Source: a virus
Strand: one strand, 5' to 3'
Length of the DNA: 64,000 nt
Virus record (IMG/VR): IMGVR_UViG_3300025769_000090
Location: 1 to 64,000 of that record
Shown here: one piece after another, positions 1 through 64,000 of the stretch
Layout: each line of letters opens with the position of its first letter
Numbering within the stretch: position 1 is the first letter of the stretch
Notes under the pieces: generated by a model
Seen by the model: only the letters and a program-made list of their open reading frames with translations
What the model was told of the DNA's origin: nothing
The model's database searches: none
Translations under genes and position numbers: made by a program

Positions 1-39
1 AAATATAAAATTTGGGATAGAGACTAATTTTTCGTATCT

Positions 40-57
40 TTCGCTAAGAAAAGCGAA
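40..57 (+). promoter_or_regulatory. short hairpin in leader of first gene
   Basis: A 6-bp perfect inverted repeat (TTCGCT / AGCGAA, loop of six) lies five bases before the ATG at 62. It follows a T-run and GTATCTT at about 29-39. The sequence shows the hairpin. A role in start-site exposure or mRNA stability is only inferred. The upstream promoter region lies mostly outside the window. Confidence 0.3.
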
Positions 58-61
58 TTAT

Positions 62-1798
62 ATGCAAAAAGGAGCAGCGTACTGGATGGATCTTCATCAC
101 TTCAATGATGAGGATCCATTCTTTTTGGCACAAGTCCAAAGAGGAATCACTAACTTTGTAAAAATCCTAACAGGAAAAGACATTCCTGTAGAATATGCTA
201 CATCAGGTGACTCAATGACTGATGGGGAAACTGTTTATATTGCTTCAAATATAAAAGAAGATACAATAGATTATACAGTTGGGTTAGCTCTCCATGAAGC
301 TTCCCATGTTCTTTTAACGGATTTTAATTATCTTAATAAAGAAAAAGGGACTGTGTTAAAAAAGGTACATAATGTTCCTGAAGAAGATCACGATAATGTA
401 TTTACCTTAATTAATTTTGTTGAAGATAAACGCATAGATGATTATGTTTACAAATCAGCTCCTGGATACCAATTTTACTATGAAGAATTATATAATAAAT
501 CTTTTTACTGTCCTATAGTAGATGAAAATCTTCAAAAAGATATATTTGTTATACCCACTTGGGATGCATACTTCTTTAGAATAATTAATATATTCAATCG
601 TAATTCGGATCTTGACGCCTTACCTGGGTTAAGAGAGGTATTCGATTTAATAGATATTAAAAACATTAATAGATTAAAATCTACCCGCGATAGTGTAGAG
701 GTAGCTATCAAAATTTATAATATAATTAAGCCCTATATTCAGACAGAAGATGAAGAAGAAGGTGGGGAAGATCAATTAACAAATCAAGAATATAAAACTC
801 GAGATAGAGTAGAACGTCAAAAGAATTTTATAGACTCAAAGTATAGAAAAAAACGAGTCCATAAAAATGTCAAAAACGAAATCCAAAAACTGGCTAATAC
901 TAAAACTAGTATTACAGACTATAAAATCAATAACAATTCAAGTGTTACTACATTAGTAACCAAAAGTTGGAAAGATTATTTTTGTTCTCCTGTTAAGAAG
1001 CATTTAAAGGATGTAGATGAAGGGATTAATATGGGTAAAAGGCTCTTAAAGCAACTAAAAGTTAGAAATATATCTAAACAAGATATTTTTGAAAACCTTA
1101 AAAAAGGGAAATTAGATGTAAAAAAGATTTATAGTGCTCCTTATAATAAAAATATCTTTAATAGGGTTGAAAAAGAAGATTATAAATATACTTTCCTCCA
1201 CATTTCATTAGATCTAAGTGGTAGTATGAGAGGACCCAAATTAAGTAAAACCATAAAAACAGCAGTTGCTATATCGTATGCTGCTTGTTACTTGAAAAAC
1301 TTTGACGTTGAAGTTTCACTCAGAGGAACTTATACTGCGGCGGGTCAGAATAGAGGTTCAGAAAAACCCGTGTTGGCTTATATTTTTAATTCTAAAACCC
1401 ACTCTGCTAAAGAGCTAAATAGATTTGGCTCTCTAAAAACATCAGGTATGACCCCAGAGGGTATATGTCTTGACCTAATCGACTTACCTGCTCCAAATTA
1501 CTTTACAGAAGTTTATTTATTAAATATTTCAGATGGACTACCCAATATTAATAATATGAAATATAATTTTGGGACCGCTATAAACCATACTAAAAAAGTA
1601 GTTAGTTCTTATAAAAAAGAAGGAATAGGAGTATTAAGTTATTTCATACATGACACATGGGATAAAGGTCAAAAAGGAGAAGACTCGTTTAAAAAAATGT
1701 ATGGAAAAACTGCTAAATTTATTGATGTAGAAAACACATCTCAAGTAGCTAAAACCATAAATAACCTACTATTAAATAATACTATTAAGGTTTTTTAA
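62..1798 (+). CDS. VWA-domain protein with N-terminal HExxH-like zinc motif
   Basis: The 578-residue product has an N-terminal part with HEASH at residues 78-82, preceded by a hydrophobic helix (a gluzincin-like zinc site), and an acidic linker near residue 230. A C-terminal von Willebrand A domain carries the MIDAS motif DLSGS at residues 384-388 and a threonine-containing loop (SGMTPEG) further on. Cellular VWA proteins of this CobT-like kind usually work with a MoxR-type AAA+ ATPase as metal-chelatase-like or remodelling machines. Such a partner could lie upstream, off the window. No signal peptide is seen, so it should act in the cytoplasm or virion. The zinc motif and VWA fold are well supported; the function is unknown. 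Confidence 0.75.
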   Translation: MQKGAAYWMDLHHFNDEDPFFLAQVQRGITNFVKILTGKDIPVEYATSGDSMTDGETVYIASNIKEDTIDYTVGLALHEASHVLLTDFNYLNKEKGTVLKKVHNVPEEDHDNVFTLINFVEDKRIDDYVYKSAPGYQFYYEELYNKSFYCPIVDENLQKDIFVIPTWDAYFFRIINIFNRNSDLDALPGLREVFDLIDIKNINRLKSTRDSVEVAIKIYNIIKPYIQTEDEEEGGEDQLTNQEYKTRDRVERQKNFIDSKYRKKRVHKNVKNEIQKLANTKTSITDYKINNNSSVTTLVTKSWKDYFCSPVKKHLKDVDEGINMGKRLLKQLKVRNISKQDIFENLKKGKLDVKKIYSAPYNKNIFNRVEKEDYKYTFLHISLDLSGSMRGPKLSKTIKTAVAISYAACYLKNFDVEVSLRGTYTAAGQNRGSEKPVLAYIFNSKTHSAKELNRFGSLKTSGMTPEGICLDLIDLPAPNYFTEVYLLNISDGLPNINNMKYNFGTAINHTKKVVSSYKKEGIGVLSYFIHDTWDKGQKGEDSFKKMYGKTAKFIDVENTSQVAKTINNLLLNNTIKVF

Positions 1799-1833
1799 AT
1801 TACCCCATATGTACTCCTGAAAAAAACACTGTA

Positions 1834-2007
1834 ATGGATCAAGGAGACATAATTACAAGACTGGAAGTCATCATAGATAAGATAGAATATGATGAAACTA
1901 GCATGGGAGAAGTATATGATATGTTAACTTCTCTAGTATCTGATATTGAATTTTCAACAGATTATGATGCTGATTTCGGAGATGTTCAGTTTAGTGACTT
2001 AGATTAA
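1834..2007 (+). CDS. small acidic hypothetical protein
   Basis: This 57-residue ORF begins MDQGDIITRL and ends in an acidic tail (QFSDLD). It fills most of the gap between the VWA gene and the next gene. It is rich in Asp and Glu, predicted mostly helical at the N-terminus, and has no membrane segment or Cys. There is no clear Shine-Dalgarno sequence, like most starts here. I do not recognise a family. Coding is supported by the open frame across the gap and by codon use like its neighbours. Confidence 0.6.
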   Translation: MDQGDIITRLEVIIDKIEYDETSMGEVYDMLTSLVSDIEFSTDYDADFGDVQFSDLD

Positions 2008-2016
2008 TATTTATCA
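2006..2016 (+). promoter_or_regulatory. candidate late promoter element (AATATTTATCA)
   Basis: This is one copy of the recurrent AT-rich motif close to TATATTTATAA, found at the head of many gene groups in this window. It overlaps the stop of the small gene before it and lies 50 bases before the ATG at 2067. Promoter function is inferred from recurrence and position. Confidence 0.4.
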
Positions 2017-2066
2017 GCGTCTTAAATAAATAGGTTGCTATTAAATTAATCAAGAGGTAATTTGAT

Positions 2067-2354
2067 ATGGCAAAAGAATTAAATGAAGATACTGGCTTTC
2101 AAGTTAGTATAAAAACCCTAGCAGGAATAGGGGCGGCGATAGCGACCGTAGTTAGTATGTGGTTTGCTCTTCAAGCTGATATAGCTGAAGCAAAAGAATT
2201 GCCTGCTCCCCCAGCTCCCGAAATTACAAGAATGGAGTTTGACATGAAGGACCAACTAGTGCGTCAAACAATTATGTCAACACAATCAGACGTAACTGAG
2301 ATTAAAGATCAATTAATACGTCTTGAGGATAAGATAGATGATCTAAAAGATTAA
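2067..2354 (+). CDS. membrane-anchored coiled-coil protein
   Basis: The product has 95 residues. Residues 18-38 form one hydrophobic segment (AGIGAAIATVVSMWFAL). A short proline-rich stretch (PAPPAPEI) follows, then a C-terminal heptad-like coiled coil of about 40 residues. Single-TM plus coiled-coil proteins of this size are common in marine T4-like phages and are often near lysis genes. A spanin- or holin-accessory role is possible but not shown. It is the first gene of the envelope-directed cassette that runs to about 8 kb. Confidence 0.6.
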   Translation: MAKELNEDTGFQVSIKTLAGIGAAIATVVSMWFALQADIAEAKELPAPPAPEITRMEFDMKDQLVRQTIMSTQSDVTEIKDQLIRLEDKIDDLKD

Positions 2355-2355
2355 T

Positions 2356-2724
2356 ATGAAATATTTAATTTCAGTATTATTATTCTTATTTATTAGCACT
2401 AATGCTAGTAAACCCCCATTATTAGAAGAAAAAACCCCCATATGTGGGGATAATATATGCGTTGTACAGTTTAACGCAGCATTTAATTCAGCAAATGAAG
2501 TAACTTGGTTAGGTGATTTAACAGACTGTGATGTTAATACTGTTGACATTATGGTTGATCCTAGTTTACCCCAAGATTATAAAATTGTTGTTGTACCCAC
2601 AATCCTTATTTTAGATGAAGGAGAAGAAGTAGCGAGGTTTCAGGCCAACATTATGATGACTATGGAGGCAACTCGTGAAGAGGTGCAAGAATCTATAGAT
2701 AACATCATAATGAGCAAATTTTAA
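2356..2724 (+). CDS. secreted thioredoxin-like protein lacking a canonical CxxC
   Basis: The 122-residue product has an N-terminal signal peptide (MKYLISVLLFLFISTNAS). The mature part has a beta strand (VVQFNAAF), then the VVVPTILIL segment that matches the thioredoxin cis-Pro strand, then a Gly/Glu turn and strand (EGEEVARF) and a C-terminal helix. The place where CxxC normally sits reads NAAFNSAN, so disulfide chemistry of the classical type is unlikely. Cysteines are present elsewhere (CGDNIC and TDC). It overlaps the T9SS cargo gene by one base (TAATG), suggesting coupled translation and a role in that exported product's folding. That role is inference. Confidence 0.6.
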   Translation: MKYLISVLLFLFISTNASKPPLLEEKTPICGDNICVVQFNAAFNSANEVTWLGDLTDCDVNTVDIMVDPSLPQDYKIVVVPTILILDEGEEVARFQANIMMTMEATREEVQESIDNIIMSKF

Positions 2725-5700
2725 TGAAACATTTTTTAACCTCTCTTTTATTTTTTATTGGATTAGTAGGGTTGGCTCAGCCAACCTACTTAGATCTCTC
2801 TATTCAATTAGATGAATACCCAAGTGAAACATCTTGGATGCTTACACAAGGTAATGATACCCTTGCTTATGTTCCCTTTAACACATATCCTGAAGGAATC
2901 TTAGATAGTGCTTTAATCGAAGAAACTCTTTATTTAGAACCAGGAATTGAATATAAATTTTATCTATTTGATGAATTTGGTGATGGGAATTGTTGTGGAT
3001 TTGGCAATGGGTGGGTATCAGCTGAAAATGATTGTCAAGGAATTATATTTGAAGAATATAACTTTGGTGGTTCTGCTATAGATTTTCAGTTTGTATTAGA
3101 ACCATGTGCCCCCCAAGTCCCCGTTGCTGAGGTTTTATTTAGAGTAAACTTAGCTAATGCTCCTCCTGGCATAGAAACCCCAGGCGTATTAGGTAGCTGG
3201 AATGGGTGGCAGGTAATCCCAATGACTTATGACGAAAACGATGAATGGTTTTTAGAAGTTGAAGTCCCTTTAGGAAACCATTTATGGAAATTTGCAAATT
3301 TTAATAACCCTGACCAACAAGAACTCCCATTAGGTGTTGGAGCTGGTTCTTGTTTTTTATTTGATGGTAATGGATATGTAAATAGAACTTTAAATATAAC
3401 CAGCGAAGAAGAAATAACCCTCCCCCCTTATTGCTGGGAGTCGTGTCTTCCCTGTGGAGCCATACCTGGATGTACAGATTTTAATGCTATTAATTGGAAT
3501 CCTTGGGCTAATTTTGATGATAATTCTTGTATTTCTCAAACCACAGAATGTGGTCCTGGAGAAACTACCATTGAAATAATAGTAACCCCTGATAACTTTG
3601 GTGGTGAAATTAGCTGGAAATTATTTAATGACTTTGGTGAAGTAGCAGCTGTAAATCCTGGTGAGTACGGAGGTTCACCCCCGGGTATTCCTATTTCTAC
3701 TTTTTTATGTGTACCTACTGATGTATCATATGATTTAGTTACTTTTGATACTTATGGCGATGGGGTATGTGGTTCATGCTTTGGGGGAACAGTAATAGGT
3801 AATGTTCAAATTTTAGATTGTGAAGGCACAGAATTATATAATTTGCAAGATGAATTCCCTGATGGTAATTTTGGGTATGATACCGTATCTGAACAGTTTA
3901 TTCCAACCCAGTGTGGTGGGGTAGTAGAGATTGAAGGGTGCACCGATTTCAATTATGTGGAATTTAACCCTGAAGCTACCATAGATGATGGAAGTTGTTT
4001 TACTGAAAGAATTTATGGTTGTTTAGATGAAACACAATTTAATTATAACCCAGAAGCTAATACACAAGATATAATAGAAAGTTGTGTATTTAACTTAACT
4101 ATTAAAGATGGTGTTGGTGATGGTTGGTTTGGTAGCTGGTTAGGAATTTGGCAATTTGGGTATAATTCTCCACAATACCAAATGGGTCCTAACGATGGTA
4201 TTGAAGAGTCGTTTACTCTTACTTTAGATGCCACTCAGCCGGCTTATATTTACTTCTTTGTAACCCCCCAATCCATAGGAACAGCCCAACAATGTGGGTT
4301 TACTTTAACTAATTTAGAAGGAGAGATAATGATTGATGTCCCCTTCTTTAACATAATCCCTTTCCTAAATGAAAGTGGTTGGTATGCTTATGAAATAAAC
4401 CTTAATTGTGGTAACAATTGTATTCCCTTTATAGAAGGATGCCTAGATGTTGAAGCTTTTAATTATCACCCTTATGCCAATACTGAAGACGGATCTTGTT
4501 ACTATGCTCCAGGTTGTACTAGCGCGGGTTATGTAGAATATTATACTCAAGGATTTGAAGCCGATTTTGATAATGGAGGTTGTCAAACATTAGCAATTTT
4601 TGGGTGCACTGATCCTGATGCATTGAACTATGATGAAAATGCTAATGTAGATAATGAAACTTGTATCCCTAAAGTATTTGGGTGTACTAATGAATTAGCA
4701 TTTAATTATGATCCTTTAGCCAATACTGATGATAATTCTTGTATTCCTATTGTAGAGGGTTGTACTAACCCTAATGCTCTAAATTATAACCCAATAGCTA
4801 ATACTGAAGATTTCAGTTGTATATTACCAATTTATGGTTGTACCGATCCTGAGGCATTTAATTTTAACCCTGATGCTAATGTAGATGATCAATCATGCGT
4901 AGCAGTAATATTCGGTTGTACTGATGAAACTGCTTATAATTTTAACCCATTTGCTAATACAAACGTAGGGTGTATTTCTATAGTATATGGATGTACAAAC
5001 CAATTTGCCTTTAATTTCAACCCATCAGCTAACATAGATGATGGTTCTTGTGAAAGTATGATTTATGGATGTACTGATGAGAGTGCATTTAATTATAACC
5101 CATTTGCTAACACAAATGTAGGATGTGAGTCATTTGTTGAAGGTTGTACTGATGTAGAAGCTATTAACTATAACCCTCAAGCCAACACTGACGATGGTTC
5201 TTGTGAACCAATCGTATTTGGTTGTTTAATTCCGACAGCATTTAATTTTGATTCTGAAGCCAATACTAATAATGGATCCTGTATAGATGTTATATTTGGG
5301 TGTTTAGACCCTACAGCTTTTAACTACGACGAATTAGCTAATACAGATAATGGTTCATGCGAACCTGTAATAGAAGGTTGTATGGATCCAGATGCTCTTA
5401 ATTTTAACCCATCAGCTAATGTAAATGATTTTGATTGTATTGAAGCAATTTATGGATGTACAGATGAGACAGCTATTAACTACAATGAATTAGCAAACGT
5501 AGATAATGATACTTGTATACCAAGAGTTGAGGGATGTATGAACCCAGAAGCTCTAAACTTTAACCCTGATGCTAACGTAGATGATGGAAGTTGTATATTA
5601 CCAATTTATGGGTGTACTGATGAAACTGCTTTAAATTATGATGCAGACGCCAATGTAGATAATGATTCGTGTATAGAAATAGTTGAAGGCTGTACTAACC

Positions 5701-6392
5701 CAGAAGCCTTAAATTATAATGAATTGGCTAATGTAGATGACTTTAGCTGTATACTTCCAATTTATGGTTGTACTGATCCATATGCTTTTAACTATAATGA
5801 ATTAGCAAACATAGATAATGATTCATGTGAAGATGTAGTAGAAGGATGTACTGACCCAACAGCATTTAACTATAATCCTGAAGCTAATACTGAAGATTTT
5901 AGTTGTGAGCCATTTATTTACGGTTGTACTGACCCTGAAGCTGCTAACTATGATGAATTAGCTAATACAGATAATGGTACTTGTGAAACTGTATATGCCG
6001 AATGTGCTGATCATGTTATAGAAGCATATAATGTATTAGATTTGGAAGCTGAGTGTTTTGCATGGGTAATTGATGTTAGCCCAAGTTGTTGTAGTAGTGG
6101 GTGGTCTTATGGGTGTCAGGAATTATATAATTATTGTGAAGATAACACAGTTACTTCTTTAGAAGATTTTAGTGAAACTCAAATACTTGTATTCCCTAAC
6201 CCGACAAGAGATCGCGTAAATATCGCAAGTAACTTGCAGATAAACGCAGTACTATATAATTATATAGGACAGCCCGTACTAAGGGAGACAAACGTAAATC
6301 AGTTGGATTTAAGTAGGCTTGAGGCAGGTATGTATAACCTAGTTTTAACTTATAATGATCTCCAATTTACTAAAAAAATTATTAAGCAATGA
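2724..6392 (+). CDS. T9SS-exported surface protein with about 23 GCTDPxAxNYNPxANxDDGSC repeats
   Basis: The 1222-residue product starts with a signal peptide ending in GLAQ, with cleavage before or near Gln as in Bacteroidota. Three beta-rich segments with GDG and Cys loops follow (around residues 20-120, 280-400 and 450-570). Near residues 135-230 lies an E-set, starch-binding-like module (GSWNGW followed by GNHLWKF). About 23 repeats of roughly 26 residues come next, each bounded by two Cys and holding a D/N-rich loop that could bind calcium. Residues 1154-1222 form a type A T9SS sorting domain (FPNPTRD, YNYIGQPV, LDLSRLEAGMY, TKKIIK). Export across the outer membrane by the host T9SS and surface display are inferred from family knowledge. 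It overlaps the beta-barrel gene by four bases. A phage-encoded T9SS cargo is unusual. It could be an adhesin, a receptor mask or a moron of host origin. Confidence 0.85.
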   Translation: MKHFLTSLLFFIGLVGLAQPTYLDLSIQLDEYPSETSWMLTQGNDTLAYVPFNTYPEGILDSALIEETLYLEPGIEYKFYLFDEFGDGNCCGFGNGWVSAENDCQGIIFEEYNFGGSAIDFQFVLEPCAPQVPVAEVLFRVNLANAPPGIETPGVLGSWNGWQVIPMTYDENDEWFLEVEVPLGNHLWKFANFNNPDQQELPLGVGAGSCFLFDGNGYVNRTLNITSEEEITLPPYCWESCLPCGAIPGCTDFNAINWNPWANFDDNSCISQTTECGPGETTIEIIVTPDNFGGEISWKLFNDFGEVAAVNPGEYGGSPPGIPISTFLCVPTDVSYDLVTFDTYGDGVCGSCFGGTVIGNVQILDCEGTELYNLQDEFPDGNFGYDTVSEQFIPTQCGGVVEIEGCTDFNYVEFNPEATIDDGSCFTERIYGCLDETQFNYNPEANTQDIIESCVFNLTIKDGVGDGWFGSWLGIWQFGYNSPQYQMGPNDGIEESFTLTLDATQPAYIYFFVTPQSIGTAQQCGFTLTNLEGEIMIDVPFFNIIPFLNESGWYAYEINLNCGNNCIPFIEGCLDVEAFNYHPYANTEDGSCYYAPGCTSAGYVEYYTQGFEADFDNGGCQTLAIFGCTDPDALNYDENANVDNETCIPKVFGCTNELAFNYDPLANTDDNSCIPIVEGCTNPNALNYNPIANTEDFSCILPIYGCTDPEAFNFNPDANVDDQSCVAVIFGCTDETAYNFNPFANTNVGCISIVYGCTNQFAFNFNPSANIDDGSCESMIYGCTDESAFNYNPFANTNVGCESFVEGCTDVEAINYNPQANTDDGSCEPIVFGCLIPTAFNFDSEANTNNGSCIDVIFGCLDPTAFNYDELANTDNGSCEPVIEGCMDPDALNFNPSANVNDFDCIEAIYGCTDETAINYNELANVDNDTCIPRVEGCMNPEALNFNPDANVDDGSCILPIYGCTDETALNYDADANVDNDSCIEIVEGCTNPEALNYNELANVDDFSCILPIYGCTDPYAFNYNELANIDNDSCEDVVEGCTDPTAFNYNPEANTEDFSCEPFIYGCTDPEAANYDELANTDNGTCETVYAECADHVIEAYNVLDLEAECFAWVIDVSPSCCSSGWSYGCQELYNYCEDNTVTSLEDFSETQILVFPNPTRDRVNIASNLQINAVLYNYIGQPVLRETNVNQLDLSRLEAGMYNLVLTYNDLQFTKKIIKQ
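4602..5984 (+). repeat. in-gene tandem repeat array, 78-bp period
   Basis: Eighteen consecutive copies of a repeat of about 26 codons run from residue 627. Each begins GC(T/L/M) and ends in a Cys after an acidic/Asn loop. Two copies (ANTNVGC) are shorter by two residues. Copies have diverged in DNA but keep the GC, NY/NF, AN and final Cys codons. Alternating link types (IPIVE, LPIYG, VIFG) hint at expansion in units of more than one repeat. Five more isolated copies lie upstream between about 3465 and 4600. Confidence 0.9.
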
Positions 6393-7423
6393 AAAAATTA
6401 ATTACCCTAATATTAACTCTAGCTTGTTTTATACCTGCTCAAGCTCAGTTTTTACAAAAACAACTTAAGTTTGCTACTTTCTACACAGCAGTTACGGGAA
6501 ATAATTCATTAGCTGATATTAGTTTATACTCTATAAATCCTACTACTGGTTTATTAGAAGAAGAAATTATAGAAACTCCTTTTGATTATACTTTAGCTTT
6601 TGGAGTTAGGAAAATTGCCCGTTTAGATTATGAAAATAGGAAAAATGTATTTTATAATGGCACCGAATCCTCAGTTTCAGATGCAGCTACAGTAGGTAAT
6701 GTAGAAGGTTTAGAATATTTATTTGAATTCGATTATAAAAGACAACAAGGTAGTAAATTTGTAGATCAACAACATTTTTTAAGATATGTTCATGATCATT
6801 GGATTGTAAAAACAGAATACGTCCAAGATGGGTTTGCTGATTTAAGGTATTTTGAAGCCTCCCAACGTTATAGATATAATTTTAATGAAAAGTTTTCACT
6901 TAACGCTGGTTTAGTACAACGTTTTTCTGAACCTTATGGATTTGATCCTTTAGATGGATTAACAGAACCCGAATTTAGTTTAATAGCCTTAGAGCAAGGT
7001 TATACTGCCAATATAGGAGAAGGAACCTGGTCTATAGATAATACTACAATAGCTGAAAATAGTGACGTATGGAGGTTAGTTGTACTTCCTGAGATATTAA
7101 GTGAATATTCTGATCAAGAAAAATCTCAACTATCTAATCAATGGAATCACTCATTAGTATTAGGGTATGATTATTATCATTATACTAAAACTTTTTGGTT
7201 TCACTCTTGGGCCAGTGTATTACCTCTCCATGTAAGTGCTAAAAGCGAGTACTCATACTCAAATTTTATTGATGGTAATACTTGGTTTGACTATACTGGT
7301 GGGTTAATTTTAGGATGGCAAGTAAATAAAAGATTAGGTATTTTTTCCGAGGGAAAATATCATAAGTATTGGAATCGTGTATGGCATGATTTTTCAATAG
7401 GATTTAACTATAGAATATTATAA
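6389..7423 (+). CDS. outer-membrane beta-barrel candidate
   Basis: The 344-residue product has a clean signal peptide (MKKLITLILTLACFIPAQAQ). The mature part consists of alternating amphipathic strands rich in Tyr, Phe and Trp and ends in an aromatic strand (DFSIGFNYRIL), the usual outer-membrane insertion signal. It lies four bases inside the end of the T9SS cargo gene, so the two are probably made together. It could anchor or assist the exported protein, alter surface permeability or change phage receptors. It lacks the sequence start typical of PorP/SprF, so I do not assign it to that family. Confidence 0.65.
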   Translation: MKKLITLILTLACFIPAQAQFLQKQLKFATFYTAVTGNNSLADISLYSINPTTGLLEEEIIETPFDYTLAFGVRKIARLDYENRKNVFYNGTESSVSDAATVGNVEGLEYLFEFDYKRQQGSKFVDQQHFLRYVHDHWIVKTEYVQDGFADLRYFEASQRYRYNFNEKFSLNAGLVQRFSEPYGFDPLDGLTEPEFSLIALEQGYTANIGEGTWSIDNTTIAENSDVWRLVVLPEILSEYSDQEKSQLSNQWNHSLVLGYDYYHYTKTFWFHSWASVLPLHVSAKSEYSYSNFIDGNTWFDYTGGLILGWQVNKRLGIFSEGKYHKYWNRVWHDFSIGFNYRIL

Positions 7424-7435
7424 AAACATAACAAC

Positions 7436-7654
7436 ATGAAATTTACAGAAATTTTTAAAGAAAAAAATGACATCAACGAAAAATCAGTAGTTGGTTTCGC
7501 TGCATTTGCTATTATGGTATTATTTGCTGTAACTGACTTAGCAACAGGTTACTTCGGTAAAGATTTAGTAATTAATGAAGCAATTTATAACTCATTTGTA
7601 TTTGTAACTCTAGGTAGCTTTGGAATAGCTGGTTTAGAGAAATTCGCAAAATAA
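7436..7654 (+). CDS. small two-TM protein, holin-like
   Basis: The product has 72 residues with two hydrophobic helices (about residues 19-38 and 47-65) separated by a short polar loop. Charged ends are present, with a Lys-rich N-terminus and a KFAK tail. Size and topology fit class II holins, and similar proteins are seen near lysis genes in marine phages. No endolysin is recognisable next to it, so the assignment is tentative. Its stop overlaps the start of the nuclease gene. Confidence 0.5.
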   Translation: MKFTEIFKEKNDINEKSVVGFAAFAIMVLFAVTDLATGYFGKDLVINEAIYNSFVFVTLGSFGIAGLEKFAK

Positions 7655-8031
7655 TGTACGAATATCACGCCGTAGTAAATAGAGTAGTTGATGGTGACAC
7701 AATTGATGTCACCATTGATTTAGGATTTCATGCCCATATAAAAACTCGTGTAAGAATGGAAGGTATGAATGCTCCTGAATCGAGAACAAGAGATTTAGAA
7801 GAGAAAGAACGCGGCCTTGCAGCTAAAGCTAGACTGAAGGAAATTATAGAATATAATAATAACCACTGTATATTAAAGGTATCAGGGCTTGGAAAATATG
7901 GAAGGGCGTTAGCCACAGTATTTGTAGATAAATTATCTCCGGTAGCCAAAGAAGGGATAACTTTAGTTGATGTGAATAAACAATTAATTAAAGAAGGACA
8001 CGCTGTTGAATATGACGGTGGAAAGCGTTGA
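7654..8031 (+). CDS. staphylococcal-nuclease-like (thermonuclease) protein
   Basis: The 125-residue product is a compact SNase/OB-fold nuclease. The DGDT motif (residues 13-16) supplies the calcium-binding Asp15. R34 and E42 in RMEGMNAPE match the catalytic Arg35 and Glu43 of the Staphylococcus enzyme, and R84 in GKYGR matches Arg87. It has no signal peptide, so it should be cytoplasmic. A role in host or competitor DNA/RNA breakdown is likely. It ends the 2-8 kb group; an AT-rich promoter-like motif follows its stop. Confidence 0.85.
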   Translation: MYEYHAVVNRVVDGDTIDVTIDLGFHAHIKTRVRMEGMNAPESRTRDLEEKERGLAAKARLKEIIEYNNNHCILKVSGLGKYGRALATVFVDKLSPVAKEGITLVDVNKQLIKEGHAVEYDGGKR

Positions 8032-8047
8032 TTTTTTAACATTTTTA

Positions 8048-8058
8048 TATATTTATAA
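8048..8058 (+). promoter_or_regulatory. candidate late promoter element (TATATTTATAA)
   Basis: This is a full match to the recurrent motif. It is preceded by T-runs and lies 14 bases before the ATG at 8073, between two gene groups. It is one of the clearest copies. Confidence 0.55.
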
Positions 8059-8072
8059 CAAAACCTCATTAA

Positions 8073-8531
8073 ATGGCTACACTAAACGAAAATAATGATC
8101 AATTTTATGGGTATAAACCTAAAAAAGAAGATAATACAGTAGGATGGCAAAATAATTCAATGGGACAAGGAACTCGTTTAGATAGAGTAAATCCTTATGA
8201 ATTTAAAAAAGGAATGTCCTATGAACTAGGAAAAATAGGTACTACCCTTAGAGAATCAGATGAAAATCAAAGAGAAAAAGCTACTGAAACTATTCTTAAA
8301 AATTTAAATAATGTTGATGCTTACTACTCTTATATGGAACATTATGAAACATCTACCCGTAATATGGAACGTAAGCCCTCTTTTAAAACTTTTTTAAAAG
8401 AACTAGAAGGTCATTCAATGAAAGAAATTGGTGAAAAATTTACTGAGGATAAAATGAAAGAAATTAAGCTCAAAGAAAATATTAGGGCTGAAGTTAGAAA
8501 TAAAATTAACGAACTTTTCAAAACAAAATAA
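8073..8531 (+). CDS. hypothetical phage protein
   Basis: The 152-residue, charged, mostly helical protein begins with a polar segment rich in Asn, Gly and Lys, then has a helical C-terminal half ending in basic residues (ELFKTK). It has no membrane segment, Cys pair or catalytic motif. It stands first in a group that continues with the acidic tagged protein. I do not recognise its family. A virion or scaffold-associated role is possible from the neighbour's tag only. Confidence 0.6.
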   Translation: MATLNENNDQFYGYKPKKEDNTVGWQNNSMGQGTRLDRVNPYEFKKGMSYELGKIGTTLRESDENQREKATETILKNLNNVDAYYSYMEHYETSTRNMERKPSFKTFLKELEGHSMKEIGEKFTEDKMKEIKLKENIRAEVRNKINELFKTK

Positions 8532-8532
8532 A

Positions 8533-8940
8533 ATGACTATTGAAGAATTGAACAAAATCATTCAAGAAGAGCTTAAAGCTTACTTAAATGAAGAGCAAAC
8601 CGATGAAGCTATCCACGGTGAGGATGGTGATGATGATATTGAAGTAACTACTGACGAGCCTGAAGAAGGTAGTGAAAATGAAGCACTAGATACTTTAAAG
8701 CAAATTTATAATATGCTTAAGCCTATAGCCGAACCTGAGGATGAAGAGCCAGAAATGGATATGGATGATGAAGAAGCTGATGATGAGGAAGGTGAAGAAG
8801 AAGAAATAGATGAAGCAGTTGGATACGCTAATTATACTGCGGATCAAGTTTCTAAAGTAAAAGCTGACGCCGATGATGTAAATAAAGGCCTTAATGAATC
8901 AGTAGAACGCTTTAAGAAGCTCGCTAACATTAAAGGATAA
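8533..8940 (+). CDS. acidic protein with N- and C-terminal prohead-type tags
   Basis: The 135-residue protein has a very acidic centre (runs of D and E around residues 65-95). The N-terminus (MTIEELNKIIQEELKAYLNE) is an amphipathic helix ending in LNE. The C-terminus reads GLNE followed by SVERFKKLANIKG, nearly the same as the ends of the scaffold at 48970 and the protein ending at 41550. LNE before Ser fits the T4 prohead protease rule (L/I)xE. It is therefore a candidate core protein carried in the prohead. That is inference from shared motifs. Confidence 0.65.
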   Translation: MTIEELNKIIQEELKAYLNEEQTDEAIHGEDGDDDIEVTTDEPEEGSENEALDTLKQIYNMLKPIAEPEDEEPEMDMDDEEADDEEGEEEEIDEAVGYANYTADQVSKVKADADDVNKGLNESVERFKKLANIKG

Positions 8941-8945
8941 TTCCA

Positions 8946-10091
8946 ATGGTCAATATTGACGCTTTATTAAACGAATGGGCGTACAGATGTAAGAAGGGCT
9001 ATCCTGATATGGATAGCCCCTCTGATCTTCGTGTGTTAAATACCATTCTACAAGAACAGGGGATTTCATTATCAGAAACCCAAGAACCAGTTATAGTTGA
9101 ACAAGAGGAAGAAGGACCTAGTAAAAAAGAACTTATTGACCTAATTAATAAAAGTGATTTAAGCCCTAAAGCCCTAACTCGAATTATTAAAGTAGTTAAA
9201 GGTACTGGTTTCCGCACTAAAACAAAAGATCTTTTATCTAAAAATGGTTATACAGAAAAAGACTTTAAGAGTGGTGATGCTGATATAGATCGTATATTAA
9301 GTACTATTACTAATAGTGAGGTAGATGAATTATTTAAATATTTAGAAAATCCTAAAGCATTATCAAGTTTTCCCTCTAGAGGAAATATAATTAGTCAATT
9401 GGGTATTTCATCTAATTTAGCAAAAGATTTAATGGGTATTGAAGGAATTGATGAAGGTGGATCAAATATAGGTAAAATAGAAATATTTTTGGCTCTAGTT
9501 CTTAGCGATGTTGATAATAGAAAAGGAGGAGGTGATTTAAATTGGAATAGTGTAGGTAATTTAGAAATTAAAGGTGCTGGGGGTAGAGCAGGCCAACAAG
9601 GTGGTAGAGGGAATTATGTAAATGGGCAGAATAGAATAGCTGATAAATTTATACCAGAGGGAGAAGCCAGAGAAGAATTTGAATCAGGAGGTGAAAATGT
9701 TTATATGAATTATTGTTTGAAAAATGGCTTTGATTACGTTACTAAAAATAATGGTGATGTTAAAGGGTATATAAGTTTTACCCAAAAATTATTAGATGAA
9801 GCATTCTTTGATAAAGGATTAGCTAAAAAATATTTTAGTAAAACTGAAGATTTTAGAGACCTAGCTGTCATGAGGAATAAAATATTTAAATTAAATATAG
9901 AAGCATACGCTGAAAAAACTAATGTTGATGCTTTTATGTTCGCTAGTGCTAAAACAGGTGAATATGCTCTTATTAATATAGATAAAGTTGGAGAAGCCAT
10001 TGATCAGGGAATAATTAGGACCACAGTAGATCCTAAAAAGGGTTATATGTGGAATAACCCCAATCCTAATATTTACTTAAGTAAAAAATAA
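8946..10091 (+). CDS. uncharacterised protein with possible PD-(D/E)xK nuclease core
   Basis: The product has 381 residues. The N-terminus (NIDALLNEWAYRCKKGYPD) and a helical region lead to GGGDLNWNSVGNLEIKG, where D197, E207 and K209 have the spacing of a PD-(D/E)xK nuclease core. A Gly-rich loop (GGRAGQQGGRG) follows. The C-terminal part is mixed alpha/beta. The nuclease idea rests only on this motif and the predicted strand pattern. It follows the acidic tagged protein by five bases, and could be a packaged or DNA-processing protein. Confidence 0.5.
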   Translation: MVNIDALLNEWAYRCKKGYPDMDSPSDLRVLNTILQEQGISLSETQEPVIVEQEEEGPSKKELIDLINKSDLSPKALTRIIKVVKGTGFRTKTKDLLSKNGYTEKDFKSGDADIDRILSTITNSEVDELFKYLENPKALSSFPSRGNIISQLGISSNLAKDLMGIEGIDEGGSNIGKIEIFLALVLSDVDNRKGGGDLNWNSVGNLEIKGAGGRAGQQGGRGNYVNGQNRIADKFIPEGEAREEFESGGENVYMNYCLKNGFDYVTKNNGDVKGYISFTQKLLDEAFFDKGLAKKYFSKTEDFRDLAVMRNKIFKLNIEAYAEKTNVDAFMFASAKTGEYALINIDKVGEAIDQGIIRTTVDPKKGYMWNNPNPNIYLSKK

Positions 10092-10121
10092 TTTGGCTTT
10101 TCAGATTCTTGTCTGTATCTT

Positions 10122-10150
10122 CCCTTACTGTAGGGGGGTAAGGGTAAGGG
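10122..10150 (+). other. G-rich hairpin element in an 86-base intergenic gap
   Basis: The gap after the gene ending at 10091 holds CCCTTAC paired with GTAAGGG (7 bp, nine-base loop), with a G6 run and two GGGTAAGGG-like tracts. It stands out in AT-rich DNA. There is no U-tract after the stem, so it is not a standard terminator. It may form a hairpin or an imperfect quadruplex in the leader of the next gene. No other gene or RNA is seen in the gap. Confidence 0.35.
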
Positions 10151-10177
10151 TCGCAACGGATCGCACAGTCGCACATT

Positions 10178-10459
10178 ATGTCATTAAGCAGTTTCTTCGA
10201 TACATTGGGTACAGAGGCGCAATTCGACGCCTGGCAGGATAGTATTCACCAAAAATTAATTCACCTCAAAAACACCCTCCCTACAGAAAATATGGAAGAG
10301 CGTTTATTTGTGGGAGAAACCATAGAGTTTTTATTATCCCTCACACTTTTAGACCCAAATTATTTAGCTAATACCACATACAGTGGTGAAAATAAAAAAC
10401 ATCTTACTGAAAGATTAAAAAAGTGTAATTCTTTTTACATAAAATTTGGAAAACGCTAA
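10178..10459 (+). CDS. small hypothetical protein
   Basis: The 93-residue protein is probably all-helical (SSFFDTLGTEAQFDAWQDSI at the N-terminus) and ends in KFGKR. It has no transmembrane segment or known motif. Its leader carries the G-rich hairpin element. The next gene starts after a short gap containing TTTTTCGTATATTAAA (around 10462-10477), a weaker form of the recurrent promoter motif. Confidence 0.55.
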   Translation: MSLSSFFDTLGTEAQFDAWQDSIHQKLIHLKNTLPTENMEERLFVGETIEFLLSLTLLDPNYLANTTYSGENKKHLTERLKKCNSFYIKFGKR

Positions 10460-10491
10460 AGTTTTTCGTATATTAAACAAAAATTTTAAAA

Positions 10492-10701
10492 ATGGCTTAT
10501 AAACAACAATTACAAACAGCTCTTGATCGCCTTGATCAGGGATTAGCACGTGTGCATAGTATGGTTAAGCGTGGTAAAAATGCCGACGCTACCCACTATA
10601 TGGAAAATGATTTAAAAGATCTATATGATGAACTCGAAAATATAATTAATATTGTGCCCGAGAAAGATCAATCACGTGTAGGATTTTTAGGAGGACGATA
10701 A
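10492..10701 (+). CDS. small helical hypothetical protein
   Basis: The product has 69 residues and is mostly two helices with a Lys/Arg-rich middle, ending GFLGGR. The stop overlaps the next ATG by one base (TAATG), so it is translationally coupled to the HD-like gene. A weak promoter-like TATATTAAA lies 15-23 bases before the start. No family is recognised. Confidence 0.55.
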   Translation: MAYKQQLQTALDRLDQGLARVHSMVKRGKNADATHYMENDLKDLYDELENIINIVPEKDQSRVGFLGGR

Positions 10702-11489
10702 TGATTGGAGCAGAACAAATAAAAATTAATTTCGAAAATTTTAATGAAGTTTTAGGAGCTAATTTTGAAGGGGAACGTTTGGAAAAACTCCAAACTTTAA
10801 TCGAATGTCTTAAAGAACGTATGATGTTAGCTCCGGCTTCATCTAAAGATTGGTTTAATAATGCTTTCCCGGGTGGTTATCTTGACCATGTTTTACGTGT
10901 AAATAAGATTGCTAATCAACTCCATAAATTATACGATTTTCACGGAGCAACAGAATCTTATACTACTGAAGAACTTAACTTTGTATCCTTATTTTGCCAA
11001 TTAGGTAAATTAGGAGATTGGGATCATGAATATTTTACTAAAAACGATTCTGATTGGCATGTTAAAAATCTTGGTATGGTATATAAATTTAATGAACATG
11101 TGCCCGCAATGAAGGTATATGATCGTACAATATATCTCCTACAAGATGCTGGTATTAAAATTTCACATAACGAATACTTAGCTATTCGCAATCAAGAGGG
11201 GTTATTTGATGAAAGTAATAAATTTTATTTCTACAGTGGTCAAAAAGAAACTAAATTCCGCAACCACCTTCCCTTACTCATCCACCAAGCTATTCAAACA
11301 TCCCAAGAAATTGAATACCAAATTTGGAGTTCGGAAAAACCGGTTATACAACAATCGGTGAAACCCGCTAATGCTTCCAAAGCAGATAAATCAATAAGGA
11401 AAGCTAAAGCGATTAACCCAGAAAATAATCCTAATTTTAACGAAAAAACTAAATCAATCATTGATTCATTTTTTAATACTGACGAATAA
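10701..11489 (+). CDS. HD-domain-like phosphohydrolase, degenerate motif
   Basis: The product has 262 residues. GGYLDHVLRV provides the first His of an HD-type metal site. The segment FCQLGKLGDWD sits where HDxGK is expected but has CQ in place of HD. HLPLLIHQAIQTSQEIE looks like the later helix with a metal-binding His. The C-terminal 50 residues are basic and probably disordered. Substitution of the HD pair suggests altered or lost phosphohydrolase activity. The gene sits between small proteins and the late sigma factor. Confidence 0.55.
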   Translation: MIGAEQIKINFENFNEVLGANFEGERLEKLQTLIECLKERMMLAPASSKDWFNNAFPGGYLDHVLRVNKIANQLHKLYDFHGATESYTTEELNFVSLFCQLGKLGDWDHEYFTKNDSDWHVKNLGMVYKFNEHVPAMKVYDRTIYLLQDAGIKISHNEYLAIRNQEGLFDESNKFYFYSGQKETKFRNHLPLLIHQAIQTSQEIEYQIWSSEKPVIQQSVKPANASKADKSIRKAKAINPENNPNFNEKTKSIIDSFFNTDE

Positions 11490-11737
11490 TGGAAATTATA
11501 ATAAGCATATTATTAGCACTATTAATAGTAGCGGGATTTGCACTTCGTAATATGATTAAAAAAAATGAAGAATTAGAAGACTTCATAATTAAACAAAGTG
11601 AAGCTATTGATATGTGTGATCAAAGATTAAAGCAAATAGACGATAAAGGTTTTTTTGCTACCGACGATGAAATAGGTTGGTTTTTTACCGAAGTTAGGAA
11701 GATACAGGAGGCTATAAATGAATTCCGCCTCCGCTAA
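11489..11737 (+). CDS. membrane-anchored small protein
   Basis: The 82-residue protein has an N-terminal hydrophobic helix (MEIIISILLALLIVAGFAL) and a charged, probably coiled-coil remainder. The start overlaps the previous stop (TAATG). A small N-anchored protein of unknown role; its topology puts the charged domain in the cytoplasm or the periplasm equally well. Confidence 0.55.
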   Translation: MEIIISILLALLIVAGFALRNMIKKNEELEDFIIKQSEAIDMCDQRLKQIDDKGFFATDDEIGWFFTEVRKIQEAINEFRLR

Positions 11738-11741
11738 TTAA

Positions 11742-12449
11742 ATGGCTAAAAAAAGAGGACGCAAAAGTAAAAGACAATATTTTACAGAAGATACAGAGCA
11801 CGCAATAATAGAATATCTAGCGAGCGAAGATCAAGCAGAGAGAAATCGGATTTATAATTCACGAATTCATCATTCGTTTTATAAGTTAGCCGAAAATCTT
11901 ATTCATACATTTAAATTTTATTACACTGAAGTGGATGACCTCGAGGATTTAAAACACGAGGTTATCTGCTTCCTACTCGAGAAACTTCATTACTTTAAAG
12001 CAGGTAAGGGTAAAGCGTTCTCATATTTCAGTATTGTAGGTAAAAATTACCTTATACTTTATAATAATAAAAATTACGCTAAAAAGAAAATTAAGGCTGA
12101 TTTAATGGATGTGGATACTGATGATAATATTCTAAATGAATTTGATCGTCAAGTAGTTAGAGGTGAAAAAGTTGAGTTTTTAGACTTATTTATAGCATAT
12201 ATGGATGTAAAAATGCACCGTATGTTTAAAAAAGATGCTGAAATAAAAGTTTCAGATGCCGTTTTAACTATATTTAAAAAAAGAGAACAACTTGAAATCT
12301 TTAATAAAAAAGCAATTTACATTTTTATTAGAGAAATTACAGGTGAAGAAACTCCAGTTATAACTAAGGTAGTAAAAAAAATGAAAGGCGAATACCAGAA
12401 ATGTTATTCCAAATACCTTGAAACTGGATATATTTATAATCATGAGTAA
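11742..12449 (+). CDS. 55: T4 gp55-like late-transcription sigma factor
   Basis: The product has 235 residues. The N-terminus is basic (AKKRGRKSKR). The central region (VDDLEDLKHEVICFLLEKLH, then FKAGKGKAFSYFSIVGKNYL) has the region-2 pattern seen in gp55-type phage sigma factors: a core-binding helix, F(D/K)xxKGKAFSYF, then a basic segment NKNYAKKK. Such proteins direct host RNA polymerase to late promoters together with a sliding clamp. The recurrent TATATTTATAA motifs in this window are its likely targets, by inference. Match is to the family pattern, not to a computed alignment. Confidence 0.7.
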   Translation: MAKKRGRKSKRQYFTEDTEHAIIEYLASEDQAERNRIYNSRIHHSFYKLAENLIHTFKFYYTEVDDLEDLKHEVICFLLEKLHYFKAGKGKAFSYFSIVGKNYLILYNNKNYAKKKIKADLMDVDTDDNILNEFDRQVVRGEKVEFLDLFIAYMDVKMHRMFKKDAEIKVSDAVLTIFKKREQLEIFNKKAIYIFIREITGEETPVITKVVKKMKGEYQKCYSKYLETGYIYNHE

Positions 12450-12795
12450 CCCTCTTGATACAGTAATATTTGACGGTAAAACATCATCCGATGTATTTAA
12501 GGAAATTTATAATAACAGTAAGAAAAAGGATAAACAAATAAGTGCCTTAATAGCTGAATTAAAACCTTTAATACAAAACATAGGTGATGCACCTGTAGTT
12601 GTCCCACTTATTAAAGAATACCTTGAAATTGGTGTAAAGAATGACGAACATTTAATTAAAATGATGGCTGTCATTCAAAGATTAAATAATAATGCTGCTT
12701 CTAACGGTGGGGATTCATTACTCACTGATGAAGAACTTAAACAGTTACAAGCAATAGCTGAAGAAGTAGCAAAAGATGAGTCTAAGACAAAATAA
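12442..12795 (+). CDS. hypothetical helical protein
   Basis: I choose the ATG at 12442 (MSNPLDTVIFDG), which overlaps the sigma-factor stop by eight bases, rather than the in-frame ATG at 12418 that lies deeper in the upstream gene. The 117-residue product is helical and acidic at the C-terminus. It overlaps the next gene by 20 bases. Its position between sigma factor and baseplate genes suggests a small tail or assembly factor. No family is recognised. Confidence 0.55.
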   Translation: MSNPLDTVIFDGKTSSDVFKEIYNNSKKKDKQISALIAELKPLIQNIGDAPVVVPLIKEYLEIGVKNDEHLIKMMAVIQRLNNNAASNGGDSLLTDEELKQLQAIAEEVAKDESKTK

Positions 12796-13942
12796 AAATT
12801 ATGGATTTAGAGTGGGGGGTACTAGTACTCCTAAACCCTTGAAAAAAACTAAAAGGGTAGCGGATATTATTCTAAACCCAAATCACCCCAAATATACAGG
12901 TCCTGATAGTATTGGTACTATATTTTTTTCAGATGAAAATTCCCAAGAAATCACAGCTGACGTATATTCACTCCCTATTGCTAAACCTATTAGTAGAAAC
13001 AACTATACAGCCCCTTTAATTGGTGAAGTTGTAGAAGTTATTCAATCCATTTCAGGGGATTATTACAAAGATTTAGGTGGAAGGCGTAATAATAAATCTT
13101 ATTATTATTACCCCCCGTTAAATATTCATAATAATACTACTAATAATGCTTTACCTGTAGCAATACAAATTCCTCGTTCTACAATAAATCCCACAGGTGT
13201 TTCATTTAATGATTCTAATTTTTCTTTAAAAACCGAATTTACAAATATTAGTTTACAAGCTGTTGAAAGAGATTTAGATAATTACCTAAGAGATTTAGGT
13301 TATCCTTCAGGTAGAAAAGATCAGCGAGCACCCAAATATAAATTATCTAAGTTAAATAACGGAAGTTATAGCTTTATTTTAAGTGATTCTAGTGGTGAAA
13401 ATTCATCAAGGTTAGGGGATTATTTTGAAGAAAATAACAACCAACAACCTCTCACCCCTACAGAAGGGGATCAAATATACGAAGGTAGATCAGGTCAGCG
13501 TATCAGATTTACTAGTACAGGTCCTGATGGTACTAATTCAATTAGTGATGGTGCTACACAGGTTGAAGATGGCAATTCTACTGTAGGGGATCCTGCTATA
13601 CTTTTAAGTTTGGGAGAAGATCCTTCGGAAAACATCAATACAGATCAAGGATCATTTTATGTATTATCTAACCATAAAATATCTATAGACGTAATTTGTA
13701 AAAATATTGATTCACTCAACTCCAAATATACAGAATTAGCAAATCCTTTAACACAAATAGCCGCACCCGCTCCTATTATATTACCTGAAGAACCCATATC
13801 TACAACTCCTGATATAGATTATAATAATTTGGATCCTGTAGATGATACCCAAATTTCGTTATCTTTAACGACCCCAAATCCACAAATTAATGATCCTCTG
13901 TTTGATGATTTAAATCAAACCCAAGACGAATCTATTTTATAA
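12776..13942 (+). CDS. baseplate hub OB-fold protein, gp5-like candidate
   Basis: The 388-residue product has a beta-rich N-terminal half. The segment from about residue 20 to 130 (SIGTIFF, then PLIGEVVEVIQSISGDYY and YYYYPPLNIHNN) resembles the OB-fold part of T4-like hub proteins that are annotated gp5-like in marine phages. The C-terminal 150 residues are low-complexity and acidic, with SDxxGENSS-type loops. No lysozyme domain is visible. It overlaps the upstream gene and starts the baseplate series. The assignment rests on pattern and context. Confidence 0.5.
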   Translation: MSLRQNKNYGFRVGGTSTPKPLKKTKRVADIILNPNHPKYTGPDSIGTIFFSDENSQEITADVYSLPIAKPISRNNYTAPLIGEVVEVIQSISGDYYKDLGGRRNNKSYYYYPPLNIHNNTTNNALPVAIQIPRSTINPTGVSFNDSNFSLKTEFTNISLQAVERDLDNYLRDLGYPSGRKDQRAPKYKLSKLNNGSYSFILSDSSGENSSRLGDYFEENNNQQPLTPTEGDQIYEGRSGQRIRFTSTGPDGTNSISDGATQVEDGNSTVGDPAILLSLGEDPSENINTDQGSFYVLSNHKISIDVICKNIDSLNSKYTELANPLTQIAAPAPIILPEEPISTTPDIDYNNLDPVDDTQISLSLTTPNPQINDPLFDDLNQTQDESIL

Positions 13943-13950
13943 TATAAACT

Positions 13951-14388
13951 ATGGCTACTGAATTTATACAAGAAGATTTATTTGTAGGAAAACAAATTCT
14001 AATTGATAGTGATCGATTAGTATTTAATAGTAAAAAAGATTCTATACTATCTAGTGATAGTTTAATCCTTTTTAAAACTAACGGCGAATTTCATATTAAT
14101 ACTGGAAAAGATTCATTTATTAACACTCCCAAAATATTTATAGGCCCCGTTATAAATGGTGAAACCCCTAATATTCCAGCAGTAAAAAGCGATTCATTAA
14201 AAACCATTCTATCTGATTTGCTAAGTTCTTTAGAGGCCTTTTTTACAGTATCATACCCACAAACTTCGGGATTATCAGGCCCTAATCCAGCAGCAAATCA
14301 ATTATTAAGCCAATCAATAATTAATAATTTAAAGAGGATAGAAGCCAAATTAGACGGTATAGATAGTGAAAATGTATTCATCAGATGA
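13951..14388 (+). CDS. baseplate-region structural protein
   Basis: The product has 145 residues. The N-terminal half is beta-rich with repeated short strands (LVFNSKKDSILSSDSLILFKT), like beta-helix or spike elements. The C-terminal half is a helix. The gene overlaps the next by four bases (ATGA). A spike-tip or hub accessory role is possible from context only. Confidence 0.5.
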   Translation: MATEFIQEDLFVGKQILIDSDRLVFNSKKDSILSSDSLILFKTNGEFHINTGKDSFINTPKIFIGPVINGETPNIPAVKSDSLKTILSDLLSSLEAFFTVSYPQTSGLSGPNPAANQLLSQSIINNLKRIEAKLDGIDSENVFIR

Positions 14389-15209
14389 TTGAAAATTTAT
14401 TTAATAATAATATTAATTCATTAACTGAAACTTTATTCCAAAGTAAGGATCAGATACTAGCTTCGGCTCAAAAAAGGGACCAAGAAGGAGCTTTAAAAAA
14501 AGTCCCTACCCCTGACCAATTCGAAACAGAATTAAAAGGATATATAACAGATAATGTTACCCCTTCACAGTTAGTAGAAATAGAAAATAAACTTAATAAA
14601 GCAATTAATTTAATAGAAAAAGCAATCTCAAAATTAAAAGCTATTAAAAAACCCTTAGATCAAATTAGAAATAAAATTTCGAATATAGAAGCTAAATTAT
14701 CTTTTTTAAACGAAATATCAGGAATGGTTTCAGAAATTACATCCTTTATTAACCCCTTAATTTCTATCATAGATGGACTTTTAGTAGCTAATTCTGGCCC
14801 TGCAGCTAATGGGGCTACCATTAATAAGTTAGGAGAACAGAAAAAAGAAATTAAAAACCTTATAAAAAGAGGATCAAATACTGCTAATAGTATTTCCTCG
14901 GTCCAGGGATTTTTCTTTAAAGAAATCGATAAATTAATAACTCCTTTAGATGATGGGATATCTAGCCTTAACGAGGCCATTGAATTTTTAGAAAACTTAT
15001 TACTTAGATTCCAATCTATTTGGGGAGATTTCTTAACCCAAACCCTATCTAATATTAATCTTGAAAATACAGAATATGAAAATATAGATTTTACTACATA
15101 TCTTGAAAATAAAGAAGATAATACTAGTGATATTATATCTGACTTAATAGGTATTAATGAAGGTAATATAAGTACTGGTAACTTAGCGTTTAAAAGATTT
15201 AAAATTTAA
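14385..15209 (+). CDS. coiled-coil baseplate or tail-tip protein
   Basis: The product has 274 residues. Long helices with heptad-like Leu/Ile spacing span most of it (around residues 60-125 and 165-215), broken by a hydrophobic stretch (SEITSFINPLISIIDGLL) and a Gly/Ala loop. It could be a tape-like or hub-associated protein. It is too short for a tape measure. It ends the first baseplate subgroup; the promoter-like motif overlaps its stop. Confidence 0.5.
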   Translation: MIENLFNNNINSLTETLFQSKDQILASAQKRDQEGALKKVPTPDQFETELKGYITDNVTPSQLVEIENKLNKAINLIEKAISKLKAIKKPLDQIRNKISNIEAKLSFLNEISGMVSEITSFINPLISIIDGLLVANSGPAANGATINKLGEQKKEIKNLIKRGSNTANSISSVQGFFFKEIDKLITPLDDGISSLNEAIEFLENLLLRFQSIWGDFLTQTLSNINLENTEYENIDFTTYLENKEDNTSDIISDLIGINEGNISTGNLAFKRFKI

Positions 15210-15218
15210 TATTTATTA
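15208..15218 (+). promoter_or_regulatory. candidate late promoter element (AATATTTATTA)
   Basis: This copy of the recurrent motif overlaps the stop codon at 15207-15209. It lies 13 bases before the ATG at 15232, at the start of the gp25-gp6 group. Confidence 0.45.
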
Positions 15219-15231
15219 AAAACTAATAGTG

Positions 15232-15594
15232 ATGAAATTAAATTCATTTGAAAAAATAATTAGAAAAGTTGTGCGTGAGGAAATAGATTATGCCTTAAGG
15301 CGTGAAATTGCACTACTAAAAGAAGAATTAACTCCTCAACCCCAACAACGTATAGTTGAATCCCAATCAAACCCTCAAGAAGTTGAAGATTTTAGATCAA
15401 AATTAAGAGCACAAATGCCCCCACCTAATTTTAATACGGGTAATGATACTCTTAATTCACTTTTATCTGAAACTGCTACGGCACCTAACCCAGAACAAAC
15501 ATTTGCAGCTAACGATCCTGTAAATCAGTTTATAAACAAAGATTATAGTCAATTAATGACTGCTATCGATAAAAAGAAAGAATTTAGACCCTAA
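15232..15594 (+). CDS. hypothetical protein with leader-like N-terminal helix
   Basis: The likely start is the ATG at 15232 rather than the in-frame GTG one codon earlier. The 120-residue product begins MKLNSFEKIIRKVVREEID, an amphipathic helix like the other tagged N-termini in this phage. A proline/glutamine-rich middle and a helical end follow. The stop overlaps the gp25-like start. It is probably a minor virion protein. Confidence 0.5.
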   Translation: MKLNSFEKIIRKVVREEIDYALRREIALLKEELTPQPQQRIVESQSNPQEVEDFRSKLRAQMPPPNFNTGNDTLNSLLSETATAPNPEQTFAANDPVNQFINKDYSQLMTAIDKKKEFRP

Positions 15595-16040
15595 TGGCAA
15601 TACGACTTCGGAACCCTATTAAGATCGACCCTGTAGATGTAAAAGATAAATCTGCAGTAGGGGTTCGTTTACCTTTTGGTTCAAGGAAAAATGTATTCAC
15701 CTTAGATTACACCACAAGAAGTCATGCTAAATCTAAATTAACTAATCTATTATTAACTTCCCCTGGTGAAAGAATTAATCAACCATTTTTCGGTGCAGGG
15801 TTAAAAAATAGATTATTTGAACAACAAACCGAAATATCTGAAGGGGAATTAAGGGATTATATAACCCCACAAGTTAAACGATATATCCCTGAAATAAAAA
15901 TAAATGATATAGAATTAAAAAAGGGAGGTTTACAAGGACATCAATTATTTGTCACTGTAAACTATTCATTAGTTAATAATGATGAAGAAGAATCAATAAC
16001 CCTTAGTTTCACTGACACTAATTTTGAATCTAATTACTAA
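15594..16040 (+). CDS. 25: baseplate wedge subunit gp25-like
   Basis: The 148-residue product has the gp25/P2 gpW (GPW) family layout: a helix-strand N-terminus, the LLTSPGERINQPFFGAG segment typical of the family (here close to the EPR-type core), and a C-terminal beta hairpin region (FVTVNYSL). Gp25 trims and locks the wedge core with gp6 and gp7 in contractile baseplates. It overlaps gp6-like by one base (TAATG), the usual pairing. Confidence 0.85.
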   Translation: MAIRLRNPIKIDPVDVKDKSAVGVRLPFGSRKNVFTLDYTTRSHAKSKLTNLLLTSPGERINQPFFGAGLKNRLFEQQTEISEGELRDYITPQVKRYIPEIKINDIELKKGGLQGHQLFVTVNYSLVNNDEEESITLSFTDTNFESNY

Positions 16041-17923
16041 TGGCATATATAGACGGAAATACTGGTAATAAAACTATAAATTACCTTAACAAGGATTTTA
16101 ACGACTTCAAAGAAGCCTTAATTAATATGGCTGAAGTTTACTACCCAGATATATCTAATGATTTTTCTGAGGGTAGTCCAGGTACTATGTTTATAGAAAT
16201 GGCATCTTACATAGGTGATGTATTATCATTTTATACGGATGCTCAACTTCAAGAAACTTTTTTGGAATATGCCCAAGAAAGAGAAAATATATATGCCCTA
16301 GCATATACTTTAGGGTATACTCCTGCTGTTACTAATCCTTCGGTTGTAGATTTAGAGATTTTCCAACAAATCCCAGCAAAAACCACAGATGATACCCCAG
16401 ATTATGATTATGCTCTAAGGATAGAAAAAAACTCTACCTTTTTACCCAACAATAGTAGTGGTGTTAGTTTTATTATTCAAGATGACGTAAATTTTGCATT
16501 CAGTTCTTCCTCAGATCCCACTGAACAAACTGTATATGCTACAGTAGCTGGTGGAACTCAACCCGATACTTACTTACTTAAAAAAACTGTAAAAGCTATT
16601 AGTGCCGAAATCAGAACCAAAACTTTTACTATAGGAGTAGCCGAAAGATTTAAAACCCTTTCTTTAGACGACTCTAATATTATAGGAATCCAATCAATCA
16701 CAGATAGTAATAATAACGAATATACTGAAGTCCCTTACTTAGCACAGGAAACAGTATTTGAAGAAGTACCTAACACAGAAGCTAATGACCCTGATTTAAA
16801 TCAGTACAATGGCCAAGTACCCTTTTTACTTAGAACTAAAAAAGTATCAAAACGATTTGTTAGTAGATTTAAATCTAATAATCGTTTAGAAATTCATTTT
16901 GGGGCAGGTGCAACAAGTGGAGATGATACTACAATTATCCCTAATCCAGATAATGTAGGATTAGGAATTAGGGATGGTAGATCATTATTAGATAAATCAT
17001 TTGACCCCTCAAACTTCCTATATACTAAAACTTATGGAGAAGTTCCTTCAAATACTACACTTACTGTAAGATACCTCACAGGTGGTGGAATTAAATCAAA
17101 TACTGGAGCAAATACTATAAATAGATTAGGCAGTGTTATTTCAATAGCCCGTAGAGGAAATTTAAACGCAGGATTATTAACTAGTGCTAGGGATTCTATA
17201 GCGTGTAATAATCCTAAACCTGCCACAGGTGGAGGATCTGGAGATACTCTACAGGATATTAAGTTAAATGCTGCTGCTAATTTTGCTTCTCAAAAACGAA
17301 CAGTAACTAAAGAAGATTATATATTCAGAACTTTAGTAATGCCACCCCAATTTGGTAAAGTAGCTAAAGCATATATAGCACAAGATACCCAAATATCACT
17401 TGATACTAGTAAAAGAATAGCTAACCCTAATGCATTAAACTTATATACCCTGGGTTTTGACATTAACGGCAAATTAACTAATTTATCAGAAGCTGCTAAA
17501 ATTAATTTAGCAACCTATCTAGAACAATTCAGAATGCTTACTGATGCAATTAATATTAAAAATGCTTCTGTAATTAATTTTACGGTTAACTTTGATATTT
17601 CTACTAGACGTGGGTATTCGGGTGATAGAGTATTACTAACGTGTATTAACGCGTTAAGACGTGAATTAAGTACGGATAATCGCCAAATCAACCAACCTAT
17701 TAACCTAGGAGATATTAATAGTCTTCTTTATACTATTGATGGGGTCCGAACGGTAAATAATTTAGAATTTAAAAACGTATTTGGTGAAGATAAAGGATAT
17801 TCTAAGTTTAAATACAACTTTGAAGCAGCTACTAAAAATGGAAACATATATCCTTCACTTGACCCCAGTATTTTTGAACTAAAATATCCCAACACTGACA
17901 TAATAGGCAGAGTAACAAGATAA
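16040..17923 (+). CDS. 6: baseplate wedge subunit gp6-like
   Basis: The 627-residue product is a T4 gp6 / P2 gpJ type wedge protein. Early motifs include FNDFKEALINMAEVYYPDIS and SEGSPGTMFIEMASYIGDVL, typical of the family N-terminus. The middle is beta-rich. The C-terminal region (KRTVTKEDYIFRTLVMPPQF, then a helix and SLLYTIDGVRTVNNLEF) also fits. Two gp6 copies and one gp7 make each wedge core. It follows gp25-like directly. Confidence 0.85.
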   Translation: MAYIDGNTGNKTINYLNKDFNDFKEALINMAEVYYPDISNDFSEGSPGTMFIEMASYIGDVLSFYTDAQLQETFLEYAQERENIYALAYTLGYTPAVTNPSVVDLEIFQQIPAKTTDDTPDYDYALRIEKNSTFLPNNSSGVSFIIQDDVNFAFSSSSDPTEQTVYATVAGGTQPDTYLLKKTVKAISAEIRTKTFTIGVAERFKTLSLDDSNIIGIQSITDSNNNEYTEVPYLAQETVFEEVPNTEANDPDLNQYNGQVPFLLRTKKVSKRFVSRFKSNNRLEIHFGAGATSGDDTTIIPNPDNVGLGIRDGRSLLDKSFDPSNFLYTKTYGEVPSNTTLTVRYLTGGGIKSNTGANTINRLGSVISIARRGNLNAGLLTSARDSIACNNPKPATGGGSGDTLQDIKLNAAANFASQKRTVTKEDYIFRTLVMPPQFGKVAKAYIAQDTQISLDTSKRIANPNALNLYTLGFDINGKLTNLSEAAKINLATYLEQFRMLTDAINIKNASVINFTVNFDISTRRGYSGDRVLLTCINALRRELSTDNRQINQPINLGDINSLLYTIDGVRTVNNLEFKNVFGEDKGYSKFKYNFEAATKNGNIYPSLDPSIFELKYPNTDIIGRVTR

Positions 17924-17925
17924 CA

Positions 17926-19089
17926 ATGGCACACTATTTTATTTTTCCCGAAAAAGATGCGACAATATACTCGCACCCTACTAATCAATCTCTTAACACA
18001 GGGATAGATGAAATATTAACTTTAAGAGATATAGCCTCAAACACAGACTTAAATTATTATCCTAGTAGATTTTTAATTCAATTTAAGACTAAAGACTTTG
18101 TAGACGTAATTAATAATAAAGTAGGAAATAAAAACTTAATTACTGCTAGTTTAAAAGCTTATCAAACTGAACATAGAGAATTAATAGGTGATCAACACTT
18201 AGAAATCTACCCATTAGCTGAAAGCTGGGTAAATGGAACTGGTAGACTTTCAAACACTCCCCAAACTACAAATGGTGTATCTTGGAAATTTAGAGATGGA
18301 AGTGATAACTCATTTTCTAATACATTCGGCACAGCTTGGACTACGAGTAGCTTTACCGCGGGCACCACAGGTAGTTTTATAAGTGATGCTAAAGGGGGTG
18401 GTGTCTGGTATACTGGATCTGGTTTTGAAGTTGAAAGAACATATGGGTTTAACGATGAAATAGATATATCTTTAGATATATCTACCCCAGTTTTAAAACA
18501 CTATAGTGCTAGCAATGATTCTGCTGTTTACCCTTCTGGTATAACTAATAATGGTTTTTTAATCAAACGTTCGGGCTCCCAAGAATTCACAGCTAAAGAT
18601 GAAGGAGAGTTAAATTTCTTCTCCATGGACACCCACACCATATACCCACCTTATTTAGATATAGCGTGGGATGATTCATCGTATGATACAGGATCTGCTA
18701 CAAGCGATAAGATCTTAAACACAGGTGAAGTTTATGTTACCCTAAGAAACAATAAAGCAGAATATAAAACTATAGAAGAACCTAAATTTAGACTTAATGT
18801 TAGAGAATTATACCCTACACGTAGGTTTACTACTTCTTCAAACTATTTAGATGTAAAATACTTTACTAGTAAATCATTCTATTCATTAGTTGATTATGCC
18901 ACAGAAGAAACTATTATACCATTTGGTCCAACTTCTAAATTAAGTGCTGATTCTGAAGGTATGTATTTCAAAATGTATATGAATGGTCTTCAAGAGGAAA
19001 GATACTATAAGTTACTTTTCAAACACGAAAATGAAGACGGTATTAGAGTATACGATGAAAACTACTACTTTAAAATCACTAGATCATAA
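17926..19089 (+). CDS. DNRLRE-like beta-sandwich structural protein
   Basis: The product has 387 residues. The N-terminal half fits the DNRLRE pattern: DATIYSHPTNQSLNTG, a Phe-rich strand (SRFLIQFK), and PLAESWVNGTGRL followed by WKF. The second half is another beta-rich region. Such modules are carbohydrate- or protein-binding sandwiches in surface proteins. Here the gene sits between gp6-like and gp7-like, so a baseplate peripheral role is likely. The DNRLRE link is by pattern only. Confidence 0.6.
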   Translation: MAHYFIFPEKDATIYSHPTNQSLNTGIDEILTLRDIASNTDLNYYPSRFLIQFKTKDFVDVINNKVGNKNLITASLKAYQTEHRELIGDQHLEIYPLAESWVNGTGRLSNTPQTTNGVSWKFRDGSDNSFSNTFGTAWTTSSFTAGTTGSFISDAKGGGVWYTGSGFEVERTYGFNDEIDISLDISTPVLKHYSASNDSAVYPSGITNNGFLIKRSGSQEFTAKDEGELNFFSMDTHTIYPPYLDIAWDDSSYDTGSATSDKILNTGEVYVTLRNNKAEYKTIEEPKFRLNVRELYPTRRFTTSSNYLDVKYFTSKSFYSLVDYATEETIIPFGPTSKLSADSEGMYFKMYMNGLQEERYYKLLFKHENEDGIRVYDENYYFKITRS

Positions 19090-19970
19090 TGGCATACAGC
19101 AGCTACAGTGGCAATAATTCGCCTGCAAATAGCAAAGTTACTATAGATTCTGATGAAGATCAGGGTTTACCCATAGATAATTTTGATAAGGAAGAAACCC
19201 AATTTGATACCCAAGGTGATATAGTATCTATAAGTTCTACTATCATTACTGATACCCCCCGTGAAAGAAATAGTAGCGGTGAAATTAAGTTTCGCCGTGA
19301 AATATATAGTCCAGCAGCGTTTAAACAACAGGTAGATACTAGTTTTAGTGAATTAAATAATACTAGTGAAATAGATGTTTCTACATTTTTCAGACAATAC
19401 AGTAGATTATTTTACGATATTCCTAGACAAGGTGATGATTCCCATGAAACCCTTATAAGGGAAAGCAGTGCATTTTTTACCAATTATGAAGATGCTAGAG
19501 ATGCTCAAATAGATGTTTTAGAAGCCCAAATAAGCGATCTTACCCAACAGCTAGCCCTCTTAAATGCAGAAAATCTTGGATTACAAAATGCTAATGATGT
19601 TACTACTATAACATATGGCTCCGATTTAGACGATGTAATTCTTACTTGGAATGCACCCCTTGCACAAAATGGTTTAGAAGCACGAATCGGACAATTATCA
19701 AGAAACTCCAACCAAGTGGAAAACCTTACAGGCACGCCTTTAGAGACCAATGTAAACTTTAATAATGAACGTCCTGAATTAATACGTGATGCTAGACAAG
19801 CATTTGAAAAAGGAGGTTCACAGGGTATTAGAGCTAATGAAAATCAAAGAAAATTAAGTGAGTGGAAAGCTGACTTTGAACGCAGATCAAGCGGGCGTAG
19901 AAAAAGAGACCTAAACAACATTCTAAATGCTATCTACCAACTTATATTAAAAGACATAAACGAAGGATAA
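19089..19970 (+). CDS. baseplate-region structural protein with coiled coil
   Basis: The 293-residue product has a polar beta-rich N-terminus. A coiled coil follows near residues 140-165 (DVLEAQISDLTQQLALLNAE), then a region with a basic C-terminal helix (RRSSGRRKRDLNNILNAI). It overlaps both neighbours by one base, so it is part of a coupled wedge operon. No family is recognised. Confidence 0.55.
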   Translation: MAYSSYSGNNSPANSKVTIDSDEDQGLPIDNFDKEETQFDTQGDIVSISSTIITDTPRERNSSGEIKFRREIYSPAAFKQQVDTSFSELNNTSEIDVSTFFRQYSRLFYDIPRQGDDSHETLIRESSAFFTNYEDARDAQIDVLEAQISDLTQQLALLNAENLGLQNANDVTTITYGSDLDDVILTWNAPLAQNGLEARIGQLSRNSNQVENLTGTPLETNVNFNNERPELIRDARQAFEKGGSQGIRANENQRKLSEWKADFERRSSGRRKRDLNNILNAIYQLILKDINEG

Positions 19971-22900
19971 TGCTATTAGATTTAACAACCATAGAAAATA
20001 TAAGCCAAGCAGATCTGACAGGGTTACCTTCTAAAACTTTACTCAGAAGGTTTGGACAGGATAATGATTCAATAGAATTAACTATATATGATATTAATAA
20101 CAATATTATAATCAGGGATGAACAATTTACAGATTATATTCCTTATATAAATCCACAAGATAGTTTAATTGATTCTATTGATATTGATTATGTTCAAGTT
20201 CTAAATGATTATGGGCTAGAAAATGGACAATATAAATTAGTTTTTTCTTTCCAAAGAAAACTTTTAACTAGTGGTTTTGATAGACCATTTATAATCAAGG
20301 AAATTTCCCCCTCTAGAACTGAGATTAGATTTAAATCTAATAACTTAGATTCTGAATCATTTTCAGCTGTTTTAGAAAATCTTTTAGCAAACTTTACAAA
20401 TAATTCATTTGTAAAAGATATTAATTTAAGCTTCCCTGATGGTGTTACAAGCTTAGCAGTTAATGCCCAAAGAGATGTAGATTCTGGATTAATAAAATTA
20501 TATGATCCTCTTTTACCTAGTATTGCATTAAATACTCCTTTTAGAATATATGAGGAGGTAATAAATGCTTTAGAAGCTACTGTTGACTTAGGGACATCTA
20601 AAACTGAAAGTGGAGGAGTTGAACTAAGAGCCCCTAATTTTGATGTAGAATTTAACCAACACTATAGCACTCCCACAGAATTTAGAACATATGATGAGCT
20701 ATTAAATAATGGGGCTGTTACTTCTAGTTTTAATAACCTTCAAAATTACCTTAGTGGGAGCATTTCTGTTGATTTAGAATTTGATAATCCTAACACATCA
20801 ACAGGTTTTCACTTTGAAAACTTTATCCATTTTAGTTCCGCAACTGAGCGATTAAAAAACTTTAAATATAAGTTAGAACTACTAGAATCATACTCTAGTT
20901 CACTAGCTACCCTTGAAAACATCACTGGTGATGCTTCTTCTTCTAAACCCACTTTAGATAATATTAAAATATTTAATAATAAAACCGATAAAGTTATCCA
21001 AGGGTTTGATTATTACGAACGATTCTTATATTTTGAAAACAACCTATATGCTTGGCCTAAAACAACTACGGGGAGGTATCCACATATAAATGCTAAAGTT
21101 AATTCAGCAGCTGCTCAATCTTGGCTAGGTGCCGGAGTAGAAGATTCTACTAATCAGTATTATGGAGGGCAGTTACTAAGTGCTAGTAAATTTGATGAAA
21201 TTAACCCCCATAATTTAGCTACCACTATCCCACCAGATATAAGAGCCAATTCTGAAAATGAAGCCTATGTTCTATTTACCCAAATGGTGGGCCAACATTT
21301 TGATGGAATTTGGGCTTATATTGACAGTATACCAGATAAAAACCAAGCATATAGTGGATTAAATGATGGCATTTCTAAAGAATTTGTATTTGAAGCATTA
21401 AGAGAAAGAGGAATTAGAGCCTACAGTCAATTTGAAGATTCTTCAATATATGAATATTTCTTAGGTGACGATGGTACTGGTACTTTCCAATATGAAGCTA
21501 CTGATGGTTCAACTATGGTATCAGCTTCTAACGATGGGTCAATTCCCAAAGGTGACATATCAAAAGAAATTTGGAAACGTTTATATCATAATACCCCTTA
21601 CCTTTTAAAAACTAAAGGCACTGAGCGTGGATTAAAAGCACTAATTGCATGTTATGGTATCCCAGAAACAGTATTACATGTTAAGGAATATGGTGGTCCA
21701 TTAGTAGATAAAACAGGATTTAGAACATTTAGCTACCAGAAAGAAAGCCGAATGTTATCCCCTGCTGATGATGATTATGTTATTAGTGATACATTAATTA
21801 GTCGCCAGACAAGTCAAACACTACAAACTAGATTTTTACCTACTAAAGGATCAACCACAGCATTTGACATTATGTCATTTGCAGGTAATTCTGGTAATAC
21901 TAATGATATAGTAATTGGTATTTCACAGAGCTTAAATAATACTAAATTAGACTCGGGTTCATTTGCTCACTTAGTTATCGCCTCTGGTTCATTAGCTGAT
22001 CCATCGGCAGGTAGAATTAAAGCCATTTCTAGTAGTTTATTAGGACCAATTTTTAATGGTGAAGTGTGGAATTTATCTGTTATATTAAATAGTGGTTCTG
22101 ATAGAGGTAATACAATAGAAGCTTTTGCAACCAATACTACTTTTAATAAAAACACATATATTTTATCTTGTAGTTTAGATACACCCGAATTCTTCGCATC
22201 AGGTGCAGGTTACCCTTTTTATATTACTACTGTAGGCTCTACTAAACCTATAGGGGATAATAGCCAAAATGGAACTTTATTAGCACCCTTTAGTGGTAGT
22301 ATCCAAGAATTTAGGTCATGGGATGAAAAATTAACTAAAGATACAATAGTTACTCAATCCTTATCTCCCTTTAACTATAATGGTAATACTATAAGTTCAA
22401 GTTTTGAAGCTTTAAGAACTAGGTTATCATTGGGATCTTGCAATAGAGATTTAAGCCTACTTACAGGTAGTAAAAACCAAGCCCCAAATAAAACATTTAC
22501 AGATATTTCTAATAACCTTGCGCAAGTCCCGTCCACAGTAACCCTAACTACGATTGAAGAAACCCACCACCTAACTACACCAGATACTGTAGGTTCAGGA
22601 ATGGTTTCAGATAAAATTAGAATTGATAACGGTACATTTAACGATAATTTCTTAGACCCATTTATTTCTACTGAAACATCACCTCAAGACAGACAACCAC
22701 TTGATTATTCAGATGTAGGTGTATTTTTCTCACCAACTTTTGAAGTTAACGAAGATATAATTTACACATTAGGTGGATTTAGATTAGACGACTACATTGG
22801 AGACCCAACACATTATACCTCAGGTAGCTATCCTGATTTGAAAGACATTAGAGACGTTTATACTCAAAAATTAGATAAAAAATTAGGTATAGGTGATTAT

Positions 22901-23227
22901 ATAAGAACAATCCAATTCTTTGATCATTCATTATTTAAAATGATTAAAGATTTTGTCCCAGCAAGCGCTAACCTTAAAACAGGAGTGGTTATTGAGCCAC
23001 ACTACTTGGAGAGGATGAAAATTGCTGGTACAAACGTTGATTACGAACAACTTACAGAACACTTAGTTGCTCCTACAGGAATGACAGGTTCATTAAGTTC
23101 TACAAGTGAAAATGTTCACGATGTACTTATTGATGTAGATAACTTTATTCTTAAAGATGTTCAATCAAGTGCTGTTGAAAACGTAGCACAAACCGGAAGA
23201 AAAAGTAGAATTTTTAGTTTAGCATAA
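19970..23227 (+). CDS. large baseplate wedge protein, gp7-like candidate with LamG-like insert
   Basis: The 1085-residue product lies where T4 has gp7 and is close to gp7's length. Near residues 535-565, the segment KRLYHNTPYLLKTKGTERG, then LKALIACYGIP, resembles the P2 gpI / tail protein I core, the gp7 counterpart in contractile systems. Around residues 620-820 is a LamG-like beta sandwich (GSIQEFRSWDEKLTKDTI is the typical end). The C-terminal part links to gp6-like context. It overlaps both neighbours by one base. The gp7 call is by position, size and this motif. Confidence 0.6.
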   Translation: MLLDLTTIENISQADLTGLPSKTLLRRFGQDNDSIELTIYDINNNIIIRDEQFTDYIPYINPQDSLIDSIDIDYVQVLNDYGLENGQYKLVFSFQRKLLTSGFDRPFIIKEISPSRTEIRFKSNNLDSESFSAVLENLLANFTNNSFVKDINLSFPDGVTSLAVNAQRDVDSGLIKLYDPLLPSIALNTPFRIYEEVINALEATVDLGTSKTESGGVELRAPNFDVEFNQHYSTPTEFRTYDELLNNGAVTSSFNNLQNYLSGSISVDLEFDNPNTSTGFHFENFIHFSSATERLKNFKYKLELLESYSSSLATLENITGDASSSKPTLDNIKIFNNKTDKVIQGFDYYERFLYFENNLYAWPKTTTGRYPHINAKVNSAAAQSWLGAGVEDSTNQYYGGQLLSASKFDEINPHNLATTIPPDIRANSENEAYVLFTQMVGQHFDGIWAYIDSIPDKNQAYSGLNDGISKEFVFEALRERGIRAYSQFEDSSIYEYFLGDDGTGTFQYEATDGSTMVSASNDGSIPKGDISKEIWKRLYHNTPYLLKTKGTERGLKALIACYGIPETVLHVKEYGGPLVDKTGFRTFSYQKESRMLSPADDDYVISDTLISRQTSQTLQTRFLPTKGSTTAFDIMSFAGNSGNTNDIVIGISQSLNNTKLDSGSFAHLVIASGSLADPSAGRIKAISSSLLGPIFNGEVWNLSVILNSGSDRGNTIEAFATNTTFNKNTYILSCSLDTPEFFASGAGYPFYITTVGSTKPIGDNSQNGTLLAPFSGSIQEFRSWDEKLTKDTIVTQSLSPFNYNGNTISSSFEALRTRLSLGSCNRDLSLLTGSKNQAPNKTFTDISNNLAQVPSTVTLTTIEETHHLTTPDTVGSGMVSDKIRIDNGTFNDNFLDPFISTETSPQDRQPLDYSDVGVFFSPTFEVNEDIIYTLGGFRLDDYIGDPTHYTSGSYPDLKDIRDVYTQKLDKKLGIGDYIRTIQFFDHSLFKMIKDFVPASANLKTGVVIEPHYLERMKIAGTNVDYEQLTEHLVAPTGMTGSLSSTSENVHDVLIDVDNFILKDVQSSAVENVAQTGRKSRIFSLA

Positions 23228-24513
23228 TGGCAAATAATCCTATATCACAATCAAATCAAGTTGAATTCAACGATTCAGTTTTAACAACTAAGGCTTGGAA
23301 TTCATCTCGTTACGACGGTAGACAATTATCAGCAGCTAAAATTAATAGATTTACTGTTGGAGATTCTACTTACGGTAAAACACCAGTTATCCAAAATTAT
23401 AGTAGAAATATTTATATAGGGAACGATATAGTAGGTATGAGTTCAATTACTGGTGAGGCTGAAGATAATTCACTCCTTCAATTTGATAATTTTTCTTATG
23501 CGCAAACTAACACCTACATTACTGTAAATGAAGATGATAGCATTACCTTTAATACATTAAATGAACCAATCGAAGACGATTATAGTGAAATAATAGGTTT
23601 TTACCAAGCATTTTATGATGATTTTAAACAAGGTACCTACTGTAAAATCATTATAAATGATTTAAGCCAAAAAAATAATCTTAGACCATCATATCCTATA
23701 TGGTTTAATGGGGGACAATTCCAAAAACTACTCAAATTAACCCCAGGTAATAGCTCCCATTTAAAATTCACGAAAACGAATAATGCCCTTGATTATGATC
23801 ATGGCCCAAATGAGACTACAGGATTTTTAAGTACTATGTATGATGAAACTTTACTAAATGAGTTCTATACAGGATCATTAGTAGGTGAAATTTCTTTCCA
23901 ACCCCCAAGAGATGGTGATGATGGTGTTTTCCCCATTTCCTCAGAAACAGGTATATTAGCAGAAAATATAGGAAATTTAATTGATTCAGCTATAAGTTAT
24001 AAAAATAATTCAAGTTATAAAGGTGATAAAAGATTTTTTGCGTCATTTCTTATTTCGGGTAGTGAGGCTCCTATAAGAACCATAACAACAGGTAGTGTTG
24101 TTTCTATGCAGCAAACCTTTAGATCAAACAACCTAGCAGAGCTATCTACGGCTGAATTTCAGTCACACAGCATAAGCACCCATGTAATCAATTTTACAGA
24201 AAACACTAAACTTCACCAAGATTATATTTCAATTAACCAAACTAGTGATCCTATGACTCCTCCTCTTCATGGATCAGGAAGTGTTATATTTTCTCAAGTA
24301 AACGATACTACCCCTTCATTATTAATAGAACTTAATAAATCCAGTGAATTACCTGAGGGAACAGGTAATAAACCTTTTATTATATTACCTCATAATATAC
24401 ATCCTTTTATTAAAGATAACCTTTTATACTTCCTCACCCAGGCTGGTATTGATGTAGGAGGAAACACATCTACTGTACTAAAAATTAACCCTAGCAACAG
24501 ACTCCTTAAATAA
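23227..24513 (+). CDS. tail/baseplate structural protein
   Basis: The 428-residue, beta-rich product starts MANNPISQSNQVEFNDSVL and ends in a hydrophobic/helical stretch followed by LKINPSNRLLK. It has no Cys pairs or catalytic motif. It overlaps the upstream stop (TAATG). A peripheral baseplate or fibre-connector role is inferred from the operon. It is last in the gp25-led transcription group; a promoter-like motif follows at 24516. Confidence 0.55.
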   Translation: MANNPISQSNQVEFNDSVLTTKAWNSSRYDGRQLSAAKINRFTVGDSTYGKTPVIQNYSRNIYIGNDIVGMSSITGEAEDNSLLQFDNFSYAQTNTYITVNEDDSITFNTLNEPIEDDYSEIIGFYQAFYDDFKQGTYCKIIINDLSQKNNLRPSYPIWFNGGQFQKLLKLTPGNSSHLKFTKTNNALDYDHGPNETTGFLSTMYDETLLNEFYTGSLVGEISFQPPRDGDDGVFPISSETGILAENIGNLIDSAISYKNNSSYKGDKRFFASFLISGSEAPIRTITTGSVVSMQQTFRSNNLAELSTAEFQSHSISTHVINFTENTKLHQDYISINQTSDPMTPPLHGSGSVIFSQVNDTTPSLLIELNKSSELPEGTGNKPFIILPHNIHPFIKDNLLYFLTQAGIDVGGNTSTVLKINPSNRLLK

Positions 24514-24515
24514 TA

Positions 24516-24526
24516 TATATTTATAA
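24516..24526 (+). promoter_or_regulatory. candidate late promoter element (TATATTTATAA)
   Basis: A full match to the recurrent motif, beginning three bases after the stop at 24513 and ending 16 bases before the ATG at 24543. Confidence 0.55.
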
Positions 24527-24542
24527 ACAAAACCAAATTTAA

Positions 24543-25223
24543 ATGGGATATTTAGATAATTCAAGCGTTATTGTAGACGCTATATTAACCAAAAAAGGCC
24601 GCGAACTTTTATCACAACAAAACGGGTCTTTTAATATTACTCAGTTTGCTTTAGCAGACGATGAGATTGATTATACGTTATATAACGAAAATCACCCAAA
24701 TGGATCTGCTTTTTATGGTGAGGCTATTGAAGCATTGCCACTAATTGAAGCAATTCCTAATGAAAATAATACTATGGTATCTAAACTAGCTACTCTTAAT
24801 AGAGGGTCTACAATTATACCAACTATTCAAGTGCAATCTACAGCTATTTCAATTACTAGAACTGGTGGAGGAGCTAATAATACATTTACCATTACACCTA
24901 GTACTAATGGGTTAACTGATACTGTTGAATCAGGTTACTCTTTCACAGTAGCTGATAGAAGAATCCTTTTCTCAGGTACAGGTGTTGGTGGTCCTGATCC
25001 AACCACTTTTGAGGTCCCATTCACAGGAACAGCTTTATCCCAGACATTTGTGGGAACATCATTCACTGGTACTGCTTTAAAGGGCGCTACATTATTTGGT
25101 AGTAACACAGCTTTAACCACTTCTATTATAGTTGTAGGACTTGACACTGGTGCTAGAACAACCATCACCCTTACAGTAACCAAAGAATCATCAGGTGGCA
25201 CAACAGCAGCCCGCAATCTATAA
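24543..25223 (+). CDS. structural protein of tail-fibre region
   Basis: The product has 226 residues. The N-terminus (YLDNSSVIVDAILTKKGREL) and the following segment (QFALADDEIDYTLYNENHPNG) are a conserved type found in structural proteins of large marine phages. The C-terminal half is beta-rich, Thr/Gly-rich and repetitive. A fibre or collar role is likely from context. Confidence 0.55.
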   Translation: MGYLDNSSVIVDAILTKKGRELLSQQNGSFNITQFALADDEIDYTLYNENHPNGSAFYGEAIEALPLIEAIPNENNTMVSKLATLNRGSTIIPTIQVQSTAISITRTGGGANNTFTITPSTNGLTDTVESGYSFTVADRRILFSGTGVGGPDPTTFEVPFTGTALSQTFVGTSFTGTALKGATLFGSNTALTTSIIVVGLDTGARTTITLTVTKESSGGTTAARNL

Positions 25224-25238
25224 TTAATTTAAATTAAC

Positions 25239-26327
25239 ATGGCAACTTATACACAATTTGACGAAAATTTTGACGTTGTAAACGACATATCTAGAGTATT
25301 TTCTAACGCTTGGTCTGGTATTACTCCCAATAATGATTTAGGAGCTAATCATTTTTCTTCTAGCACTCAATACGTAACTGATAATCCTACAGCTAGTGGT
25401 GCGTTCTTTATGGAAGTATATAGTACAGATCCAGACGCTAATCCAACTACGGCAGAAGTACAATATTCTATAGCTTATGGCAGCAGAACGGGAAAAGGAG
25501 GATTACAATTTAATGATGGTGTAGGTGCTGAAAATTTTACTTCTACTAAAGCTATTTATAGTCAGTATAGAAACCTAGTATTTGGTGGAGATGAAACACA
25601 AAATTTTTCATTTAACGGCTACGTTCCTGATGATATTTATGTTATTAATGTAAATAGGGCTAGATATAAAAACGCCCTTAGATTAGGTAATTTGAATCTT
25701 GTTATTTCAGGTGCCACATCAAACCAGCCCCTACATCTTACAGATGATTCAGTTACAACATCTGGATCAGCAAATGCTAATAGAGCAGGTGTAGGAAGAG
25801 AATTTAATTTAGTATCAGGTTCTAATGGAATAAGATTAGGTTCAAGTAACACATATGTAACTGATAGTGGTTCATATGGATTTGTATACCCAGATGCTGG
25901 ATTTATTATTTTAAATGCGGATGCTTTAGACCATAGTGGCTCCGCAGCCGCATTTGCAGCTGGGGGTGGTGGAACTAACCTAGGTACAGTTGTTACTTCA
26001 GACAACGAAGCAAAGAATCCTATTTTGTTACAAGAAGCTTTAAAACTAGGAGGTAGCTTTATATTAGATTCTCAAGAAGATATATCTAGTAAATTTTATT
26101 TCTGCAGAGCTCGAAATTCAGAATTTAACTATTCTACTAATGACTCATTTACTGAAGCCGATGGGACTATAAAATATGATTCTATGATTGATAATCCACA
26201 AGTTTATATTACTACTGTGGGATTATACAATGATAATCAAGATTTATTAGCAGTTGCTAAATTAAGCCAACCTCTTCCGAAAGATTTTACTAAAGAAGCC
26301 CTTATTAAGGTTAAACTAGACTATTAA
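25239..26327 (+). CDS. tail structural protein with shared C-terminal module
   Basis: The 362-residue, beta-rich protein ends in a module (VYITTVGLYNDN, then LLAVAKLSQPLPK) that recurs at the end of the next gene's product. This suggests the two share an attachment or trimerisation end. The middle is rich in Ser, Gly and Asn. The stop overlaps the next start (TAATG). Confidence 0.6.
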   Translation: MATYTQFDENFDVVNDISRVFSNAWSGITPNNDLGANHFSSSTQYVTDNPTASGAFFMEVYSTDPDANPTTAEVQYSIAYGSRTGKGGLQFNDGVGAENFTSTKAIYSQYRNLVFGGDETQNFSFNGYVPDDIYVINVNRARYKNALRLGNLNLVISGATSNQPLHLTDDSVTTSGSANANRAGVGREFNLVSGSNGIRLGSSNTYVTDSGSYGFVYPDAGFIILNADALDHSGSAAAFAAGGGGTNLGTVVTSDNEAKNPILLQEALKLGGSFILDSQEDISSKFYFCRARNSEFNYSTNDSFTEADGTIKYDSMIDNPQVYITTVGLYNDNQDLLAVAKLSQPLPKDFTKEALIKVKLDY

Positions 26328-28075
26328 TGGCTGGTATATTTAAAAAATTCAGTGCGAACGACATAAAAATAACACCTTTTGAAGCCCATAAGCAGTATAA
26401 TACTACTAATTTGGCTTCAATTGGTGCTAGTACTGAGTCTTTAGCTTGGAGTGGGGCTAGTAAAAACACATTTTCTACAGGAAGCAGACTTTACTATCAA
26501 GTAGATAAGCTTTATTATAGAAATTATATTAATGAAAGGGCACATAGATTAGAAATAGATAGTGCTAATTATAAAGTTCAAGAAAGAAGATTATATCAAA
26601 GTGCTAGTTTACTTTCATTAAGCCAAAAGACATTTGGCTCTCAAATTCAGCCAGGAACATTTGAACTCTCAGGATCTAAAGGATCAACCCAATTTAATCT
26701 TAAAGATGATGGGTATGGGAATTTATATGACATAAATTTAGGAAAAGATAATTTTCCCGATGAAAAACATAGAGTATTTTACTTAGCTCCAATTAAAGGT
26801 TTTAAACGTTCTGATTTAACTTTAAATTATGAAACAGGAAATACTTATATAAATACTCCTTTTTCAGGAGGTTATTCTGGTACGATTTTAGATGATTCAT
26901 ATTTCCAAAATAAAGTTACATTTTTTAATAATGCATTTGTAAAATCAGGACAGTCTACAACTGGTTTATTTAATACTCCCTATATAACACAAAATGCTAA
27001 AACTGATTCTAGAATTACTATTAAAAATGCTCCTTATTTAAACTTTAATGAAGATGATTTTGCTATAAGTTTTTATTTCATCCCCGGATCCGATATGCCA
27101 ATAGCTTTATCTTCAACCCCACGATATATTTTAACTAAAGAAGGAGCTCAAGATTCTTTCCCCTTAGGATCAGAAGCAGGAGGAAATTATTCAACAAGCA
27201 CATCTGGAGCATTAGATATTACTACTACACCCGCAGCTAATAGATTCCCATACAGATTAACTTTATCAGGAAGTAATGTTGGGGTTCCTACTAATAATTT
27301 TGCCGCAACTGGTTCTTTAGTATTTGAAAGGTTTGATGGAGATATAAAATCTTCTGTAGCTGGGGTTGTATTTTTAAGCGCGAGTTCAAATGTAAATGTA
27401 CCCATCCATGTACTTGTTCAAAAATCTGGTGATAATTTAGTGATATATAAAAATGGAACCCAAGTTGCAACCAGTTCAGATTTAACAACAGGGACATGTC
27501 AAAATAATAGCGATATAACTATATTTAAAAAGCAAAATCCCGATGGAACATATAGTAGTATTTCTTCCTCGGCTACAGCTGAAGCAGCTTGGGCTGGGCA
27601 ATTATCAGAACAGGGAGACGGATTTGCCATTCAACAATTACAAATGTGGGATAAAGCTTTAACAGAAACAGAAATTCAAATGGTTTCAGAATCATTTACG
27701 GGCACTTATCCTGTAGGTAATTTATTTTATGATAATGGATTTACTATTATTACTCACCCTAAATATATGGATGTATTTAATGGAGGTGAGTTAAATACTT
27801 TAAAATACAAAAATACCCATTTAATTACTGAAAATGAATATCAGTGTAATGTAAAAGAGGAAGAATTCGAATTTACTACTAATAAAACAGCATTAAAAGT
27901 TTCTCCTAATAATGAAGTAGCAGATTTCACAACAGGATCAGCTTTTAAACCGTACGTAACTACAGTTGGTTTATATAATGACAATGGAGAATTATTAGTA
28001 GTAGGAAAATTAGGACAACCAATTAGAAAAAGTAGTGAAACAGAAACTACATTCGTTATAAGATTTGATACATGA
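26327..28075 (+). CDS. tail protein with LamG-like domain and shared C-terminal module
   Basis: The 582-residue product carries a LamG/concanavalin-type beta sandwich near residues 230-460 (DDFAISFYFIPG, then VLVQKSGDNLVIYKNGTQVA and LQMWDKALTETEI, the usual hallmark end). The C-terminal module (YVTTVGLYNDNGELLVVGK) matches the preceding protein. LamG domains bind sugars, so receptor or surface contact is a possible role. It overlaps the GIY-YIG gene by four bases. Confidence 0.65.
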   Translation: MAGIFKKFSANDIKITPFEAHKQYNTTNLASIGASTESLAWSGASKNTFSTGSRLYYQVDKLYYRNYINERAHRLEIDSANYKVQERRLYQSASLLSLSQKTFGSQIQPGTFELSGSKGSTQFNLKDDGYGNLYDINLGKDNFPDEKHRVFYLAPIKGFKRSDLTLNYETGNTYINTPFSGGYSGTILDDSYFQNKVTFFNNAFVKSGQSTTGLFNTPYITQNAKTDSRITIKNAPYLNFNEDDFAISFYFIPGSDMPIALSSTPRYILTKEGAQDSFPLGSEAGGNYSTSTSGALDITTTPAANRFPYRLTLSGSNVGVPTNNFAATGSLVFERFDGDIKSSVAGVVFLSASSNVNVPIHVLVQKSGDNLVIYKNGTQVATSSDLTTGTCQNNSDITIFKKQNPDGTYSSISSSATAEAAWAGQLSEQGDGFAIQQLQMWDKALTETEIQMVSESFTGTYPVGNLFYDNGFTIITHPKYMDVFNGGELNTLKYKNTHLITENEYQCNVKEEEFEFTTNKTALKVSPNNEVADFTTGSAFKPYVTTVGLYNDNGELLVVGKLGQPIRKSSETETTFVIRFDT

Positions 28076-28497
28076 TAATACCAGAAAGTTATGAACAATT
28101 CCCAGAAGGCACATATGGATACGTTTACCAAACAACCCACTTACCTACTGGAAAGAAATATATTGGCAAAAAATCGTTAATATATAATCAAAAGAAAAAA
28201 ATTGGTAAACGTGAATTAGCACTGTGGGAAGGTAAAGGAAGACCACCAGTTTACAAGCAAGTTCAAAAAGAAAGCGATTGGAAAACCTATTATGGTTCTC
28301 ATCAATTTATTAAAGATGAAATCAAAAGTGGTAATCAAGCTGATTTTAAGAGACATATCTTACAATTAGCTTATTCTAAAAAAGAATTAACTTATTTAGA
28401 AAATAAAGCATTATTTACTTTAGGTGTTTTAGAAACCGAAGATTACTTAAACGACAATATTGAAGGAAGATATTTCAAGAAAGATTTTGGCTTTTGA
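28072..28497 (+). CDS. GIY-YIG endonuclease-like protein, SegE-like
   Basis: The 141-residue product has the catalytic core TYGYVYQTTHLPTGKKYIG (GIY-YIG type with YGYVY and YIG) and a downstream YYGSHQFIKDEI segment. It ends with a conserved helical stretch (LTYLENKALFTLGVLETE). It lacks NUMOD-type DNA-binding repeats, unlike the homing enzyme at 41.6 kb. Such SegE-like proteins are widely found in T4-like phages, with uncertain mobility. The start overlaps the previous stop (ATGA), so it is co-translated with a tail gene. Confidence 0.75.
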   Translation: MIIPESYEQFPEGTYGYVYQTTHLPTGKKYIGKKSLIYNQKKKIGKRELALWEGKGRPPVYKQVQKESDWKTYYGSHQFIKDEIKSGNQADFKRHILQLAYSKKELTYLENKALFTLGVLETEDYLNDNIEGRYFKKDFGF

Positions 28498-28508
28498 CCT
28501 TTCGTTCA

Positions 28509-28519
28509 TATATTTAAGG
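28509..28519 (+). promoter_or_regulatory. possible promoter element, very near the start
   Basis: TATATTTAAGG lies directly before the ATG at 28521, about 10-12 bases closer than elsewhere. As a -10 element this would give a leaderless message. It could also be chance AT-richness, so confidence is low. Confidence 0.25.
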
Positions 28520-28520
28520 C

Positions 28521-29441
28521 ATGAAGGAGGATCGCCTTATTTTTTTACTCGAAAGTCTTCTAGGAAAAAGCAAAAACGCACGCGGAGGCGATGAAGCTGT
28601 ATTTAGTTGCCCAAATTGCAACCACCATAAGAAAAAATTAACATTTAACAAATACACACAAAAATTCCAATGTTGGGTGTGTGGCTTTAAGGGTGCTAGA
28701 GCAATACAACTTCTTAAATTTATTAAAGCTCCTTACAACTCTTTCCAAGAGTTAAAAGATATTGATGCTCAATATAAGTTTAAATCTACTCATGTAGAAA
28801 AACCTAAAGATCAACTTCAATTACCTGAGGGATTTACCCCACTACTTAAAGGTAGAGGGTTAATCCGAGATAAAGCATGGAGTTATCTACAATCCCGCGG
28901 AGTTACTGCACAAGACGTAGTAAAATACAACATTGGATATATTGAAGAAGGCAAATTAGCCAACTTTATAATCATACCAAGTTATGACAGACACGGATCC
29001 CTTAATTATTGGGTGGGTCGCTCGTTCGATCCGCAAGCTTACCACAAGCACAAGCTTCCGCCAACATCAAAAGATATTATTGGCTTTGACATGCTTTGTA
29101 ACTTTAATATTCCTATTATCATTTGCGAAGGTGCCTTTGACGCAATCGCAATCAAACGAAACGCCGTGCCCTTGTTTGGAAAACGAATCAGTAAATCACT
29201 CTACAAAGAACTTGTAAGAGGTAATGTAAAACAAATATACCTTGCACTTGATCAGGATGCTATAAATGATTCACTTAAATATGCTAAGGAACTTATGGCA
29301 TATGGTAAGGAAATATTTTTATTAGAACTTGAAGGTAAAGACCCAAGCGACTTAGGTTTTGACGCTATGACTCGCATATTGCAGAATGCAAAACCACTAA
29401 CTTTCCAAGGATTAGTAGAAAAGAAAATCTTGTATCAATAA
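28521..29441 (+). CDS. DNA primase (zinc ribbon plus TOPRIM), T4 gp61-like
   Basis: The 306-residue product has a zinc-binding domain (C30, C33, C51 and C54) followed by a linker and a primase core. RGVTAQDVVKYNIGYIEEG and FIIIPSYDRHGSLNYWVGRSF are typical of DnaG-like primases. The TOPRIM domain has E203 (IICEGAFDAIA) and the D244/D246 pair (LALDQD). It would make RNA primers for lagging-strand synthesis with a gp41-like helicase, which is not in this window. Length is close to T4 gp61. Confidence 0.85.
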   Translation: MKEDRLIFLLESLLGKSKNARGGDEAVFSCPNCNHHKKKLTFNKYTQKFQCWVCGFKGARAIQLLKFIKAPYNSFQELKDIDAQYKFKSTHVEKPKDQLQLPEGFTPLLKGRGLIRDKAWSYLQSRGVTAQDVVKYNIGYIEEGKLANFIIIPSYDRHGSLNYWVGRSFDPQAYHKHKLPPTSKDIIGFDMLCNFNIPIIICEGAFDAIAIKRNAVPLFGKRISKSLYKELVRGNVKQIYLALDQDAINDSLKYAKELMAYGKEIFLLELEGKDPSDLGFDAMTRILQNAKPLTFQGLVEKKILYQ

Positions 29442-29470
29442 GCTATATGTATTGACAAACTGCAGTTTAT

Positions 29471-32400
29471 ATGAAAATAGCTCTTTTACCAGGTGGATTT
29501 AAACCACCTCACTTAGGACATTATAATATGGCAAAATATCTTGCAGATTTTGCTGATAAAGTTATAGTAAGAATTGGTCAAAAAGAAAGAGAAGGTATAG
29601 GAGCACCACTAGCTCTTGAAATTTGGAATCTTTATAAAGAATCTGATCCTGACCCTAGAGCTAAAAAACTTATAATAAGCGTTGCACAATCACCATCCCC
29701 CATAAAAGATGTATATGATTTTGTAGAAACTACTGCACCTGAAGGATCTACAGTTATCCTTGGTTTAGGTGAAAAAGATGCTACTGATGGACGTTATAAT
29801 AGTATCCCTAAATTTGCAGAACCACGCAACATTAAGGCAGAAATAGAATTAGTACCACCTCAAGCTGGTGGTATTTCAGGTACTCGCATGCGTGAGATAG
29901 TTAAATCTAATAGTAAGATTGAATTTTTTAAATATATCCCAGAGTTCTTACCTGAAGAAATTAAAGAAGAAATTTGGACTAAACTTTTAGATACTACCCT
30001 ACCTACTGAAGTAGATGAAATAATGGGTGGTACTATGAATAGAGAAGAAATGGCTAAACATAATAAAAATATGCAAAAACTTCGCCAATTCCTTTCTAAA
30101 CAAGGGGATCAAATGACCCAAATCCCTACTAAATTAACAAAAGGGTTAAGAAGAAAGTTATATGAAAAACTCGGAATCCAAAGAGGAACAATCGAAAGTG
30201 AAGTACAATTCTTATCTAGGGAAATACTTGAACTTTTTAAAGACAATATCGGAAAACCCTACGAAACCGGGGGTATAGAAGGGTATATTGAAGGGGGTGA
30301 AGTTGTATTAGAATATGAAATCGACCTTAAATTTATACCATCCGACAGTATACCAGGATTTAGTTTTGATGCTTCTGCAGATGACGAAAACATCGAAATT
30401 GAAATAACCTATAACCCTAATTCATTCCCTGATGAATTTAATAGTCTTAATGCAGAATTAAAAGAAACTTTACGCCATGAAATTGAACATATAACTCAAT
30501 TTGGGTTTGAACTTAAAGGTGGTTTTGAAGAATACAAAGGTTCTATCCCATTTCACAAGTATCTTCAATTATCACATGAAATTCCAGCGTTTGTTAGAGG
30601 GTTATACAAACGCGCTAAAGTTAAAAAAATGTCACTTAAAGATACTTTTAATGAATTTTTTGATGACTATATAGATAGCTTTAATAACCCCCAAGAAATA
30701 GAACAAGTTAGGACTGCGTGGTCTAATTGGGCACGTGAAAATTTACCCGATGCCCAATTAGACGAAAACTATCCACCGTATAAAGCAAATCAAGTTCAAC
30801 AAACTAGATATAGGGCAAGTGATACATTTACAAATGATCCTAAAAAGGCTAAAAAATTAGGATATTTAGAAGATGATGCAGTAGATGAAGGAGATACCTA
30901 TGAAAAAATGGCTGCTAAAGGTAAAAAAGCGGGCAACTTAAAACAGGGTACTGTCAGAAAACGTTTAAAAATTCCTAAAGGTGAAAAAATACCTCTTTCT
31001 TTAATTAATAAAGAATTATCTCGCCTTAAAAAAATGGAAAAGAGAAGTGCTAAAAATCAAAAATATTATAAAGCATTAACGTTAGCTAAAACCTTAAAAA
31101 CTACAACCCATAAAGAAAATATAGATCCTAAAGCTCAAAAGAAGCATAAGGGTAAATCTGCTCCCTATGGTTCAGCTTATGAACCTGTAAAAGAAGGAGA
31201 CCCTAAAATAGGTACAGGTAAAAAGCCTAAAGGATCAGGGCGTCGTTTATATACCGATGAAAATCCTAAAGATACTGTAAAAGTTAAATTTAGCACTAGG
31301 CAAGATATAGTTGATACTTTATCTAAAAAATCATTTAAGGCTAAATCTCACGCACGTCAATCACAAATTATTAACTTAATTCACCAACGTGTAAGAGCAG
31401 CATATAGTAGAGCTAAAGACCCAGCTGTTAAAAAACGCTTAAAATCTGGGTTAGATTATATTACTAAGCGTAAGGATGCATCAAAAAGAAAAACACAAAG
31501 GATGAGAAAAGAAGGATTATTTTCTAAAGAATGGTGGTTAGATGTAATCACTGAAGAAATATTAAGCGAAGGAGGTGCAGCTGGACACATGGCTCACCCA
31601 TTTGATTTACCAAACGTTAAAACAGGTAAAGATTTAATTAAATCGTTTGAACAAGCTGCCGATAGTTTGAAAAAAACACCCGGTAGCGTCAAGATAGATG
31701 GCGTAAATGCGTCAATTAGATTGGTAAATTTCGACGGTAAACGTGAGTTCGCCATGGATCGCGGCTCAAAAAAGGCACTTGATTTACGTGGCGTTACTAA
31801 AGCTGACTTAGAAGATAGATTTGGTGCTGGTCACGGTATGATTAAATCTGGTGGTGACGTATTAGACATATTTAATGCAGCTTTACCTTCAATCCAAGAA
31901 GAATTAAATGCATTAGGATTAATTGATGATCCTAATATTATGTTTAATATGGAATACGTTAGTGGTAAATCTAATGTTCAAGACTATGGTAAAAATTTCT
32001 TAGCAATCCATGGCCTTTTAAAAGTAGAAACTAAAGAAGTACAAGGTGCTCGTAAAATGTTAACTAAAAGAATAACATCTGAAAAACTATTTGCACAAAG
32101 TGATATGGACGAGTTACTTAAAAAGTTAGAGCCATTTGCTAAAAAGAAAGGATTCGAAATATACGGTTCAGTACCTACAACATTTACTAAAGACCCTGAT
32201 TTTAAATCTGCACTAAATACTAGATACACTATTGATACAGCTGAAGGTGATCAAACTAAAACATTAGCTCAATGGTTAAATGGTGTTACTAATATCCCCA
32301 AAACAGATCGCCTAAAAATAAACATTGAAGAAACCGACTCTATTAAAGACGTAGGTGCCCTAAGTAAACAAGTATACTTTGCTGTATTTGGTGGTGAAAA

Positions 32401-32635
32401 TGTAGATTCACTATTTAGTGATGAACAAGAAGTTAATAAAGCTATCCAAGGAGCTACTACATATCTCGCAACTGAAAAATTAGGTGACGCAATATTAGAT
32501 GTACTTGATTCGCCTATGGGTTCAGTTAATGATCATGAGGGTGTAGTTATTAGAGACGAGAAAATTTCCCCACGTCCATTTAAAATTACAGGTAAATTTA
32601 TAACCGGAGGTGTATCCTCAGATTTCCAGAAATAA
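29471..32635 (+). CDS. tripartite protein: HxGH nucleotidyltransferase, HEIEH zinc-motif region, ligase-fold C-terminus
   Basis: The product has 1054 residues. Residues 1-165 form an adenylyl/cytidylyltransferase domain (GGFKPPHLGHY, the HxGH motif, and ISGTRMR, the (S/T)xxR motif). HEIEH lies at 336-340, with a further HEI near 368, a gluzincin-like zinc site. A basic Lys-rich linker with modules of unknown type spans about 430-690. From about 700 there is a covalent nucleotidyltransferase (ATP-dependent ligase) fold: K741-I-D-G (motif I), FNMEYVSG and FLAIHGLL (III/IIIa-like), HEGVVIR near 1022-1027 (IV) and K1038 (V-like). E700 before Gly (ILSE|G) fits the prohead protease rule and would free the ligase part. 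The motifs are visible; the substrates are unknown. RNA repair or DNA sealing are the main alternatives. Confidence 0.8.
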   Translation: MKIALLPGGFKPPHLGHYNMAKYLADFADKVIVRIGQKEREGIGAPLALEIWNLYKESDPDPRAKKLIISVAQSPSPIKDVYDFVETTAPEGSTVILGLGEKDATDGRYNSIPKFAEPRNIKAEIELVPPQAGGISGTRMREIVKSNSKIEFFKYIPEFLPEEIKEEIWTKLLDTTLPTEVDEIMGGTMNREEMAKHNKNMQKLRQFLSKQGDQMTQIPTKLTKGLRRKLYEKLGIQRGTIESEVQFLSREILELFKDNIGKPYETGGIEGYIEGGEVVLEYEIDLKFIPSDSIPGFSFDASADDENIEIEITYNPNSFPDEFNSLNAELKETLRHEIEHITQFGFELKGGFEEYKGSIPFHKYLQLSHEIPAFVRGLYKRAKVKKMSLKDTFNEFFDDYIDSFNNPQEIEQVRTAWSNWARENLPDAQLDENYPPYKANQVQQTRYRASDTFTNDPKKAKKLGYLEDDAVDEGDTYEKMAAKGKKAGNLKQGTVRKRLKIPKGEKIPLSLINKELSRLKKMEKRSAKNQKYYKALTLAKTLKTTTHKENIDPKAQKKHKGKSAPYGSAYEPVKEGDPKIGTGKKPKGSGRRLYTDENPKDTVKVKFSTRQDIVDTLSKKSFKAKSHARQSQIINLIHQRVRAAYSRAKDPAVKKRLKSGLDYITKRKDASKRKTQRMRKEGLFSKEWWLDVITEEILSEGGAAGHMAHPFDLPNVKTGKDLIKSFEQAADSLKKTPGSVKIDGVNASIRLVNFDGKREFAMDRGSKKALDLRGVTKADLEDRFGAGHGMIKSGGDVLDIFNAALPSIQEELNALGLIDDPNIMFNMEYVSGKSNVQDYGKNFLAIHGLLKVETKEVQGARKMLTKRITSEKLFAQSDMDELLKKLEPFAKKKGFEIYGSVPTTFTKDPDFKSALNTRYTIDTAEGDQTKTLAQWLNGVTNIPKTDRLKINIEETDSIKDVGALSKQVYFAVFGGENVDSLFSDEQEVNKAIQGATTYLATEKLGDAILDVLDSPMGSVNDHEGVVIRDEKISPRPFKITGKFITGGVSSDFQK

Positions 32636-32970
32636 TGAAATTAAAAGATATATTAAACGAAATTACAGGAACTAAAGTTAAGGTAAAAGATCTTACTTTT
32701 AATATGTTAAAAAAAGTTTTCTCCTCAAAATATCAAAACCTAAGTAAAAGTGATACACGATCTATATATAAAGATCCTGTTTACTTACCCCAAGGTGATG
32801 GAAGTTCTAAAGGTATTATTGATGATGAGGCTTTAAAAGCTTATAAAGAATATATTATAAAAAGGGTGGGAAACGTTGAAATTACTTTAGATCCTACTAA
32901 AAATAAAGCCACTATAGAGGACCAAAATTTTAAAGATAGAGAATCTCGTATAGGAAAAGGTATTAATTAA
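32635..32970 (+). CDS. small protein with LKDILNE leader
   Basis: The 111-residue product begins MKLKDILNE then I, the same leader as the protein at 52628 (MIKLKDILNE). This resembles T4 capsid-targeting sequences (MKTYQEFIAE|A), which end in (L/I)xE and are removed by the prohead protease. The rest is mixed and basic. It overlaps the tripartite gene by one base. Packaging into the head is inferred from the leader only. Confidence 0.55.
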   Translation: MKLKDILNEITGTKVKVKDLTFNMLKKVFSSKYQNLSKSDTRSIYKDPVYLPQGDGSSKGIIDDEALKAYKEYIIKRVGNVEITLDPTKNKATIEDQNFKDRESRIGKGIN

Positions 32971-32979
32971 ATAAAAGTT

Positions 32980-33573
32980 ATGTTAAATAAAGAATTTAAA
33001 AGAAAAGATGTAGAGCGTATGCGTAACCTTATTAAAGGTAACACAAATGAATCTGCAGAGTTACAAGTTGGTTATAAAACTAAAATAGAAGATCATAAAG
33101 AAGGTGATATTTGGGAAGAAGGTGGTAAAAAGTGGATTATTAAAGATGGTATAAAACAAACCTATACTAAATTAGATAAAGTAAAAAAAGAAGCTATCTT
33201 ACCACTATTTTGCCCCTGTTGTGGTACTTTAATGAAAAAACGCAATGATGTTAAAATGTATAAAATACATAAAAAATGTTTTGATTGCGTAATTGATATG
33301 GAGGCTAAACTTAAGCTAGAAGGTAAATATGAAGAATATGAACGTAATATAATAGCAGGTAATGCTGAAGCTTATTTAGATGATCTTGAACAATATTTAT
33401 TAGAAGCAATTAATGAATCTAATACCCAATATGTTTCTGAAAGGGGTGAAGTTGAACGTTGGAAGGGGGGAATTGATAAAACCGAATTTCTTGGCCAAAT
33501 AAAAACTAACTTTAAAGATTTTAGAAAACAAGTCGACGATTATAAAAACAATAAAACAGATGATCAAACTTAA
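32980..33573 (+). CDS. zinc-ribbon protein
   Basis: The product has 197 residues. The segment LPLFCPCCGTLMKKRND followed by HKKCFDCVID makes a four-cysteine zinc ribbon in the middle of the chain. Elsewhere it is charged and helical. INES near residue 145 and later ERGEVERWKGG suggest further protease-like sites. It overlaps the next gene by 14 bases. A nucleic-acid-binding or structural role is possible. Confidence 0.6.
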   Translation: MLNKEFKRKDVERMRNLIKGNTNESAELQVGYKTKIEDHKEGDIWEEGGKKWIIKDGIKQTYTKLDKVKKEAILPLFCPCCGTLMKKRNDVKMYKIHKKCFDCVIDMEAKLKLEGKYEEYERNIIAGNAEAYLDDLEQYLLEAINESNTQYVSERGEVERWKGGIDKTEFLGQIKTNFKDFRKQVDDYKNNKTDDQT

Positions 33574-34174
33574 AGAACTTTTATTTGGCAAACCTGATTG
33601 CGATTGTGGTTGTGGTAATTGCGAAGATACTAAACTTAACGAGGGTGTTAAAGTATCCGAAAATTTACAATATCACTTAAATAATAAAATCCCATTAGGT
33701 GAATCCGTATTTAGAATCAGTTCTAACGCTCATGTTAAATTATTTGCAGAAACTAGAAAACTATGGGAAGCAAATAAAATAACCCTATCTGAAGCTGATG
33801 AATATTTCATGTCTACAGATGCAGGTCGTCAGGGGATGTATGAAGGTAAATTAGTACCTCTTGATTTACCCTATATTATGGAAGCTACTAAAAAGAAAAA
33901 GAAAAACCCACCACTAAATAAACCAAAACGAGGGGGCCCTAAAGCATATTTTGTTTATGTTAGAAACCCTAAAACTAAAAAAATTAAAAAAGTTACTTTT
34001 GGTTCAGGTGGATTAAGAGCAAAATTAGGAAATAAAAAAGCCTCACAGGCATTTGCAGCAAGACATGATTGTAAAAATAAAAAAGACAGGACTAAAGCTA
34101 GTTACTGGAGTTGTAACCTTCCTAGATACCATAAGCAGTTGGGCCTTGCAACACCTGCCTCAACTTTCTGGTAA
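33560..34174 (+). CDS. Cys-cluster basic protein, DUF5872-like C-terminus
   Basis: The 204-residue product begins with a tagged leader (MIKLKELL), then a Cys cluster (CDCGCGNC). KLNE before Gly follows as a possible processing site near residue 29. The C-terminal 90 residues (KAYFVYVRNPKTKKIKKVTFG, then AFAARHDCKNKKDR and YWSCNLPRYHKQLGL) are very basic and match the phage DUF5872-type region. Nucleic-acid binding in the head is a reasonable inference. It overlaps the previous gene. Confidence 0.6.
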   Translation: MIKLKELLFGKPDCDCGCGNCEDTKLNEGVKVSENLQYHLNNKIPLGESVFRISSNAHVKLFAETRKLWEANKITLSEADEYFMSTDAGRQGMYEGKLVPLDLPYIMEATKKKKKNPPLNKPKRGGPKAYFVYVRNPKTKKIKKVTFGSGGLRAKLGNKKASQAFAARHDCKNKKDRTKASYWSCNLPRYHKQLGLATPASTFW

Positions 34175-34454
34175 GCCTTATACTGATATAATAGAGGCAG
34201 ACGGCACAACAAGTCGTCTGTTTTCTGCTTCAACTAAGCCAGAAACTTTAAAGTGGCATATGGATGATGAAGATAGAATTATTACAGTTCTTGATAAAAC
34301 TAATTGGCAATTTCAATTTGAAGATCAATTGCCGGTTCCTTTAAATAAGCCTATATTTATTAAGAGACATCAATGGCATCGTCTTATAAAAGGAGACGGT
34401 CCATTAATAATTAGTATCTATAAACATGCAAGAACGCAAACTAACAAAACCTGA
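34146..34454 (+). CDS. small cupin-like phage protein, TTG start likely
   Basis: I choose the TTG at 34146 (reads LQHLPQLSGKPYTD), which overlaps the upstream stop by 29 bases. The frame also has an ATG at 34053, but that would lie 122 bases inside the upstream gene. The product of about 102 residues contains WHMDDEDRIITVLDKTNWQF and IFIKRHQWHRLIKG, a conserved phage pattern with the strand order and His residues of a small cupin-like fold. The function is unknown. Its end overlaps the next gene by 29 bases. Confidence 0.6.
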   Translation: MQHLPQLSGKPYTDIIEADGTTSRLFSASTKPETLKWHMDDEDRIITVLDKTNWQFQFEDQLPVPLNKPIFIKRHQWHRLIKGDGPLIISIYKHARTQTNKT

Positions 34455-35190
34455 GGCTAAAGCCAAAGAGCGTATAGTTAAAGATTTAAAGGGGGCTAAA
34501 GCTGACTTTAAAAAACGTTACGGTAAAGATGCTGAGGCCGTTATGTATGCTACTGCTACTAAACGTGCTAAAAAAGTAGCCGAAGATGGTTGTGGGTGTG
34601 GGTGTGGAGATAGTGAAATAAACCATACTATAAACGAACTAATTGAAGATTTAGTATATGAAGAACTATGTAAGCGAGGTAAAGCTTATATAGCTGCTCG
34701 TAAAAGGGCGGGAGAAAAATCTTCTGCTTACTTATCTGGACGTGCTGTAAAAGTATGTAAAGGACAAATGAAAGGAGCAGGTGGTAAAAGAAAAAAATCT
34801 TATAGAAAAAAAAGACGTAAAAACGAATCTTTATATAATCAATTAAAACCACAAGTATTAAACCACTTAGAAGAATTATTTAATGATCCCTATTTTGCTA
34901 TATTAGCAGAATACAATGTTTCTGAAGGTAGTATAGACGAAAGTTTAAAAAATTGGTTTAAAAAAGAAGATTGGGTTCGTATTGATACCCAAGGAAATAT
35001 TGCTGGTAAGTGTGGTACAATGCCTAAAGGTAAAGCAACACAACGTTGTTTACCTCGTGCTAAAGCTAATTCACTTACTAAAGCCCAACGTAGAGCTACA
35101 GCTAGAAAAAAAGTTAGAGGTAGTAAAAAGGGTAAACAATTTGTTAGAAACACTAAAAAAGCTAAAGTTAGCTTTAAAAAGAAAAAATAA
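34426..35190 (+). CDS. basic Cys-rich protein with DUF6321-like module
   Basis: The 254-residue product has a CGCGCGD cluster near residue 49 that mirrors the one in the protein at 33560. A KKRRKNES-type basic stretch follows. SIDE before Ser (near residue 168) precedes a module (LKNWFKKEDWVRID, then KATQRCLPRAKANSLTKAQR) and a very basic tail. The SIDE|S step fits the protease rule. The product looks nucleic-acid binding and could be an internal head protein. Start is the ATG at 34426; the next gene begins one base after its stop. Confidence 0.6.
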   Translation: MQERKLTKPEAKAKERIVKDLKGAKADFKKRYGKDAEAVMYATATKRAKKVAEDGCGCGCGDSEINHTINELIEDLVYEELCKRGKAYIAARKRAGEKSSAYLSGRAVKVCKGQMKGAGGKRKKSYRKKRRKNESLYNQLKPQVLNHLEELFNDPYFAILAEYNVSEGSIDESLKNWFKKEDWVRIDTQGNIAGKCGTMPKGKATQRCLPRAKANSLTKAQRRATARKKVRGSKKGKQFVRNTKKAKVSFKKKK

Positions 35191-35191
35191 T

Positions 35192-36535
35192 ATGAGCTTT
35201 TTAGACGAAAATATGGTAGTCACTGACGATCCTGCTAAGGCAGAAGCTTTAGCTAAAAAAGGGGTTATGGTTAAATTAGTAGATTCTGTTGATGAAAAAC
35301 TTGATCCTGTAGGGAAAGAAGATGGTGATATAGATAATGATGGTGATGTAGATAGTACTGATAAGTATTTAGCTAATAAAAGAAAAGCAGTAGCTAAAGC
35401 TATTATGAAATCTAAAAAAACTATTAAAAAAGAAACCCTTGAAGAAGGAATTTTGTCTAAATTATTAGGTGGTGCAGCTGTTCTTGCTGGACTTTTTGCA
35501 CTAGGAAAAATCAATACTAGTGATTCTGAAATCCAAGCTCTACAAGCTAAATATGAACAAGCCCAAACAGAAGAGGAAAAAGATCAAATTAAAGATCAAA
35601 TTACAGCTCGTTTGATTTTTTTAGATACTGGTAAAGAACAAGTTAAAGAAGATGCTGTTGATACTATTGGGAAAGGATTAAAAAACCTAGATAACTTTTT
35701 AAGCAAAGCAGCTAGTGGCAGCGTAACCCTTACATCAATAGTTAGAAGCATAGTTGATTCCTTTGACGACTTAGGAATTGAAAATATGAAAGATAGAGAG
35801 TTTGTAAAAGAGATTTTAGATAAAATAAAAGACGAAAAAAATCCAATAGTTCCTTTTGCAAAAGGTAGTGATGAGGAAAAAAAGTTTTTTGGTATTCTTG
35901 CTAAATCAAGTATGAATCAAAAGAATATAAAAATTATTGAAGATAAAATTAAGGAAATCCGCGATAAAAACTCAACTAATGAAGGTATGAAAAAAGATAA
36001 AGAAGAATTTAACTATAAAGCTCCTAAAGATAAAGATAATGACGATATTAGGATAGATCCTGATACTGAATTTAAAATTGATTTGAAGCACCTTATCCAA
36101 AAACATATGAAAGAGGGTAAGTCTAAAGAAGATACAATTAAGTTTACTAAAGAATTAATGGCAAAACTTCACAATAAAGGTGAAGTTACAGTTGATGGTA
36201 CTAAAATTGTATTTAAAGAAGCTAAAAAGAAAAAAAGTGGTTACATGGGCTATACTGAAATGGCCGAAGCTGATATTCCTATGGATAAGCCAATGGCACT
36301 ACCAGAACCAGATGCACCTGATTACTTAGGTGATGATGGTATGGATTATGAAGGTGGAATGGCTAAAAGCCAAATGCTTAAAATGAAGAAATATGCTGTT
36401 GCTCTTTGTGATATGATTGAAGATGAATCACAATTAGAATCATGGGTACAAGCTAAATTAACTAAAGCATCTGACTATATGTCCTCAGTTTTCCATTACT
36501 TAGATTATCAAAGATCTAAAATGAACGATGAATAA
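35192..36535 (+). CDS. uncharacterised protein with D/E-rich and helical regions
   Basis: I take the ATG at 35192 (MSFLDENMVVTDDPAKA), just after the previous stop; the frame is open upstream, but that part overlaps the basic protein. The 447-residue product has an EF-hand-like DGDIDNDGDVDSTD loop near residue 48, which could bind calcium. TLEE before Gly (around residue 86) is a possible processing site, followed by a hydrophobic helix (LLGGAAVLAGLFALG). Lys/Glu-rich helices follow, ending with an acidic domain. No family is recognised. Confidence 0.6.
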   Translation: MSFLDENMVVTDDPAKAEALAKKGVMVKLVDSVDEKLDPVGKEDGDIDNDGDVDSTDKYLANKRKAVAKAIMKSKKTIKKETLEEGILSKLLGGAAVLAGLFALGKINTSDSEIQALQAKYEQAQTEEEKDQIKDQITARLIFLDTGKEQVKEDAVDTIGKGLKNLDNFLSKAASGSVTLTSIVRSIVDSFDDLGIENMKDREFVKEILDKIKDEKNPIVPFAKGSDEEKKFFGILAKSSMNQKNIKIIEDKIKEIRDKNSTNEGMKKDKEEFNYKAPKDKDNDDIRIDPDTEFKIDLKHLIQKHMKEGKSKEDTIKFTKELMAKLHNKGEVTVDGTKIVFKEAKKKKSGYMGYTEMAEADIPMDKPMALPEPDAPDYLGDDGMDYEGGMAKSQMLKMKKYAVALCDMIEDESQLESWVQAKLTKASDYMSSVFHYLDYQRSKMNDE

Positions 36536-36974
36536 TTTAACCGAACAAAAACTAAGACGCAAAATACGTCAAATCCTTAAAGAGGAAAGAGAGTATCAAT
36601 TACGTCAATTATCCCCTGGGGCACATGATGCTTTAGGCCCAGGTACCTTAGGTATCCCCCCATCTGCTGTAGTTGACGTTAAAATCATTAAAGCACCTAA
36701 ACCAATTTTTAAGTGTTTTCTTGATAATGGTCAGGCATTTAACTTGATCGATAACGGAGAATACATGCAAGCTGACATTAATCGTATTTTATTTGATTTA
36801 GATAGAGACGATGATATTAATGGTGCAAAATATGAGCTTAAAAAGCTAATGCAACAAGGTAGCATTAAATCAGATGAGGAGGAAGAAGAAACTGATACCT
36901 CATCTGCTGAACCCGACTTCGCTACTGACGAACCCGCAGATGAACCCGTAGACGAACCTGAAGGAGATGAATAA
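36528..36974 (+). CDS. hypothetical protein with leader-like N-terminus and acidic tail
   Basis: The 148-residue product begins MNNLTEQKLRRKIRQILKE, an amphipathic helix ending in ILKE like other tagged proteins here. It ends in a Asp/Glu/Pro-rich tail (DEPADEPVDEPEGDE). It overlaps both neighbours by eight bases. It is probably a small virion-associated or chaperone-like protein. The role is unknown. Confidence 0.5.
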   Translation: MNNLTEQKLRRKIRQILKEEREYQLRQLSPGAHDALGPGTLGIPPSAVVDVKIIKAPKPIFKCFLDNGQAFNLIDNGEYMQADINRILFDLDRDDDINGAKYELKKLMQQGSIKSDEEEEETDTSSAEPDFATDEPADEPVDEPEGDE

Positions 36975-37362
36975 TAATCCTGAATTCCAACAAGCCCTAA
37001 CAGGTATCTATAAAGATGGTGTTAAAAAATTTAATATCCGTACTACTCCTAAAGTAGTACTACGTAAAGATGCTGAAAATGGAGCAATGACTTTAGGCCG
37101 TACTGCATATTATGATCCTAACGATTTAACTATTGTTCTTTATACATCAAATCGCCACCCTAAAGATATACTTAGATCATTTGCTCACGAATTAATTCAC
37201 CATGTACAAAATGAACGTGGCGATTTAAATTTAGGAGATTCTAGTGATCCCCAATATGCTCAAAATGATGACCATTTAAGAAAAATGGAAATGGAAGCAT
37301 ATCTAGAAGGTAATATGCTTATGAGAGATTTTGAAGACAATTTTAAGTATCAACAAGAATAA
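36967..37362 (+). CDS. HExxH metallopeptidase-like protein
   Basis: The 131-residue product has HELIH at residues 74-78 (SFAHELIHHVQ) followed by an acidic helix with E108/E110 (KMEMEAYLEGN), which could be the third zinc ligand of a gluzincin. Small phage proteins of this shape are known but of unclear substrate. It is the last gene of the 29-37 kb group and is followed by a terminator-like hairpin. Confidence 0.7.
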   Translation: MNNNPEFQQALTGIYKDGVKKFNIRTTPKVVLRKDAENGAMTLGRTAYYDPNDLTIVLYTSNRHPKDILRSFAHELIHHVQNERGDLNLGDSSDPQYAQNDDHLRKMEMEAYLEGNMLMRDFEDNFKYQQE

Positions 37363-37417
37363 CATATGTAATAACGTATAGACTGATTCATAGCCAGTCG
37401 ATTAAAAAAATTTAGAG

Positions 37418-37456
37418 AGCTGTGACCTCATATTTGGGGTTTCAGCTTCTTTTTTG
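37418..37456 (+). terminator. imperfect hairpin followed by T-run
   Basis: AGCTGTGACC pairs with GGTTTCAGCT with one mismatch and one G-T pair, with an eight- to ten-base loop, followed by CTTCTTTTTT. It lies between the peptidase gene (ends 37362) and the FAD gene (37482), just before the promoter-like motif at 37457. The 120-base gap also holds a short GACTG/CAGTC inverted repeat near 37381-37399 and no gene. Confidence 0.6.
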
Positions 37457-37467
37457 TATATTTAATA
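37457..37467 (+). promoter_or_regulatory. candidate late promoter element (TATATTTAATA)
   Basis: The recurrent motif lies 14 bases before the ATG at 37482 and directly after the terminator T-run, as expected for a new transcription unit. Confidence 0.5.
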
Positions 37468-37481
37468 GTTAAGATTAAGCA

Positions 37482-38882
37482 ATGGAAAAAGTATTAATAA
37501 TCGGAGCCGGTGTAGCGGGCGTAAATGCTGCAACAAAATTAGTAGATAATGGTTATATTGGTGAAAAAATTACCATTATTGATATGGGTAATGACCCATA
37601 TAAGCGTAAACCAGAAGAAGTCATGACAGGCTTTATGGGTGCTGGTGGATGGTCAGATGGTAAACTTACTTACCATACATCTATTGGTGGCCACATGTCA
37701 AAGTATTGTGGTGATGAGCGTGCAATGGAGTTAATGGATGAAGTAATTTCTAATTTTAGAAGATTCCACCCCAAACCTGAAGTTATTCAGTGTTCACATC
37801 CTGTAGAAGAGCCAGAGTTTATTAAACCTTATTTTGGTTTGCGACTATTCCCTGTATGGCACATTGGAACAGATTACCTACACGAGATTGGTAAAAATTG
37901 GTATGAATACCTTCGTTCTAAAGGCGTTAAGTTTATTTGGAATAATAAAGTTAATAAAATCGAATTTGACAAAAACAGAGCTTACTACAATAATGTAGAC
38001 AATCCACGCCCTGCAAGTAGTATTGAAATGTATGATCGTTTGATTTTTGCTGTTGGTAAGTCTGGTATTGATTTTGGTAAGCATCTTATTGAATCAAATG
38101 ACCAACCTACTGAAGCTAAGCCTGTACAAATTGGTGTGCGTTTTGAAGCTCCCCAAAAACATTTCCAAAAATTGATTGATATTAGCTATGACTTTAAGCT
38201 ATATCGTAAATTTGAAGACAAAGGTGTTTCCCTCAGATCATTCTGTACAAACAACAATGCAGCGTTTGTCGCTGTTGAAGAAACATATGGTGATCACAGT
38301 TATAATGGCCATGCTAAAAAAGATGAAGCATATCGTAACGATATGACTAACTTTGGTATCCTAATGGAAATTAGAGGTATTGATAAGCCATTTGATTGGT
38401 CACGTGAAGCAGTTAAAAAACTTCAAATCAATGGTACTGGTACTTATTATTCACCTAGTAAGCGAGTACCATCTAAAACAAGTGAAGGCGATTATGTCAA
38501 GACAGAAGTTGTAGATAGTATGGATATCTTATACGATGCTATTGGTGATAATGCAACTTATATTGTTGATTTTATTGAAGATATGCAAAAAGTATTCCCA
38601 ACATTAGGTAACGATTGGGGTATTTATATGCCAGAAGTTAAATACCTTGCACCAGAACCACTTGTAAATTATGATGATTTATCCCTTCAAGAAATACCAA
38701 ATGTTCACTTTGTAGGTGATGCTCTTTCAGCTAGAGGCATTACAGTAAGTGGTGCTCAAGGAACTTATGTTGCTGATACTATTTTAGAAGAACAAACTAA
38801 ATTTGATCACTTAGCAGATGCTACTTATATTGGTGGACTAACAATGCCCTCAGAAAAAAACGAATATTGGAAATCATTATGA
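37482..38882 (+). CDS. FAD-dependent dehydrogenase of the COG2509 type
   Basis: The 466-residue product starts with a Rossmann FAD-binding motif (LIIGAGVAGVNAA, G8-x-G10-xx-G13) and an acidic end of strand two (IIDMG). The GAGGWSDGKLT segment matches the family hallmark, and VHFVGDALSARGITVSGAQG is the C-terminal FAD contact. Proteins like this oxidise unknown substrates. Presence in a phage late region is unusual. It may be an auxiliary metabolic gene. It overlaps the next gene by four bases (ATGA). Confidence 0.8.
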   Translation: MEKVLIIGAGVAGVNAATKLVDNGYIGEKITIIDMGNDPYKRKPEEVMTGFMGAGGWSDGKLTYHTSIGGHMSKYCGDERAMELMDEVISNFRRFHPKPEVIQCSHPVEEPEFIKPYFGLRLFPVWHIGTDYLHEIGKNWYEYLRSKGVKFIWNNKVNKIEFDKNRAYYNNVDNPRPASSIEMYDRLIFAVGKSGIDFGKHLIESNDQPTEAKPVQIGVRFEAPQKHFQKLIDISYDFKLYRKFEDKGVSLRSFCTNNNAAFVAVEETYGDHSYNGHAKKDEAYRNDMTNFGILMEIRGIDKPFDWSREAVKKLQINGTGTYYSPSKRVPSKTSEGDYVKTEVVDSMDILYDAIGDNATYIVDFIEDMQKVFPTLGNDWGIYMPEVKYLAPEPLVNYDDLSLQEIPNVHFVGDALSARGITVSGAQGTYVADTILEEQTKFDHLADATYIGGLTMPSEKNEYWKSL

Positions 38883-39175
38883 ATCAAGAAGAAATTAACG
38901 ATCACATCCGAAGACAAAATGAAATTATGGGAAAAGAAGATTTTCCTAAGTCAAGAAAAATGAAATCACCTGATGGTACTATAGCATACATTTGGGATAG
39001 TAAACTCCATAACTGGGAAGGACCAGCTCTTATACCAGAGGGTGATAAACGCAAAAGAGAGTATTATATTTATGGCATCCAGTATTCAGAAGAAGAATGG
39101 AAAGAAAGAAAACGTGACGGTAAGGGTTTGCCATGGTATAAAGACCCAAGATTTAAATCAAGAACAGCAGGATAA
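38879..39175 (+). CDS. small conserved phage-type protein
   Basis: I choose the ATG at 38879, overlapping the FAD stop (ATGA), over the TTG at 38867. The product has 98 residues and contains GTIAYIWDSKLHNWEGPALIP and REYYIYGIQYSEEEWKERKR, a pattern recurrent in phage hypothetical proteins. It is acidic/aromatic-rich and may be a small adaptor. Its stop overlaps the next start by one base. Confidence 0.6.
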   Translation: MNQEEINDHIRRQNEIMGKEDFPKSRKMKSPDGTIAYIWDSKLHNWEGPALIPEGDKRKREYYIYGIQYSEEEWKERKRDGKGLPWYKDPRFKSRTAG

Positions 39176-39696
39176 TGAAAATTGGACTTACAGGAACTAT
39201 GAGTGTTGGTAAAACAACATTAGTTAAAGCTCTATCTGAGATAGAACAATTTAAAGGATATACTTGTACTACTGAACGTAGTCAATATCTTAATTCACTA
39301 GGTATTCCCTTAAATCATGCTACAACTATTGAAGGCCAAACTATATTTTTAGCAGAGCGTGTAACAGAATTAATGCAAGACTGTTTAATTACTGATCGTA
39401 CTGTTATTGATGTTATGGCATTTACTAATTGTGCTAAAAAAGTAAGCTATATTGACGGTGATGCTTTTGCTGATTATGCTTCGCGGTTTGTTAGACAATA
39501 TGATTATATATTTTATATCTCTCCTGAGGGAATGGATGTCGAAGATAATGGGGTTCGAGAAACAGATACTACGTATAGAGCAGAAATTGACAATGAAATT
39601 AAAAAACTTTTAAACAAATATCGTCCGATTTATTTTGAACTCAAAGGAACTACCAATGAGCGAATCAATCAGATGATGAATATAATACAATTTTAA
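39175..39696 (+). CDS. P-loop nucleotide kinase-like ATPase (AAA_28 / NadR-like)
   Basis: The 173-residue product has Walker A GTMSVGKTT (residues 7-15), an Arg-containing lid region (TERSQYLNSLG) and TDRTVIDVMAF, which fits the Walker B/DR motif of NadR-like and AAA_28 kinases. A further FISPEG-like segment (YISPEGMDVEDNG) matches the same family. It could phosphorylate a nucleoside or a NAD precursor. With the FAD gene it forms a small metabolic group. Substrate is unknown. Confidence 0.75.
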   Translation: MKIGLTGTMSVGKTTLVKALSEIEQFKGYTCTTERSQYLNSLGIPLNHATTIEGQTIFLAERVTELMQDCLITDRTVIDVMAFTNCAKKVSYIDGDAFADYASRFVRQYDYIFYISPEGMDVEDNGVRETDTTYRAEIDNEIKKLLNKYRPIYFELKGTTNERINQMMNIIQF

Positions 39697-39697
39697 T

Positions 39698-40003
39698 ATG
39701 AAATTATGGAAATGGATAGTGGGACTATTTGCAGCTATTGGTGGTGCTGCTGCGATAGCTTCCACTCAAAAGAAAAAAGCCCACGAAAAAAATGTTAAAG
39801 AAAACCAAAAACAGGTCAAGCAGGTACAAGCTAAAACTAAACAAGTTCAGCAACAAAAAGCTGAGACTAAAAAGGCAATTACTACTCAAAAGAAAAAAGT
39901 AACTACTGCTAAAAAGCAAGTTAAAAATACAAGTAGTGCTAAAAAGACTGCAAAAAGTTTTGAACAAAAATACCGCAAGCCAGGTAGACCAAAAAAGAAA
40001 TAA
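39698..40003 (+). CDS. membrane-anchored Lys/Gln-rich protein with AT-hook-like tail
   Basis: The 101-residue product has an N-terminal membrane segment (WIVGLFAAIGGAAAIAS), then a Lys/Gln-rich coiled-coil stretch and the end KPGRPKKK, whose GRP core looks like an AT-hook. The strong positive charge after the TM predicts a cytoplasmic C-terminus, where it could hold DNA near the membrane. It is coupled to the next gene by TAATG. A Rz-like inner-membrane spanin is another possibility. Confidence 0.55.
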   Translation: MKLWKWIVGLFAAIGGAAAIASTQKKKAHEKNVKENQKQVKQVQAKTKQVQQQKAETKKAITTQKKKVTTAKKQVKNTSSAKKTAKSFEQKYRKPGRPKKK

Positions 40004-40383
40004 TGAAAAATATATTAGTAACTTTACTCTTAGGGTTATCTAACATATGTTATTCACAAGATACTCTTCGAATTCCCGCTACGGAACTTGAAGAGTTCTT
40101 CTTGGCTCTAGATACCCTTGAAATCCAAGACTCAGCTAAAGCAATATTAATTACTGAACTTGAGCGAACTATTAAACTATATGAACTCCTCGCTGAACAA
40201 GACAGTTTAATTATAAAATTTAAAGATCAAGAAATATCTTTACTAAACGACCAGATTCAACTTCATTTAGATTACATAAATGAAACTGATAAGTGGTATA
40301 ATAAACCCTCAGTAGGAGTTACAGCTGGTGTGTTAGGTACTATATTTTTAATACAAGCTTTAGATTATACGCTGCCTGACTGA
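40003..40383 (+). CDS. secreted coiled-coil protein with C-terminal TM, spanin-like
   Basis: The 126-residue product has a signal peptide (MKNILVTLLLGLSNICYS, cut before Gln). A coiled coil spans about residues 40-90, and a C-terminal hydrophobic helix (SVGVTAGVLGTIFLIQAL) follows. This resembles a unimolecular spanin layout, but the N-terminal Cys (NIC) is not a good lipobox. With the previous gene it could make a two-part lysis or envelope complex. The stop is followed by a promoter-like motif. Confidence 0.5.
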   Translation: MKNILVTLLLGLSNICYSQDTLRIPATELEEFFLALDTLEIQDSAKAILITELERTIKLYELLAEQDSLIIKFKDQEISLLNDQIQLHLDYINETDKWYNKPSVGVTAGVLGTIFLIQALDYTLPD

Positions 40384-40389
40384 TTTTTG

Positions 40390-40400
40390 TATATTTATTA
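40390..40400 (+). promoter_or_regulatory. candidate late promoter element (TATATTTATTA)
   Basis: The recurrent motif, preceded by a T-run, lies 25 bases before the ATG at 40426 and after the stop at 40383. Confidence 0.5.
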
Positions 40401-40425
40401 TTGTTAACAACAATACTTTTGCAAA

Positions 40426-41550
40426 ATGAATAAAGCTGATATCAAGCAAATTATATTTGAAGAAATTGAAGCCGCTATTAAGGAGCTAAACGAAAACATG
40501 TCTCCTGAAGATTTAGCAGCAGATTCTCGTCCTGAAGAAGACGACATTACACCTCCAGGTATCGAAGATATGTCACCAGATCCTATATTTGGTGCTGATC
40601 CTTCATATGTTGAAGAGGAAGAATTATCTGAGATGCCCCGCACCTCAAATAAATTCAAACTCAGCCAGGATGCTGATATGAAGCAAGTCCTCCAATTTAT
40701 GCAACGCGTAAATAACAGACTTAAAACATTCAAATCACCAGGACAAAAGCGCCCTAAAAAGCGTTTTACACCTGAAGAAATGAAATCGTTAGCAACAGCA
40801 ATGCTCAACCCAGAAGGATTTACTTCTAAAGACGTAATTGCTGTTACCTCATATAACAGCCCCGCTCAAGCAAATAAATTTTTAAAAGCGCTTGAAATGA
40901 AGGGCTTAATTACATTAACCTCACAACTTAAAAAAGCACAAGAACCAGCTCGCGATCCTGATGCCCCTGAAACCAGAGGTAGAAAACGCAGAGATGCTGA
41001 ATTTGATATGTCAGATGATCCTACAATGATGGACTTCGGGGATTTTGATGATTTAGATTTAAGTGACCCACTAGCAGAAACTAAAGCAACCATGACAAAC
41101 TTAGAAAAGTACATTAAACAGCAAATCAAAGAAGCTAAAAATCCATTAGCTAAAAAGATGAAAGAAATTGAAAATCAAGGACGCGTTGCAGCGCTTGAAA
41201 CTAAATTAGCTGCTATTGCCGAAATGATTGAAGAAACAGAAGGTCGTTTAACTCGTATTGACGAAGATAACGAGTTTAGAGACATGATGGATAAAAACGC
41301 TGTTAAAGAAGTTCGTAAGCAACTTAAAGAACTTGAAAAAGCTAAAGGTAAGCTTGAAAAAGAAAGAGCTAAATTAGAAGGTAAAGTCGAAAAAAAAGAA
41401 GTAGTTGATGAAGACTTGCCCGTAGCTGAAGACGCAGTAGAAGAAGATGCTATAGACGCAGCTATTGATGAAGTTGAATTAGAAGAAGATAACTTTGCAC
41501 TTAATGAATCAGTTAAGCGTATGCAAAAATTAGCTAACCTAAAAGGCTAA
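40426..41550 (+). CDS. acidic/helical protein with winged-helix-like part and scaffold-type C-terminal tag
   Basis: The 374-residue product begins MNKADIKQIIFEEIEAAIKE, a tag-like helix. A winged-helix-like segment follows (RFTPEEMKSLATAMLNP, then FLKALEMKGLITL), then acidic stretches and a coiled coil (residues 225-320). The end ALNE then SVKRMQKLANLKG matches the scaffold and the protein at 8533. LNE|S fits the prohead protease rule. It may be a scaffold-associated core protein or bring a nucleic-acid-binding domain into the head. Confidence 0.65.
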   Translation: MNKADIKQIIFEEIEAAIKELNENMSPEDLAADSRPEEDDITPPGIEDMSPDPIFGADPSYVEEEELSEMPRTSNKFKLSQDADMKQVLQFMQRVNNRLKTFKSPGQKRPKKRFTPEEMKSLATAMLNPEGFTSKDVIAVTSYNSPAQANKFLKALEMKGLITLTSQLKKAQEPARDPDAPETRGRKRRDAEFDMSDDPTMMDFGDFDDLDLSDPLAETKATMTNLEKYIKQQIKEAKNPLAKKMKEIENQGRVAALETKLAAIAEMIEETEGRLTRIDEDNEFRDMMDKNAVKEVRKQLKELEKAKGKLEKERAKLEGKVEKKEVVDEDLPVAEDAVEEDAIDAAIDEVELEEDNFALNESVKRMQKLANLKG

Positions 41551-41570
41551 CTTAACTAAATATAAAATTT

Positions 41571-41597
41571 AAGGGGACTTCGGTCCCCTTTCTTTTT
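41571..41597 (+). terminator. Rho-independent terminator with TTCG loop
   Basis: AAGGGGAC and GTCCCCTT form a perfect 8-bp stem with a TTCG tetraloop, followed by TCTTTTT. It follows the stop at 41550 and precedes the homing endonuclease gene. This is the clearest terminator in the window. Confidence 0.9.
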
Positions 41598-41612
41598 AGC
41601 TACGTATATACG

Positions 41613-42260
41613 ATGGCAGACATTAAAGCAATTATAAAACAAGGGATATATAAAATAATTTCTCCTAGTGGAAGAATATATATAGGTCAAACTATAGATA
41701 TAGCAAGGAGATTTAAAGAATATAAAAATTTAAGGTGTAAAAGCCAGCCTAAACTTTACAATTCATTAAAAAAATATGGGCCTGATAAGCATATTTTTGA
41801 AATATTAGAAGAGTGTCCTACAAACTTTCTTTTAGAAAGAGAAATTTTTTACAAAAAATTATTTAATAGTGTAGAAAAGGGATTAAATTGTGAACTATAT
41901 GATATAGGTAGTGGTGGTCCTAGGTCTAAAGAAACTATAGCTAAAATTTCTAAAAGTCAAAAAGGAATTCCAAAGAAAGGTGGATGGCATCATAGTAATG
42001 AATCCAAAAAACTTAAAAGCGAATTAGCTAAGGGTAAACCTAAACCTAAAGGATTTGGAAAAAAAGTAGCCCAAGCTAAAGCTAATAACCCTAATTTAGG
42101 GGATAGTTACAAAAAAAGAATCATAGACCTTAATACTGGAAAAATCTATAATAGTTGCACAGAAGCAGCACAAGATAATAACATAAGTCCCTCTATTATT
42201 AGTAATAGTTTAAATGGACTTTATAAAAAATCTAAATGGAATTTTAAACACTATGGCTGA
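41613..42260 (+). CDS. GIY-YIG homing endonuclease with NUMOD3/NUMOD1-like DNA-binding parts
   Basis: The 215-residue product has the core QGIYKIISPSGRIYIGQT and a downstream Glu (LLEREIFYKKLF). NUMOD3-like repeats (SKETIAKISKSQKG, HSNESKKLKSELAKG) and a NUMOD1-like end (RIIDLNTGKIYNS, then AAQDNNISPS) complete it. These bind DNA for site-specific cutting. Its first codons (MADIKAIIK) nearly duplicate the start of terL (MADIKDIIK), and its stop overlaps the terL start. It appears to have inserted at that start. It is a mobile gene. Confidence 0.9.
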   Translation: MADIKAIIKQGIYKIISPSGRIYIGQTIDIARRFKEYKNLRCKSQPKLYNSLKKYGPDKHIFEILEECPTNFLLEREIFYKKLFNSVEKGLNCELYDIGSGGPRSKETIAKISKSQKGIPKKGGWHHSNESKKLKSELAKGKPKPKGFGKKVAQAKANNPNLGDSYKKRIIDLNTGKIYNSCTEAAQDNNISPSIISNSLNGLYKKSKWNFKHYG

Positions 42261-43845
42261 TATTAAAGACATAATCAAAAAAGAGTTTATTAAAAGTGCT
42301 CAGTCTCCTACATATTTCATGAAAAAATATTGTTGGATCCAGCACCCAACAAGAGGTAGAACACAGTTTAACCTATACCCATTCCAAGAAAAAGTATTAG
42401 GACTACTAAATAAACACGATAAGTCAGTAATCCTAAAATCAAGACAGCTTGGTATTTCGACACTCTCAGCAGGTATAGCTTTACACATGATGTTGTTTCA
42501 AAAGGATAAAAACATCCTTGTAATAGCAACAAAACAAGAAACTGCTAAAAACCTAGTAACAAAAGTACGATTTATGTACGATCAGTTACCTAGTTGGTTA
42601 AAATTACCAACGGTAGAAAATAACCGACTATCACTGCGACTTAAAAATGGATCCCAAATTAAAGCAGTATCCGCAGCAGGCGATGCTGGTAGATCAGAAG
42701 CCATTTCACTTCTAGTAATTGATGAGGCAGCGTTTATTGAAGAAAATAGAATTGAAGAGATTTGGGGCTCAGCACAACAAACACTTGCAACTGGTGGTAG
42801 AGCAATTGTATTATCTACACCAAATGGTACTGGTAACTGGTTCCATAGAATGTGGGCTAAAGCACAAGATGGTACTAGTGGATTCACACCTATTAGATTA
42901 CCATGGACTGTACACCCGGAACGAAGTCAAGAATGGCGAGACAAACAGGATGATGAGTTAGGGGACAGAATGGCAGCACAAGAGTGTGACTGTGACTTTA
43001 CAACCTCAGGTGATACTGTATTCCCACCTGAAGTACTAAACCATATTGAAGCTACAATGATTAAAGACCCATTAGAAAAAAGAGGTATGAATAGTAGTTT
43101 ATGGGTTTGGGAATACCCAGATTATACAAGACAATATATGGTTGTAGCTGACGTAGCAAGGGGTGATTCTAAAGACTATTCAGCGTTCCATATTATAGAT
43201 ATTGAAAACTGTACACAAGTAGCTGAATTCAAAGACCAAGTCCCAACAAAAGATTTTGGCCGAATATTATTTAATATAGCAACAGAATACAATAAGGCAC
43301 TACTTGTAATTGAAAACGCAAATATTGGTTGGGCTGCTATACAAGAGGTAATCGATATGGGTTATGAAAACCTATATTACAGTCCTAAAGATGAAAAATT
43401 TACTCGCGATGCTGAAGCATACATTGCTAAAGGATATGACTTAGTTGATAAATCTAAAATGGTACCCGGATTTACAATGTCTTTACGTACTAGACCATTA
43501 ACTATTGCAAAACTAGATGCGTATGTTAAAGAACAAAGTATACAAATCCAATCAAGACGTACGTTAGATGAATTAAGAACTTTTGTTTGGAAAAATGGGC
43601 GACCAGAAGCCCAAACTGGGTACAATGATGACCTAATTATGTCCATAGCTACCGCATGTTACGTGCGAGATACTGCATTAAAATTTGCTCAGCATGGAGT
43701 TGACTTAACTAGGGCTATGCTTGAAAATACAACGAAAGCAAATTATAATCCCTTCTTTAGTACTTCACAAATAAATGATCCTAAACAAGCCTATAAAATG
43801 AAATTAAATGGAAAAGATGAGGATTTGTCTTGGCTTCTAGGTTGA
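42253..43845 (+). CDS. 17: terminase large subunit, T4 gp17-like
   Basis: The 530-residue product starts at the ATG at 42253, matching the duplicated MADIKDIIKK start and overlapping the endonuclease stop; an in-frame ATG at 42214 lies in the endonuclease gene. The ATPase part has K62-S-R-Q-L-G-I-S-T, where the usual GKT lysine is replaced by Ile and the conserved Lys sits at the motif's start as in lambda-type terminases. Walker B is LLVIDEAAF (D157, E158) and the coupling motif is STPNGTGNW. The nuclease part has VVADVARGDSKDYSAF and YNDDLIMSI. It packages DNA into the prohead through the portal. Confidence 0.9.
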   Translation: MADIKDIIKKEFIKSAQSPTYFMKKYCWIQHPTRGRTQFNLYPFQEKVLGLLNKHDKSVILKSRQLGISTLSAGIALHMMLFQKDKNILVIATKQETAKNLVTKVRFMYDQLPSWLKLPTVENNRLSLRLKNGSQIKAVSAAGDAGRSEAISLLVIDEAAFIEENRIEEIWGSAQQTLATGGRAIVLSTPNGTGNWFHRMWAKAQDGTSGFTPIRLPWTVHPERSQEWRDKQDDELGDRMAAQECDCDFTTSGDTVFPPEVLNHIEATMIKDPLEKRGMNSSLWVWEYPDYTRQYMVVADVARGDSKDYSAFHIIDIENCTQVAEFKDQVPTKDFGRILFNIATEYNKALLVIENANIGWAAIQEVIDMGYENLYYSPKDEKFTRDAEAYIAKGYDLVDKSKMVPGFTMSLRTRPLTIAKLDAYVKEQSIQIQSRRTLDELRTFVWKNGRPEAQTGYNDDLIMSIATACYVRDTALKFAQHGVDLTRAMLENTTKANYNPFFSTSQINDPKQAYKMKLNGKDEDLSWLLG

Positions 43846-43855
43846 ATATTTATAC
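43845..43855 (+). promoter_or_regulatory. candidate late promoter element (AATATTTATAC)
   Basis: The recurrent motif overlaps the terL stop and ends 20 bases before the portal ATG at 43876. Confidence 0.45.
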
Positions 43856-43875
43856 ACACACAATAAACAATAAAT

Positions 43876-45723
43876 ATGGCGGATACTAGCTTATTTACAC
43901 GATTAAGGCGATTATTTTCTAATGACGTTATTATAAGAAACGTAGGAGGAAAACAATTAAAAGTGATGGATGTTGACCGTATTCAAAAATACGGTAACTT
44001 AGAATCTAATTCACTATATGATAGATTTACAAGATTACATAGACCAGTAGGTTCTTCTCTACAGTATAACCCAACACTTAACTATTCATCTATGCGCCTC
44101 CAGCTTTATAGCGATTATGAGGCTATGGATTATGATTCACTTATTGCACCCGCACTAGATATTATCTCAGAGGAATCAACTCTTAAAAATGAATATGGGG
44201 ATGTATTAACTATCAAATCATCAAATGAAAATGTTAAACGAGTCCTTCATAACTTATTTTATGATGTATTAAACATTGAGTTTAATTTACCTTCATGGGT
44301 TCGCCAAATGTGCAAATATGGAGATTTTTATCTCCATTTACAAATTTCTGAAAAATTTGGCATTTATAATGCACTACCACTTTCTGTATATCAAGTAGTT
44401 AGAGAAGAAGGTATGGATCCAGAAAACCCTAGCTATGTGCAGTTTATATTAGATCCTAATGGATTATCACAATCTAATACTTATAGTGCTAGAAGGAGTG
44501 ACCAAATGAAGCTAGAAAATTATGAAGTTGCTCACTTTAGACTACTTTCAGATGCTGCATATCTCCCATATGGTCGTTCTTATTTAGAACCTGCCCGTAA
44601 AGTGTTTAAACAACTTATTCTAATGGAAGATGCGATGCTTATTCATAGAATTATGCGTGCACCTGAAAAAAGAATTTTTTATATGAATGTAGGAGGTATT
44701 CCACCTAATGAAATAGATAGTTTTATGGAAAAAACCGTCCGCAGTATGAAAAAAACCCCATATGTGGATCAAGAAACTGGTGATTATAACTTAAAGTTCA
44801 ATGTTCAAAACATGACTGAAGATTTTTATATCCCAGTTAGGGGTAATGATTCATCAACTAAGATTGAAACAACAAAAGGTCTTGATTATGATGGCACGAC
44901 TGACATTGAATATCTAAAAAACCGGATGTTAGCCGCCCTTAAAATCCCTAAAGCATTCCTAGGATACGATGAAAATTTAGAAGGTAAATCAACATTAGCT
45001 GCTATGGATATTCGTTTTGCGCGTACAATTGAACGCTTGCAAAGAACTATTGTATCTGAACTTCATAAAATTGCACTTGTACATTTATATACTCAAGGAT
45101 TTACTGAATCAGATTTAGTAGACTTTGAATTAGAATTAACAGGTCCCTCAATTGTATTTGAACAAGAAAAAACTGAACTATATAAGTCTAAGGTAGAATT
45201 AGCTAACTCAATTTCGGATAAAAAGATATTATCTAGTGATTTTGTTTATAAAAATATATTTAATCTCTCAGAACAAGAGATTGATTACGAAAGAAATAAA
45301 TCTTTAGATGATGCAGCTCATATTTTTAGATTAAACCAAATAGAAAATGAAGGTAATGATCCTATTGAATCTGGTGAATCATATGGTACACCCCACGATT
45401 TAGCAGGCATGTATGCTACTAAAAGAGATAAGGGCATTAAAGATATTCCCGATGGGTATGATGAAAATGAACCAGGTCGCCCTAAACAAAAACTTAGCCG
45501 TTATGGCACTGATCAGGCTAATATGGGTAGAGATCCTTTAGGGAAAGCAGGCCTAACAGCTGATGATACCCCAAATAGAGCTAATGACGTTTCTACATTT
45601 GCCCTAGAAGAAAATAATAGAATACTTAAAAAACTCTCTTTAAATAGATTAGGTGGTAAACAAGTTTTAACAGAAGATAATAAAACATCTTTATTAGACG
45701 AAGAAAACATAATAAAAGAGTAA
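43876..45723 (+). CDS. 20: portal protein, T4 gp20-like
   Basis: The 615-residue product fits the T4-type portal: SLYDRFTRLHRPVGSSLQYNP, MDYDSLIAPALDIISEEST, LPYGRSYLEPARKVFKQLILMEDAMLIHRIMRAPE-type core, and KIPKAFLGYDENLEGKSTLA. The portal forms the dodecameric DNA channel and starts prohead assembly. The C-terminal 100 residues are low-complexity. It is followed by the core and protease genes as in T4. Confidence 0.9.
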   Translation: MADTSLFTRLRRLFSNDVIIRNVGGKQLKVMDVDRIQKYGNLESNSLYDRFTRLHRPVGSSLQYNPTLNYSSMRLQLYSDYEAMDYDSLIAPALDIISEESTLKNEYGDVLTIKSSNENVKRVLHNLFYDVLNIEFNLPSWVRQMCKYGDFYLHLQISEKFGIYNALPLSVYQVVREEGMDPENPSYVQFILDPNGLSQSNTYSARRSDQMKLENYEVAHFRLLSDAAYLPYGRSYLEPARKVFKQLILMEDAMLIHRIMRAPEKRIFYMNVGGIPPNEIDSFMEKTVRSMKKTPYVDQETGDYNLKFNVQNMTEDFYIPVRGNDSSTKIETTKGLDYDGTTDIEYLKNRMLAALKIPKAFLGYDENLEGKSTLAAMDIRFARTIERLQRTIVSELHKIALVHLYTQGFTESDLVDFELELTGPSIVFEQEKTELYKSKVELANSISDKKILSSDFVYKNIFNLSEQEIDYERNKSLDDAAHIFRLNQIENEGNDPIESGESYGTPHDLAGMYATKRDKGIKDIPDGYDENEPGRPKQKLSRYGTDQANMGRDPLGKAGLTADDTPNRANDVSTFALEENNRILKKLSLNRLGGKQVLTEDNKTSLLDEENIIKE

Positions 45724-45739
45724 GCCTTAAGAACTCCTA

Positions 45740-45750
45740 CATATTTATAT
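45740..45750 (+). promoter_or_regulatory. candidate late promoter element (CATATTTATAT)
   Basis: The recurrent motif lies between the portal stop and the ATG at 45771, ending 20 bases before the start. Confidence 0.45.
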
Positions 45751-45770
45751 AGGAATAAATCCATTCATGC

Positions 45771-46610
45771 ATGAAACCTAAGCACTCCAAGTACAAAAAT
45801 ACTGGAATTCTTTTTGAATTGTTGACTAGACAAATTACGTCTGAGACTATTTCAAATACTCCACCAAAGGCTGTAGGTATTTTAAGAAAATTTTTTGGTA
45901 AAAATACTGCTCTTTTAAAAGAGTACCAGATATACCATGCTTTACTTAATAAAAAATTTAATAAAGAAGCTAGTGCTAATGTTCTTATTGAAACCTTAAC
46001 CGGTGCACATTCTAAATTAAATAAGTCTGTATTAAGAAGAGAAAGATATAATCTTGTTAAAGAAATAAAAGATACTTATAACATAGAAGATTTTTTTAAA
46101 GCTAAAATTCCTAACTATAAAATATACGCTAGTGTATTTAATTTATTAGAAAATAAAAGCGCTAATCCTATGTCTATAGTAAATTCTAAAGTTATTATTT
46201 TAGAACATATTACCCAACAAAATCTTCCTAATAAACCCAAAAAAGATATGGTTATGGAGGAGTATGAAAAATTTGATAAAGAAACTAGAGCACTAACATA
46301 TAAAATGTTAATGGAAAAGTTTAATGAAAAATATTCTGAGCTAGCTAGTAACCAAAAAAGACTTTTAGAGGCTTATGTTTATAATATTTCAAATAGCCCT
46401 AAGTTAAAAGCTTTTATTAACGAAGAAATTGTAGCTGTAAAAGCTGAACTTGAAACATTAACTAAAAATGTTGATCAAGTTACTCAAATTAAACTAAACG
46501 AAGTTAAGAATTTAATCAAACCATTATGTAAAAAATCTTCTGTTCATGATGATAATGTCATTAACCTTATGAATTATTACGAATTGGTTAATGAATTAAA
46601 ATCTATCTAA
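45771..46610 (+). CDS. prohead-region helical protein
   Basis: The 279-residue, all-helical, basic product (KHSKYKNTGILFELLTRQI at the N-terminus) lies between portal and protease where T4 has gp67/gp68. It has no clear tag, though it could be a core or assembly factor. The gene for the capsid-motif protein follows two bases later. No family name is claimed. Confidence 0.6.
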   Translation: MKPKHSKYKNTGILFELLTRQITSETISNTPPKAVGILRKFFGKNTALLKEYQIYHALLNKKFNKEASANVLIETLTGAHSKLNKSVLRRERYNLVKEIKDTYNIEDFFKAKIPNYKIYASVFNLLENKSANPMSIVNSKVIILEHITQQNLPNKPKKDMVMEEYEKFDKETRALTYKMLMEKFNEKYSELASNQKRLLEAYVYNISNSPKLKAFINEEIVAVKAELETLTKNVDQVTQIKLNEVKNLIKPLCKKSSVHDDNVINLMNYYELVNELKSI

Positions 46611-46612
46611 TC

Positions 46613-46822
46613 ATGAATGCAGACCAACTCAGATCTTTAATCCGCGAATTGATTAAAACAGAGTTAGAAGAAGCCAATGTAGTTGGTACTGGTACTTCTA
46701 TTACAGTTGGCTCCAGTGAAGCTTATGCTACTCCTATGGCTTTTAGAAAAAAAGGAAAAAAAGCAAAAAATAGAGGCCTTGAACAAGCTAAACGCCTCGG
46801 ATATATACCCGTAAAAAAATAA
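46613..46822 (+). CDS. small prohead protein sharing the capsid maturation motif
   Basis: The 69-residue product has an amphipathic helical leader (NADQLRSLIRELIKTELEE), then E20|A21 starting ANVVGTGTSIT and SSEAYA. The major capsid protein has nearly the same sequence at its own predicted cleavage site (E60|A61, ANQVGTVTSIT, QSEAWA). A basic C-terminus (RKKGKKAKNRGLEQAKRLG) follows. It is a likely substrate of the prohead protease, in T4's gp67/gp68 position. The shared motif is visible; the role is inferred. Confidence 0.7.
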   Translation: MNADQLRSLIRELIKTELEEANVVGTGTSITVGSSEAYATPMAFRKKGKKAKNRGLEQAKRLGYIPVKK

Positions 46823-46827
46823 AAGTT

Positions 46828-46968
46828 ATGCCAAGAAAAATTAACGCATTTGAATTTATTAATGATGGACATAAAGTGTCCCGTCCTGGTGTACATGCTA
46901 AAACTAAGCATAGTAACCATAAAAATTCAAAAAATTATAAAAAAACCTATAGAGGACAAGGACGATGA
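46828..46968 (+). CDS. very small basic protein
   Basis: This 46-residue ORF (PRKINAFEFINDGHKVSRPG at the start, then Lys/His-rich to the end) lies between the capsid-motif gene and the protease gene. Its stop overlaps the protease start by four bases (ATGA), and the gap would otherwise be empty. The charge suggests nucleic-acid or scaffold binding, as with T4's small core proteins. Coding is supported by the start, the overlap and position. Confidence 0.65.
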   Translation: MPRKINAFEFINDGHKVSRPGVHAKTKHSNHKNSKNYKKTYRGQGR

Positions 46969-47570
46969 AACAATTACTTATAGAACACATGCCATTTAAA
47001 GTAGATAAACTCTTAGTTGAGCAATCTATTAAAGAGAATAAACCACTTAGAGTAGGTGGTATTATCCAAAGAGCTGGTGTTAAAAACCATAATGGTAGAA
47101 TCTATGAGCAAGAAATTCTTGAAAGAGAAATTAAAAAATACATTGATGGTCCTGTTAAAGAAAAAAGAGCTTTAGGTGAATTAGACCACCCAGATTCTTC
47201 CGTTATTAATTTAAATAATGTATCCCATAATATAGTAGAAATTACTATGAAAGGAAATGATGTACATGGTGTTATAGAAATACTAACAACACCCGCGGGG
47301 AATATTTTAAAAGAGTTATTCCGTTGTGGTGTTACAGTAGGAATATCTTCTAGAGGTATGGGTTCAGTAGAAGAAAATTCAGATGGAATATTAATGGTTC
47401 AAGAAGATTTTGATCTTCTTTGTTTTGATATGGTATCAACCCCATCAACCCCTGGTGCTTATATGTCCCCCATGAATGAAGGAGTAAACACCCAGGTTAA
47501 AAATTATACTAAAGTACATAACGTTATTCGCGATATTATCTGCAATAACACAGGTATGTGTCAGTGTTAA
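46965..47570 (+). CDS. 21: prohead maturation protease, T4 gp21-like
   Basis: The 201-residue product is a herpesvirus/phage-type serine protease. H75 lies in GELDHPDSS, the nucleophile Ser in VGISSRGMG (S128-S129), and LCFDMVSTPSTPGAY is a typical downstream segment. It should cleave scaffold and capsid precursors after (L/I)xE. Its position just before the scaffold and capsid genes matches T4. It overlaps the small basic gene by four bases. Confidence 0.9.
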   Translation: MKQLLIEHMPFKVDKLLVEQSIKENKPLRVGGIIQRAGVKNHNGRIYEQEILEREIKKYIDGPVKEKRALGELDHPDSSVINLNNVSHNIVEITMKGNDVHGVIEILTTPAGNILKELFRCGVTVGISSRGMGSVEENSDGILMVQEDFDLLCFDMVSTPSTPGAYMSPMNEGVNTQVKNYTKVHNVIRDIICNNTGMCQC

Positions 47571-47797
47571 TCGTTTAAAAAACTTTTAACAAAGTTAAAA
47601 ATAAACACACCTGCCATTATTGGCCAAAATACAATCATTGATAATCTTTCACTGAAAGAAACACTTTGTCCAGTCCAGCGAATTGCGTGTTCTAATCCAA
47701 ATGACACAATTAATCCGATTAATAAGAATTTTGCTGATAATACTAACATAATATAGTTGTTTTTTCCGAAGATACGATAAAAAGTTTGTGCTTCCAA
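47567..47797 (-). CDS. small two-TM protein, only likely minus-strand gene
   Basis: The open frame is on the minus strand, ending just inside the protease gene's stop. It reads from TTG at 47797 (76 residues) or from an ATG at 47749 (60 residues), the latter more likely. Two hydrophobic helices (VLSAKFLLIGLIVSFGL and MIVFWPIMAGVFIFNFV) surround a polar loop with ERLS. Its gene fills an otherwise empty 230-base stretch and its composition looks like a genuine membrane protein. The opposite orientation inside the head cluster is unusual. Confidence 0.55.
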   Translation of the reverse strand: MEAQTFYRIFGKNNYIMLVLSAKFLLIGLIVSFGLEHAIRWTGQSVSFSERLSMIVFWPIMAGVFIFNFVKSFLND

Positions 47798-47805
47798 ACT
47801 TATTA

Positions 47806-47816
47806 TATATTTATTT
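47806..47816 (+). promoter_or_regulatory. candidate late promoter element (TATATTTATTT)
   Basis: The recurrent motif starts the 123-base leader of the scaffold-capsid operon. Its reverse complement is also AT-rich (AAATAAATATATAATA) and could serve the divergent minus-strand gene. Confidence 0.5.
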
Positions 47817-47826
47817 CTAGAAGCAT

Positions 47827-47893
47827 ACGTTATATTAAAATAACGTCCCTGGATTTTACAAACAAATCCCTATTAGAGATACTAAAATCTCTA
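47827..47893 (+). promoter_or_regulatory. three tandem hairpins in the scaffold-capsid leader
   Basis: Three consecutive perfect stems lie in the leader before the scaffold ATG (47939): ACGTTAT/ATAACGT (47827-47846), GGATTT/AAATCC (47851-47869) and TAGAGAT/ATCTCTA (47874-47893). Loops are six, seven and six bases. A later CTGGAGG (around 47913) is a better Shine-Dalgarno sequence than most here. The hairpins may stabilise the mRNA or control translation of the most abundant proteins. No T-run follows, so they are not terminators. Confidence 0.6.
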
Positions 47894-47938
47894 TTTCCTG
47901 TATTTTATTTACTGGAGGCCAAAAACAATTAAATCAAA

Positions 47939-48970
47939 ATGGCTAAAGAAATTTTAAAAGAGGCTATTGCCGACGCAAAAGCCGTTAGAGAAGTTGCTTT
48001 AGAAAATGCTAAAATGGCATTAGAAGAAGCATTCGACTCTAAAATCAAAAACATGCTTTCTGCTAAATTAGCAGAGGAGCTTGAAGAAGACGTCGAACTC
48101 GAAGAAGAGTACATTGAGGAGGAAGCGGAAGCTACCGACGAAATGTACGGTTCTAAAAAGCGCATGATGCAAGACGACGACGACGATGTTAAAAAAGAGG
48201 AAGTTGAGCTCGAAGAAGAACTCGAAGAAGACCTCGATGAAGAAATCAACCTTGATGAACTCATGGCTGAACTTGAAGAAATGTCTATATACGATGAAGA
48301 TGAAGATGGAGACATGAAAAAAGAAGAAGCTGAGTTAGAAGAGGGAGAAGACCAACTCGAAGAAGAAGCGGAGCCGGTCGATGAAAATGTAAAGGATGCT
48401 ATGGATGCCATTAAAAAAGCAGCCAAAGAAGCAGGCAAAACCGTTACTGATTACCTATTAGGTAAAAAATTCATTGATTCTGGTATCACTACTACTAAGA
48501 GAGAGTCTGTTGATTTCGACATTGATTCTTTGGTTTCTGAAATTGAATCTGAACTAGAAGAAGGTAAGAAAAAAGATGAAAAAAAAGACGATGAGGATAA
48601 AAAGATGAAAGAAGACCTTAATGAGGCTCTCGAAACTGTTGATTCTCTTAAGTCTACTATTTCTGAAATGAACCTTCTCAACAGCAAACTCCTCTACTGC
48701 AACAAACTCTTCAGAGCTAACTCACTAACAGAAGCTCAGAAAGTAAAGGTGGTTGACGCCTTGGACAAAGCATCTACAGCAGGTGAAGCTAAATTGGTAT
48801 TTGAAACACTTCAAGAATCATTTGACTTTACTGGTGTAGAAAAAAGAGCGATTAAGGAAGGTTTAGCACGTGCTTCAAAGCCCGTCGGAACTGCTCCTAA
48901 AAATGTTATAACGGAATCCGTTGACGAGACAGTGTCAAGATTCCAAAAACTTGCAAACATTAACAAATAA
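47939..48970 (+). CDS. 22: prohead scaffold/core protein, T4 gp22-like
   Basis: The 343-residue product is dominated by Glu/Lys-rich acidic helices, as in T4-type scaffold proteins, and lies between protease and capsid genes. The N-terminus (AKEILKEAIADAKAVREVA) is helical. The C-terminus reads VITE then SVDETVSRFQKLANINK, like the ends of two other acidic proteins of the window. ITE before Ser fits the protease rule. Scaffold is destroyed by the protease during maturation. Confidence 0.8.
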   Translation: MAKEILKEAIADAKAVREVALENAKMALEEAFDSKIKNMLSAKLAEELEEDVELEEEYIEEEAEATDEMYGSKKRMMQDDDDDVKKEEVELEEELEEDLDEEINLDELMAELEEMSIYDEDEDGDMKKEEAELEEGEDQLEEEAEPVDENVKDAMDAIKKAAKEAGKTVTDYLLGKKFIDSGITTTKRESVDFDIDSLVSEIESELEEGKKKDEKKDDEDKKMKEDLNEALETVDSLKSTISEMNLLNSKLLYCNKLFRANSLTEAQKVKVVDALDKASTAGEAKLVFETLQESFDFTGVEKRAIKEGLARASKPVGTAPKNVITESVDETVSRFQKLANINK

Positions 48971-48981
48971 TTTTAGAAAAC

Positions 48982-50679
48982 ATGAATGTTAACTCATTAT
49001 TAGAGGGCGCTTCACCACTTCAACACCAACAAGCTGAATCAGTTAAGTTGGCAGGTAAGTGGGAAAAGTCCGGTCTCTTAGAGGGTCTTAATGCCCACGA
49101 GAGCGAAAAAGCTAACATGGCTGTTCTCCTCGAGAACCAAGCCAGACAGTTAGTAAACGAAGCTAACCAGGTTGGTACTGTTACTAGCATTACTACTGGT
49201 CAAAGTGAAGCATGGGCGGGCGTTGCTCTCCCATTGGTAAGAAGAGTATTCGGTGAAATCGTTGCTAAGGACCTCGTGTCTGTTCAACCAATGAACTTAC
49301 CTTCAGGTCTCATCTTCTACCTAGATTTCCAATATGGTCAAGCTCAGCCTGGATTTGCTGAAAACGATAGCCTTTCAGCTGCGTCTACTGACAAGACTAA
49401 AACAGAATTACCATCGGTAGGACAAGGTAAAGGTCTTTACGGTGCAGGTAGATTCGGTTACTCAATTAACGAAGTAGATTCTGCTGCCCTTGCAATTACA
49501 GGTGGTCTTGCGGGTGACAATACACTTACTGGTGTAGGCACACTTGTTGCTGCAGGTACAGCTTCTTTTGCCCCATTAACTGCTGCTGATTCAGCATCTG
49601 TAAACTTTGATACTGAATTTATTAATTCTGTTGCATTAACTACTATTGACCAAATTAGAGTTCACAAAGACTCTCTTACTGACTTTGATCCTGAGGGTAT
49701 TAGAGCATTTGAGGTATTAAATGGTACTGCAAACGTAACCGTTTATAACCAATTTACTGCTTTTGACGGTACTTACATTGATTTCTTTGTTGATAACAGT
49801 GATGGTACTTTAGATTTTGATGATAAAGACGCTGATCTTGTTATTAGATACCAAAAAGGTCCAGATAACCTCAACGACAGAGGTGATTTCCAAGACGAAA
49901 CAGCTCCAGCAGCAAGCACAGTATCTGCTCTTGATATCCCAACTATCGATGTTAAACTCAACAGTTCAACTGTTACAGCGAAAACTCGTAAGTTAAAGGC
50001 TCAGTGGACACCAGAATTCGCTCAGGATTTGAATGCTTACCATAGCATTGATGCTGAAGCGGAATTAACGTCTATCCTTTCTGAGTACATCTCAATGGAA
50101 ATTGACCTCGAATTACTCGACATGTTGATTAGAAACGCTGATACTACTAACCACTGGAGTGCTAAGGTTGGTAAAGAAGTTCTTGACACAGGTGCTGAAA
50201 CTACTACTAGTGACCAGTACTACACTAAGATGTCTTGGTTCCAGACTTTGGGTGTTAAACTCCAGTCTGTTAGCAACACTATTCACCAGAAGACCCTTAG
50301 AGGCGGTGCAAACTTCCTCGTTGTTTCTCCAACTGTAAGCACAGTCTTAGAATCTATTCCTGGATTTGCTGCTGACTCACCCGGTGATTCTAACAAGTAC
50401 GCAATGGGTGTTCAAAAGATTGGTGCTATTAACTCACGTTACACTGTCTACAAGAACCCATACATGACTGAAAACGTAATCTTAATGGGCTATAAGGGTA
50501 ACCAGTTCCTCGAAACAGGTGCTGTATTTGCTCCATACATCCCATTAATCATGACTCCCCTCGTGTACGATCCTGTATCGTTCACCCCAAGAAAGGGTAT
50601 CATGACTCGTTACGCTAAGAAAATGGTAAGACCTGACTTCTATGGTAAGGTATTCTGCCACGATTTGAACTTAGTCTAA
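48982..50679 (+). CDS. 23: major capsid protein, T4 gp23-like
   Basis: The 565-residue product has an N-terminal delta region with repeated L-L-E-G segments (residues 6-9 and 32-35) and a predicted cleavage at E60|A61 (LVNE|ANQVG), the T4 LTE|A site equivalent. The HK97-fold core follows: SEAWAGVALPLVRRVF, KDLVSVQPMNLPSG, and a C-terminal KGIMTRYAKKMVRPDFYGK. Codon use is noticeably more GC-rich than in neighbouring genes, as expected for a highly expressed gene. It is followed by a strong terminator. Confidence 0.93.
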   Translation: MNVNSLLEGASPLQHQQAESVKLAGKWEKSGLLEGLNAHESEKANMAVLLENQARQLVNEANQVGTVTSITTGQSEAWAGVALPLVRRVFGEIVAKDLVSVQPMNLPSGLIFYLDFQYGQAQPGFAENDSLSAASTDKTKTELPSVGQGKGLYGAGRFGYSINEVDSAALAITGGLAGDNTLTGVGTLVAAGTASFAPLTAADSASVNFDTEFINSVALTTIDQIRVHKDSLTDFDPEGIRAFEVLNGTANVTVYNQFTAFDGTYIDFFVDNSDGTLDFDDKDADLVIRYQKGPDNLNDRGDFQDETAPAASTVSALDIPTIDVKLNSSTVTAKTRKLKAQWTPEFAQDLNAYHSIDAEAELTSILSEYISMEIDLELLDMLIRNADTTNHWSAKVGKEVLDTGAETTTSDQYYTKMSWFQTLGVKLQSVSNTIHQKTLRGGANFLVVSPTVSTVLESIPGFAADSPGDSNKYAMGVQKIGAINSRYTVYKNPYMTENVILMGYKGNQFLETGAVFAPYIPLIMTPLVYDPVSFTPRKGIMTRYAKKMVRPDFYGKVFCHDLNLV

Positions 50680-50703
50680 TCGAGCTGATTAATATTCTAT
50701 AGG

Positions 50704-50731
50704 AAAGGGCCGCAATTTGCGGCCCTTTTTT
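50704..50731 (+). terminator. strong Rho-independent terminator after the capsid gene
   Basis: AAAGGGCCGCA pairs with TGCGGCCCTTT, an 11-bp stem with a three-base loop, running directly into a T-run. It lies 25 bases after the capsid stop and should limit read-through into the PhoH-like gene. Confidence 0.92.
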
Positions 50732-50741
50732 ATATTTATAA
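50731..50741 (+). promoter_or_regulatory. candidate late promoter element (TATATTTATAA)
   Basis: A full match directly after the terminator T-run and 27 bases before the PhoH-like ATG at 50769. Termination and restart are combined in a few bases. Confidence 0.55.
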
Positions 50742-50768
50742 TCAACAAACGTTTTTAAACCATTCATA

Positions 50769-51434
50769 ATGGCTAAACAAAATATCGAAAAAACCCCACC
50801 TAAGGGTAATATTAGGTTTTCAATATCCTTATCAGAAGAACAAAAAGCTGCTAAAACTGAAATTTTAAAACACCCTTTTAATTTTGTAGTAGGTAAAGCA
50901 GGTAGTGGTAAAACATTATTAGCTGTACAAGTAGCTTTAGATCAAGTATTTAAACGACAATTTAATAAAATTATTATTACAAGGCCTACTATTTCAACTG
51001 AAGATAATGGATTTCTTCCGGGATCCGAACGTGAAAAAATGGAACCGTGGTTAGTACCTATTCGTTCTAATATGCGAAAAGTTTATAATAAACCTGACAT
51101 TTTAGAAAAAATGGAAAAAGAAGAAAAAATTGAACTTGTATCACTTGCTCATTTTAGAGGTAGAACATTTGATAACGCTGTAGTAATAGTAGATGAATAT
51201 CAAAATCTAACTAAATCTCAATTAGCTATGTGTATAGGTAGATTAGGTAAAGATAGTAAAATGGTATTTTGTGGTGATTCTTATCAAATTGATTTAAGAG
51301 ATAAACAACATTCTGCTTACCATGACATGGCAAAATTAGCTAACTCAGAATTTGTATTTAAAACTGTATTAACAGATTCACACAGACATGCAGCTATTGA
51401 TGATTTATTAGAACTTTTAAATGGTTACCATTAA
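50769..51434 (+). CDS. PhoH-like ATPase
   Basis: The 221-residue product has Walker A GKAGSGKT (residues 42-49), the ITRPTISTEDNGFLPGS segment characteristic of PhoH-like proteins, Walker B VVIVDEYQN (D142, E143) and a C-terminal DSHRHAAIDDLLELL helix. PhoH-like proteins are P-loop ATPases related to RNA/DNA helicase and ribonuclease complexes. They are common in marine phages, with uncertain function. It stands alone between the terminator and the neck genes. Confidence 0.85.
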   Translation: MAKQNIEKTPPKGNIRFSISLSEEQKAAKTEILKHPFNFVVGKAGSGKTLLAVQVALDQVFKRQFNKIIITRPTISTEDNGFLPGSEREKMEPWLVPIRSNMRKVYNKPDILEKMEKEEKIELVSLAHFRGRTFDNAVVIVDEYQNLTKSQLAMCIGRLGKDSKMVFCGDSYQIDLRDKQHSAYHDMAKLANSEFVFKTVLTDSHRHAAIDDLLELLNGYH

Positions 51435-51446
51435 GTGATTTTTTAA

Positions 51447-51457
51447 TATATTTATAA
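51447..51457 (+). promoter_or_regulatory. candidate late promoter element (TATATTTATAA)
   Basis: A full match, preceded by a T-run (GATTTTTTAA), 16 bases before the neck-protein ATG at 51474. Confidence 0.55.
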
Positions 51458-51473
51458 CCAAATACTAATATTT

Positions 51474-52628
51474 ATGGCAACTATTTCTATTTGGCCCGGC
51501 TCCGCTTCATTTAATGATACTACAAATCCAACCCCTTTTGGTTTTTATGACGCCGATAGTGATTTTACTTCTTCGGCTGATCAAGTAGCAACTTGGTGTG
51601 CTCAAAGATTAGGGTATCCTATAGTAGATATTGAACTACAAGCAGTAAACTTTTTTACAGCTTTTGAGGAAGCTGTAACTACATATGCCCAATATGTCTA
51701 CCAATATAAAATTATAGAAAATATTGGAACCTTTGAAGGATCTACTACAGGTAGTAATTTAAACGATCAATATGTACAACCTAACTTAGGCAACACCGTA
51801 GCTATTACTGAACAATATGGAACAGAGGCAGGTACTGGTGGAAATATAACATATAAAACTGGTAGTATTAATATAACTGCAGGTAAACAAAAATATTCTT
51901 TAGATAATTTATTTACTAATGTTAGTGAATCAGGCAATAATATAGAAATTAAAAAAATCTACCATTATGCACCTGCGGCAATTGTAAGGTACTTTGACCC
52001 ATATGCAGGTACAGGTACAGGTATACAATCGTTAATGGAAACATTTGGTTTTGGTAATTTTTCACCTGGCGTAAACTTTATGTTAATGCCTACTTATTAT
52101 GATATATTAAAAGTTCAAGCTATTGAATTTAATGATCAAATAAGAAAATCAGCATATAGTTTTGAATTATTAAATAATGACCAATTAAGAATCTTCCCTA
52201 TACCTAAAAGAAGCGAAACTTTATATTTTGACTATGTAGTTAAAAGTGATAGAAATAACCCTATTAGGAATACTGATACTGGTTTAGTTACTAATGTATC
52301 TAATGTTCCATATACTAATATAAGTTATACTACTATTAATACCCCGGGCAGGCAGTGGGTATTCCGTTATACGTTAGCATTAGCTAAAGAGATGTTAGCT
52401 AGTGTAAGAGGTAAATATTCAACAGTTCCTATTCCTGGTTCTGAAGTAACTACTAATGCTGGAGATTTAAGAAGTGAAGCAGCTTCTGAAAAAACTGCTC
52501 TTATTGACGAACTTAAATCAATGCTTGAAGAATCTTCAAGAGTTAAATACATGGAAAGAGACGCCCAAATAGCACAAAATGCTCAAGATACTTTTACTAA
52601 AGTACCCTATCCAATATATATCTACTAA
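51474..52628 (+). CDS. 13: neck / head-completion protein, gp13-like
   Basis: The 384-residue product has CAQRLGYPIVDIELQAVNFFTAFEEAV in its first 70 residues (split here into the LGYPIVDIEL core and FFTAFEEAV helix), a pattern of gp13-type neck proteins. A beta-rich middle follows (FDYVVKSD). It ends with a helix (LALAKEMLASVRGKY, then DELKSMLEESSRV). Gp13 with gp14 closes the portal after packaging and accepts the tail. It opens the neck operon and overlaps the next gene by one base. Confidence 0.7.
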   Translation: MATISIWPGSASFNDTTNPTPFGFYDADSDFTSSADQVATWCAQRLGYPIVDIELQAVNFFTAFEEAVTTYAQYVYQYKIIENIGTFEGSTTGSNLNDQYVQPNLGNTVAITEQYGTEAGTGGNITYKTGSINITAGKQKYSLDNLFTNVSESGNNIEIKKIYHYAPAAIVRYFDPYAGTGTGIQSLMETFGFGNFSPGVNFMLMPTYYDILKVQAIEFNDQIRKSAYSFELLNNDQLRIFPIPKRSETLYFDYVVKSDRNNPIRNTDTGLVTNVSNVPYTNISYTTINTPGRQWVFRYTLALAKEMLASVRGKYSTVPIPGSEVTTNAGDLRSEAASEKTALIDELKSMLEESSRVKYMERDAQIAQNAQDTFTKVPYPIYIY

Positions 52629-52984
52629 TGATTAAATTAAAAGACATATTAAACGAAGTTATTCAACTATATTCTGTTGATGTAGTGATAGTATCTGATA
52701 AGGATGCAAACTTCACTGATATATTAGATGGAATGAGGGCCACTAGAAAAGTTACTATCATTAATGCTAACACTTCAGATGAATTAGAACTAAAAAACCG
52801 AAAAAGAACAGATGGGAAAGCAGTAAGAACAGCTACGTTAAAATTTGCATCAGGAAAAGATCCAAAACAAGATTTAGAATTTTTAAAAACTACTATGTTA
52901 AGTAGTGATAAAGGTGATCCTGAAATGAGGATTAAAGGGTTACAAGCAATAATTTTTAAACCCGAATCCTTAACTCGACTCTAA
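52628..52984 (+). CDS. small protein with MIKLKDILNE leader
   Basis: The 118-residue product begins MIKLKDILNE then V, almost identical to the leader at 32635. The remainder is alpha/beta with a central VVIVSDKDANFTDIL strand-helix. LNE is the expected cleavage signal. It lies between neck genes gp13-like and gp14-like, and it overlaps both by one base. Packaging in the head is inferred from the leader. The function is unknown. Confidence 0.6.
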   Translation: MIKLKDILNEVIQLYSVDVVIVSDKDANFTDILDGMRATRKVTIINANTSDELELKNRKRTDGKAVRTATLKFASGKDPKQDLEFLKTTMLSSDKGDPEMRIKGLQAIIFKPESLTRL

Positions 52985-53541
52985 TGCCATTATTCGGAGG
53001 AAGTAGAGATATATCATTGTTTAGGACAATGAATAAAGAACTGATTAATGATATTATTCAGACAGAGGTAGGCTTTTATAAATTTGTATTAGAAGATTCA
53101 AGAACTAATGTTTATGGTGAATCAAAAAATAAGGTTTATTATGAACCTATGTTAATTCCTTGCCTAATAAATAGAGACGATCAAAACTGGAGTGAAACTG
53201 ATTTTGGGCCCGATATTACTCAACAAATGACATTTTCTTTTTTACGAGCAACTTTAGTAGAAAAAAACTTAGTCCCTGAGGTAGGCGATATAGTATTATA
53301 TAATAATGATTATTTTGAATTTAATAGCATAATTGAAAACCAATTTTTTACAGGTAAAAATCCTGATTATTCTATGAGTGAAGATACTGATGATTTTGGT
53401 GTATCACTATCATTAATTTGTAGAGGTTCTAAATCAAGAATAGAAGTACTTAAAACAGTACCCCTTAGATCGGGAATATATCCTACTACTGTTAAAGTGG
53501 AAAAAACTAATGCTAATCCTAGAAATCAATTATACAGCTAA
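52984..53541 (+). CDS. 14: neck protein, gp14-like
   Basis: The 185-residue product has a neck-type core: YYEPMLIPCLINRDDQNWSE, then TFSFLRATLVEKNLVPEVGD and IVLYNNDYFEFNSIIENQFF. The GDIVLYNNDYFEF segment corresponds to the GDLIYFP...FEI part of T4 gp14. It would act with gp13-like at the head-tail junction. It overlaps the gp15-like gene by one base. Confidence 0.7.
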   Translation: MPLFGGSRDISLFRTMNKELINDIIQTEVGFYKFVLEDSRTNVYGESKNKVYYEPMLIPCLINRDDQNWSETDFGPDITQQMTFSFLRATLVEKNLVPEVGDIVLYNNDYFEFNSIIENQFFTGKNPDYSMSEDTDDFGVSLSLICRGSKSRIEVLKTVPLRSGIYPTTVKVEKTNANPRNQLYS

Positions 53542-54419
53542 TGGATAGAATTAGGAAAAAACCCCGTGTAGCAAGACAATATGAGCTCTCACAGGCTCAT
53601 ATTGAGGCTAACTCTATAGATCAAGGGGGTCTTCCTGATATGCCCGCAGTTGGATTAGCCCCTGATAATAGAGCCCATGTTAATAGGGGTAAAGAACTTA
53701 GTTCTAATAATGATGATAAATCTACCTCTGATTTTTACTGGGGATTAGAAGGCATTGATGAAGCTATATTTTATTACTTTAATAAAATTATTAAACCTAA
53801 TGTTACTTTAAATGAAAACGTAACAGATATTCCTGTGATGTATGGTTTAGGAGAAAGATGGAAAATGGTTCAAAGAAAAGGCGTTCATAGAGATAAAAAT
53901 GGTAAAATTCAAGCTCCTTTAATTATGCTAAAGCGAGAAAGTATTGAAAAACGCAGGGACTTAGGAAACAAGCTTGATGCTAATAACCCGCAATTACATG
54001 TAATGTATCAGGAAAAGTATACTAAAAGAAACCAATATGATAATTTTGCCTTACTTACAAATCGTGTCCCTAAAAAAGAATATACAGCTACTGTAGTACC
54101 TGATTATATTAATTTAAATTATAGAGGTATTATATGGACTAATTATGTATCTAACCTTAATAAAGTTATTGAAGCAATCAATTATGCCTCTGATTCATAT
54201 TGGGGTGATCCTGAACGTTTTAAGTTTATGGCTATGATTGATCAATTTTCTAACATCATAGAATTAAACCCAGAAGATAATAGAATAATTAAAGCCGATT
54301 TTACAATAAAATTACAAGGTTATATTATACCTGAAAATATACAAAAAGAATTAAAAAAACAAAGTTCTAAAATATTTGGAGTATCTGCAGTCACTGTTAA
54401 AACTAGTTTAGATGGCTAA
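53541..54419 (+). CDS. 15: tail-completion / sheath-stabiliser protein, gp15-like copy 1
   Basis: The 292-residue product has an N-terminal tail (SQAHIEANSIDQGGLPDMP) and a gp15-like core: DIPVMYGLGERWKMVQ, IMLKRESIEKRRDLGNKLD, EKYTKRNQYDNFALL, and ASDSYWGDPERFKFMAMID, ending in a C-terminal helix. T4 gp15 joins the tail to the head and stabilises the sheath. A paralogous copy follows directly, overlapping by eight bases. Confidence 0.7.
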   Translation: MDRIRKKPRVARQYELSQAHIEANSIDQGGLPDMPAVGLAPDNRAHVNRGKELSSNNDDKSTSDFYWGLEGIDEAIFYYFNKIIKPNVTLNENVTDIPVMYGLGERWKMVQRKGVHRDKNGKIQAPLIMLKRESIEKRRDLGNKLDANNPQLHVMYQEKYTKRNQYDNFALLTNRVPKKEYTATVVPDYINLNYRGIIWTNYVSNLNKVIEAINYASDSYWGDPERFKFMAMIDQFSNIIELNPEDNRIIKADFTIKLQGYIIPENIQKELKKQSSKIFGVSAVTVKTSLDG

Positions 54420-55641
54420 TAATAGAATAACTAAAAAACCAAAAGTAGCTAGACAACGTCAATTATCTCAAGCCCATATTGAGAATAATTCAATTGACCA
54501 AGGGGGACTCCCTAACATGCCTAGTGAAGGTTTAATCCCAGATGACAGTTTAAACAGAGGAAATAAAATATCTAATAATGGAAGTAAATCTGCTAATTTA
54601 AACTTAGGCTTAGAGGCCATAGACGAAGCTATATTTTATTACTTTGAAAATGTGATTAAGCCTAATGTTATATCAAACGGTGACATGATAGATGTACCCG
54701 TTATATATGGATCTGGTGAAAGATGGAATTTAGCTCAAAAAGATGGATTTTATAGAGATAAAAATGGTAAAATCCAAACACCTTTAGTTATGGTTAGGAG
54801 AACTAACCTTGAAAAACGCCGTGATTTAGGAAATAAGTTAGATGCTAATGATCCTAAGTTACATGTAACTTTTAAGGAAAAATATACTAAAAGAAACCAA
54901 TACGATAATTTTAGTATTTTAAATAATAGAATTCCACAAAAAGAATTTTTAGCTAACGTAGTCCCTGATTATGTTATATTAACGTATGAAGGGGTTATTT
55001 GGACAGATTATATATCTCAACTTAATAAAGTTATTGAAGCAGTAAATTATGCTTCAGACTCATATTGGGGTGATCCCGAACGTTTTAAATTTATGGCCCA
55101 GATCGATTCATTTAATAATATAAATGAACTTTCTGTAGAAGATGGTAGGATAGTAAAAGCCAATTTTAGCATAAAACTACAGGCATATATTATCCCTGAC
55201 AGTGTTCAAAAGAAAATTAAAGAAGAAAATTCTAGGTACTTTAGTAAAGCACAAGTAGTTTTAAATCAAGCTACTACTGTTATAGAAGAACCTAGCAAAA
55301 GAGCTCAATCTCTACGATCTGTTAAAGGGGGAGTTGAAGGAGGTGGTAGAATAACTAATGTAAATACATCAGTTACTAATAATGAATTAGATAACGATTG
55401 GACTATTCAAGGAGACTTAATTGTTAACGCAGAAGATAGAGATGTCCAAATTAATAATGCCTCACTTACAGTAGATATAGGATCTCAAGATGAAGATGTT
55501 TTTTTAATAAAAACTAATGGTAGTACTAAATTAAAAGTTAATTCAGACGGTATATTAGTTTTTTCAGAATTTAATGATTTCCCCTCAGTAGTAGAGGGAG
55601 GATTAATATATATAAATAACGAATTATATTTTGGGTTATAA
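54412..55641 (+). CDS. gp15-like copy 2 with extra fibre-like C-terminus
   Basis: The 409-residue product is a clear paralogue of the preceding protein over its first 285 residues (same SQAHIENNSIDQGGLPNMP, VPVIYGSGERWN, NKLDAND and SYWGDPERFKFMAQID segments). About 120 further residues are fused: VNTSVTNNELDNDWTIQGDLI, then VQINNASLTVDIGSQDED and GSTKLKVNSDGILVFSEF. This part resembles the beta-rich, trimeric-fibre-like end domains of the later fibre genes. Tandem duplication with gain of a domain is inferred. Confidence 0.7.
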   Translation: MANNRITKKPKVARQRQLSQAHIENNSIDQGGLPNMPSEGLIPDDSLNRGNKISNNGSKSANLNLGLEAIDEAIFYYFENVIKPNVISNGDMIDVPVIYGSGERWNLAQKDGFYRDKNGKIQTPLVMVRRTNLEKRRDLGNKLDANDPKLHVTFKEKYTKRNQYDNFSILNNRIPQKEFLANVVPDYVILTYEGVIWTDYISQLNKVIEAVNYASDSYWGDPERFKFMAQIDSFNNINELSVEDGRIVKANFSIKLQAYIIPDSVQKKIKEENSRYFSKAQVVLNQATTVIEEPSKRAQSLRSVKGGVEGGGRITNVNTSVTNNELDNDWTIQGDLIVNAEDRDVQINNASLTVDIGSQDEDVFLIKTNGSTKLKVNSDGILVFSEFNDFPSVVEGGLIYINNELYFGL

Positions 55642-55655
55642 AAAAATAATTAAAC

Positions 55656-55883
55656 ATGGCTTCATTACAAGACTTAAAAAATAAGATACTAAATCCTTCT
55701 TACCAACCACCTCCTAAAAAATCATCATTACCTCCTAAAAAAGATTCACTTTTATTAGAAGTAGAAGAAGCTAGATATTTATTATCGTTAATTGCTAATA
55801 CTGATTTTTCAGGAAAAGATATTCAAATTGTATATAACACTGCTTTGAAACTTCAAGAAATAATTAAAGAAAATATAGATTAA
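55656..55883 (+). CDS. small hypothetical protein
   Basis: The 75-residue product has a helical C-terminal half and a Lys/Pro-rich middle with two PPKK-type repeats (PPPKKSSLPPKKDS). It lies between the gp15-like pair and a structural gene, ends five bases before it, and probably belongs to the same unit. No family is recognised. Confidence 0.5.
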   Translation: MASLQDLKNKILNPSYQPPPKKSSLPPKKDSLLLEVEEARYLLSLIANTDFSGKDIQIVYNTALKLQEIIKENID

Positions 55884-55887
55884 TATA

Positions 55888-57180
55888 ATGGCCGATTTTA
55901 CAGATAGATTTTCGGGGAAGCAATATAGAGTTGCTACTTTTCTTGACCTTTCAGCTTCATTTGCTGCTGCCAGTGATAATAAAATAGACGGTAGAATTCA
56001 TGAAGAATTTGAAGGAAAAGAGGCTATAGCAAAACTTCCTTTTAGAATTAAACAAGGAGACCAAGCCAAATTTTTTCCAGGATTACAAGATGGAACTAGT
56101 GATGGGGGAATTGAAACCGGTTCTGCTATCCACCCTATTAGAGATACCGAAAGAAAAATTATATATGTTCCTATTAAAAAGAAAAATTACCAAAAAAATC
56201 TTATAGGAGTAGGTTCACACATTTCATCAACATTTTCTTCAAATGCTTACTTACAGGTTAGTGCATCATTCGCACAAAAATTTTCGGGTATTAGTGATGA
56301 TACAATAATTACATACTGCGTTGAAGAATTTTACAGCTCACCTAGTGCTAGTAGAGCATCAGCTTTTGTAGGACAATTAACTGCTTCTTATGATATAAAA
56401 GCAAGCGGTTCAACTACAGCATCATTTTCCGCTATCCATAGTGAAAGTTATAACCGTAATTTTGAATTCAGTTTCCCTACTGAAAATTTTATAACCCACT
56501 GGTCATTTAGATTTGCTGATGGAGCCTTCCCGGCATTTGTAACATCACAATACAGTTCATCTGTATTTCTTCCCTCAACCTTTGTAAGGTTTGATGGTTC
56601 TGGTACAAACACATCTTCTTTTGGTCTTACTGATAATCAATTTATTGAGCCAAGTTCTGGTTCTCAAATAGCAAGAGGTATGACTAGAAACATCAATGGA
56701 ACCAATACAGATGATGGCACATATACTCAATATGTTTTTAAAGGAATATTAAAAGGAGATGCAGACTCAGGTAGCTTATATGGTGATACTCAATTTATTG
56801 GAAACAATCAACTTATAATTTATCCCCCAACAACACCCGCTAATATAGCTAGCGCAAGTTTCCAATATCATGCTAGTGTTAGAAGAGCAGCTACTGGTTC
56901 ATCTACAATTAAAACATTATATTTTTATTCGGGAAGTGGTGCTTCTTCACTTGCAGATTCAGACTATGGATTTTTCGTTACAGGAGGTATTCCCACGATC
57001 CCGGGTAATTGTCATAGTACTCCCCTACACTCGGATGCTGCTTTAAGGTTTGGTGCTGATACTGGTTTTTATAGCCCATCAGGATCACAATATTCATCTT
57101 CAATTTTTGCAACCACAGCAAGTGGGGTAACAAGTGGTAAAGGTCCCTTATTTGGCCAACTATATGAAACAGGAAATTAA
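55888..57180 (+). CDS. structural protein of the tail-fibre region
   Basis: The 430-residue product is rich in Ser, Gly, Thr and aromatic residues with alternating strands. Typical stretches are AYLQVSASFAQKFSG and ASFQYHASVRRA. It begins MADFTDRFSGKQYRVATF and lacks catalytic motifs. A fibre, whisker or collar role is likely from its composition and position. It ends the neck unit before the fibre genes. Confidence 0.55.
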   Translation: MADFTDRFSGKQYRVATFLDLSASFAAASDNKIDGRIHEEFEGKEAIAKLPFRIKQGDQAKFFPGLQDGTSDGGIETGSAIHPIRDTERKIIYVPIKKKNYQKNLIGVGSHISSTFSSNAYLQVSASFAQKFSGISDDTIITYCVEEFYSSPSASRASAFVGQLTASYDIKASGSTTASFSAIHSESYNRNFEFSFPTENFITHWSFRFADGAFPAFVTSQYSSSVFLPSTFVRFDGSGTNTSSFGLTDNQFIEPSSGSQIARGMTRNINGTNTDDGTYTQYVFKGILKGDADSGSLYGDTQFIGNNQLIIYPPTTPANIASASFQYHASVRRAATGSSTIKTLYFYSGSGASSLADSDYGFFVTGGIPTIPGNCHSTPLHSDAALRFGADTGFYSPSGSQYSSSIFATTASGVTSGKGPLFGQLYETGN

Positions 57181-57211
57181 TAAAACTATAACACAACAAA
57201 ATACATAAGAT

Positions 57212-59236
57212 ATGGCAGATTGGAAAAAAGTATTAGTATCGGGTTCCGATATACACATATCCTCGATAACGGCTTCTAATGTTCCTGAAGGCGCTTCAGG
57301 TGATAGAGTATTAGTCAGAACTACAGCTGATGGGGGATTCAAATCGGTTACCCAGGGCTCTATACAAGGAGTTACTGAAGCTACATTTCAAATCTCAGGT
57401 AGTGGCATTTTTGATACTGCTAGTTTTGATGGCACACAAGATGTTTTATTATTTACAGGAAGTGCCAATTCTGGATTATCAGTTGATGTATCAAAAGTTT
57501 CTGACCTTACAACAGTCACTGTAAACCTTCCCGAAGGTACTATTAGTGGATCATCACAAATAACTTTATCAGAAACTAATGGGTTTACTACCTTTAGCCA
57601 ATCATTAGCAACTGATATTAGTGGTAATTTAGGTAATATTAATGCTGCCCTCGCCAGTATTACAGAATTAGAAAGTGAATTAGTAGATTTAAATGCTACT
57701 GCAAGTCTATTAATTGCCACATCTGAATCTGTAGCCAGTGATTTAAATGACCAATCACTTGATATCACTAACTTACAAAGTTCTATTGGTGCATTAGAAA
57801 CCTTTTCATCTTCTGTAGTAGATGTTAGCCAAACAGGTAGTTTTGTAGTTTCTGCGTCTGTTTCAGGAACTCTTAATGAAATTGAACTTGAAGGTTTATC
57901 CAATTCAGGAATAAGAATAGGCCTTCCGGATAACGTCTCTATTCCTGGTATTTTAGAAGCACAGGCTATTGTCATTCAAGGTCAAGAACAAACCGAAACC
58001 GCAGCTGCTATAATATCAGGTAGTACATCATTTGGTACATCTGGAACAAATAATACCCATAAATTTACGGGTTCATTAGAAATTACAGGCGGACTTAGTA
58101 TAGATAATACTAACAATGATATTTCAATCAGTGAATTAACTATAGACAATACAGTAGGAATATCAGACATAATTGCTAGATCAACTACAGACCAAACACT
58201 TCATACTGCAGGTACTGCTATAGGAACTGCTATCAGTGGAGCATTTAACGACTTATCTCAATCTTTTGCTCAAACTCTTACCGGTTTAACTACAACAACA
58301 ACGACAACTAACGTAGCTGATATAACGGCGTTACAAGTTACTAGTGAATCTTTAGTAAATAGCGCTTCCTTAGGTATTCGTCTTGAAGTTGATGGGGGTG
58401 GGGGTACAAGTATAAGTTTAGGTGAAACAGCTTCCTTTACAGCCCAGAACACATTAAATGGACTTTCTGTTGATACAGTAGAACTATCTTCACCAACTAA
58501 CGGGGTAAATATTAATTATATATTAAACCCTACAACTATAGGTAATGCTATTGGAGCCTTCTCTGGATCACAACAATTACAAGATTTATTAGATGACGTT
58601 TACGTTCAACTTAGTGACATTCCTATTAGTGGTGCTCAACAGTTAATTGATCTAGGTTTTATAACAGCAAGTAGCTTTACCGAATTATCAGATGTTCCTA
58701 CGGGATTAATATCAGGTGTTGCTGCTAATTCAACGGGAGATCAAGGTACTATTTTAATAAATGGTAATTCGGTTGCAATTAATAATTTAGGTACTGATGA
58801 TAGTCCAACTTTCCAAAACTTAACAGTTACTAATAATTTAACTATTAATGGAGATTTAACTGCCCTCCAAGTAGATAATTTAAATATTGAAGATCAATTT
58901 ATATTACTTAACAGTGGAGCAGGAGCAAATGAAAACGATAAAGACGGTGGTATCATAGTAGATAATGGTGGAGGAAGTGGTTCTTTATTTATGTATGATT
59001 TTAACGCAAAAGCCTGGGGTTTTATAGGTGCTACTGATAATAAAGTTCGTTTTGATGAAACATCTGATGCTGGTGGAGGTCAATCACCTGAAGTATATGT
59101 AGGTACTGTATCATCTTCTAATAACGGAATCGGATCAGGTCCTACAGATGCTCCTGCTTATGGATTAGATGCGTCAACCGCAAAAGGTCAAATTCATGTA
59201 AATACATCAGATAGTAGTATATGGATTTATGTTTAA
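57212..59236 (+). CDS. tail-fibre-type protein A
   Basis: The 674-residue product begins MADWKKVLVSGSDIHISSIT, sharing the WKKVxVSGS start with the proteins at 62233 and, more distantly, 59266. A beta/coiled-coil middle of Ser/Thr-rich strands follows. A C-terminal module (NLTINGDLTALQVDNLNIEDQFILLNSG, split as INGDLTALQVDNLNIE and QFILLNSG, then GGIIVDNGGGSGSLFMYD and AWGFIGATDN) recurs in the next gene. N-terminal tail attachment and C-terminal trimerisation or receptor parts are inferred. Confidence 0.65.
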   Translation: MADWKKVLVSGSDIHISSITASNVPEGASGDRVLVRTTADGGFKSVTQGSIQGVTEATFQISGSGIFDTASFDGTQDVLLFTGSANSGLSVDVSKVSDLTTVTVNLPEGTISGSSQITLSETNGFTTFSQSLATDISGNLGNINAALASITELESELVDLNATASLLIATSESVASDLNDQSLDITNLQSSIGALETFSSSVVDVSQTGSFVVSASVSGTLNEIELEGLSNSGIRIGLPDNVSIPGILEAQAIVIQGQEQTETAAAIISGSTSFGTSGTNNTHKFTGSLEITGGLSIDNTNNDISISELTIDNTVGISDIIARSTTDQTLHTAGTAIGTAISGAFNDLSQSFAQTLTGLTTTTTTTNVADITALQVTSESLVNSASLGIRLEVDGGGGTSISLGETASFTAQNTLNGLSVDTVELSSPTNGVNINYILNPTTIGNAIGAFSGSQQLQDLLDDVYVQLSDIPISGAQQLIDLGFITASSFTELSDVPTGLISGVAANSTGDQGTILINGNSVAINNLGTDDSPTFQNLTVTNNLTINGDLTALQVDNLNIEDQFILLNSGAGANENDKDGGIIVDNGGGSGSLFMYDFNAKAWGFIGATDNKVRFDETSDAGGGQSPEVYVGTVSSSNNGIGSGPTDAPAYGLDASTAKGQIHVNTSDSSIWIYV

Positions 59237-59265
59237 TTATAAAAAAACAAATTAACCCCTAAAAC

Positions 59266-61914
59266 ATGGCAGCGAATTTTCGTAAAATATTATTTTCTGG
59301 ATCTAAAGTTGAAATAGCCCAAATTTCAGCTAGTAATATACCCGAAACTGCTTCATCTGCAGCTGAATTAGAGGTTTTAACTATTGACCCAAACACAGGT
59401 GAAGTTAGATTTATATCACAATCTGAACTACAAACCCCAAATGGAGATGTTACTTTTGGGATTAGTGGAAGTGATCTTACGGGTGTCCCATTTGATTCAA
59501 ATGGTGAAAGATTATTAATTACAACTAACAATCCAGATTACTTATCAACAAGTATTACTCCTGGGACTAATGCAGTTACTGCTAGCTTTAATATAGCAGA
59601 TAATTTTATAACAGGATCTGGACAATTAAATGCTATTAATTACAGTGTTAGCAGTTTTGGAATTGTTAGCCCAGCAGGTTCTCCTTCTGATTTTAGAACA
59701 GCTTTTCACACCCCCATTGTAGGTCATTCTGCATTTGGGTTTGGAAACCCCCAAGTAGGGTCTATTTTACATAATACAAACGCTATACAAGAGATCACTA
59801 CTAACCCCACAGTGGTCACTTTAACTGATGGAATACTTAGTAAAGTAATTAATGATGGTCCTTATACAGCTAGTATTCAAAACCTTTGGTTTAATCCTCT
59901 TTCAACTACAGATTCAACACCGGTATCAAATGCTTCAATTAGCAATTTAAACCCTGATACACTCACCGCCAATAGAGATAACTATGCATGGTTATCAGCA
60001 AGTTTAATAGGTGGATTTACACAAGGTGGTGTTCCATCACTTTCAGCATCATTTGTAGCATTTACTTCAAGTCTTGCTACTAATTCATCATCTATAGGCA
60101 TTCTTCAAGGAAGTTCTAGCAATATTACTGGTACTACTAGTAGTATGGCTTTAAATGAATTTACTTCTAGTTTTTTAAGAGTACTTAAACCTAAAAGAAT
60201 TTTATCATCCTTCCACAACGCTAACATAAGTCAAGTTACAATTGTTGATGAAACTAGCAATGATGGTACAGATCCAGATGTTTTACCCCAAGGAAGAATC
60301 CTCCAAATAGGAGGTACAGTACCCGCAACAAGCCCTCTAGGTAATTTCCTCCCAGATGCCAGACACCTTACAATTTCGGGAACATTTACTGCTAATGATT
60401 TAATATTAAATGCTAATGGTATTATTTTAGAGCAAATGGATGTTGCTTCTTTTTCTGGCAGCATTAATTATGGTACTAGCAGTCTTCATACTCATAGATT
60501 TATAGGAAATACATTTATAACTGGTGGTGGGGTAAGTGTAACAGGCCCGCTTTCTATACAAGCTTCTCTTCCTTTAGAAGATGATGTAACATTAGATAAT
60601 CCAGTACAAATTTTAGTAAGGTCTGGATCTAATAATATTCTTAGAGCTACTACAATAAACAGCGCTAATAGTATTATAGATAATGAAATAAGGTCTACAG
60701 CTACTATAACTTCATTGTCGTTTGAAGACCGCGTCGAAACCATTCAAGATAATATTGATTTAGCCCCAGGTCAGGCATCTAGTATCCACCTGTTACAATC
60801 TGGTTCTAATGATTTAACCGGTTCTTATTCGCGAGGGATATTTTTTAGTACTGCCTCTAACCAAGCTAGTAGTCTTATAGAGAACAGTGATGGATCTACA
60901 TTAGGTTTTGTCACTCACACAGCTTCATTTAGTGCTAGTATTGCTATAGGACCAAACACCGACCACACAGTTGATACTAATATATTTACAGTTTCCCATT
61001 CTTTAGCAAATAATATATCATCTATACAGTATATTTTTAATACGTCATCGTTTATAAGTGCTACAAATATTATTACTGCTAGTCAATTTATTACTGACAC
61101 TATTAATGATTTAGATAGATATGGAAAGCAAGTAAGTTTAATATTAACCCAAAGCAATACTGCAGGTAATATATTATATATAGCTGATTTAGCTACTAAT
61201 TTAACTGATGGAACAGGAAAACATTTCTTAACAGGAGCAGGATCATTTAATAGTCTTTTAGACGTTACAGATGTTTCTGTAAATGAACTCATATTTAACC
61301 AATTTACTACGACGGACCAAGGTAGTATTGTTTTTGATTTAAGCCCTGATCCAAGTAATTTTGTTCCAGGCAATGTTGCAGTGTCCTTTAAAGACTTGCA
61401 AAATACTAATTCTCCACAATTTACTAATTTAACAATAGGTACAGATCCTGTTACTGACCCTGGTAATTTAACAGTTAATGGTTCCCTTGTTAAAATTAAT
61501 AAAAGTAATCTTAATATTAAAGACCAATTTATATTAATTAATAGTGGTACACTTCCTGGAACTTTTGTAAATATAGACAATGACCCTGATGGTGGTATTA
61601 TAGTAGGAAACGGAAATAACAGTGGTTCTATGTTTATGTTTGATAATACACATAATCGATGGGGCTTTATAGGAGCAGACGGTAATAATTTACAAGCTTT
61701 AGATGTTGAGTCTAACGAGGATAATACTTTAACCCCAAAACTTGGAGTTAGAGTAACAGTTTTCAACACAGAAAAATTTAATGCTGATGGAACCCCTATA
61801 GATATTAATGAATTTGAATATGGTAATAGTGATCAAAACACTCAACTAGGTATAATGGCTGTATGTAATGATGTAACTAAAAACCCTGATAGAGATGTGT
61901 ATATATACGCTTAA
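59266..61914 (+). CDS. tail-fibre-type protein B
   Basis: The 882-residue product begins MAANFRKILFSGSKVEIAQI, a diverged relative of the previous start, followed by ISASNIPE, which matches ITASNVPE of protein A. A long beta-rich middle is similar in style. The C-terminal module (NLTVNGSLVKINKSNLNIKD, then IIVGNGNNSGSMFMFD and RWGFIGADGN) is homologous to protein A's. It ends near a terminator. Confidence 0.65.
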   Translation: MAANFRKILFSGSKVEIAQISASNIPETASSAAELEVLTIDPNTGEVRFISQSELQTPNGDVTFGISGSDLTGVPFDSNGERLLITTNNPDYLSTSITPGTNAVTASFNIADNFITGSGQLNAINYSVSSFGIVSPAGSPSDFRTAFHTPIVGHSAFGFGNPQVGSILHNTNAIQEITTNPTVVTLTDGILSKVINDGPYTASIQNLWFNPLSTTDSTPVSNASISNLNPDTLTANRDNYAWLSASLIGGFTQGGVPSLSASFVAFTSSLATNSSSIGILQGSSSNITGTTSSMALNEFTSSFLRVLKPKRILSSFHNANISQVTIVDETSNDGTDPDVLPQGRILQIGGTVPATSPLGNFLPDARHLTISGTFTANDLILNANGIILEQMDVASFSGSINYGTSSLHTHRFIGNTFITGGGVSVTGPLSIQASLPLEDDVTLDNPVQILVRSGSNNILRATTINSANSIIDNEIRSTATITSLSFEDRVETIQDNIDLAPGQASSIHLLQSGSNDLTGSYSRGIFFSTASNQASSLIENSDGSTLGFVTHTASFSASIAIGPNTDHTVDTNIFTVSHSLANNISSIQYIFNTSSFISATNIITASQFITDTINDLDRYGKQVSLILTQSNTAGNILYIADLATNLTDGTGKHFLTGAGSFNSLLDVTDVSVNELIFNQFTTTDQGSIVFDLSPDPSNFVPGNVAVSFKDLQNTNSPQFTNLTIGTDPVTDPGNLTVNGSLVKINKSNLNIKDQFILINSGTLPGTFVNIDNDPDGGIIVGNGNNSGSMFMFDNTHNRWGFIGADGNNLQALDVESNEDNTLTPKLGVRVTVFNTEKFNADGTPIDINEFEYGNSDQNTQLGIMAVCNDVTKNPDRDVYIYA

Positions 61915-61932
61915 AGCAAATTAATAAAAATT

Positions 61933-61959
61933 AAGCATCTATTTGGGTGCTTTTTTTTT
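61933..61959 (+). terminator. Rho-independent terminator after fibre gene
   Basis: AAGCATC pairs with GGTGCTT (one T-G pair), with a loop of about six bases, directly followed by a long T-run. It follows the fibre stop by 18 bases. The 80-base gap up to the small gene holds nothing else. Confidence 0.85.
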
Positions 61960-61994
61960 ATTTACTACAATAATAAAAACTAAAATTAATAATA

Positions 61995-62150
61995 ATGTTG
62001 CAAATTAAATTAACCCCTCAAGAAATTCAAGTTAGTATAGCTGCTATTAACAATATCCAAATTACTGGTAAAGATGCTCATACAGTATCTGATCTATTAA
62101 GAAAATATGAAAATACTTTAGCTAATTTTAAACCAGTTAAAGCCGGATAA
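61995..62150 (+). CDS. small hypothetical protein
   Basis: This 51-residue ORF (MLQIKLTPQEIQVSIAAINN, ending in NFKPVKAG) fills the gap between the terminator and the next fibre gene. It is helical, with the last helix charged. The stop is overlapped by a promoter-like motif. Its regular codon use and clean start support coding, but no family is recognised. Confidence 0.55.
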   Translation: MLQIKLTPQEIQVSIAAINNIQITGKDAHTVSDLLRKYENTLANFKPVKAG

Positions 62151-62159
62151 TATTTATTA
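62149..62159 (+). promoter_or_regulatory. candidate late promoter element (AATATTTATTA)
   Basis: The recurrent motif overlaps the stop at 62148-62150 and starts an 82-base leader that also holds a CAGCA/TGCTG hairpin (62192-62205). The ATG is at 62233. Confidence 0.4.
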
Positions 62160-62232
62160 TCAGTCTATTATTGGCCCGAAAGGGAAGTAGGCAGCAATAG
62201 TGCTGTATCTAACCGTAGTAGTAAAATAAAAT

Positions 62233-62676
62233 ATGCCAAACTGGAAAAAAGTCATTGTATCCGGCAGTAATGCCGTATTAAATAACGTAACAGCTAGTGG
62301 GGATATTTCGGCTAGTGGAAATATTTTTACAACTGATATCTCAGCTAGAGGAAACATTTCTACAACTACTATTTCAACGTTAGAATCTGGTCCTCTTGGA
62401 ACCGATGCCCCTACTCGGGTAGATTTATATAATACTTCGCAATATACTGGCGCTATATACGATTATATCCTAGTAGACAGTACCGTCGGTGCCCGTACAG
62501 GGCAATTCATGGTAGTGCACGATAATGGCCTACTTACATTTACAGATACTTCTACTAAACATTTATCTGACAATATAGTCCCTGAAATTTCAGCATCGTT
62601 TAGTTCTACAGATGTTGAAATATATATCGTAAATGGTGATGGATATACGTTTAAATCATTTACTAAAAAGTTATAA
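62233..62676 (+). CDS. short fibre-type protein with WKKVIVSGS start
   Basis: The 147-residue product begins MPNWKKVIVSGSNAVLNNVT, like fibre A. A repeat-like stretch (TASGDISASGNIFTTDISARG, split as ASGDISASGNIF and DISARGNIST) follows, then a compact beta-rich end (FMVVHDNGLLTFTDTSTK and VEIYIVNGDGYTF). It may be a short fibre or connector sharing the same tail anchor. Two LamG-type genes follow. Confidence 0.6.
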   Translation: MPNWKKVIVSGSNAVLNNVTASGDISASGNIFTTDISARGNISTTTISTLESGPLGTDAPTRVDLYNTSQYTGAIYDYILVDSTVGARTGQFMVVHDNGLLTFTDTSTKHLSDNIVPEISASFSSTDVEIYIVNGDGYTFKSFTKKL

Positions 62677-62679
62677 TAA

Positions 62680-63447
62680 ATGGCATTTTTCTTTTCCCCT
62701 AAAATAGTAACAAATGGATTAGTACTTGCTTTAGACGCAGCAAATAATAAATCATATCCGGGCAATGGAATTACATGGAGTGATTTATCAGGCAATGGGT
62801 ATACTGGAACATTAGAAAATGGTGTAATTTGGGAACCCGAAAATGGTGGTTATTGGAACTTAAGCAGTAGCAATATACCCGAAAACGCCCACTTAAGTAT
62901 GCCTTATGATTCTTACTGGGATGATAATGTATTTGGCAATGCTACTAATTTTACAATTTCATGCTGGACCCAATGTGATAAAGATGATTTTTATGATTGG
63001 TCTACTATAATACAAAAATCTGGTAATGGGACTAATTATAGTAATTCTGAGGGCGCTAGTTTATGGGCTAGGTCAGGTTCAGCAGGTAATGAAGGCAGAT
63101 TTCAAGCAGTATTTGGCAATGGTCAATTAGGTAACCCCGCGGGTTCTTCATCAATCCTTACATATAATGTTACAGATGCGTCTCAGTGGCATAATTTAGC
63201 ATTTACGGGAGAAGGCTCTGCCGGTACTGGTACATTAAAATTTTATGTTAATGGTGTTGAAGAAGGTTCAGACAGCATTCCTACAAGAACTGTAGTAGAA
63301 ACTAACACAAACCCTATTGCATTTGGCCGAAGAGGAAGTAGTCTAGATTATTTAGGTAAAATATCTAATGTGTATTTATATACGAGAGCCCTCTCACCTA
63401 CGGAAGTTCTTCAAAACTATAACGCACTTAAATCAAGATTCACTTAA
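62680..63447 (+). CDS. LamG-domain adhesin, tail-fibre-tip type
   Basis: The 255-residue product is a single LamG/concanavalin-type domain. VTNGLVLALDAANNKSYPGNG, split as NGLVLALDAANNKSYPG and ITWSDLSGNGYTG, is its start. TISCWTQCDKDDF, WHNLAFTGEGSAGTG and LYTRALSPTEVLQNYNALKS are the family's typical later segments. Such proteins bind sugars at the host surface. A paralogue starts three bases after the stop (TAATTATG). Confidence 0.75.
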   Translation: MAFFFSPKIVTNGLVLALDAANNKSYPGNGITWSDLSGNGYTGTLENGVIWEPENGGYWNLSSSNIPENAHLSMPYDSYWDDNVFGNATNFTISCWTQCDKDDFYDWSTIIQKSGNGTNYSNSEGASLWARSGSAGNEGRFQAVFGNGQLGNPAGSSSILTYNVTDASQWHNLAFTGEGSAGTGTLKFYVNGVEEGSDSIPTRTVVETNTNPIAFGRRGSSLDYLGKISNVYLYTRALSPTEVLQNYNALKSRFT

Positions 63448-63449
63448 TT

Positions 63450-64000
63450 ATGGCAACATTCGGAGGACCACGACCAATAGTATCGGATGGATTAGTATTT
63501 ACTTTAGATGCTGCTAACGTTAAGTCATATCCTGGTAATGGAAACACAGTAACAGACCTAATCAACGATAATGATGGAACCATTCAAAATAGTCCTACAT
63601 TTATATCATCCGAAAACCAAGGGGTATTTTCATTTGACGGGCAAGATGACCATATAATCCTTGCTCCTATTCACGGTGGTAATGATGATAATAACAATTA
63701 TGCATGGACAGCAGATAATAGTGTAGGGAGTAATACATTTTGTTATGAAGTATGGTTTAAAGGAACTGATACTGTGGGTGAAATAATTTCTAAACCTTGG
63801 AATGGTAGTGGGAGATATAACTTTAGAGTTGATGATGGGAGATTTAACCTCCTCACAGGTAATGGAGGTGCCCCTGAAGATTCTGATTCATCTAATAATC
63901 TTAATTTTGACTCCAGTATTGCCGATGGAAATTGGCACCAACTAGTTATATGGGCTAATAGTACACAAATGGGATACTATATCGATGGAAATAGTTCATC
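63450..64000 (+). CDS. LamG-domain adhesin, second copy, cut by window end
   Basis: This is a partial CDS open to the window edge. Its start (ATFGGPRPIVSDGLVFTLDA, then NVKSYPGNG) matches the first copy's start segment for segment. FCYEVWFKGTDTVGEI and GNWHQLVIWANSTQMGYYIDG continue the LamG fold. It shows a tandem paralogous pair of surface-binding proteins. The C-terminus is not visible here. Confidence 0.75.
   Translation, partial: MATFGGPRPIVSDGLVFTLDAANVKSYPGNGNTVTDLINDNDGTIQNSPTFISSENQGVFSFDGQDDHIILAPIHGGNDDNNNYAWTADNSVGSNTFCYEVWFKGTDTVGEIISKPWNGSGRYNFRVDDGRFNLLTGNGGAPEDSDSSNNLNFDSSIADGNWHQLVIWANSTQMGYYIDGNSS

Follow-up and report, generated by a model that had tools for sequence, protein, structure and literature searches.

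A conserved four-gene phage module with a predicted type IX secretion cargo, a putative outer-membrane barrel and a thioredoxin-like protein

Introduction

The type IX secretion system (T9SS) is a main surface route in the Bacteroidota, which are major degraders of marine polymers, and phages are suspected of using its adhesins as receptors. A viral gene that appears to carry T9SS signals raises the question of what a phage might gain by sending a protein of its own along this route. Such a gene was described in a first-pass annotation of IMGVR_UViG_3300025769_000090, a linear 75,239-bp IMG/VR record from a marine virus that probably infects Bacteroidota. The window analysed here is the stretch from position 1 to 64,000 of this record.

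Results

The gene content of the record is that of a T4-like phage fragment. Besides a T4-type major head protein, it encodes a terminase large subunit and a baseplate protein, upholding the phage origin assumed earlier. Over its full length the major head protein shares 55% identity with that of Flavobacterium phage immuto, and it distantly resembles those of many T4-like phages. Since its closest relative is the head protein of a Flavobacterium phage, a Bacteroidota host is likely. The gene of interest lies 2.7 kb from the contig end, and an artefact of the contig edge was ruled out because the identical gene order and flanking genes recur well inside longer contigs (L009, L019). The features at the locus are as follows.

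2007-2014, plus strand: candidate promoter element ATATTTAT, upstream of the module
2067-2354, plus strand: tm1, 95 aa, with a single membrane segment at the N-terminus and a coiled-coil tail predicted to be periplasmic (alignment; topology read from the sequence)
2356-2724, plus strand: predicted exported thioredoxin-like protein, 122 aa, NxxN in place of CxxC (weak PF00085 match)
2724-6392, plus strand: predicted T9SS type A cargo, 1222 aa, with putative signal peptide, N-terminal beta domains (one CBM48-like), 23 GCTD repeats, CC..WD domain and sorting domain
6189-6389, plus strand: type A sorting domain (CTD) of the cargo (TIGR04183, E 2.8e-13, the sole place in the whole record)
6389-7423, plus strand: putative phage-specific outer-membrane beta-barrel, 344 aa, with signal peptide
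7436-7654, plus strand: tm2, small membrane protein, possibly a holin; a frequent neighbour and not a core member

The predicted cargo has the layout of an adhesin, with a variable head, a repeat stalk and an anchor. The reading frame and both termini are as first described, and the N-terminus is a signal-peptide-like segment, MKHFLTSLLFFIGLVGLAQ (judged by eye and with a simple sequence pattern). The earlier estimate of about 23 repeats of the type GCTDPxAxNYNPxANxDDGSC also holds, with 22 counted under a strict pattern and 23 under a looser one, against at most five in 1000 shuffles of the residues. Eighteen of them run head to tail, unbroken, with a 26-residue period between residues 627 and 1087; the gene has a 78/156-bp period by TRF, and the protein contains 69 cysteines in total. 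The 134 complete distinct cargos contain 5 to 28 repeats each and are 626 to 1572 aa long. The N-terminal heads differ among cargos, while the CC..WD domain and the sorting signal are conserved at the C-terminus. In the clade of the window the N-terminal part includes a CBM48-like carbohydrate-binding fold, which in the model of a close relative (L022) matches the AMPK glycogen-binding domain with a TM score of 0.75 on the target; residues 155-191 of the window cargo have a weak sequence match to the same type of domain. Another cargo (L148) has a MAM domain as its head, and a third (L206) has a weak choice-of-anchor J match. No homology was found between the cargo and the other proteins of the record.

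By sequence and predicted fold, the C-terminus of the cargo is a T9SS type A sorting domain. Residues 1156-1222 reach 40.8 bits with TIGR04183, where the cut-off is 23, and 36.7 bits with PF18962, where it is 27. These scores bear out the earlier assignment, and the failure against all sorting-domain models that would have overturned it did not arise. By sequence the window cargo matches 8glj_D and a lipase, and the matched part of the lipase is its sorting domain. The modelled cargo was that of L022, with 893 aa; the model has a mean pLDDT of 77, and most of its sorting domain exceeds 80. Its sorting domain aligns with 8glk_D, the NucA substrate in a T9SS translocon complex, with a TM score of 0.77 on the target and 33% identity, and the model also matches the RgpB sorting domain 7pq4. 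The predicted fold thus matches that of a T9SS substrate whose structure was solved within the SprA-PorV translocon, and we infer that the cargo would be exported by SprA and PorV of the host.

Most related cargos carry the same signal, in full or possibly in reduced form. Of 37 aligned cargos, 35 match TIGR04183. A sorting domain above the cut-off is present in 30 of 44 whole viral records, at one place per genome and rarely two; about a third of the 44 have none. Many of the relatives lacking a TIGR04183 match have a shorter tail directly after the CC..WD domain, of the form ITDLLGRPxK..N.LLFYIY.DGxVExKxIK (seen by eye), which may be read as the D and E motifs of the sorting domain. For one sorting domain the last 22 residues, spanning D and E, are reported to be enough for secretion (review, PMC10202324). 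The type B sorting domain TIGR04131 has no match in the record of the window; among 46 other records, 7 encode a second cargo with this domain.

The cargo gene belongs to a module of four genes, which encode tm1, the exported thioredoxin-like protein, the T9SS cargo and the outer-membrane barrel. The thioredoxin-like and cargo genes overlap, stop on start, at 2724, and so do the cargo and barrel genes at 6389, an arrangement that resembles a translationally coupled operon. The first-pass annotation had proposed an operon with a secreted thioredoxin-like protein and a beta-barrel; the overlaps and both neighbours agree with this, with the refinement that the thioredoxin-like protein lacks CxxC. 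It had missed the conserved four-gene unit and the redox-dead sequence of the thioredoxin-like protein.

The same architecture recurs in other viral contigs. A search with the barrel gave 78 loci, and the cargo, the thioredoxin-like protein and tm1 adjoin the barrel in almost all of them. A search with tm1 alone, which avoids selection on the cargo, gave at least 594 viral relatives, and the 80 best loci were retained. Of these 80, 41 are at least 15 kb long; the thioredoxin-like protein is present in all 41, the barrel in 40 and a cargo with a sorting domain in 34. The larger pool of 106 loci with non-redundant barrels includes loci found through the cargo and is biased upward, with the cargo in 102, the thioredoxin-like protein in 100 and tm1 in 97. 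The four genes lie on the same strand in the pooled loci. All four are present in 99 of the 106, in three arrangements that are cuts of a single circular order: cargo-barrel-tm1-thioredoxin (53 loci), barrel-tm1-thioredoxin-cargo (30) and tm1-thioredoxin-cargo-barrel (16), the last being the order in the window. At least 487 viral stretches match the cargo and at least 594 match tm1, and judged by these matches the four-gene set is conserved in hundreds of relatives.

Gene distances indicate that the members of the module recombine; the correlations between them are mostly 0.1-0.5 over the whole set. Because the set stays together although its genes recombine, it appears to be a functional unit. 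In the order barrel-tm1-thioredoxin-cargo, barrel divergence tracks the CC..WD domain of the cargo (rho 0.75) and not the N-terminal domains (0.15-0.18), even though in this order the barrel gene lies closer to the part encoding the cargo N-terminus. The same correlation could arise if the cargo heads recombine faster. In the commonest gene order the barrel-cargo correlation is 0.28-0.31 for all cargo domains, with no C-terminal preference. The pattern in the order barrel-tm1-thioredoxin-cargo gives circumstantial support to a contact between the barrel and the cargo C-terminus.

The barrel appears to be specific to phages. It is conserved across the module loci, unlike the cargo heads and the repeat number. 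The model has about 12 strands and moderate confidence (pLDDT 68), and a fold search found generic porins with low TM scores and one unnamed viral protein, with no T9SS-specific fold match. No Pfam match was obtained, including PF11751. Assignment to PorP/SprF (PF11751) was ruled out, the profile comparison giving 29% confined to the signal peptide and the N-terminal residues next to it, as was assignment to PorV (NF033709; hhalign probability 0.3). In collections of bacterial and archaeal genomes the barrel was found in only eight loci, all of them on MAG contigs, and several of these are in improbable bins (Woesearchaeota, Nitrosopelagicus). Most of the eight are clearly virus-like and the rest are too short to judge, and a bacterial origin of the barrel was rejected. 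Among isolate phage records neither the barrel nor tm1 was matched, using the window sequences and distant relatives as queries.

The thioredoxin-like protein has lost the catalytic cysteines of its fold. The family profile matches thioredoxin 2vim (E 5e-7), and the active-site position is NxxN in 168 of 170 distinct homologues and CxxC in none. The classical active site of E. coli thioredoxin is FWAEWCGPC. Distant members of the family have FWAEWNKSN and FWADWNSKN, and because these line up with the E. coli motif the NxxN can be aligned to CxxC. Judged in this way the protein is redox-dead and cannot work as an ordinary disulfide enzyme; it is likely to serve structurally or as a chaperone.

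The module is often found in the lysis region and is probably expressed late. Beyond the four core genes the usual neighbours encode a small membrane protein, a nuclease, an M15 peptidase, a 3TM holin and amidases. The small membrane protein tm2 has no family match and lies near the barrel in 37 of the 106 loci. The layout of tm1 fits an inner-membrane spanin; no outer-membrane lipoprotein partner was identified for it, and its PHROG matches are weak and include no lysis family. Late expression is probable because the module sits with lysis genes. The element ATATTTAT occurs on the plus strand within 70 nt upstream of 11 gene starts, against 1.5 expected, and the genes that it precedes include capsid-region genes and the module (at 2007); since this motif was chosen post hoc, it leaves late expression no more than probable. 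The classical T4 late promoter TATAAATA is not enriched.

Discussion

The module is probably a phage-encoded surface-display system in which a T9SS-exported cargo acts with a barrel partner and periplasmic helpers, most likely to block adsorption. The cargo would enter the periplasm by means of its signal peptide, and the T9SS of the host would recognize the type A sorting domain and pass the protein across the outer membrane to the surface of the infected cell. The barrel may be a dedicated outer-membrane partner or anchor for the C-terminal part of the cargo, serving a type A cargo as, by analogy, PorP/SprF barrels serve type B cargo. The protein tm1 and the redox-dead thioredoxin could be periplasmic assembly or holding factors for the cysteine-rich cargo. 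The module is probably made late in infection, and the variable heads displayed on the repeat stalk would block further phage adsorption to the infected cell and to debris.

Masking of the cell and its debris from further phages is a reasonable though tentative suggestion for the purpose of the module. In its favour, gliding adhesins exported by the T9SS, and the gliding machinery itself, have been proposed as receptors of flavobacterial phages (PMC13288928, PMC7345892), and Llp of T5 sets a precedent for surface blockers made by a phage. The roles put forward in the first-pass annotation, namely a receptor mask, an aggregation factor or an extracellular binding protein, are all plausible. A further possibility, put forward with more reserve, is that the phages own a surface-display machine in which the barrel, the coiled-coil rod and the redox-dead thioredoxin capture the cargo C-terminus and keep the cargo anchored, the T9SS being a standard tool by which a large class of marine Bacteroidota phages controls adsorption. 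If true, a conserved rewriting of the host surface by phages would link secretion, receptor choice and superinfection in abundant and poorly cultured phages.

Surface display might also serve dissemination, in that the displayed or released protein would tether infected cells or debris to other cells, to particles or to polysaccharide, and progeny would thereby be freed near new hosts. The adhesion-type heads (CBM48-like, MAM) on a long repeat stalk are consistent with this, and type A cargo can also be released (PMC10202324), but dissemination alone leaves the strictly kept barrel, tm1 and thioredoxin-like partners unexplained and is unlikely. The binding properties of the cargo would be irrelevant if an abundant phage protein filled the translocon or PorV and kept the receptor adhesins of the host from being exported. 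The sorting signal is a common feature of the cargos, and a minimal D/E-like tail seems sufficient in many relatives; a plug, however, would not need conserved extracellular domains and variable heads, and such jamming is improbable.

The holin, M15 peptidase and amidase genes nearby, together with the spanin-like layout of tm1, bring to mind a joint action of tm1, the thioredoxin-like protein, the barrel and the cargo in opening the outer membrane at the end of infection, in the manner of a spanin system. This idea is improbable, since a large hypervariable T9SS adhesin would be an odd lysis component and the window has another membrane/coiled-coil protein pair at 39698-40383, one of which has weak Rz-like matches. 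It is very improbable that the repeat protein is part of the virion, decorating tail or capsid, and resembles sorting domains by coincidence. GCTD repeats do occur in a protein of Synechococcus phage S-CAM3 annotated as virion structural and in long virion-like ORFs of related contigs, but those ORFs are separate from the cargo and have neither a signal peptide nor a sorting domain, which argues against a tail component. The cargo has a putative signal peptide and an over-cut-off sorting domain with the right fold, and its barrel and thioredoxin-like neighbours likewise carry signal peptides. Display of the cargo on the infected cell is the preferred reading.

Parts of the proposed system have known counterparts. 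According to Bellas et al. 2020 (PMC7468147), the Cryophage genome encodes T9SS type A cargo, namely a PA14 protein, an endoglucanase and a GH39 protein. As in the window, the proteins with type A sorting domains are phage-encoded and variable between variants, and superinfection exclusion was suggested; the likeness drawn here is between descriptions, and barrel, thioredoxin-like and tm1 partners are unmentioned in the parts of that report consulted here (PMC7468147). The closest cellular analogue is a type B cargo with an adjoining PorP/SprF anchor. SprB/SprF similarly pairs a large surface adhesin with the product of an adjoining barrel gene that anchors or guides it (PMC10202324, PMC11205867), whereas the window cargo is type A, its record has no type B domain and its barrel is not PorP/SprF. 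The function proposed for the module resembles that of the Llp proteins of T5 and BF23, phage-made receptor-blocking lipoproteins that prevent further phages from attaching to the cell and presumably to debris (PMC4728585). Llp is a small lipoprotein, in contrast to the giant predicted T9SS cargo of the window with its three partner genes.

In the open-access literature, Cryophage was the sole report of phage T9SS cargo found, and nothing was found that describes the four-gene module, its phage-specific barrel or its NxxN thioredoxin. Lom of lambda and the Lc porin of PA-2 are outer-membrane proteins encoded by phages and made by the infected cell. The barrel of the window is likewise specified by a phage genome; no sequence relation to these proteins was found, and it differs from them in being tied to a T9SS cargo.

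Module order and a second type of cargo

The four genes of the module (membrane coiled-coil protein, exported thioredoxin-like protein, T9SS cargo and outer-membrane barrel) are arranged, in 99 of the 106 barrel loci (a set non-redundant by barrel), in one of three ways that are circular permutations of each other. Close relatives also carry another T9SS cargo, this one bearing a sorting domain of type B (TIGR04131/CHU_C). Seven of 46 records score above the cut-off for that domain, and most of these second cargos contain GCTD repeats. Examples follow, with coordinates within each related locus.

L005:17198-20356, second T9SS cargo, type B sorting domain
L012:15239-17296, second T9SS cargo, type B sorting domain
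L016:15212-17299, second T9SS cargo, type B sorting domain
L017:11454-14774, second T9SS cargo, type B sorting domain
Contig of L019, second T9SS cargo, type B sorting domain

Adjoining the type B cargo of L005 is a secreted M43 (pappalysin-like) metallopeptidase (L005:15198-17207). It has a weak, sub-cut-off match to the type A sorting domain and is possibly a third T9SS cargo.

Shortened and replaced cargos

The cargos of L123, L143, L148, L162, L166, L167, L199, L206 and other loci have a shortened sorting tail that lacks the PNP motif, and they score below the TIGR04183 cut-off. Such tails may represent a minimal T9SS signal outside the coverage of current models. In the distant barrel loci L169 and L152, small secreted proteins with sorting-like tails (L169:10640-11182, 180 aa; L152:10029-10775, 248 aa) seem to take the place of the large cargo; a library search with these two proteins returned no match.

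Candidate late promoter

The motif ATATTTAT, chosen post hoc, is a candidate late promoter. It is enriched upstream of genes in the window: of 21 plus-strand copies, 11 lie no more than 70 nt from a gene start, against an expectation of 1.5. The other strand has two copies.

Window 8049, 24517, 43846, 45741, 50732 and 51448, plus strand, examples of intergenic copies of ATATTTAT

Neighboring genes and contig placement

Window positions 39698-40383 encode an adjacent pair of membrane/coiled-coil proteins, and one of the two weakly matches Rz-like spanins. In L005, putative queC-, queD- and queE-like genes of the 7-deazaguanine pathway, judged by their sequences, lie downstream of the module (L005:12939-14960). 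In the phage contig of L017, the module is flanked by a gene for a protein that is DnaK-like by its sequence (L017:6481-8346). The SusC/RagA-like TonB-dependent receptor at L012:18559-21000 shares its contig with phage genes, and may be either host DNA or a phage-borne receptor. Viral or virus-like contigs (L082, L086-L089) have been placed in published MAGs that bear the names Nitrosopelagicus, Maricaulis and Woesearchaeota, probably through binning contamination.

What the first reader, a model, noticed from the sequence alone, without database searches (positions are those of the whole stretch)
29471..32635. Single protein joining an HxGH nucleotidyltransferase, a zinc-motif region and a ligase fold
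Residues 1-165 carry HxGH and ISGTRMR; 336-340 is HEIEH; from about 700 motif I K741xDG, an EGVVIR motif IV and K1038 define the covalent nucleotidyltransferase superfamily. I know of no standard protein with all three. A prohead-type site (ILSE|G at 700) lies at the domain boundary, so it may be a polyprotein delivered and split. Possible roles include RNA repair, tRNA or NAD-linked chemistry.
Basis: partly seen in the sequence, partly recalled or inferred. Interest (0 to 1): 0.78.

Follow-up and report, generated by a model that had tools for sequence, protein, structure and literature searches.

The report
Phage effector polyprotein with protease joints
A marine phage gene appears to encode a chain of enzymes and basic peptides joined at the cutting sites of the phage's own head protease, a packaging plan in which cargo pieces are swapped between related phages and probably released inside the virus head before being injected into the host.

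Summary
In detail: one 1054-aa ORF (29471-32635) with an HxGH nucleotidyltransferase, HEIEH, and a KxDG/EGVVIR/K ligase-like domain. But the triple is one of 46 module orders in related viral ORFs, and its joints look like T4 gp21 head-protease sites (L/I-x-E|). In 71 of 78 distinct contexts (six module types) [LIVM]xE ends 0-3 residues before the module; control windows give 18, 6, 9 and 5 of 78. As a separate gene the ligase-like domain has gene-start leaders ending in [LIVMF]xE (31 of 31), or begins exactly M|GG (12). The phage carries a gp21-type protease. Modules of relatives' polyproteins are separate genes here. Published proteomes place cyanophage cytidyltransferases in virions. Best reading: a head-packaged, prohead-protease-cleaved effector polyprotein. 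Cleavage, injection and catalysis are inferred. The C-domain keeps a covalent-nucleotidyltransferase signature, with RNA ligases as best but sub-threshold fold matches. Substrates are unknown. New variant of a known kind (T4 internal proteins / polyvalent proteins).

The parts
29471..32635 (+). whole ORF, 1054 aa, proposed effector polyprotein
29471..30019 (+). M1: HxGH / ISGTRMR nucleotidyltransferase (NMNAT/PPAT/cytidyltransferase-like), res 1-183, ends VDE|
   Evidence: TIGR00125 E 7e-4 below cut-off; phrog_395 E 1e-6; PDB profile hits to PPAT and NMNAT
30020..30166 (+). M2: basic module GGTMNREEM...KLYE|, res 184-232, pI 10.4
30167..30766 (+). M3: HEIEH module with downstream invariant E, res 233-432, ends LDE|; zincin-like, unproven
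   Evidence: model pLDDT 84; weak fold matches
30767..30889 (+). M4: NYPPYK...GYLEDDAVDE|, res 433-473
30890..31195 (+). M5: basic module GDTYEKMA...VKE|, res 474-575, 28% K+R, pI 10.2
31196..31510 (+). M6: basic module DPK.GTGKKPKGSGRRLY..., res 576-680, 30% K+R, pI 11.0; its end (RKE|G) is not canonical
   Evidence: similar stretch in Pelagibacter phage HTVC033P, 50.7% over query 573-642
31511..31570 (+). M7: acidic stretch EGLFSKEWWLDVITEEILSE|, res 681-700, proposed internal capsid-targeting sequence and gp21 site
   Evidence: the motif occurs 105 times in the complete (redundant) ORFs scanned, each time with [LIVM]xE within 25 aa downstream
31571..32632 (+). M8: ligase-like covalent nucleotidyltransferase domain, res 701-1054 (K741, E1023, K1038)
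   Evidence: alignments A1, A6; model pLDDT 88; fold searches
47037..47474 (+). gp21-type prohead protease (Peptidase_S77, E 7.8e-32), the proposed cutter; within ORF 46965-47570
48982..50679 (+). major head protein (phrog_138, E 7e-74)
8946..10091 (+). separate gene with MVNIDALLNE| leader whose res 47-378 match a module inside L022's polyprotein (40% identity, E 2e-67)
34426..35190 (+). separate gene whose res 60-253 match a module inside L016's polyprotein (71%, E 2e-75)
36967..37362 (+). separate HELIH gene whose res 23-126 match a module inside L132's polyprotein (46%, E 1e-25)
32635..32970 (+). next gene, starts MKLKDILNE|, a T4-like capsid-targeting leader by appearance
52628..52984 (+). 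gene with nearly the same leader, MIKLKDILNE|

Best explanation
The ORF encodes a head-packaged effector polyprotein of a T4-superfamily phage. Late in infection it is loaded into the prohead core, probably through targeting segments such as LFSKEWWLDVITEEILSE (inferred). During head maturation the phage's gp21-type protease cuts after [LIV]xE at the module joints (E183, E232, E432, E473, E575, E700), releasing an HxGH nucleotidyltransferase, a zinc-motif domain, basic peptides and a ligase-like covalent nucleotidyltransferase. These are ejected with the DNA and act in the first minutes. Shown here: the ORF and its motifs; conservation of the joints across contexts; the same domain as a separate gene with a leader ending at the same point, or beginning exactly there; gp21 in the genome; modules that are separate genes in one phage and polyprotein parts in another. 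From the literature: cyanophage cytidyltransferases in virions. Inferred: actual cleavage, packaging and injection of this protein, catalysis, and role. My best guess for the role is end-repair of cleaved RNA by the ligase-like domain (about 0.35) and dinucleotide-cofactor chemistry such as NAD+ restoration by the N-domain (about 0.4).
For: (1) 71 of 78 distinct contexts over six module types have [LIVM]xE ending 0-3 aa before the module, against 18, 6, 9 and 5 of 78 in the windows 4-7, 8-11, 12-15 and 16-19 aa upstream (with the NT row, which has no site at 0-3, 71 of 91). (2) Ligase-like domain, 123 unique flanks: 79 of 80 internal with [LIVM]xE|GG, 31 of 31 gene-start leaders with [LIVMF]xE|GG (MITFKQFLLE|, MKTFKQYYNTILNE|, MKSFKQFIINE|), 12 leaderless starting M|GG. 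(3) DUF6267 shows the same pattern: alone MKNFKLYFEHYLELIEE|AKANT, fused ...WWKEQLTEVITE|TKANT. (4) BLAST edges between 79 non-redundant proteins: 27.2% lie within 3 aa of [LIV]xE against 9.3% at random, maximum 12.1% of 200 draws. (5) gp21 (PF03420) in the window's record and in 13 of 29 chosen related records, 8 of 10 of at least 50 kb, 3 of 3 of at least 100 kb. (6) Three window genes match modules inside relatives' polyproteins. (7) T4 gp21 cuts after L/I-X-E and capsid-targeting sequences load cargo (PMC9026906, passages). (8) Cytidyltransferase detected in purified virions of S-SM1 (PMC3037559), S-SZBM1 (PMC9146016) and S-CREM2 (PMC10665884), passages read.
Against: No peptide or cleavage data exist for this protein. 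The motif is short and also occurs inside the folded domains: 22 [LIVMF]xE in the protein, 7 of them within residues 1-170. The M6/M7 joint reads RKE|G, not canonical. 7 of 78 contexts miss, 6 of these still with E at the site (P3 K, K, Y, Y, Y, A) and one an inserted ORF segment. The window protein has no leader at its own N-terminus, so how it is loaded is a guess. 16 of 29 related records show no gp21; most are short fragments but two are over 50 kb. Contexts are not fully independent by descent. The S-CREM2 authors note that such proteins may not have been separated from virions in the purification.
Confidence: 0.76

Rival explanations
1. Ordinary cytoplasmic multidomain enzyme: linkers are just acidic flexible joints, recombination breakpoints fall in linkers, and [LIV]xE is a composition effect; the protein works uncut as an RNA-repair or NAD enzyme.
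For: Shuffling at linkers is common (general knowledge); some joints are imperfect.
Against: Windows 4-19 aa upstream, in the same linkers, have the motif in only 5 to 18 of 78 contexts against 71; separate genes begin with leaders ending at the same residue or begin exactly there.
Confidence: 0.12
2. Polyvalent protein in the sense of Iyer et al. processed by its own zincin domain (M3) rather than by gp21.
For: Zincins are the commonest domain of polyvalent proteins and are proposed autoproteases (PMC5512222, section 8 read); M3 has HExEH plus a downstream invariant E.
Against: Most module orders lack the HExxH motif yet keep the same joints; the joints match the specificity of a protease type that the genome encodes elsewhere; the M3 fold is not confirmed.
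Confidence: 0.07
3. The C-domain is a degenerate, structural ligase relative, and the polyprotein is chiefly a head-core or DNA-compaction component.
For: Core proteins are gp21 substrates (PMC9026906); M2, M5 and M6 are strongly basic; one NT subfamily reads GxHH in place of HxGH.
Against: Twelve residues including motif I K-x-D-G-x-N, the motif-IV-type EG and the motif-V-type K are invariant over 31 sequences down to 19% identity.
Confidence: 0.15

Closest known systems
T4 internal proteins and Alt with capsid-targeting sequences, cut by gp21
   Same: L/I-x-E cutting rule, short N-terminal leaders, injected cargo that differs between phages (PMC9026906, PMC3012670 passages); gp21-type protease present
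   Different: the cargo proteins described there are single genes with one leader; here many modules sit in one chain with internal sites
Polyvalent proteins (Iyer et al. 2017)
   Same: many disparate domains in one polypeptide, shuffled, with zincin-like motifs, proposed to be injected (PMC5512222, abstract and section 8)
   Different: the word 'ligase' does not occur in that main text and 'prohead' only once, in a reference; processing there is ascribed to zincins or fused assemblin-like peptidases, not to gp21-type sites at the joints
Cyanophage T4-GC190 cytidyltransferase next to T4-GC71 (DUF6267)
   Same: HIGH-type nucleotidyltransferase and KWDG/EGxV domain as neighbours, or partly fused in S-PM2; Syn9 gp184 begins MKKFSAFLSE|A; phrog_455 spans both
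   Different: separate genes in Syn9 and P-HM2; DUF6267 is at best a distant relative of the window's C-domain (hhalign E 0.035-0.037)
Uncultured-virus proteins A0A218MMM0 (cytidyltransferase-like, 947 aa) and A0A218ML49 (SET-domain, 971 aa) in BFVD
   Same: C-domain 64% and 62% identical
   Different: named only by a domain; no function assigned
T4 RNA ligase 1/2 and RNA editing ligases
   Same: KxDGxN / EGxV / K motif order; best PDB fold matches
   Different: no significant sequence-profile similarity to Rnl2 or to PDB sequences; invariant N-terminal GHMxHPF motif

Membership tests
Substrate of a T4 gp21-type prohead protease / CTS cargo | L/I-x-E at the cut points | tested here: met
   71 of 78 contexts (71 of 91 with the NT row); 110 of 111 ligase-domain flanks that have upstream sequence. 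Cutting itself not tested
Substrate of a T4 gp21-type prohead protease / CTS cargo | gp21-type protease in the same genome | tested here: met
   PF03420 E 7.8e-32; 13 of 29 related records
Substrate of a T4 gp21-type prohead protease / CTS cargo | N-terminal 10-20-aa targeting leader | tested here: not met
   window protein starts MKIALLPGGF at the folded domain; leaders are present in separate-gene relatives and, by proposal, internally as M7
Substrate of a T4 gp21-type prohead protease / CTS cargo | processed protein found in virions | not testable with these tools
   needs mass spectrometry; cytidyltransferases of cyanophages reported in virions
Polyvalent proteins | two or more domains of disparate activity in one polypeptide | tested here: met
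Polyvalent proteins | transfer into the host with the DNA | not testable with these tools
   inferred only
Covalent nucleotidyltransferase / RNA ligase | motif I KxDG and motif V lysine conserved | tested here: met
   31 of 31
Covalent nucleotidyltransferase / RNA ligase | shared fold | tested here: inconclusive
   Foldseek best 2vug archaeal RNA ligase E 4.4e-3; VIA 5tt6 T4 Rnl1 Z 7.8, rmsd 3.9, 175 aligned, below the Z 8 under which the tool warns; most of the 50 listed rows are ligases
Pfam RNA_ligase PF09414 | gathering score 27 bits | tested here: not met
   window C-domain 15.4 bits, E 0.021; weak hits in 8 of 27 and 5 of 31 members
DUF6267 PF19782 | Pfam match | tested here: not met
   no match for the window protein at E<=1, nor listed for A1/A6 members; L110 and others match
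HIGH-superfamily nucleotidyltransferase (NMNAT/PPAT-like) | HxGH and ISxTxxR-type motifs with profile match | tested here: met
   HLGH 14, ISGTRMR 135; PDB hits E 1e-7; single-sequence Pfam/NCBIfam scores below cut-off
Zincin metallopeptidase | HExxH plus third ligand on a following helix, zincin fold | tested here: inconclusive
   HExEH and a later E invariant in 21; best relevant folds 8s5f HExxH oxygenase Z 4.7, oligopeptidases Z 3-4, 4l7a metallopeptidase Foldseek E 0.14

The most novel reading that the evidence does not exclude
T4-superfamily phages run a general cargo system: prohead-protease-cleaved polyproteins with internal capsid-targeting helices, in which enzymes and peptides are slotted between xE| joints and exchanged with separate leader-bearing genes. 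The recurrent pair at the two ends (a HIGH-type nucleotidyltransferase plus one of two KxDG covalent nucleotidyltransferases, Lig or DUF6267) is a new injected nucleotidyl-transfer system present in cyanophages, marine Bacteroidota-type phages and rumen phages.
Probability: 0.5. Interest if true: 0.87.

Novelty: new variant of a known kind. Interest (0 to 1): 0.74.

Why it matters
In the T4 scheme as described in the papers read, each internal protein has its own leader; a multi-effector polyprotein cut by the head protease is not part of it. If right, many 'hypothetical' marine phage proteins become readable: the xE| joints mark where mature injected effectors begin and end, giving boundaries for expression and a list of cargo (nucleotidyltransferase, two ligase-like families, SET, DUF192, HExxH and others). 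It turns the question of what T4-like marine phages inject into a direct mass-spectrometry test on existing isolates.

Tried and rejected
Single-sequence searches of the whole protein were nearly blank: Pfam CTP_transf_like 14.6 bits, NCBIfam weak. tblastn on 50,697 phage records found 5 records for the whole protein and none for the C-domain even at E<=1, so named isolates could not be used directly. Profile search of the C-domain against PDB sequences gave only chance hits. hhalign of the C-domain with Rnl2: E 0.24 (A1) and 0.14 (A6), not significant, although the A6 alignment puts KIDGVNxS on KIHGTNFS; with DUF6267 E 0.037 and 0.035, motif I region only; negative control with the N-domain E 0.43. 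So common descent with Rnl2 or DUF6267 is suggested by motifs, not shown. An NAD-dependent DNA ligase (LigA, with NMN recycled by the N-domain) was considered: no LigA Ia-type segment seen by eye before motif I (recall), left untested. The automatic HSP-edge test is noisy because many edges are internal to domains; the anchored test is cleaner, but its anchors and window were chosen. The M3 model gave no clear fold. Paper searches that showed no description of gp21-cut effector polyproteins in their listings: (PMC open-licence library only, no bioRxiv, most subscription papers absent); DUF6267: 0 papers. Cargo names SET and DUF192 come from Pfam; HAD (only a sub-threshold DUF2608 hit), HNH, YHYT/ART-like, Pol-beta in L115 and GNAT in L044 are read by eye or recalled; GNAT in L018 is a sub-threshold Pfam hit.
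Full report
Observation. The ORF 29471-32635 is a single open frame of 1054 aa with every motif at the stated residue. Single-sequence family searches see only a weak cytidyltransferase-like N-terminus, so the work was done on relatives.

Relatives. A scan of IMG/VR with the C-domain found 411 or more coding stretches; the best 80 were kept. Only 5 of 50,697 phage records matched the whole protein by tblastn and none matched the C-domain. Open frames around the 80 matches mostly show an N-terminal nucleotidyltransferase and a C-terminal ligase-like domain with a middle of very different length; L030 is the ligase-like domain alone. Further scans with the N-terminus, the C-domain in bacterial genome contigs (2 loci), DUF6267 and distant C-domains widened the set. 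By motif scan, 208 complete ORFs (redundant by contig) show 46 module orders, one of them empty because the first-Met rule cut into the domain. Lig alone, NT-Lig, Lig-NT, DUF6267 alone, DUF6267-NT and NT-[several modules]-Lig or -DUF6267 all occur; M4, M5 and M6 appear in several orders.

Joints. Sorting the sequence before each module by context shows an xE ending just before it whatever lies upstream. Anchored count: ligase-like 17 of 18 distinct contexts, DUF6267 12 of 12, M5 10 of 12, M6 14 of 16, M4 4 of 6, M2 14 of 14, together 71 of 78 with [LIVM]xE at 0-3 aa; the windows 4-7, 8-11, 12-15 and 16-19 aa upstream give 18, 6, 9 and 5 of 78. The NT domain gives 0 of 13 at 0-3 because a few residues stand between its leader and the anchor (for example MNLGEWLVEQIITE|DTNIKQIIAVY) and some copies have no leader. 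Six of the seven misses keep the E; the seventh is L072, where an ORF segment is inserted at the joint. With edges found by BLAST instead of chosen anchors, edges are enriched near [LIV]xE (27.2% within 3 aa against 9.3% at random).

Natural experiments. Where the ligase-like domain is a separate gene it begins with leaders such as MITFKQFLLE|GGVAGHM, MKTFKQYYNTILNE|GGAAGHM and MLNLQRYIYLFE|GGQAGHM, and in another group it starts exactly M|GGAAGHM. Over 123 unique flanks: 79 of 80 internal and 31 of 31 leaders have the site, 12 are leaderless. DUF6267 behaves the same: MKNFKLYFEHYLELIEE|AKANT when alone...WWKEQLTEVITE|TKANT when fused. T4 gp21 cuts after L/I-X-E and removes the short capsid-targeting sequences of internal proteins (PMC9026906, passages). 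Syn9 gp184, a cytidyltransferase, begins MKKFSAFLSE|A, and gp186 carries LTFKQLSE at its start and LTFKQFNE inside.

The cutter and the cargo. The window holds a Peptidase_S77 (gp21-type) gene at 47037-47474 between portal and major head protein genes. Of 29 related records searched, 13 have it, including 8 of 10 of at least 50 kb and 3 of 3 of at least 100 kb; two records over 50 kb (73 and 57 kb) do not, and records may be fragments. Three separate genes of the window match modules inside relatives' polyproteins. In cyanophages DUF6267 (T4-GC71) and cytidyltransferase (T4-GC190) are neighbours or partly fused; DUF6267-like sequence is found in 465 of 50,697 phage records; a 764-position PHROG spans both. 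Cytidyltransferase was detected in virions of S-SM1 (PMC3037559), S-SZBM1, where it was the only enzyme named (PMC9146016), and S-CREM2 (PMC10665884, whose authors allow for incomplete separation); passages read.

Domains. M1: HIGH-type nucleotidyltransferase; its profile finds PPAT and NMNAT structures (best E 1e-7), substrate not predictable. M8: 354 aa, AlphaFold2 pLDDT 88, pTM 0.83. Foldseek's best PDB rows are RNA ligases but none passes E 0.001 (best 4.4e-3); VIA-align ranks T4 Rnl1 first (Z 7.8, rmsd 3.9, 175 aligned) with most of the 50 rows ligases. Motif conservation across 31 diverse sequences is the stronger argument for covalent nucleotidyl transfer. M3: HExEH and a later E invariant in 21 copies, model pLDDT 84, fold matches weak and mixed, including an HExxH oxygenase, so 'zincin' stays a suggestion. 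M2, M5 and M6 are basic (pI 10.2-11.0); T4 internal-protein lysines contact packaged DNA (PMC3012670, passage), so a DNA-binding role is a fair guess.

Reading. The simplest account of joints, leaders, leaderless forms, protease gene and module traffic is a head-packaged polyprotein cut by the prohead protease. Unknown: whether it is cut, how the window protein, which has no N-terminal leader, is targeted (M7 is the candidate), and what the enzymes do. T4 uses an RNA ligase to repair tRNAs cut by host defence (annotation of rnlA) and other phages are thought to restore NAD+ with HIGH-type adenylyltransferases (PMC9503650, passages), so both chemistries suit an early injected effector; neither is shown here.

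Host. Marine Bacteroidota is inferred from a Flavobacteriales-labelled contig with a relative, Flavobacterium phage hits and a sorting-domain-like tail in ORF 2724-6392 (recall); not tested.

Noticed in passing
window 8533-8940, 40426-41550, 47939-48970: Shared C-terminal tail LNESVxRFxKLANIKG-like (first two by regex; third, ESVDETVSRFQKLANINK, by eye), right after an LNE-type site in the first two: possibly a C-terminal head-core targeting tail.
   Followed up: partly
L072 6552-9026 (also L069, L073): An ORF segment looking like an HNH endonuclease (by eye) sits at the LLTE|GGAA joint of the ligase-like domain, with the joint partly repeated; L072 is the only internal flank without xE.
   Followed up: partly
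L122 6874-9562: On a 410-kb contig labelled uncultured Firmicutes and also held in IMG/VR (L238), the distant ligase-like gene and two neighbours start with targeting-type leaders (MKSLIQYISE, MKSLKQFINE, MKSITQYLKE): probably a large phage using the same scheme.
   Followed up: partly
NT domains of L031, L034-L055 and L060-L080 type: The short two-domain relatives read PFG[RKQ]HH where the window has PPHLGH, so the first catalytic His of HxGH seems replaced.
   Followed up: no
L123 3947-5726 (S-PM2p138/p139): DUF6267 is split over two ORFs in S-PM2, the second half fused to the cytidyltransferase; frameshift or true split not resolved.
   Followed up: no
window 28072-28497: GIY-YIG SegE-like ORF (Pfam E 7e-24) hits PHROG 447, labelled 'NAD synthetase', probably a wrong PHROG label.
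   Followed up: no
window 25239-28075: Two neighbouring ORFs share a C-terminal stretch (Y[IV]TTVGLYNDN) and the second hits the Mtd second domain weakly (E 2.5e-4); tail-fibre or variable protein pair.
   Followed up: no
window 32635-32970 and 52628-52984: Two small genes 20 kb apart share the leader KLKDILNE.
   Followed up: no
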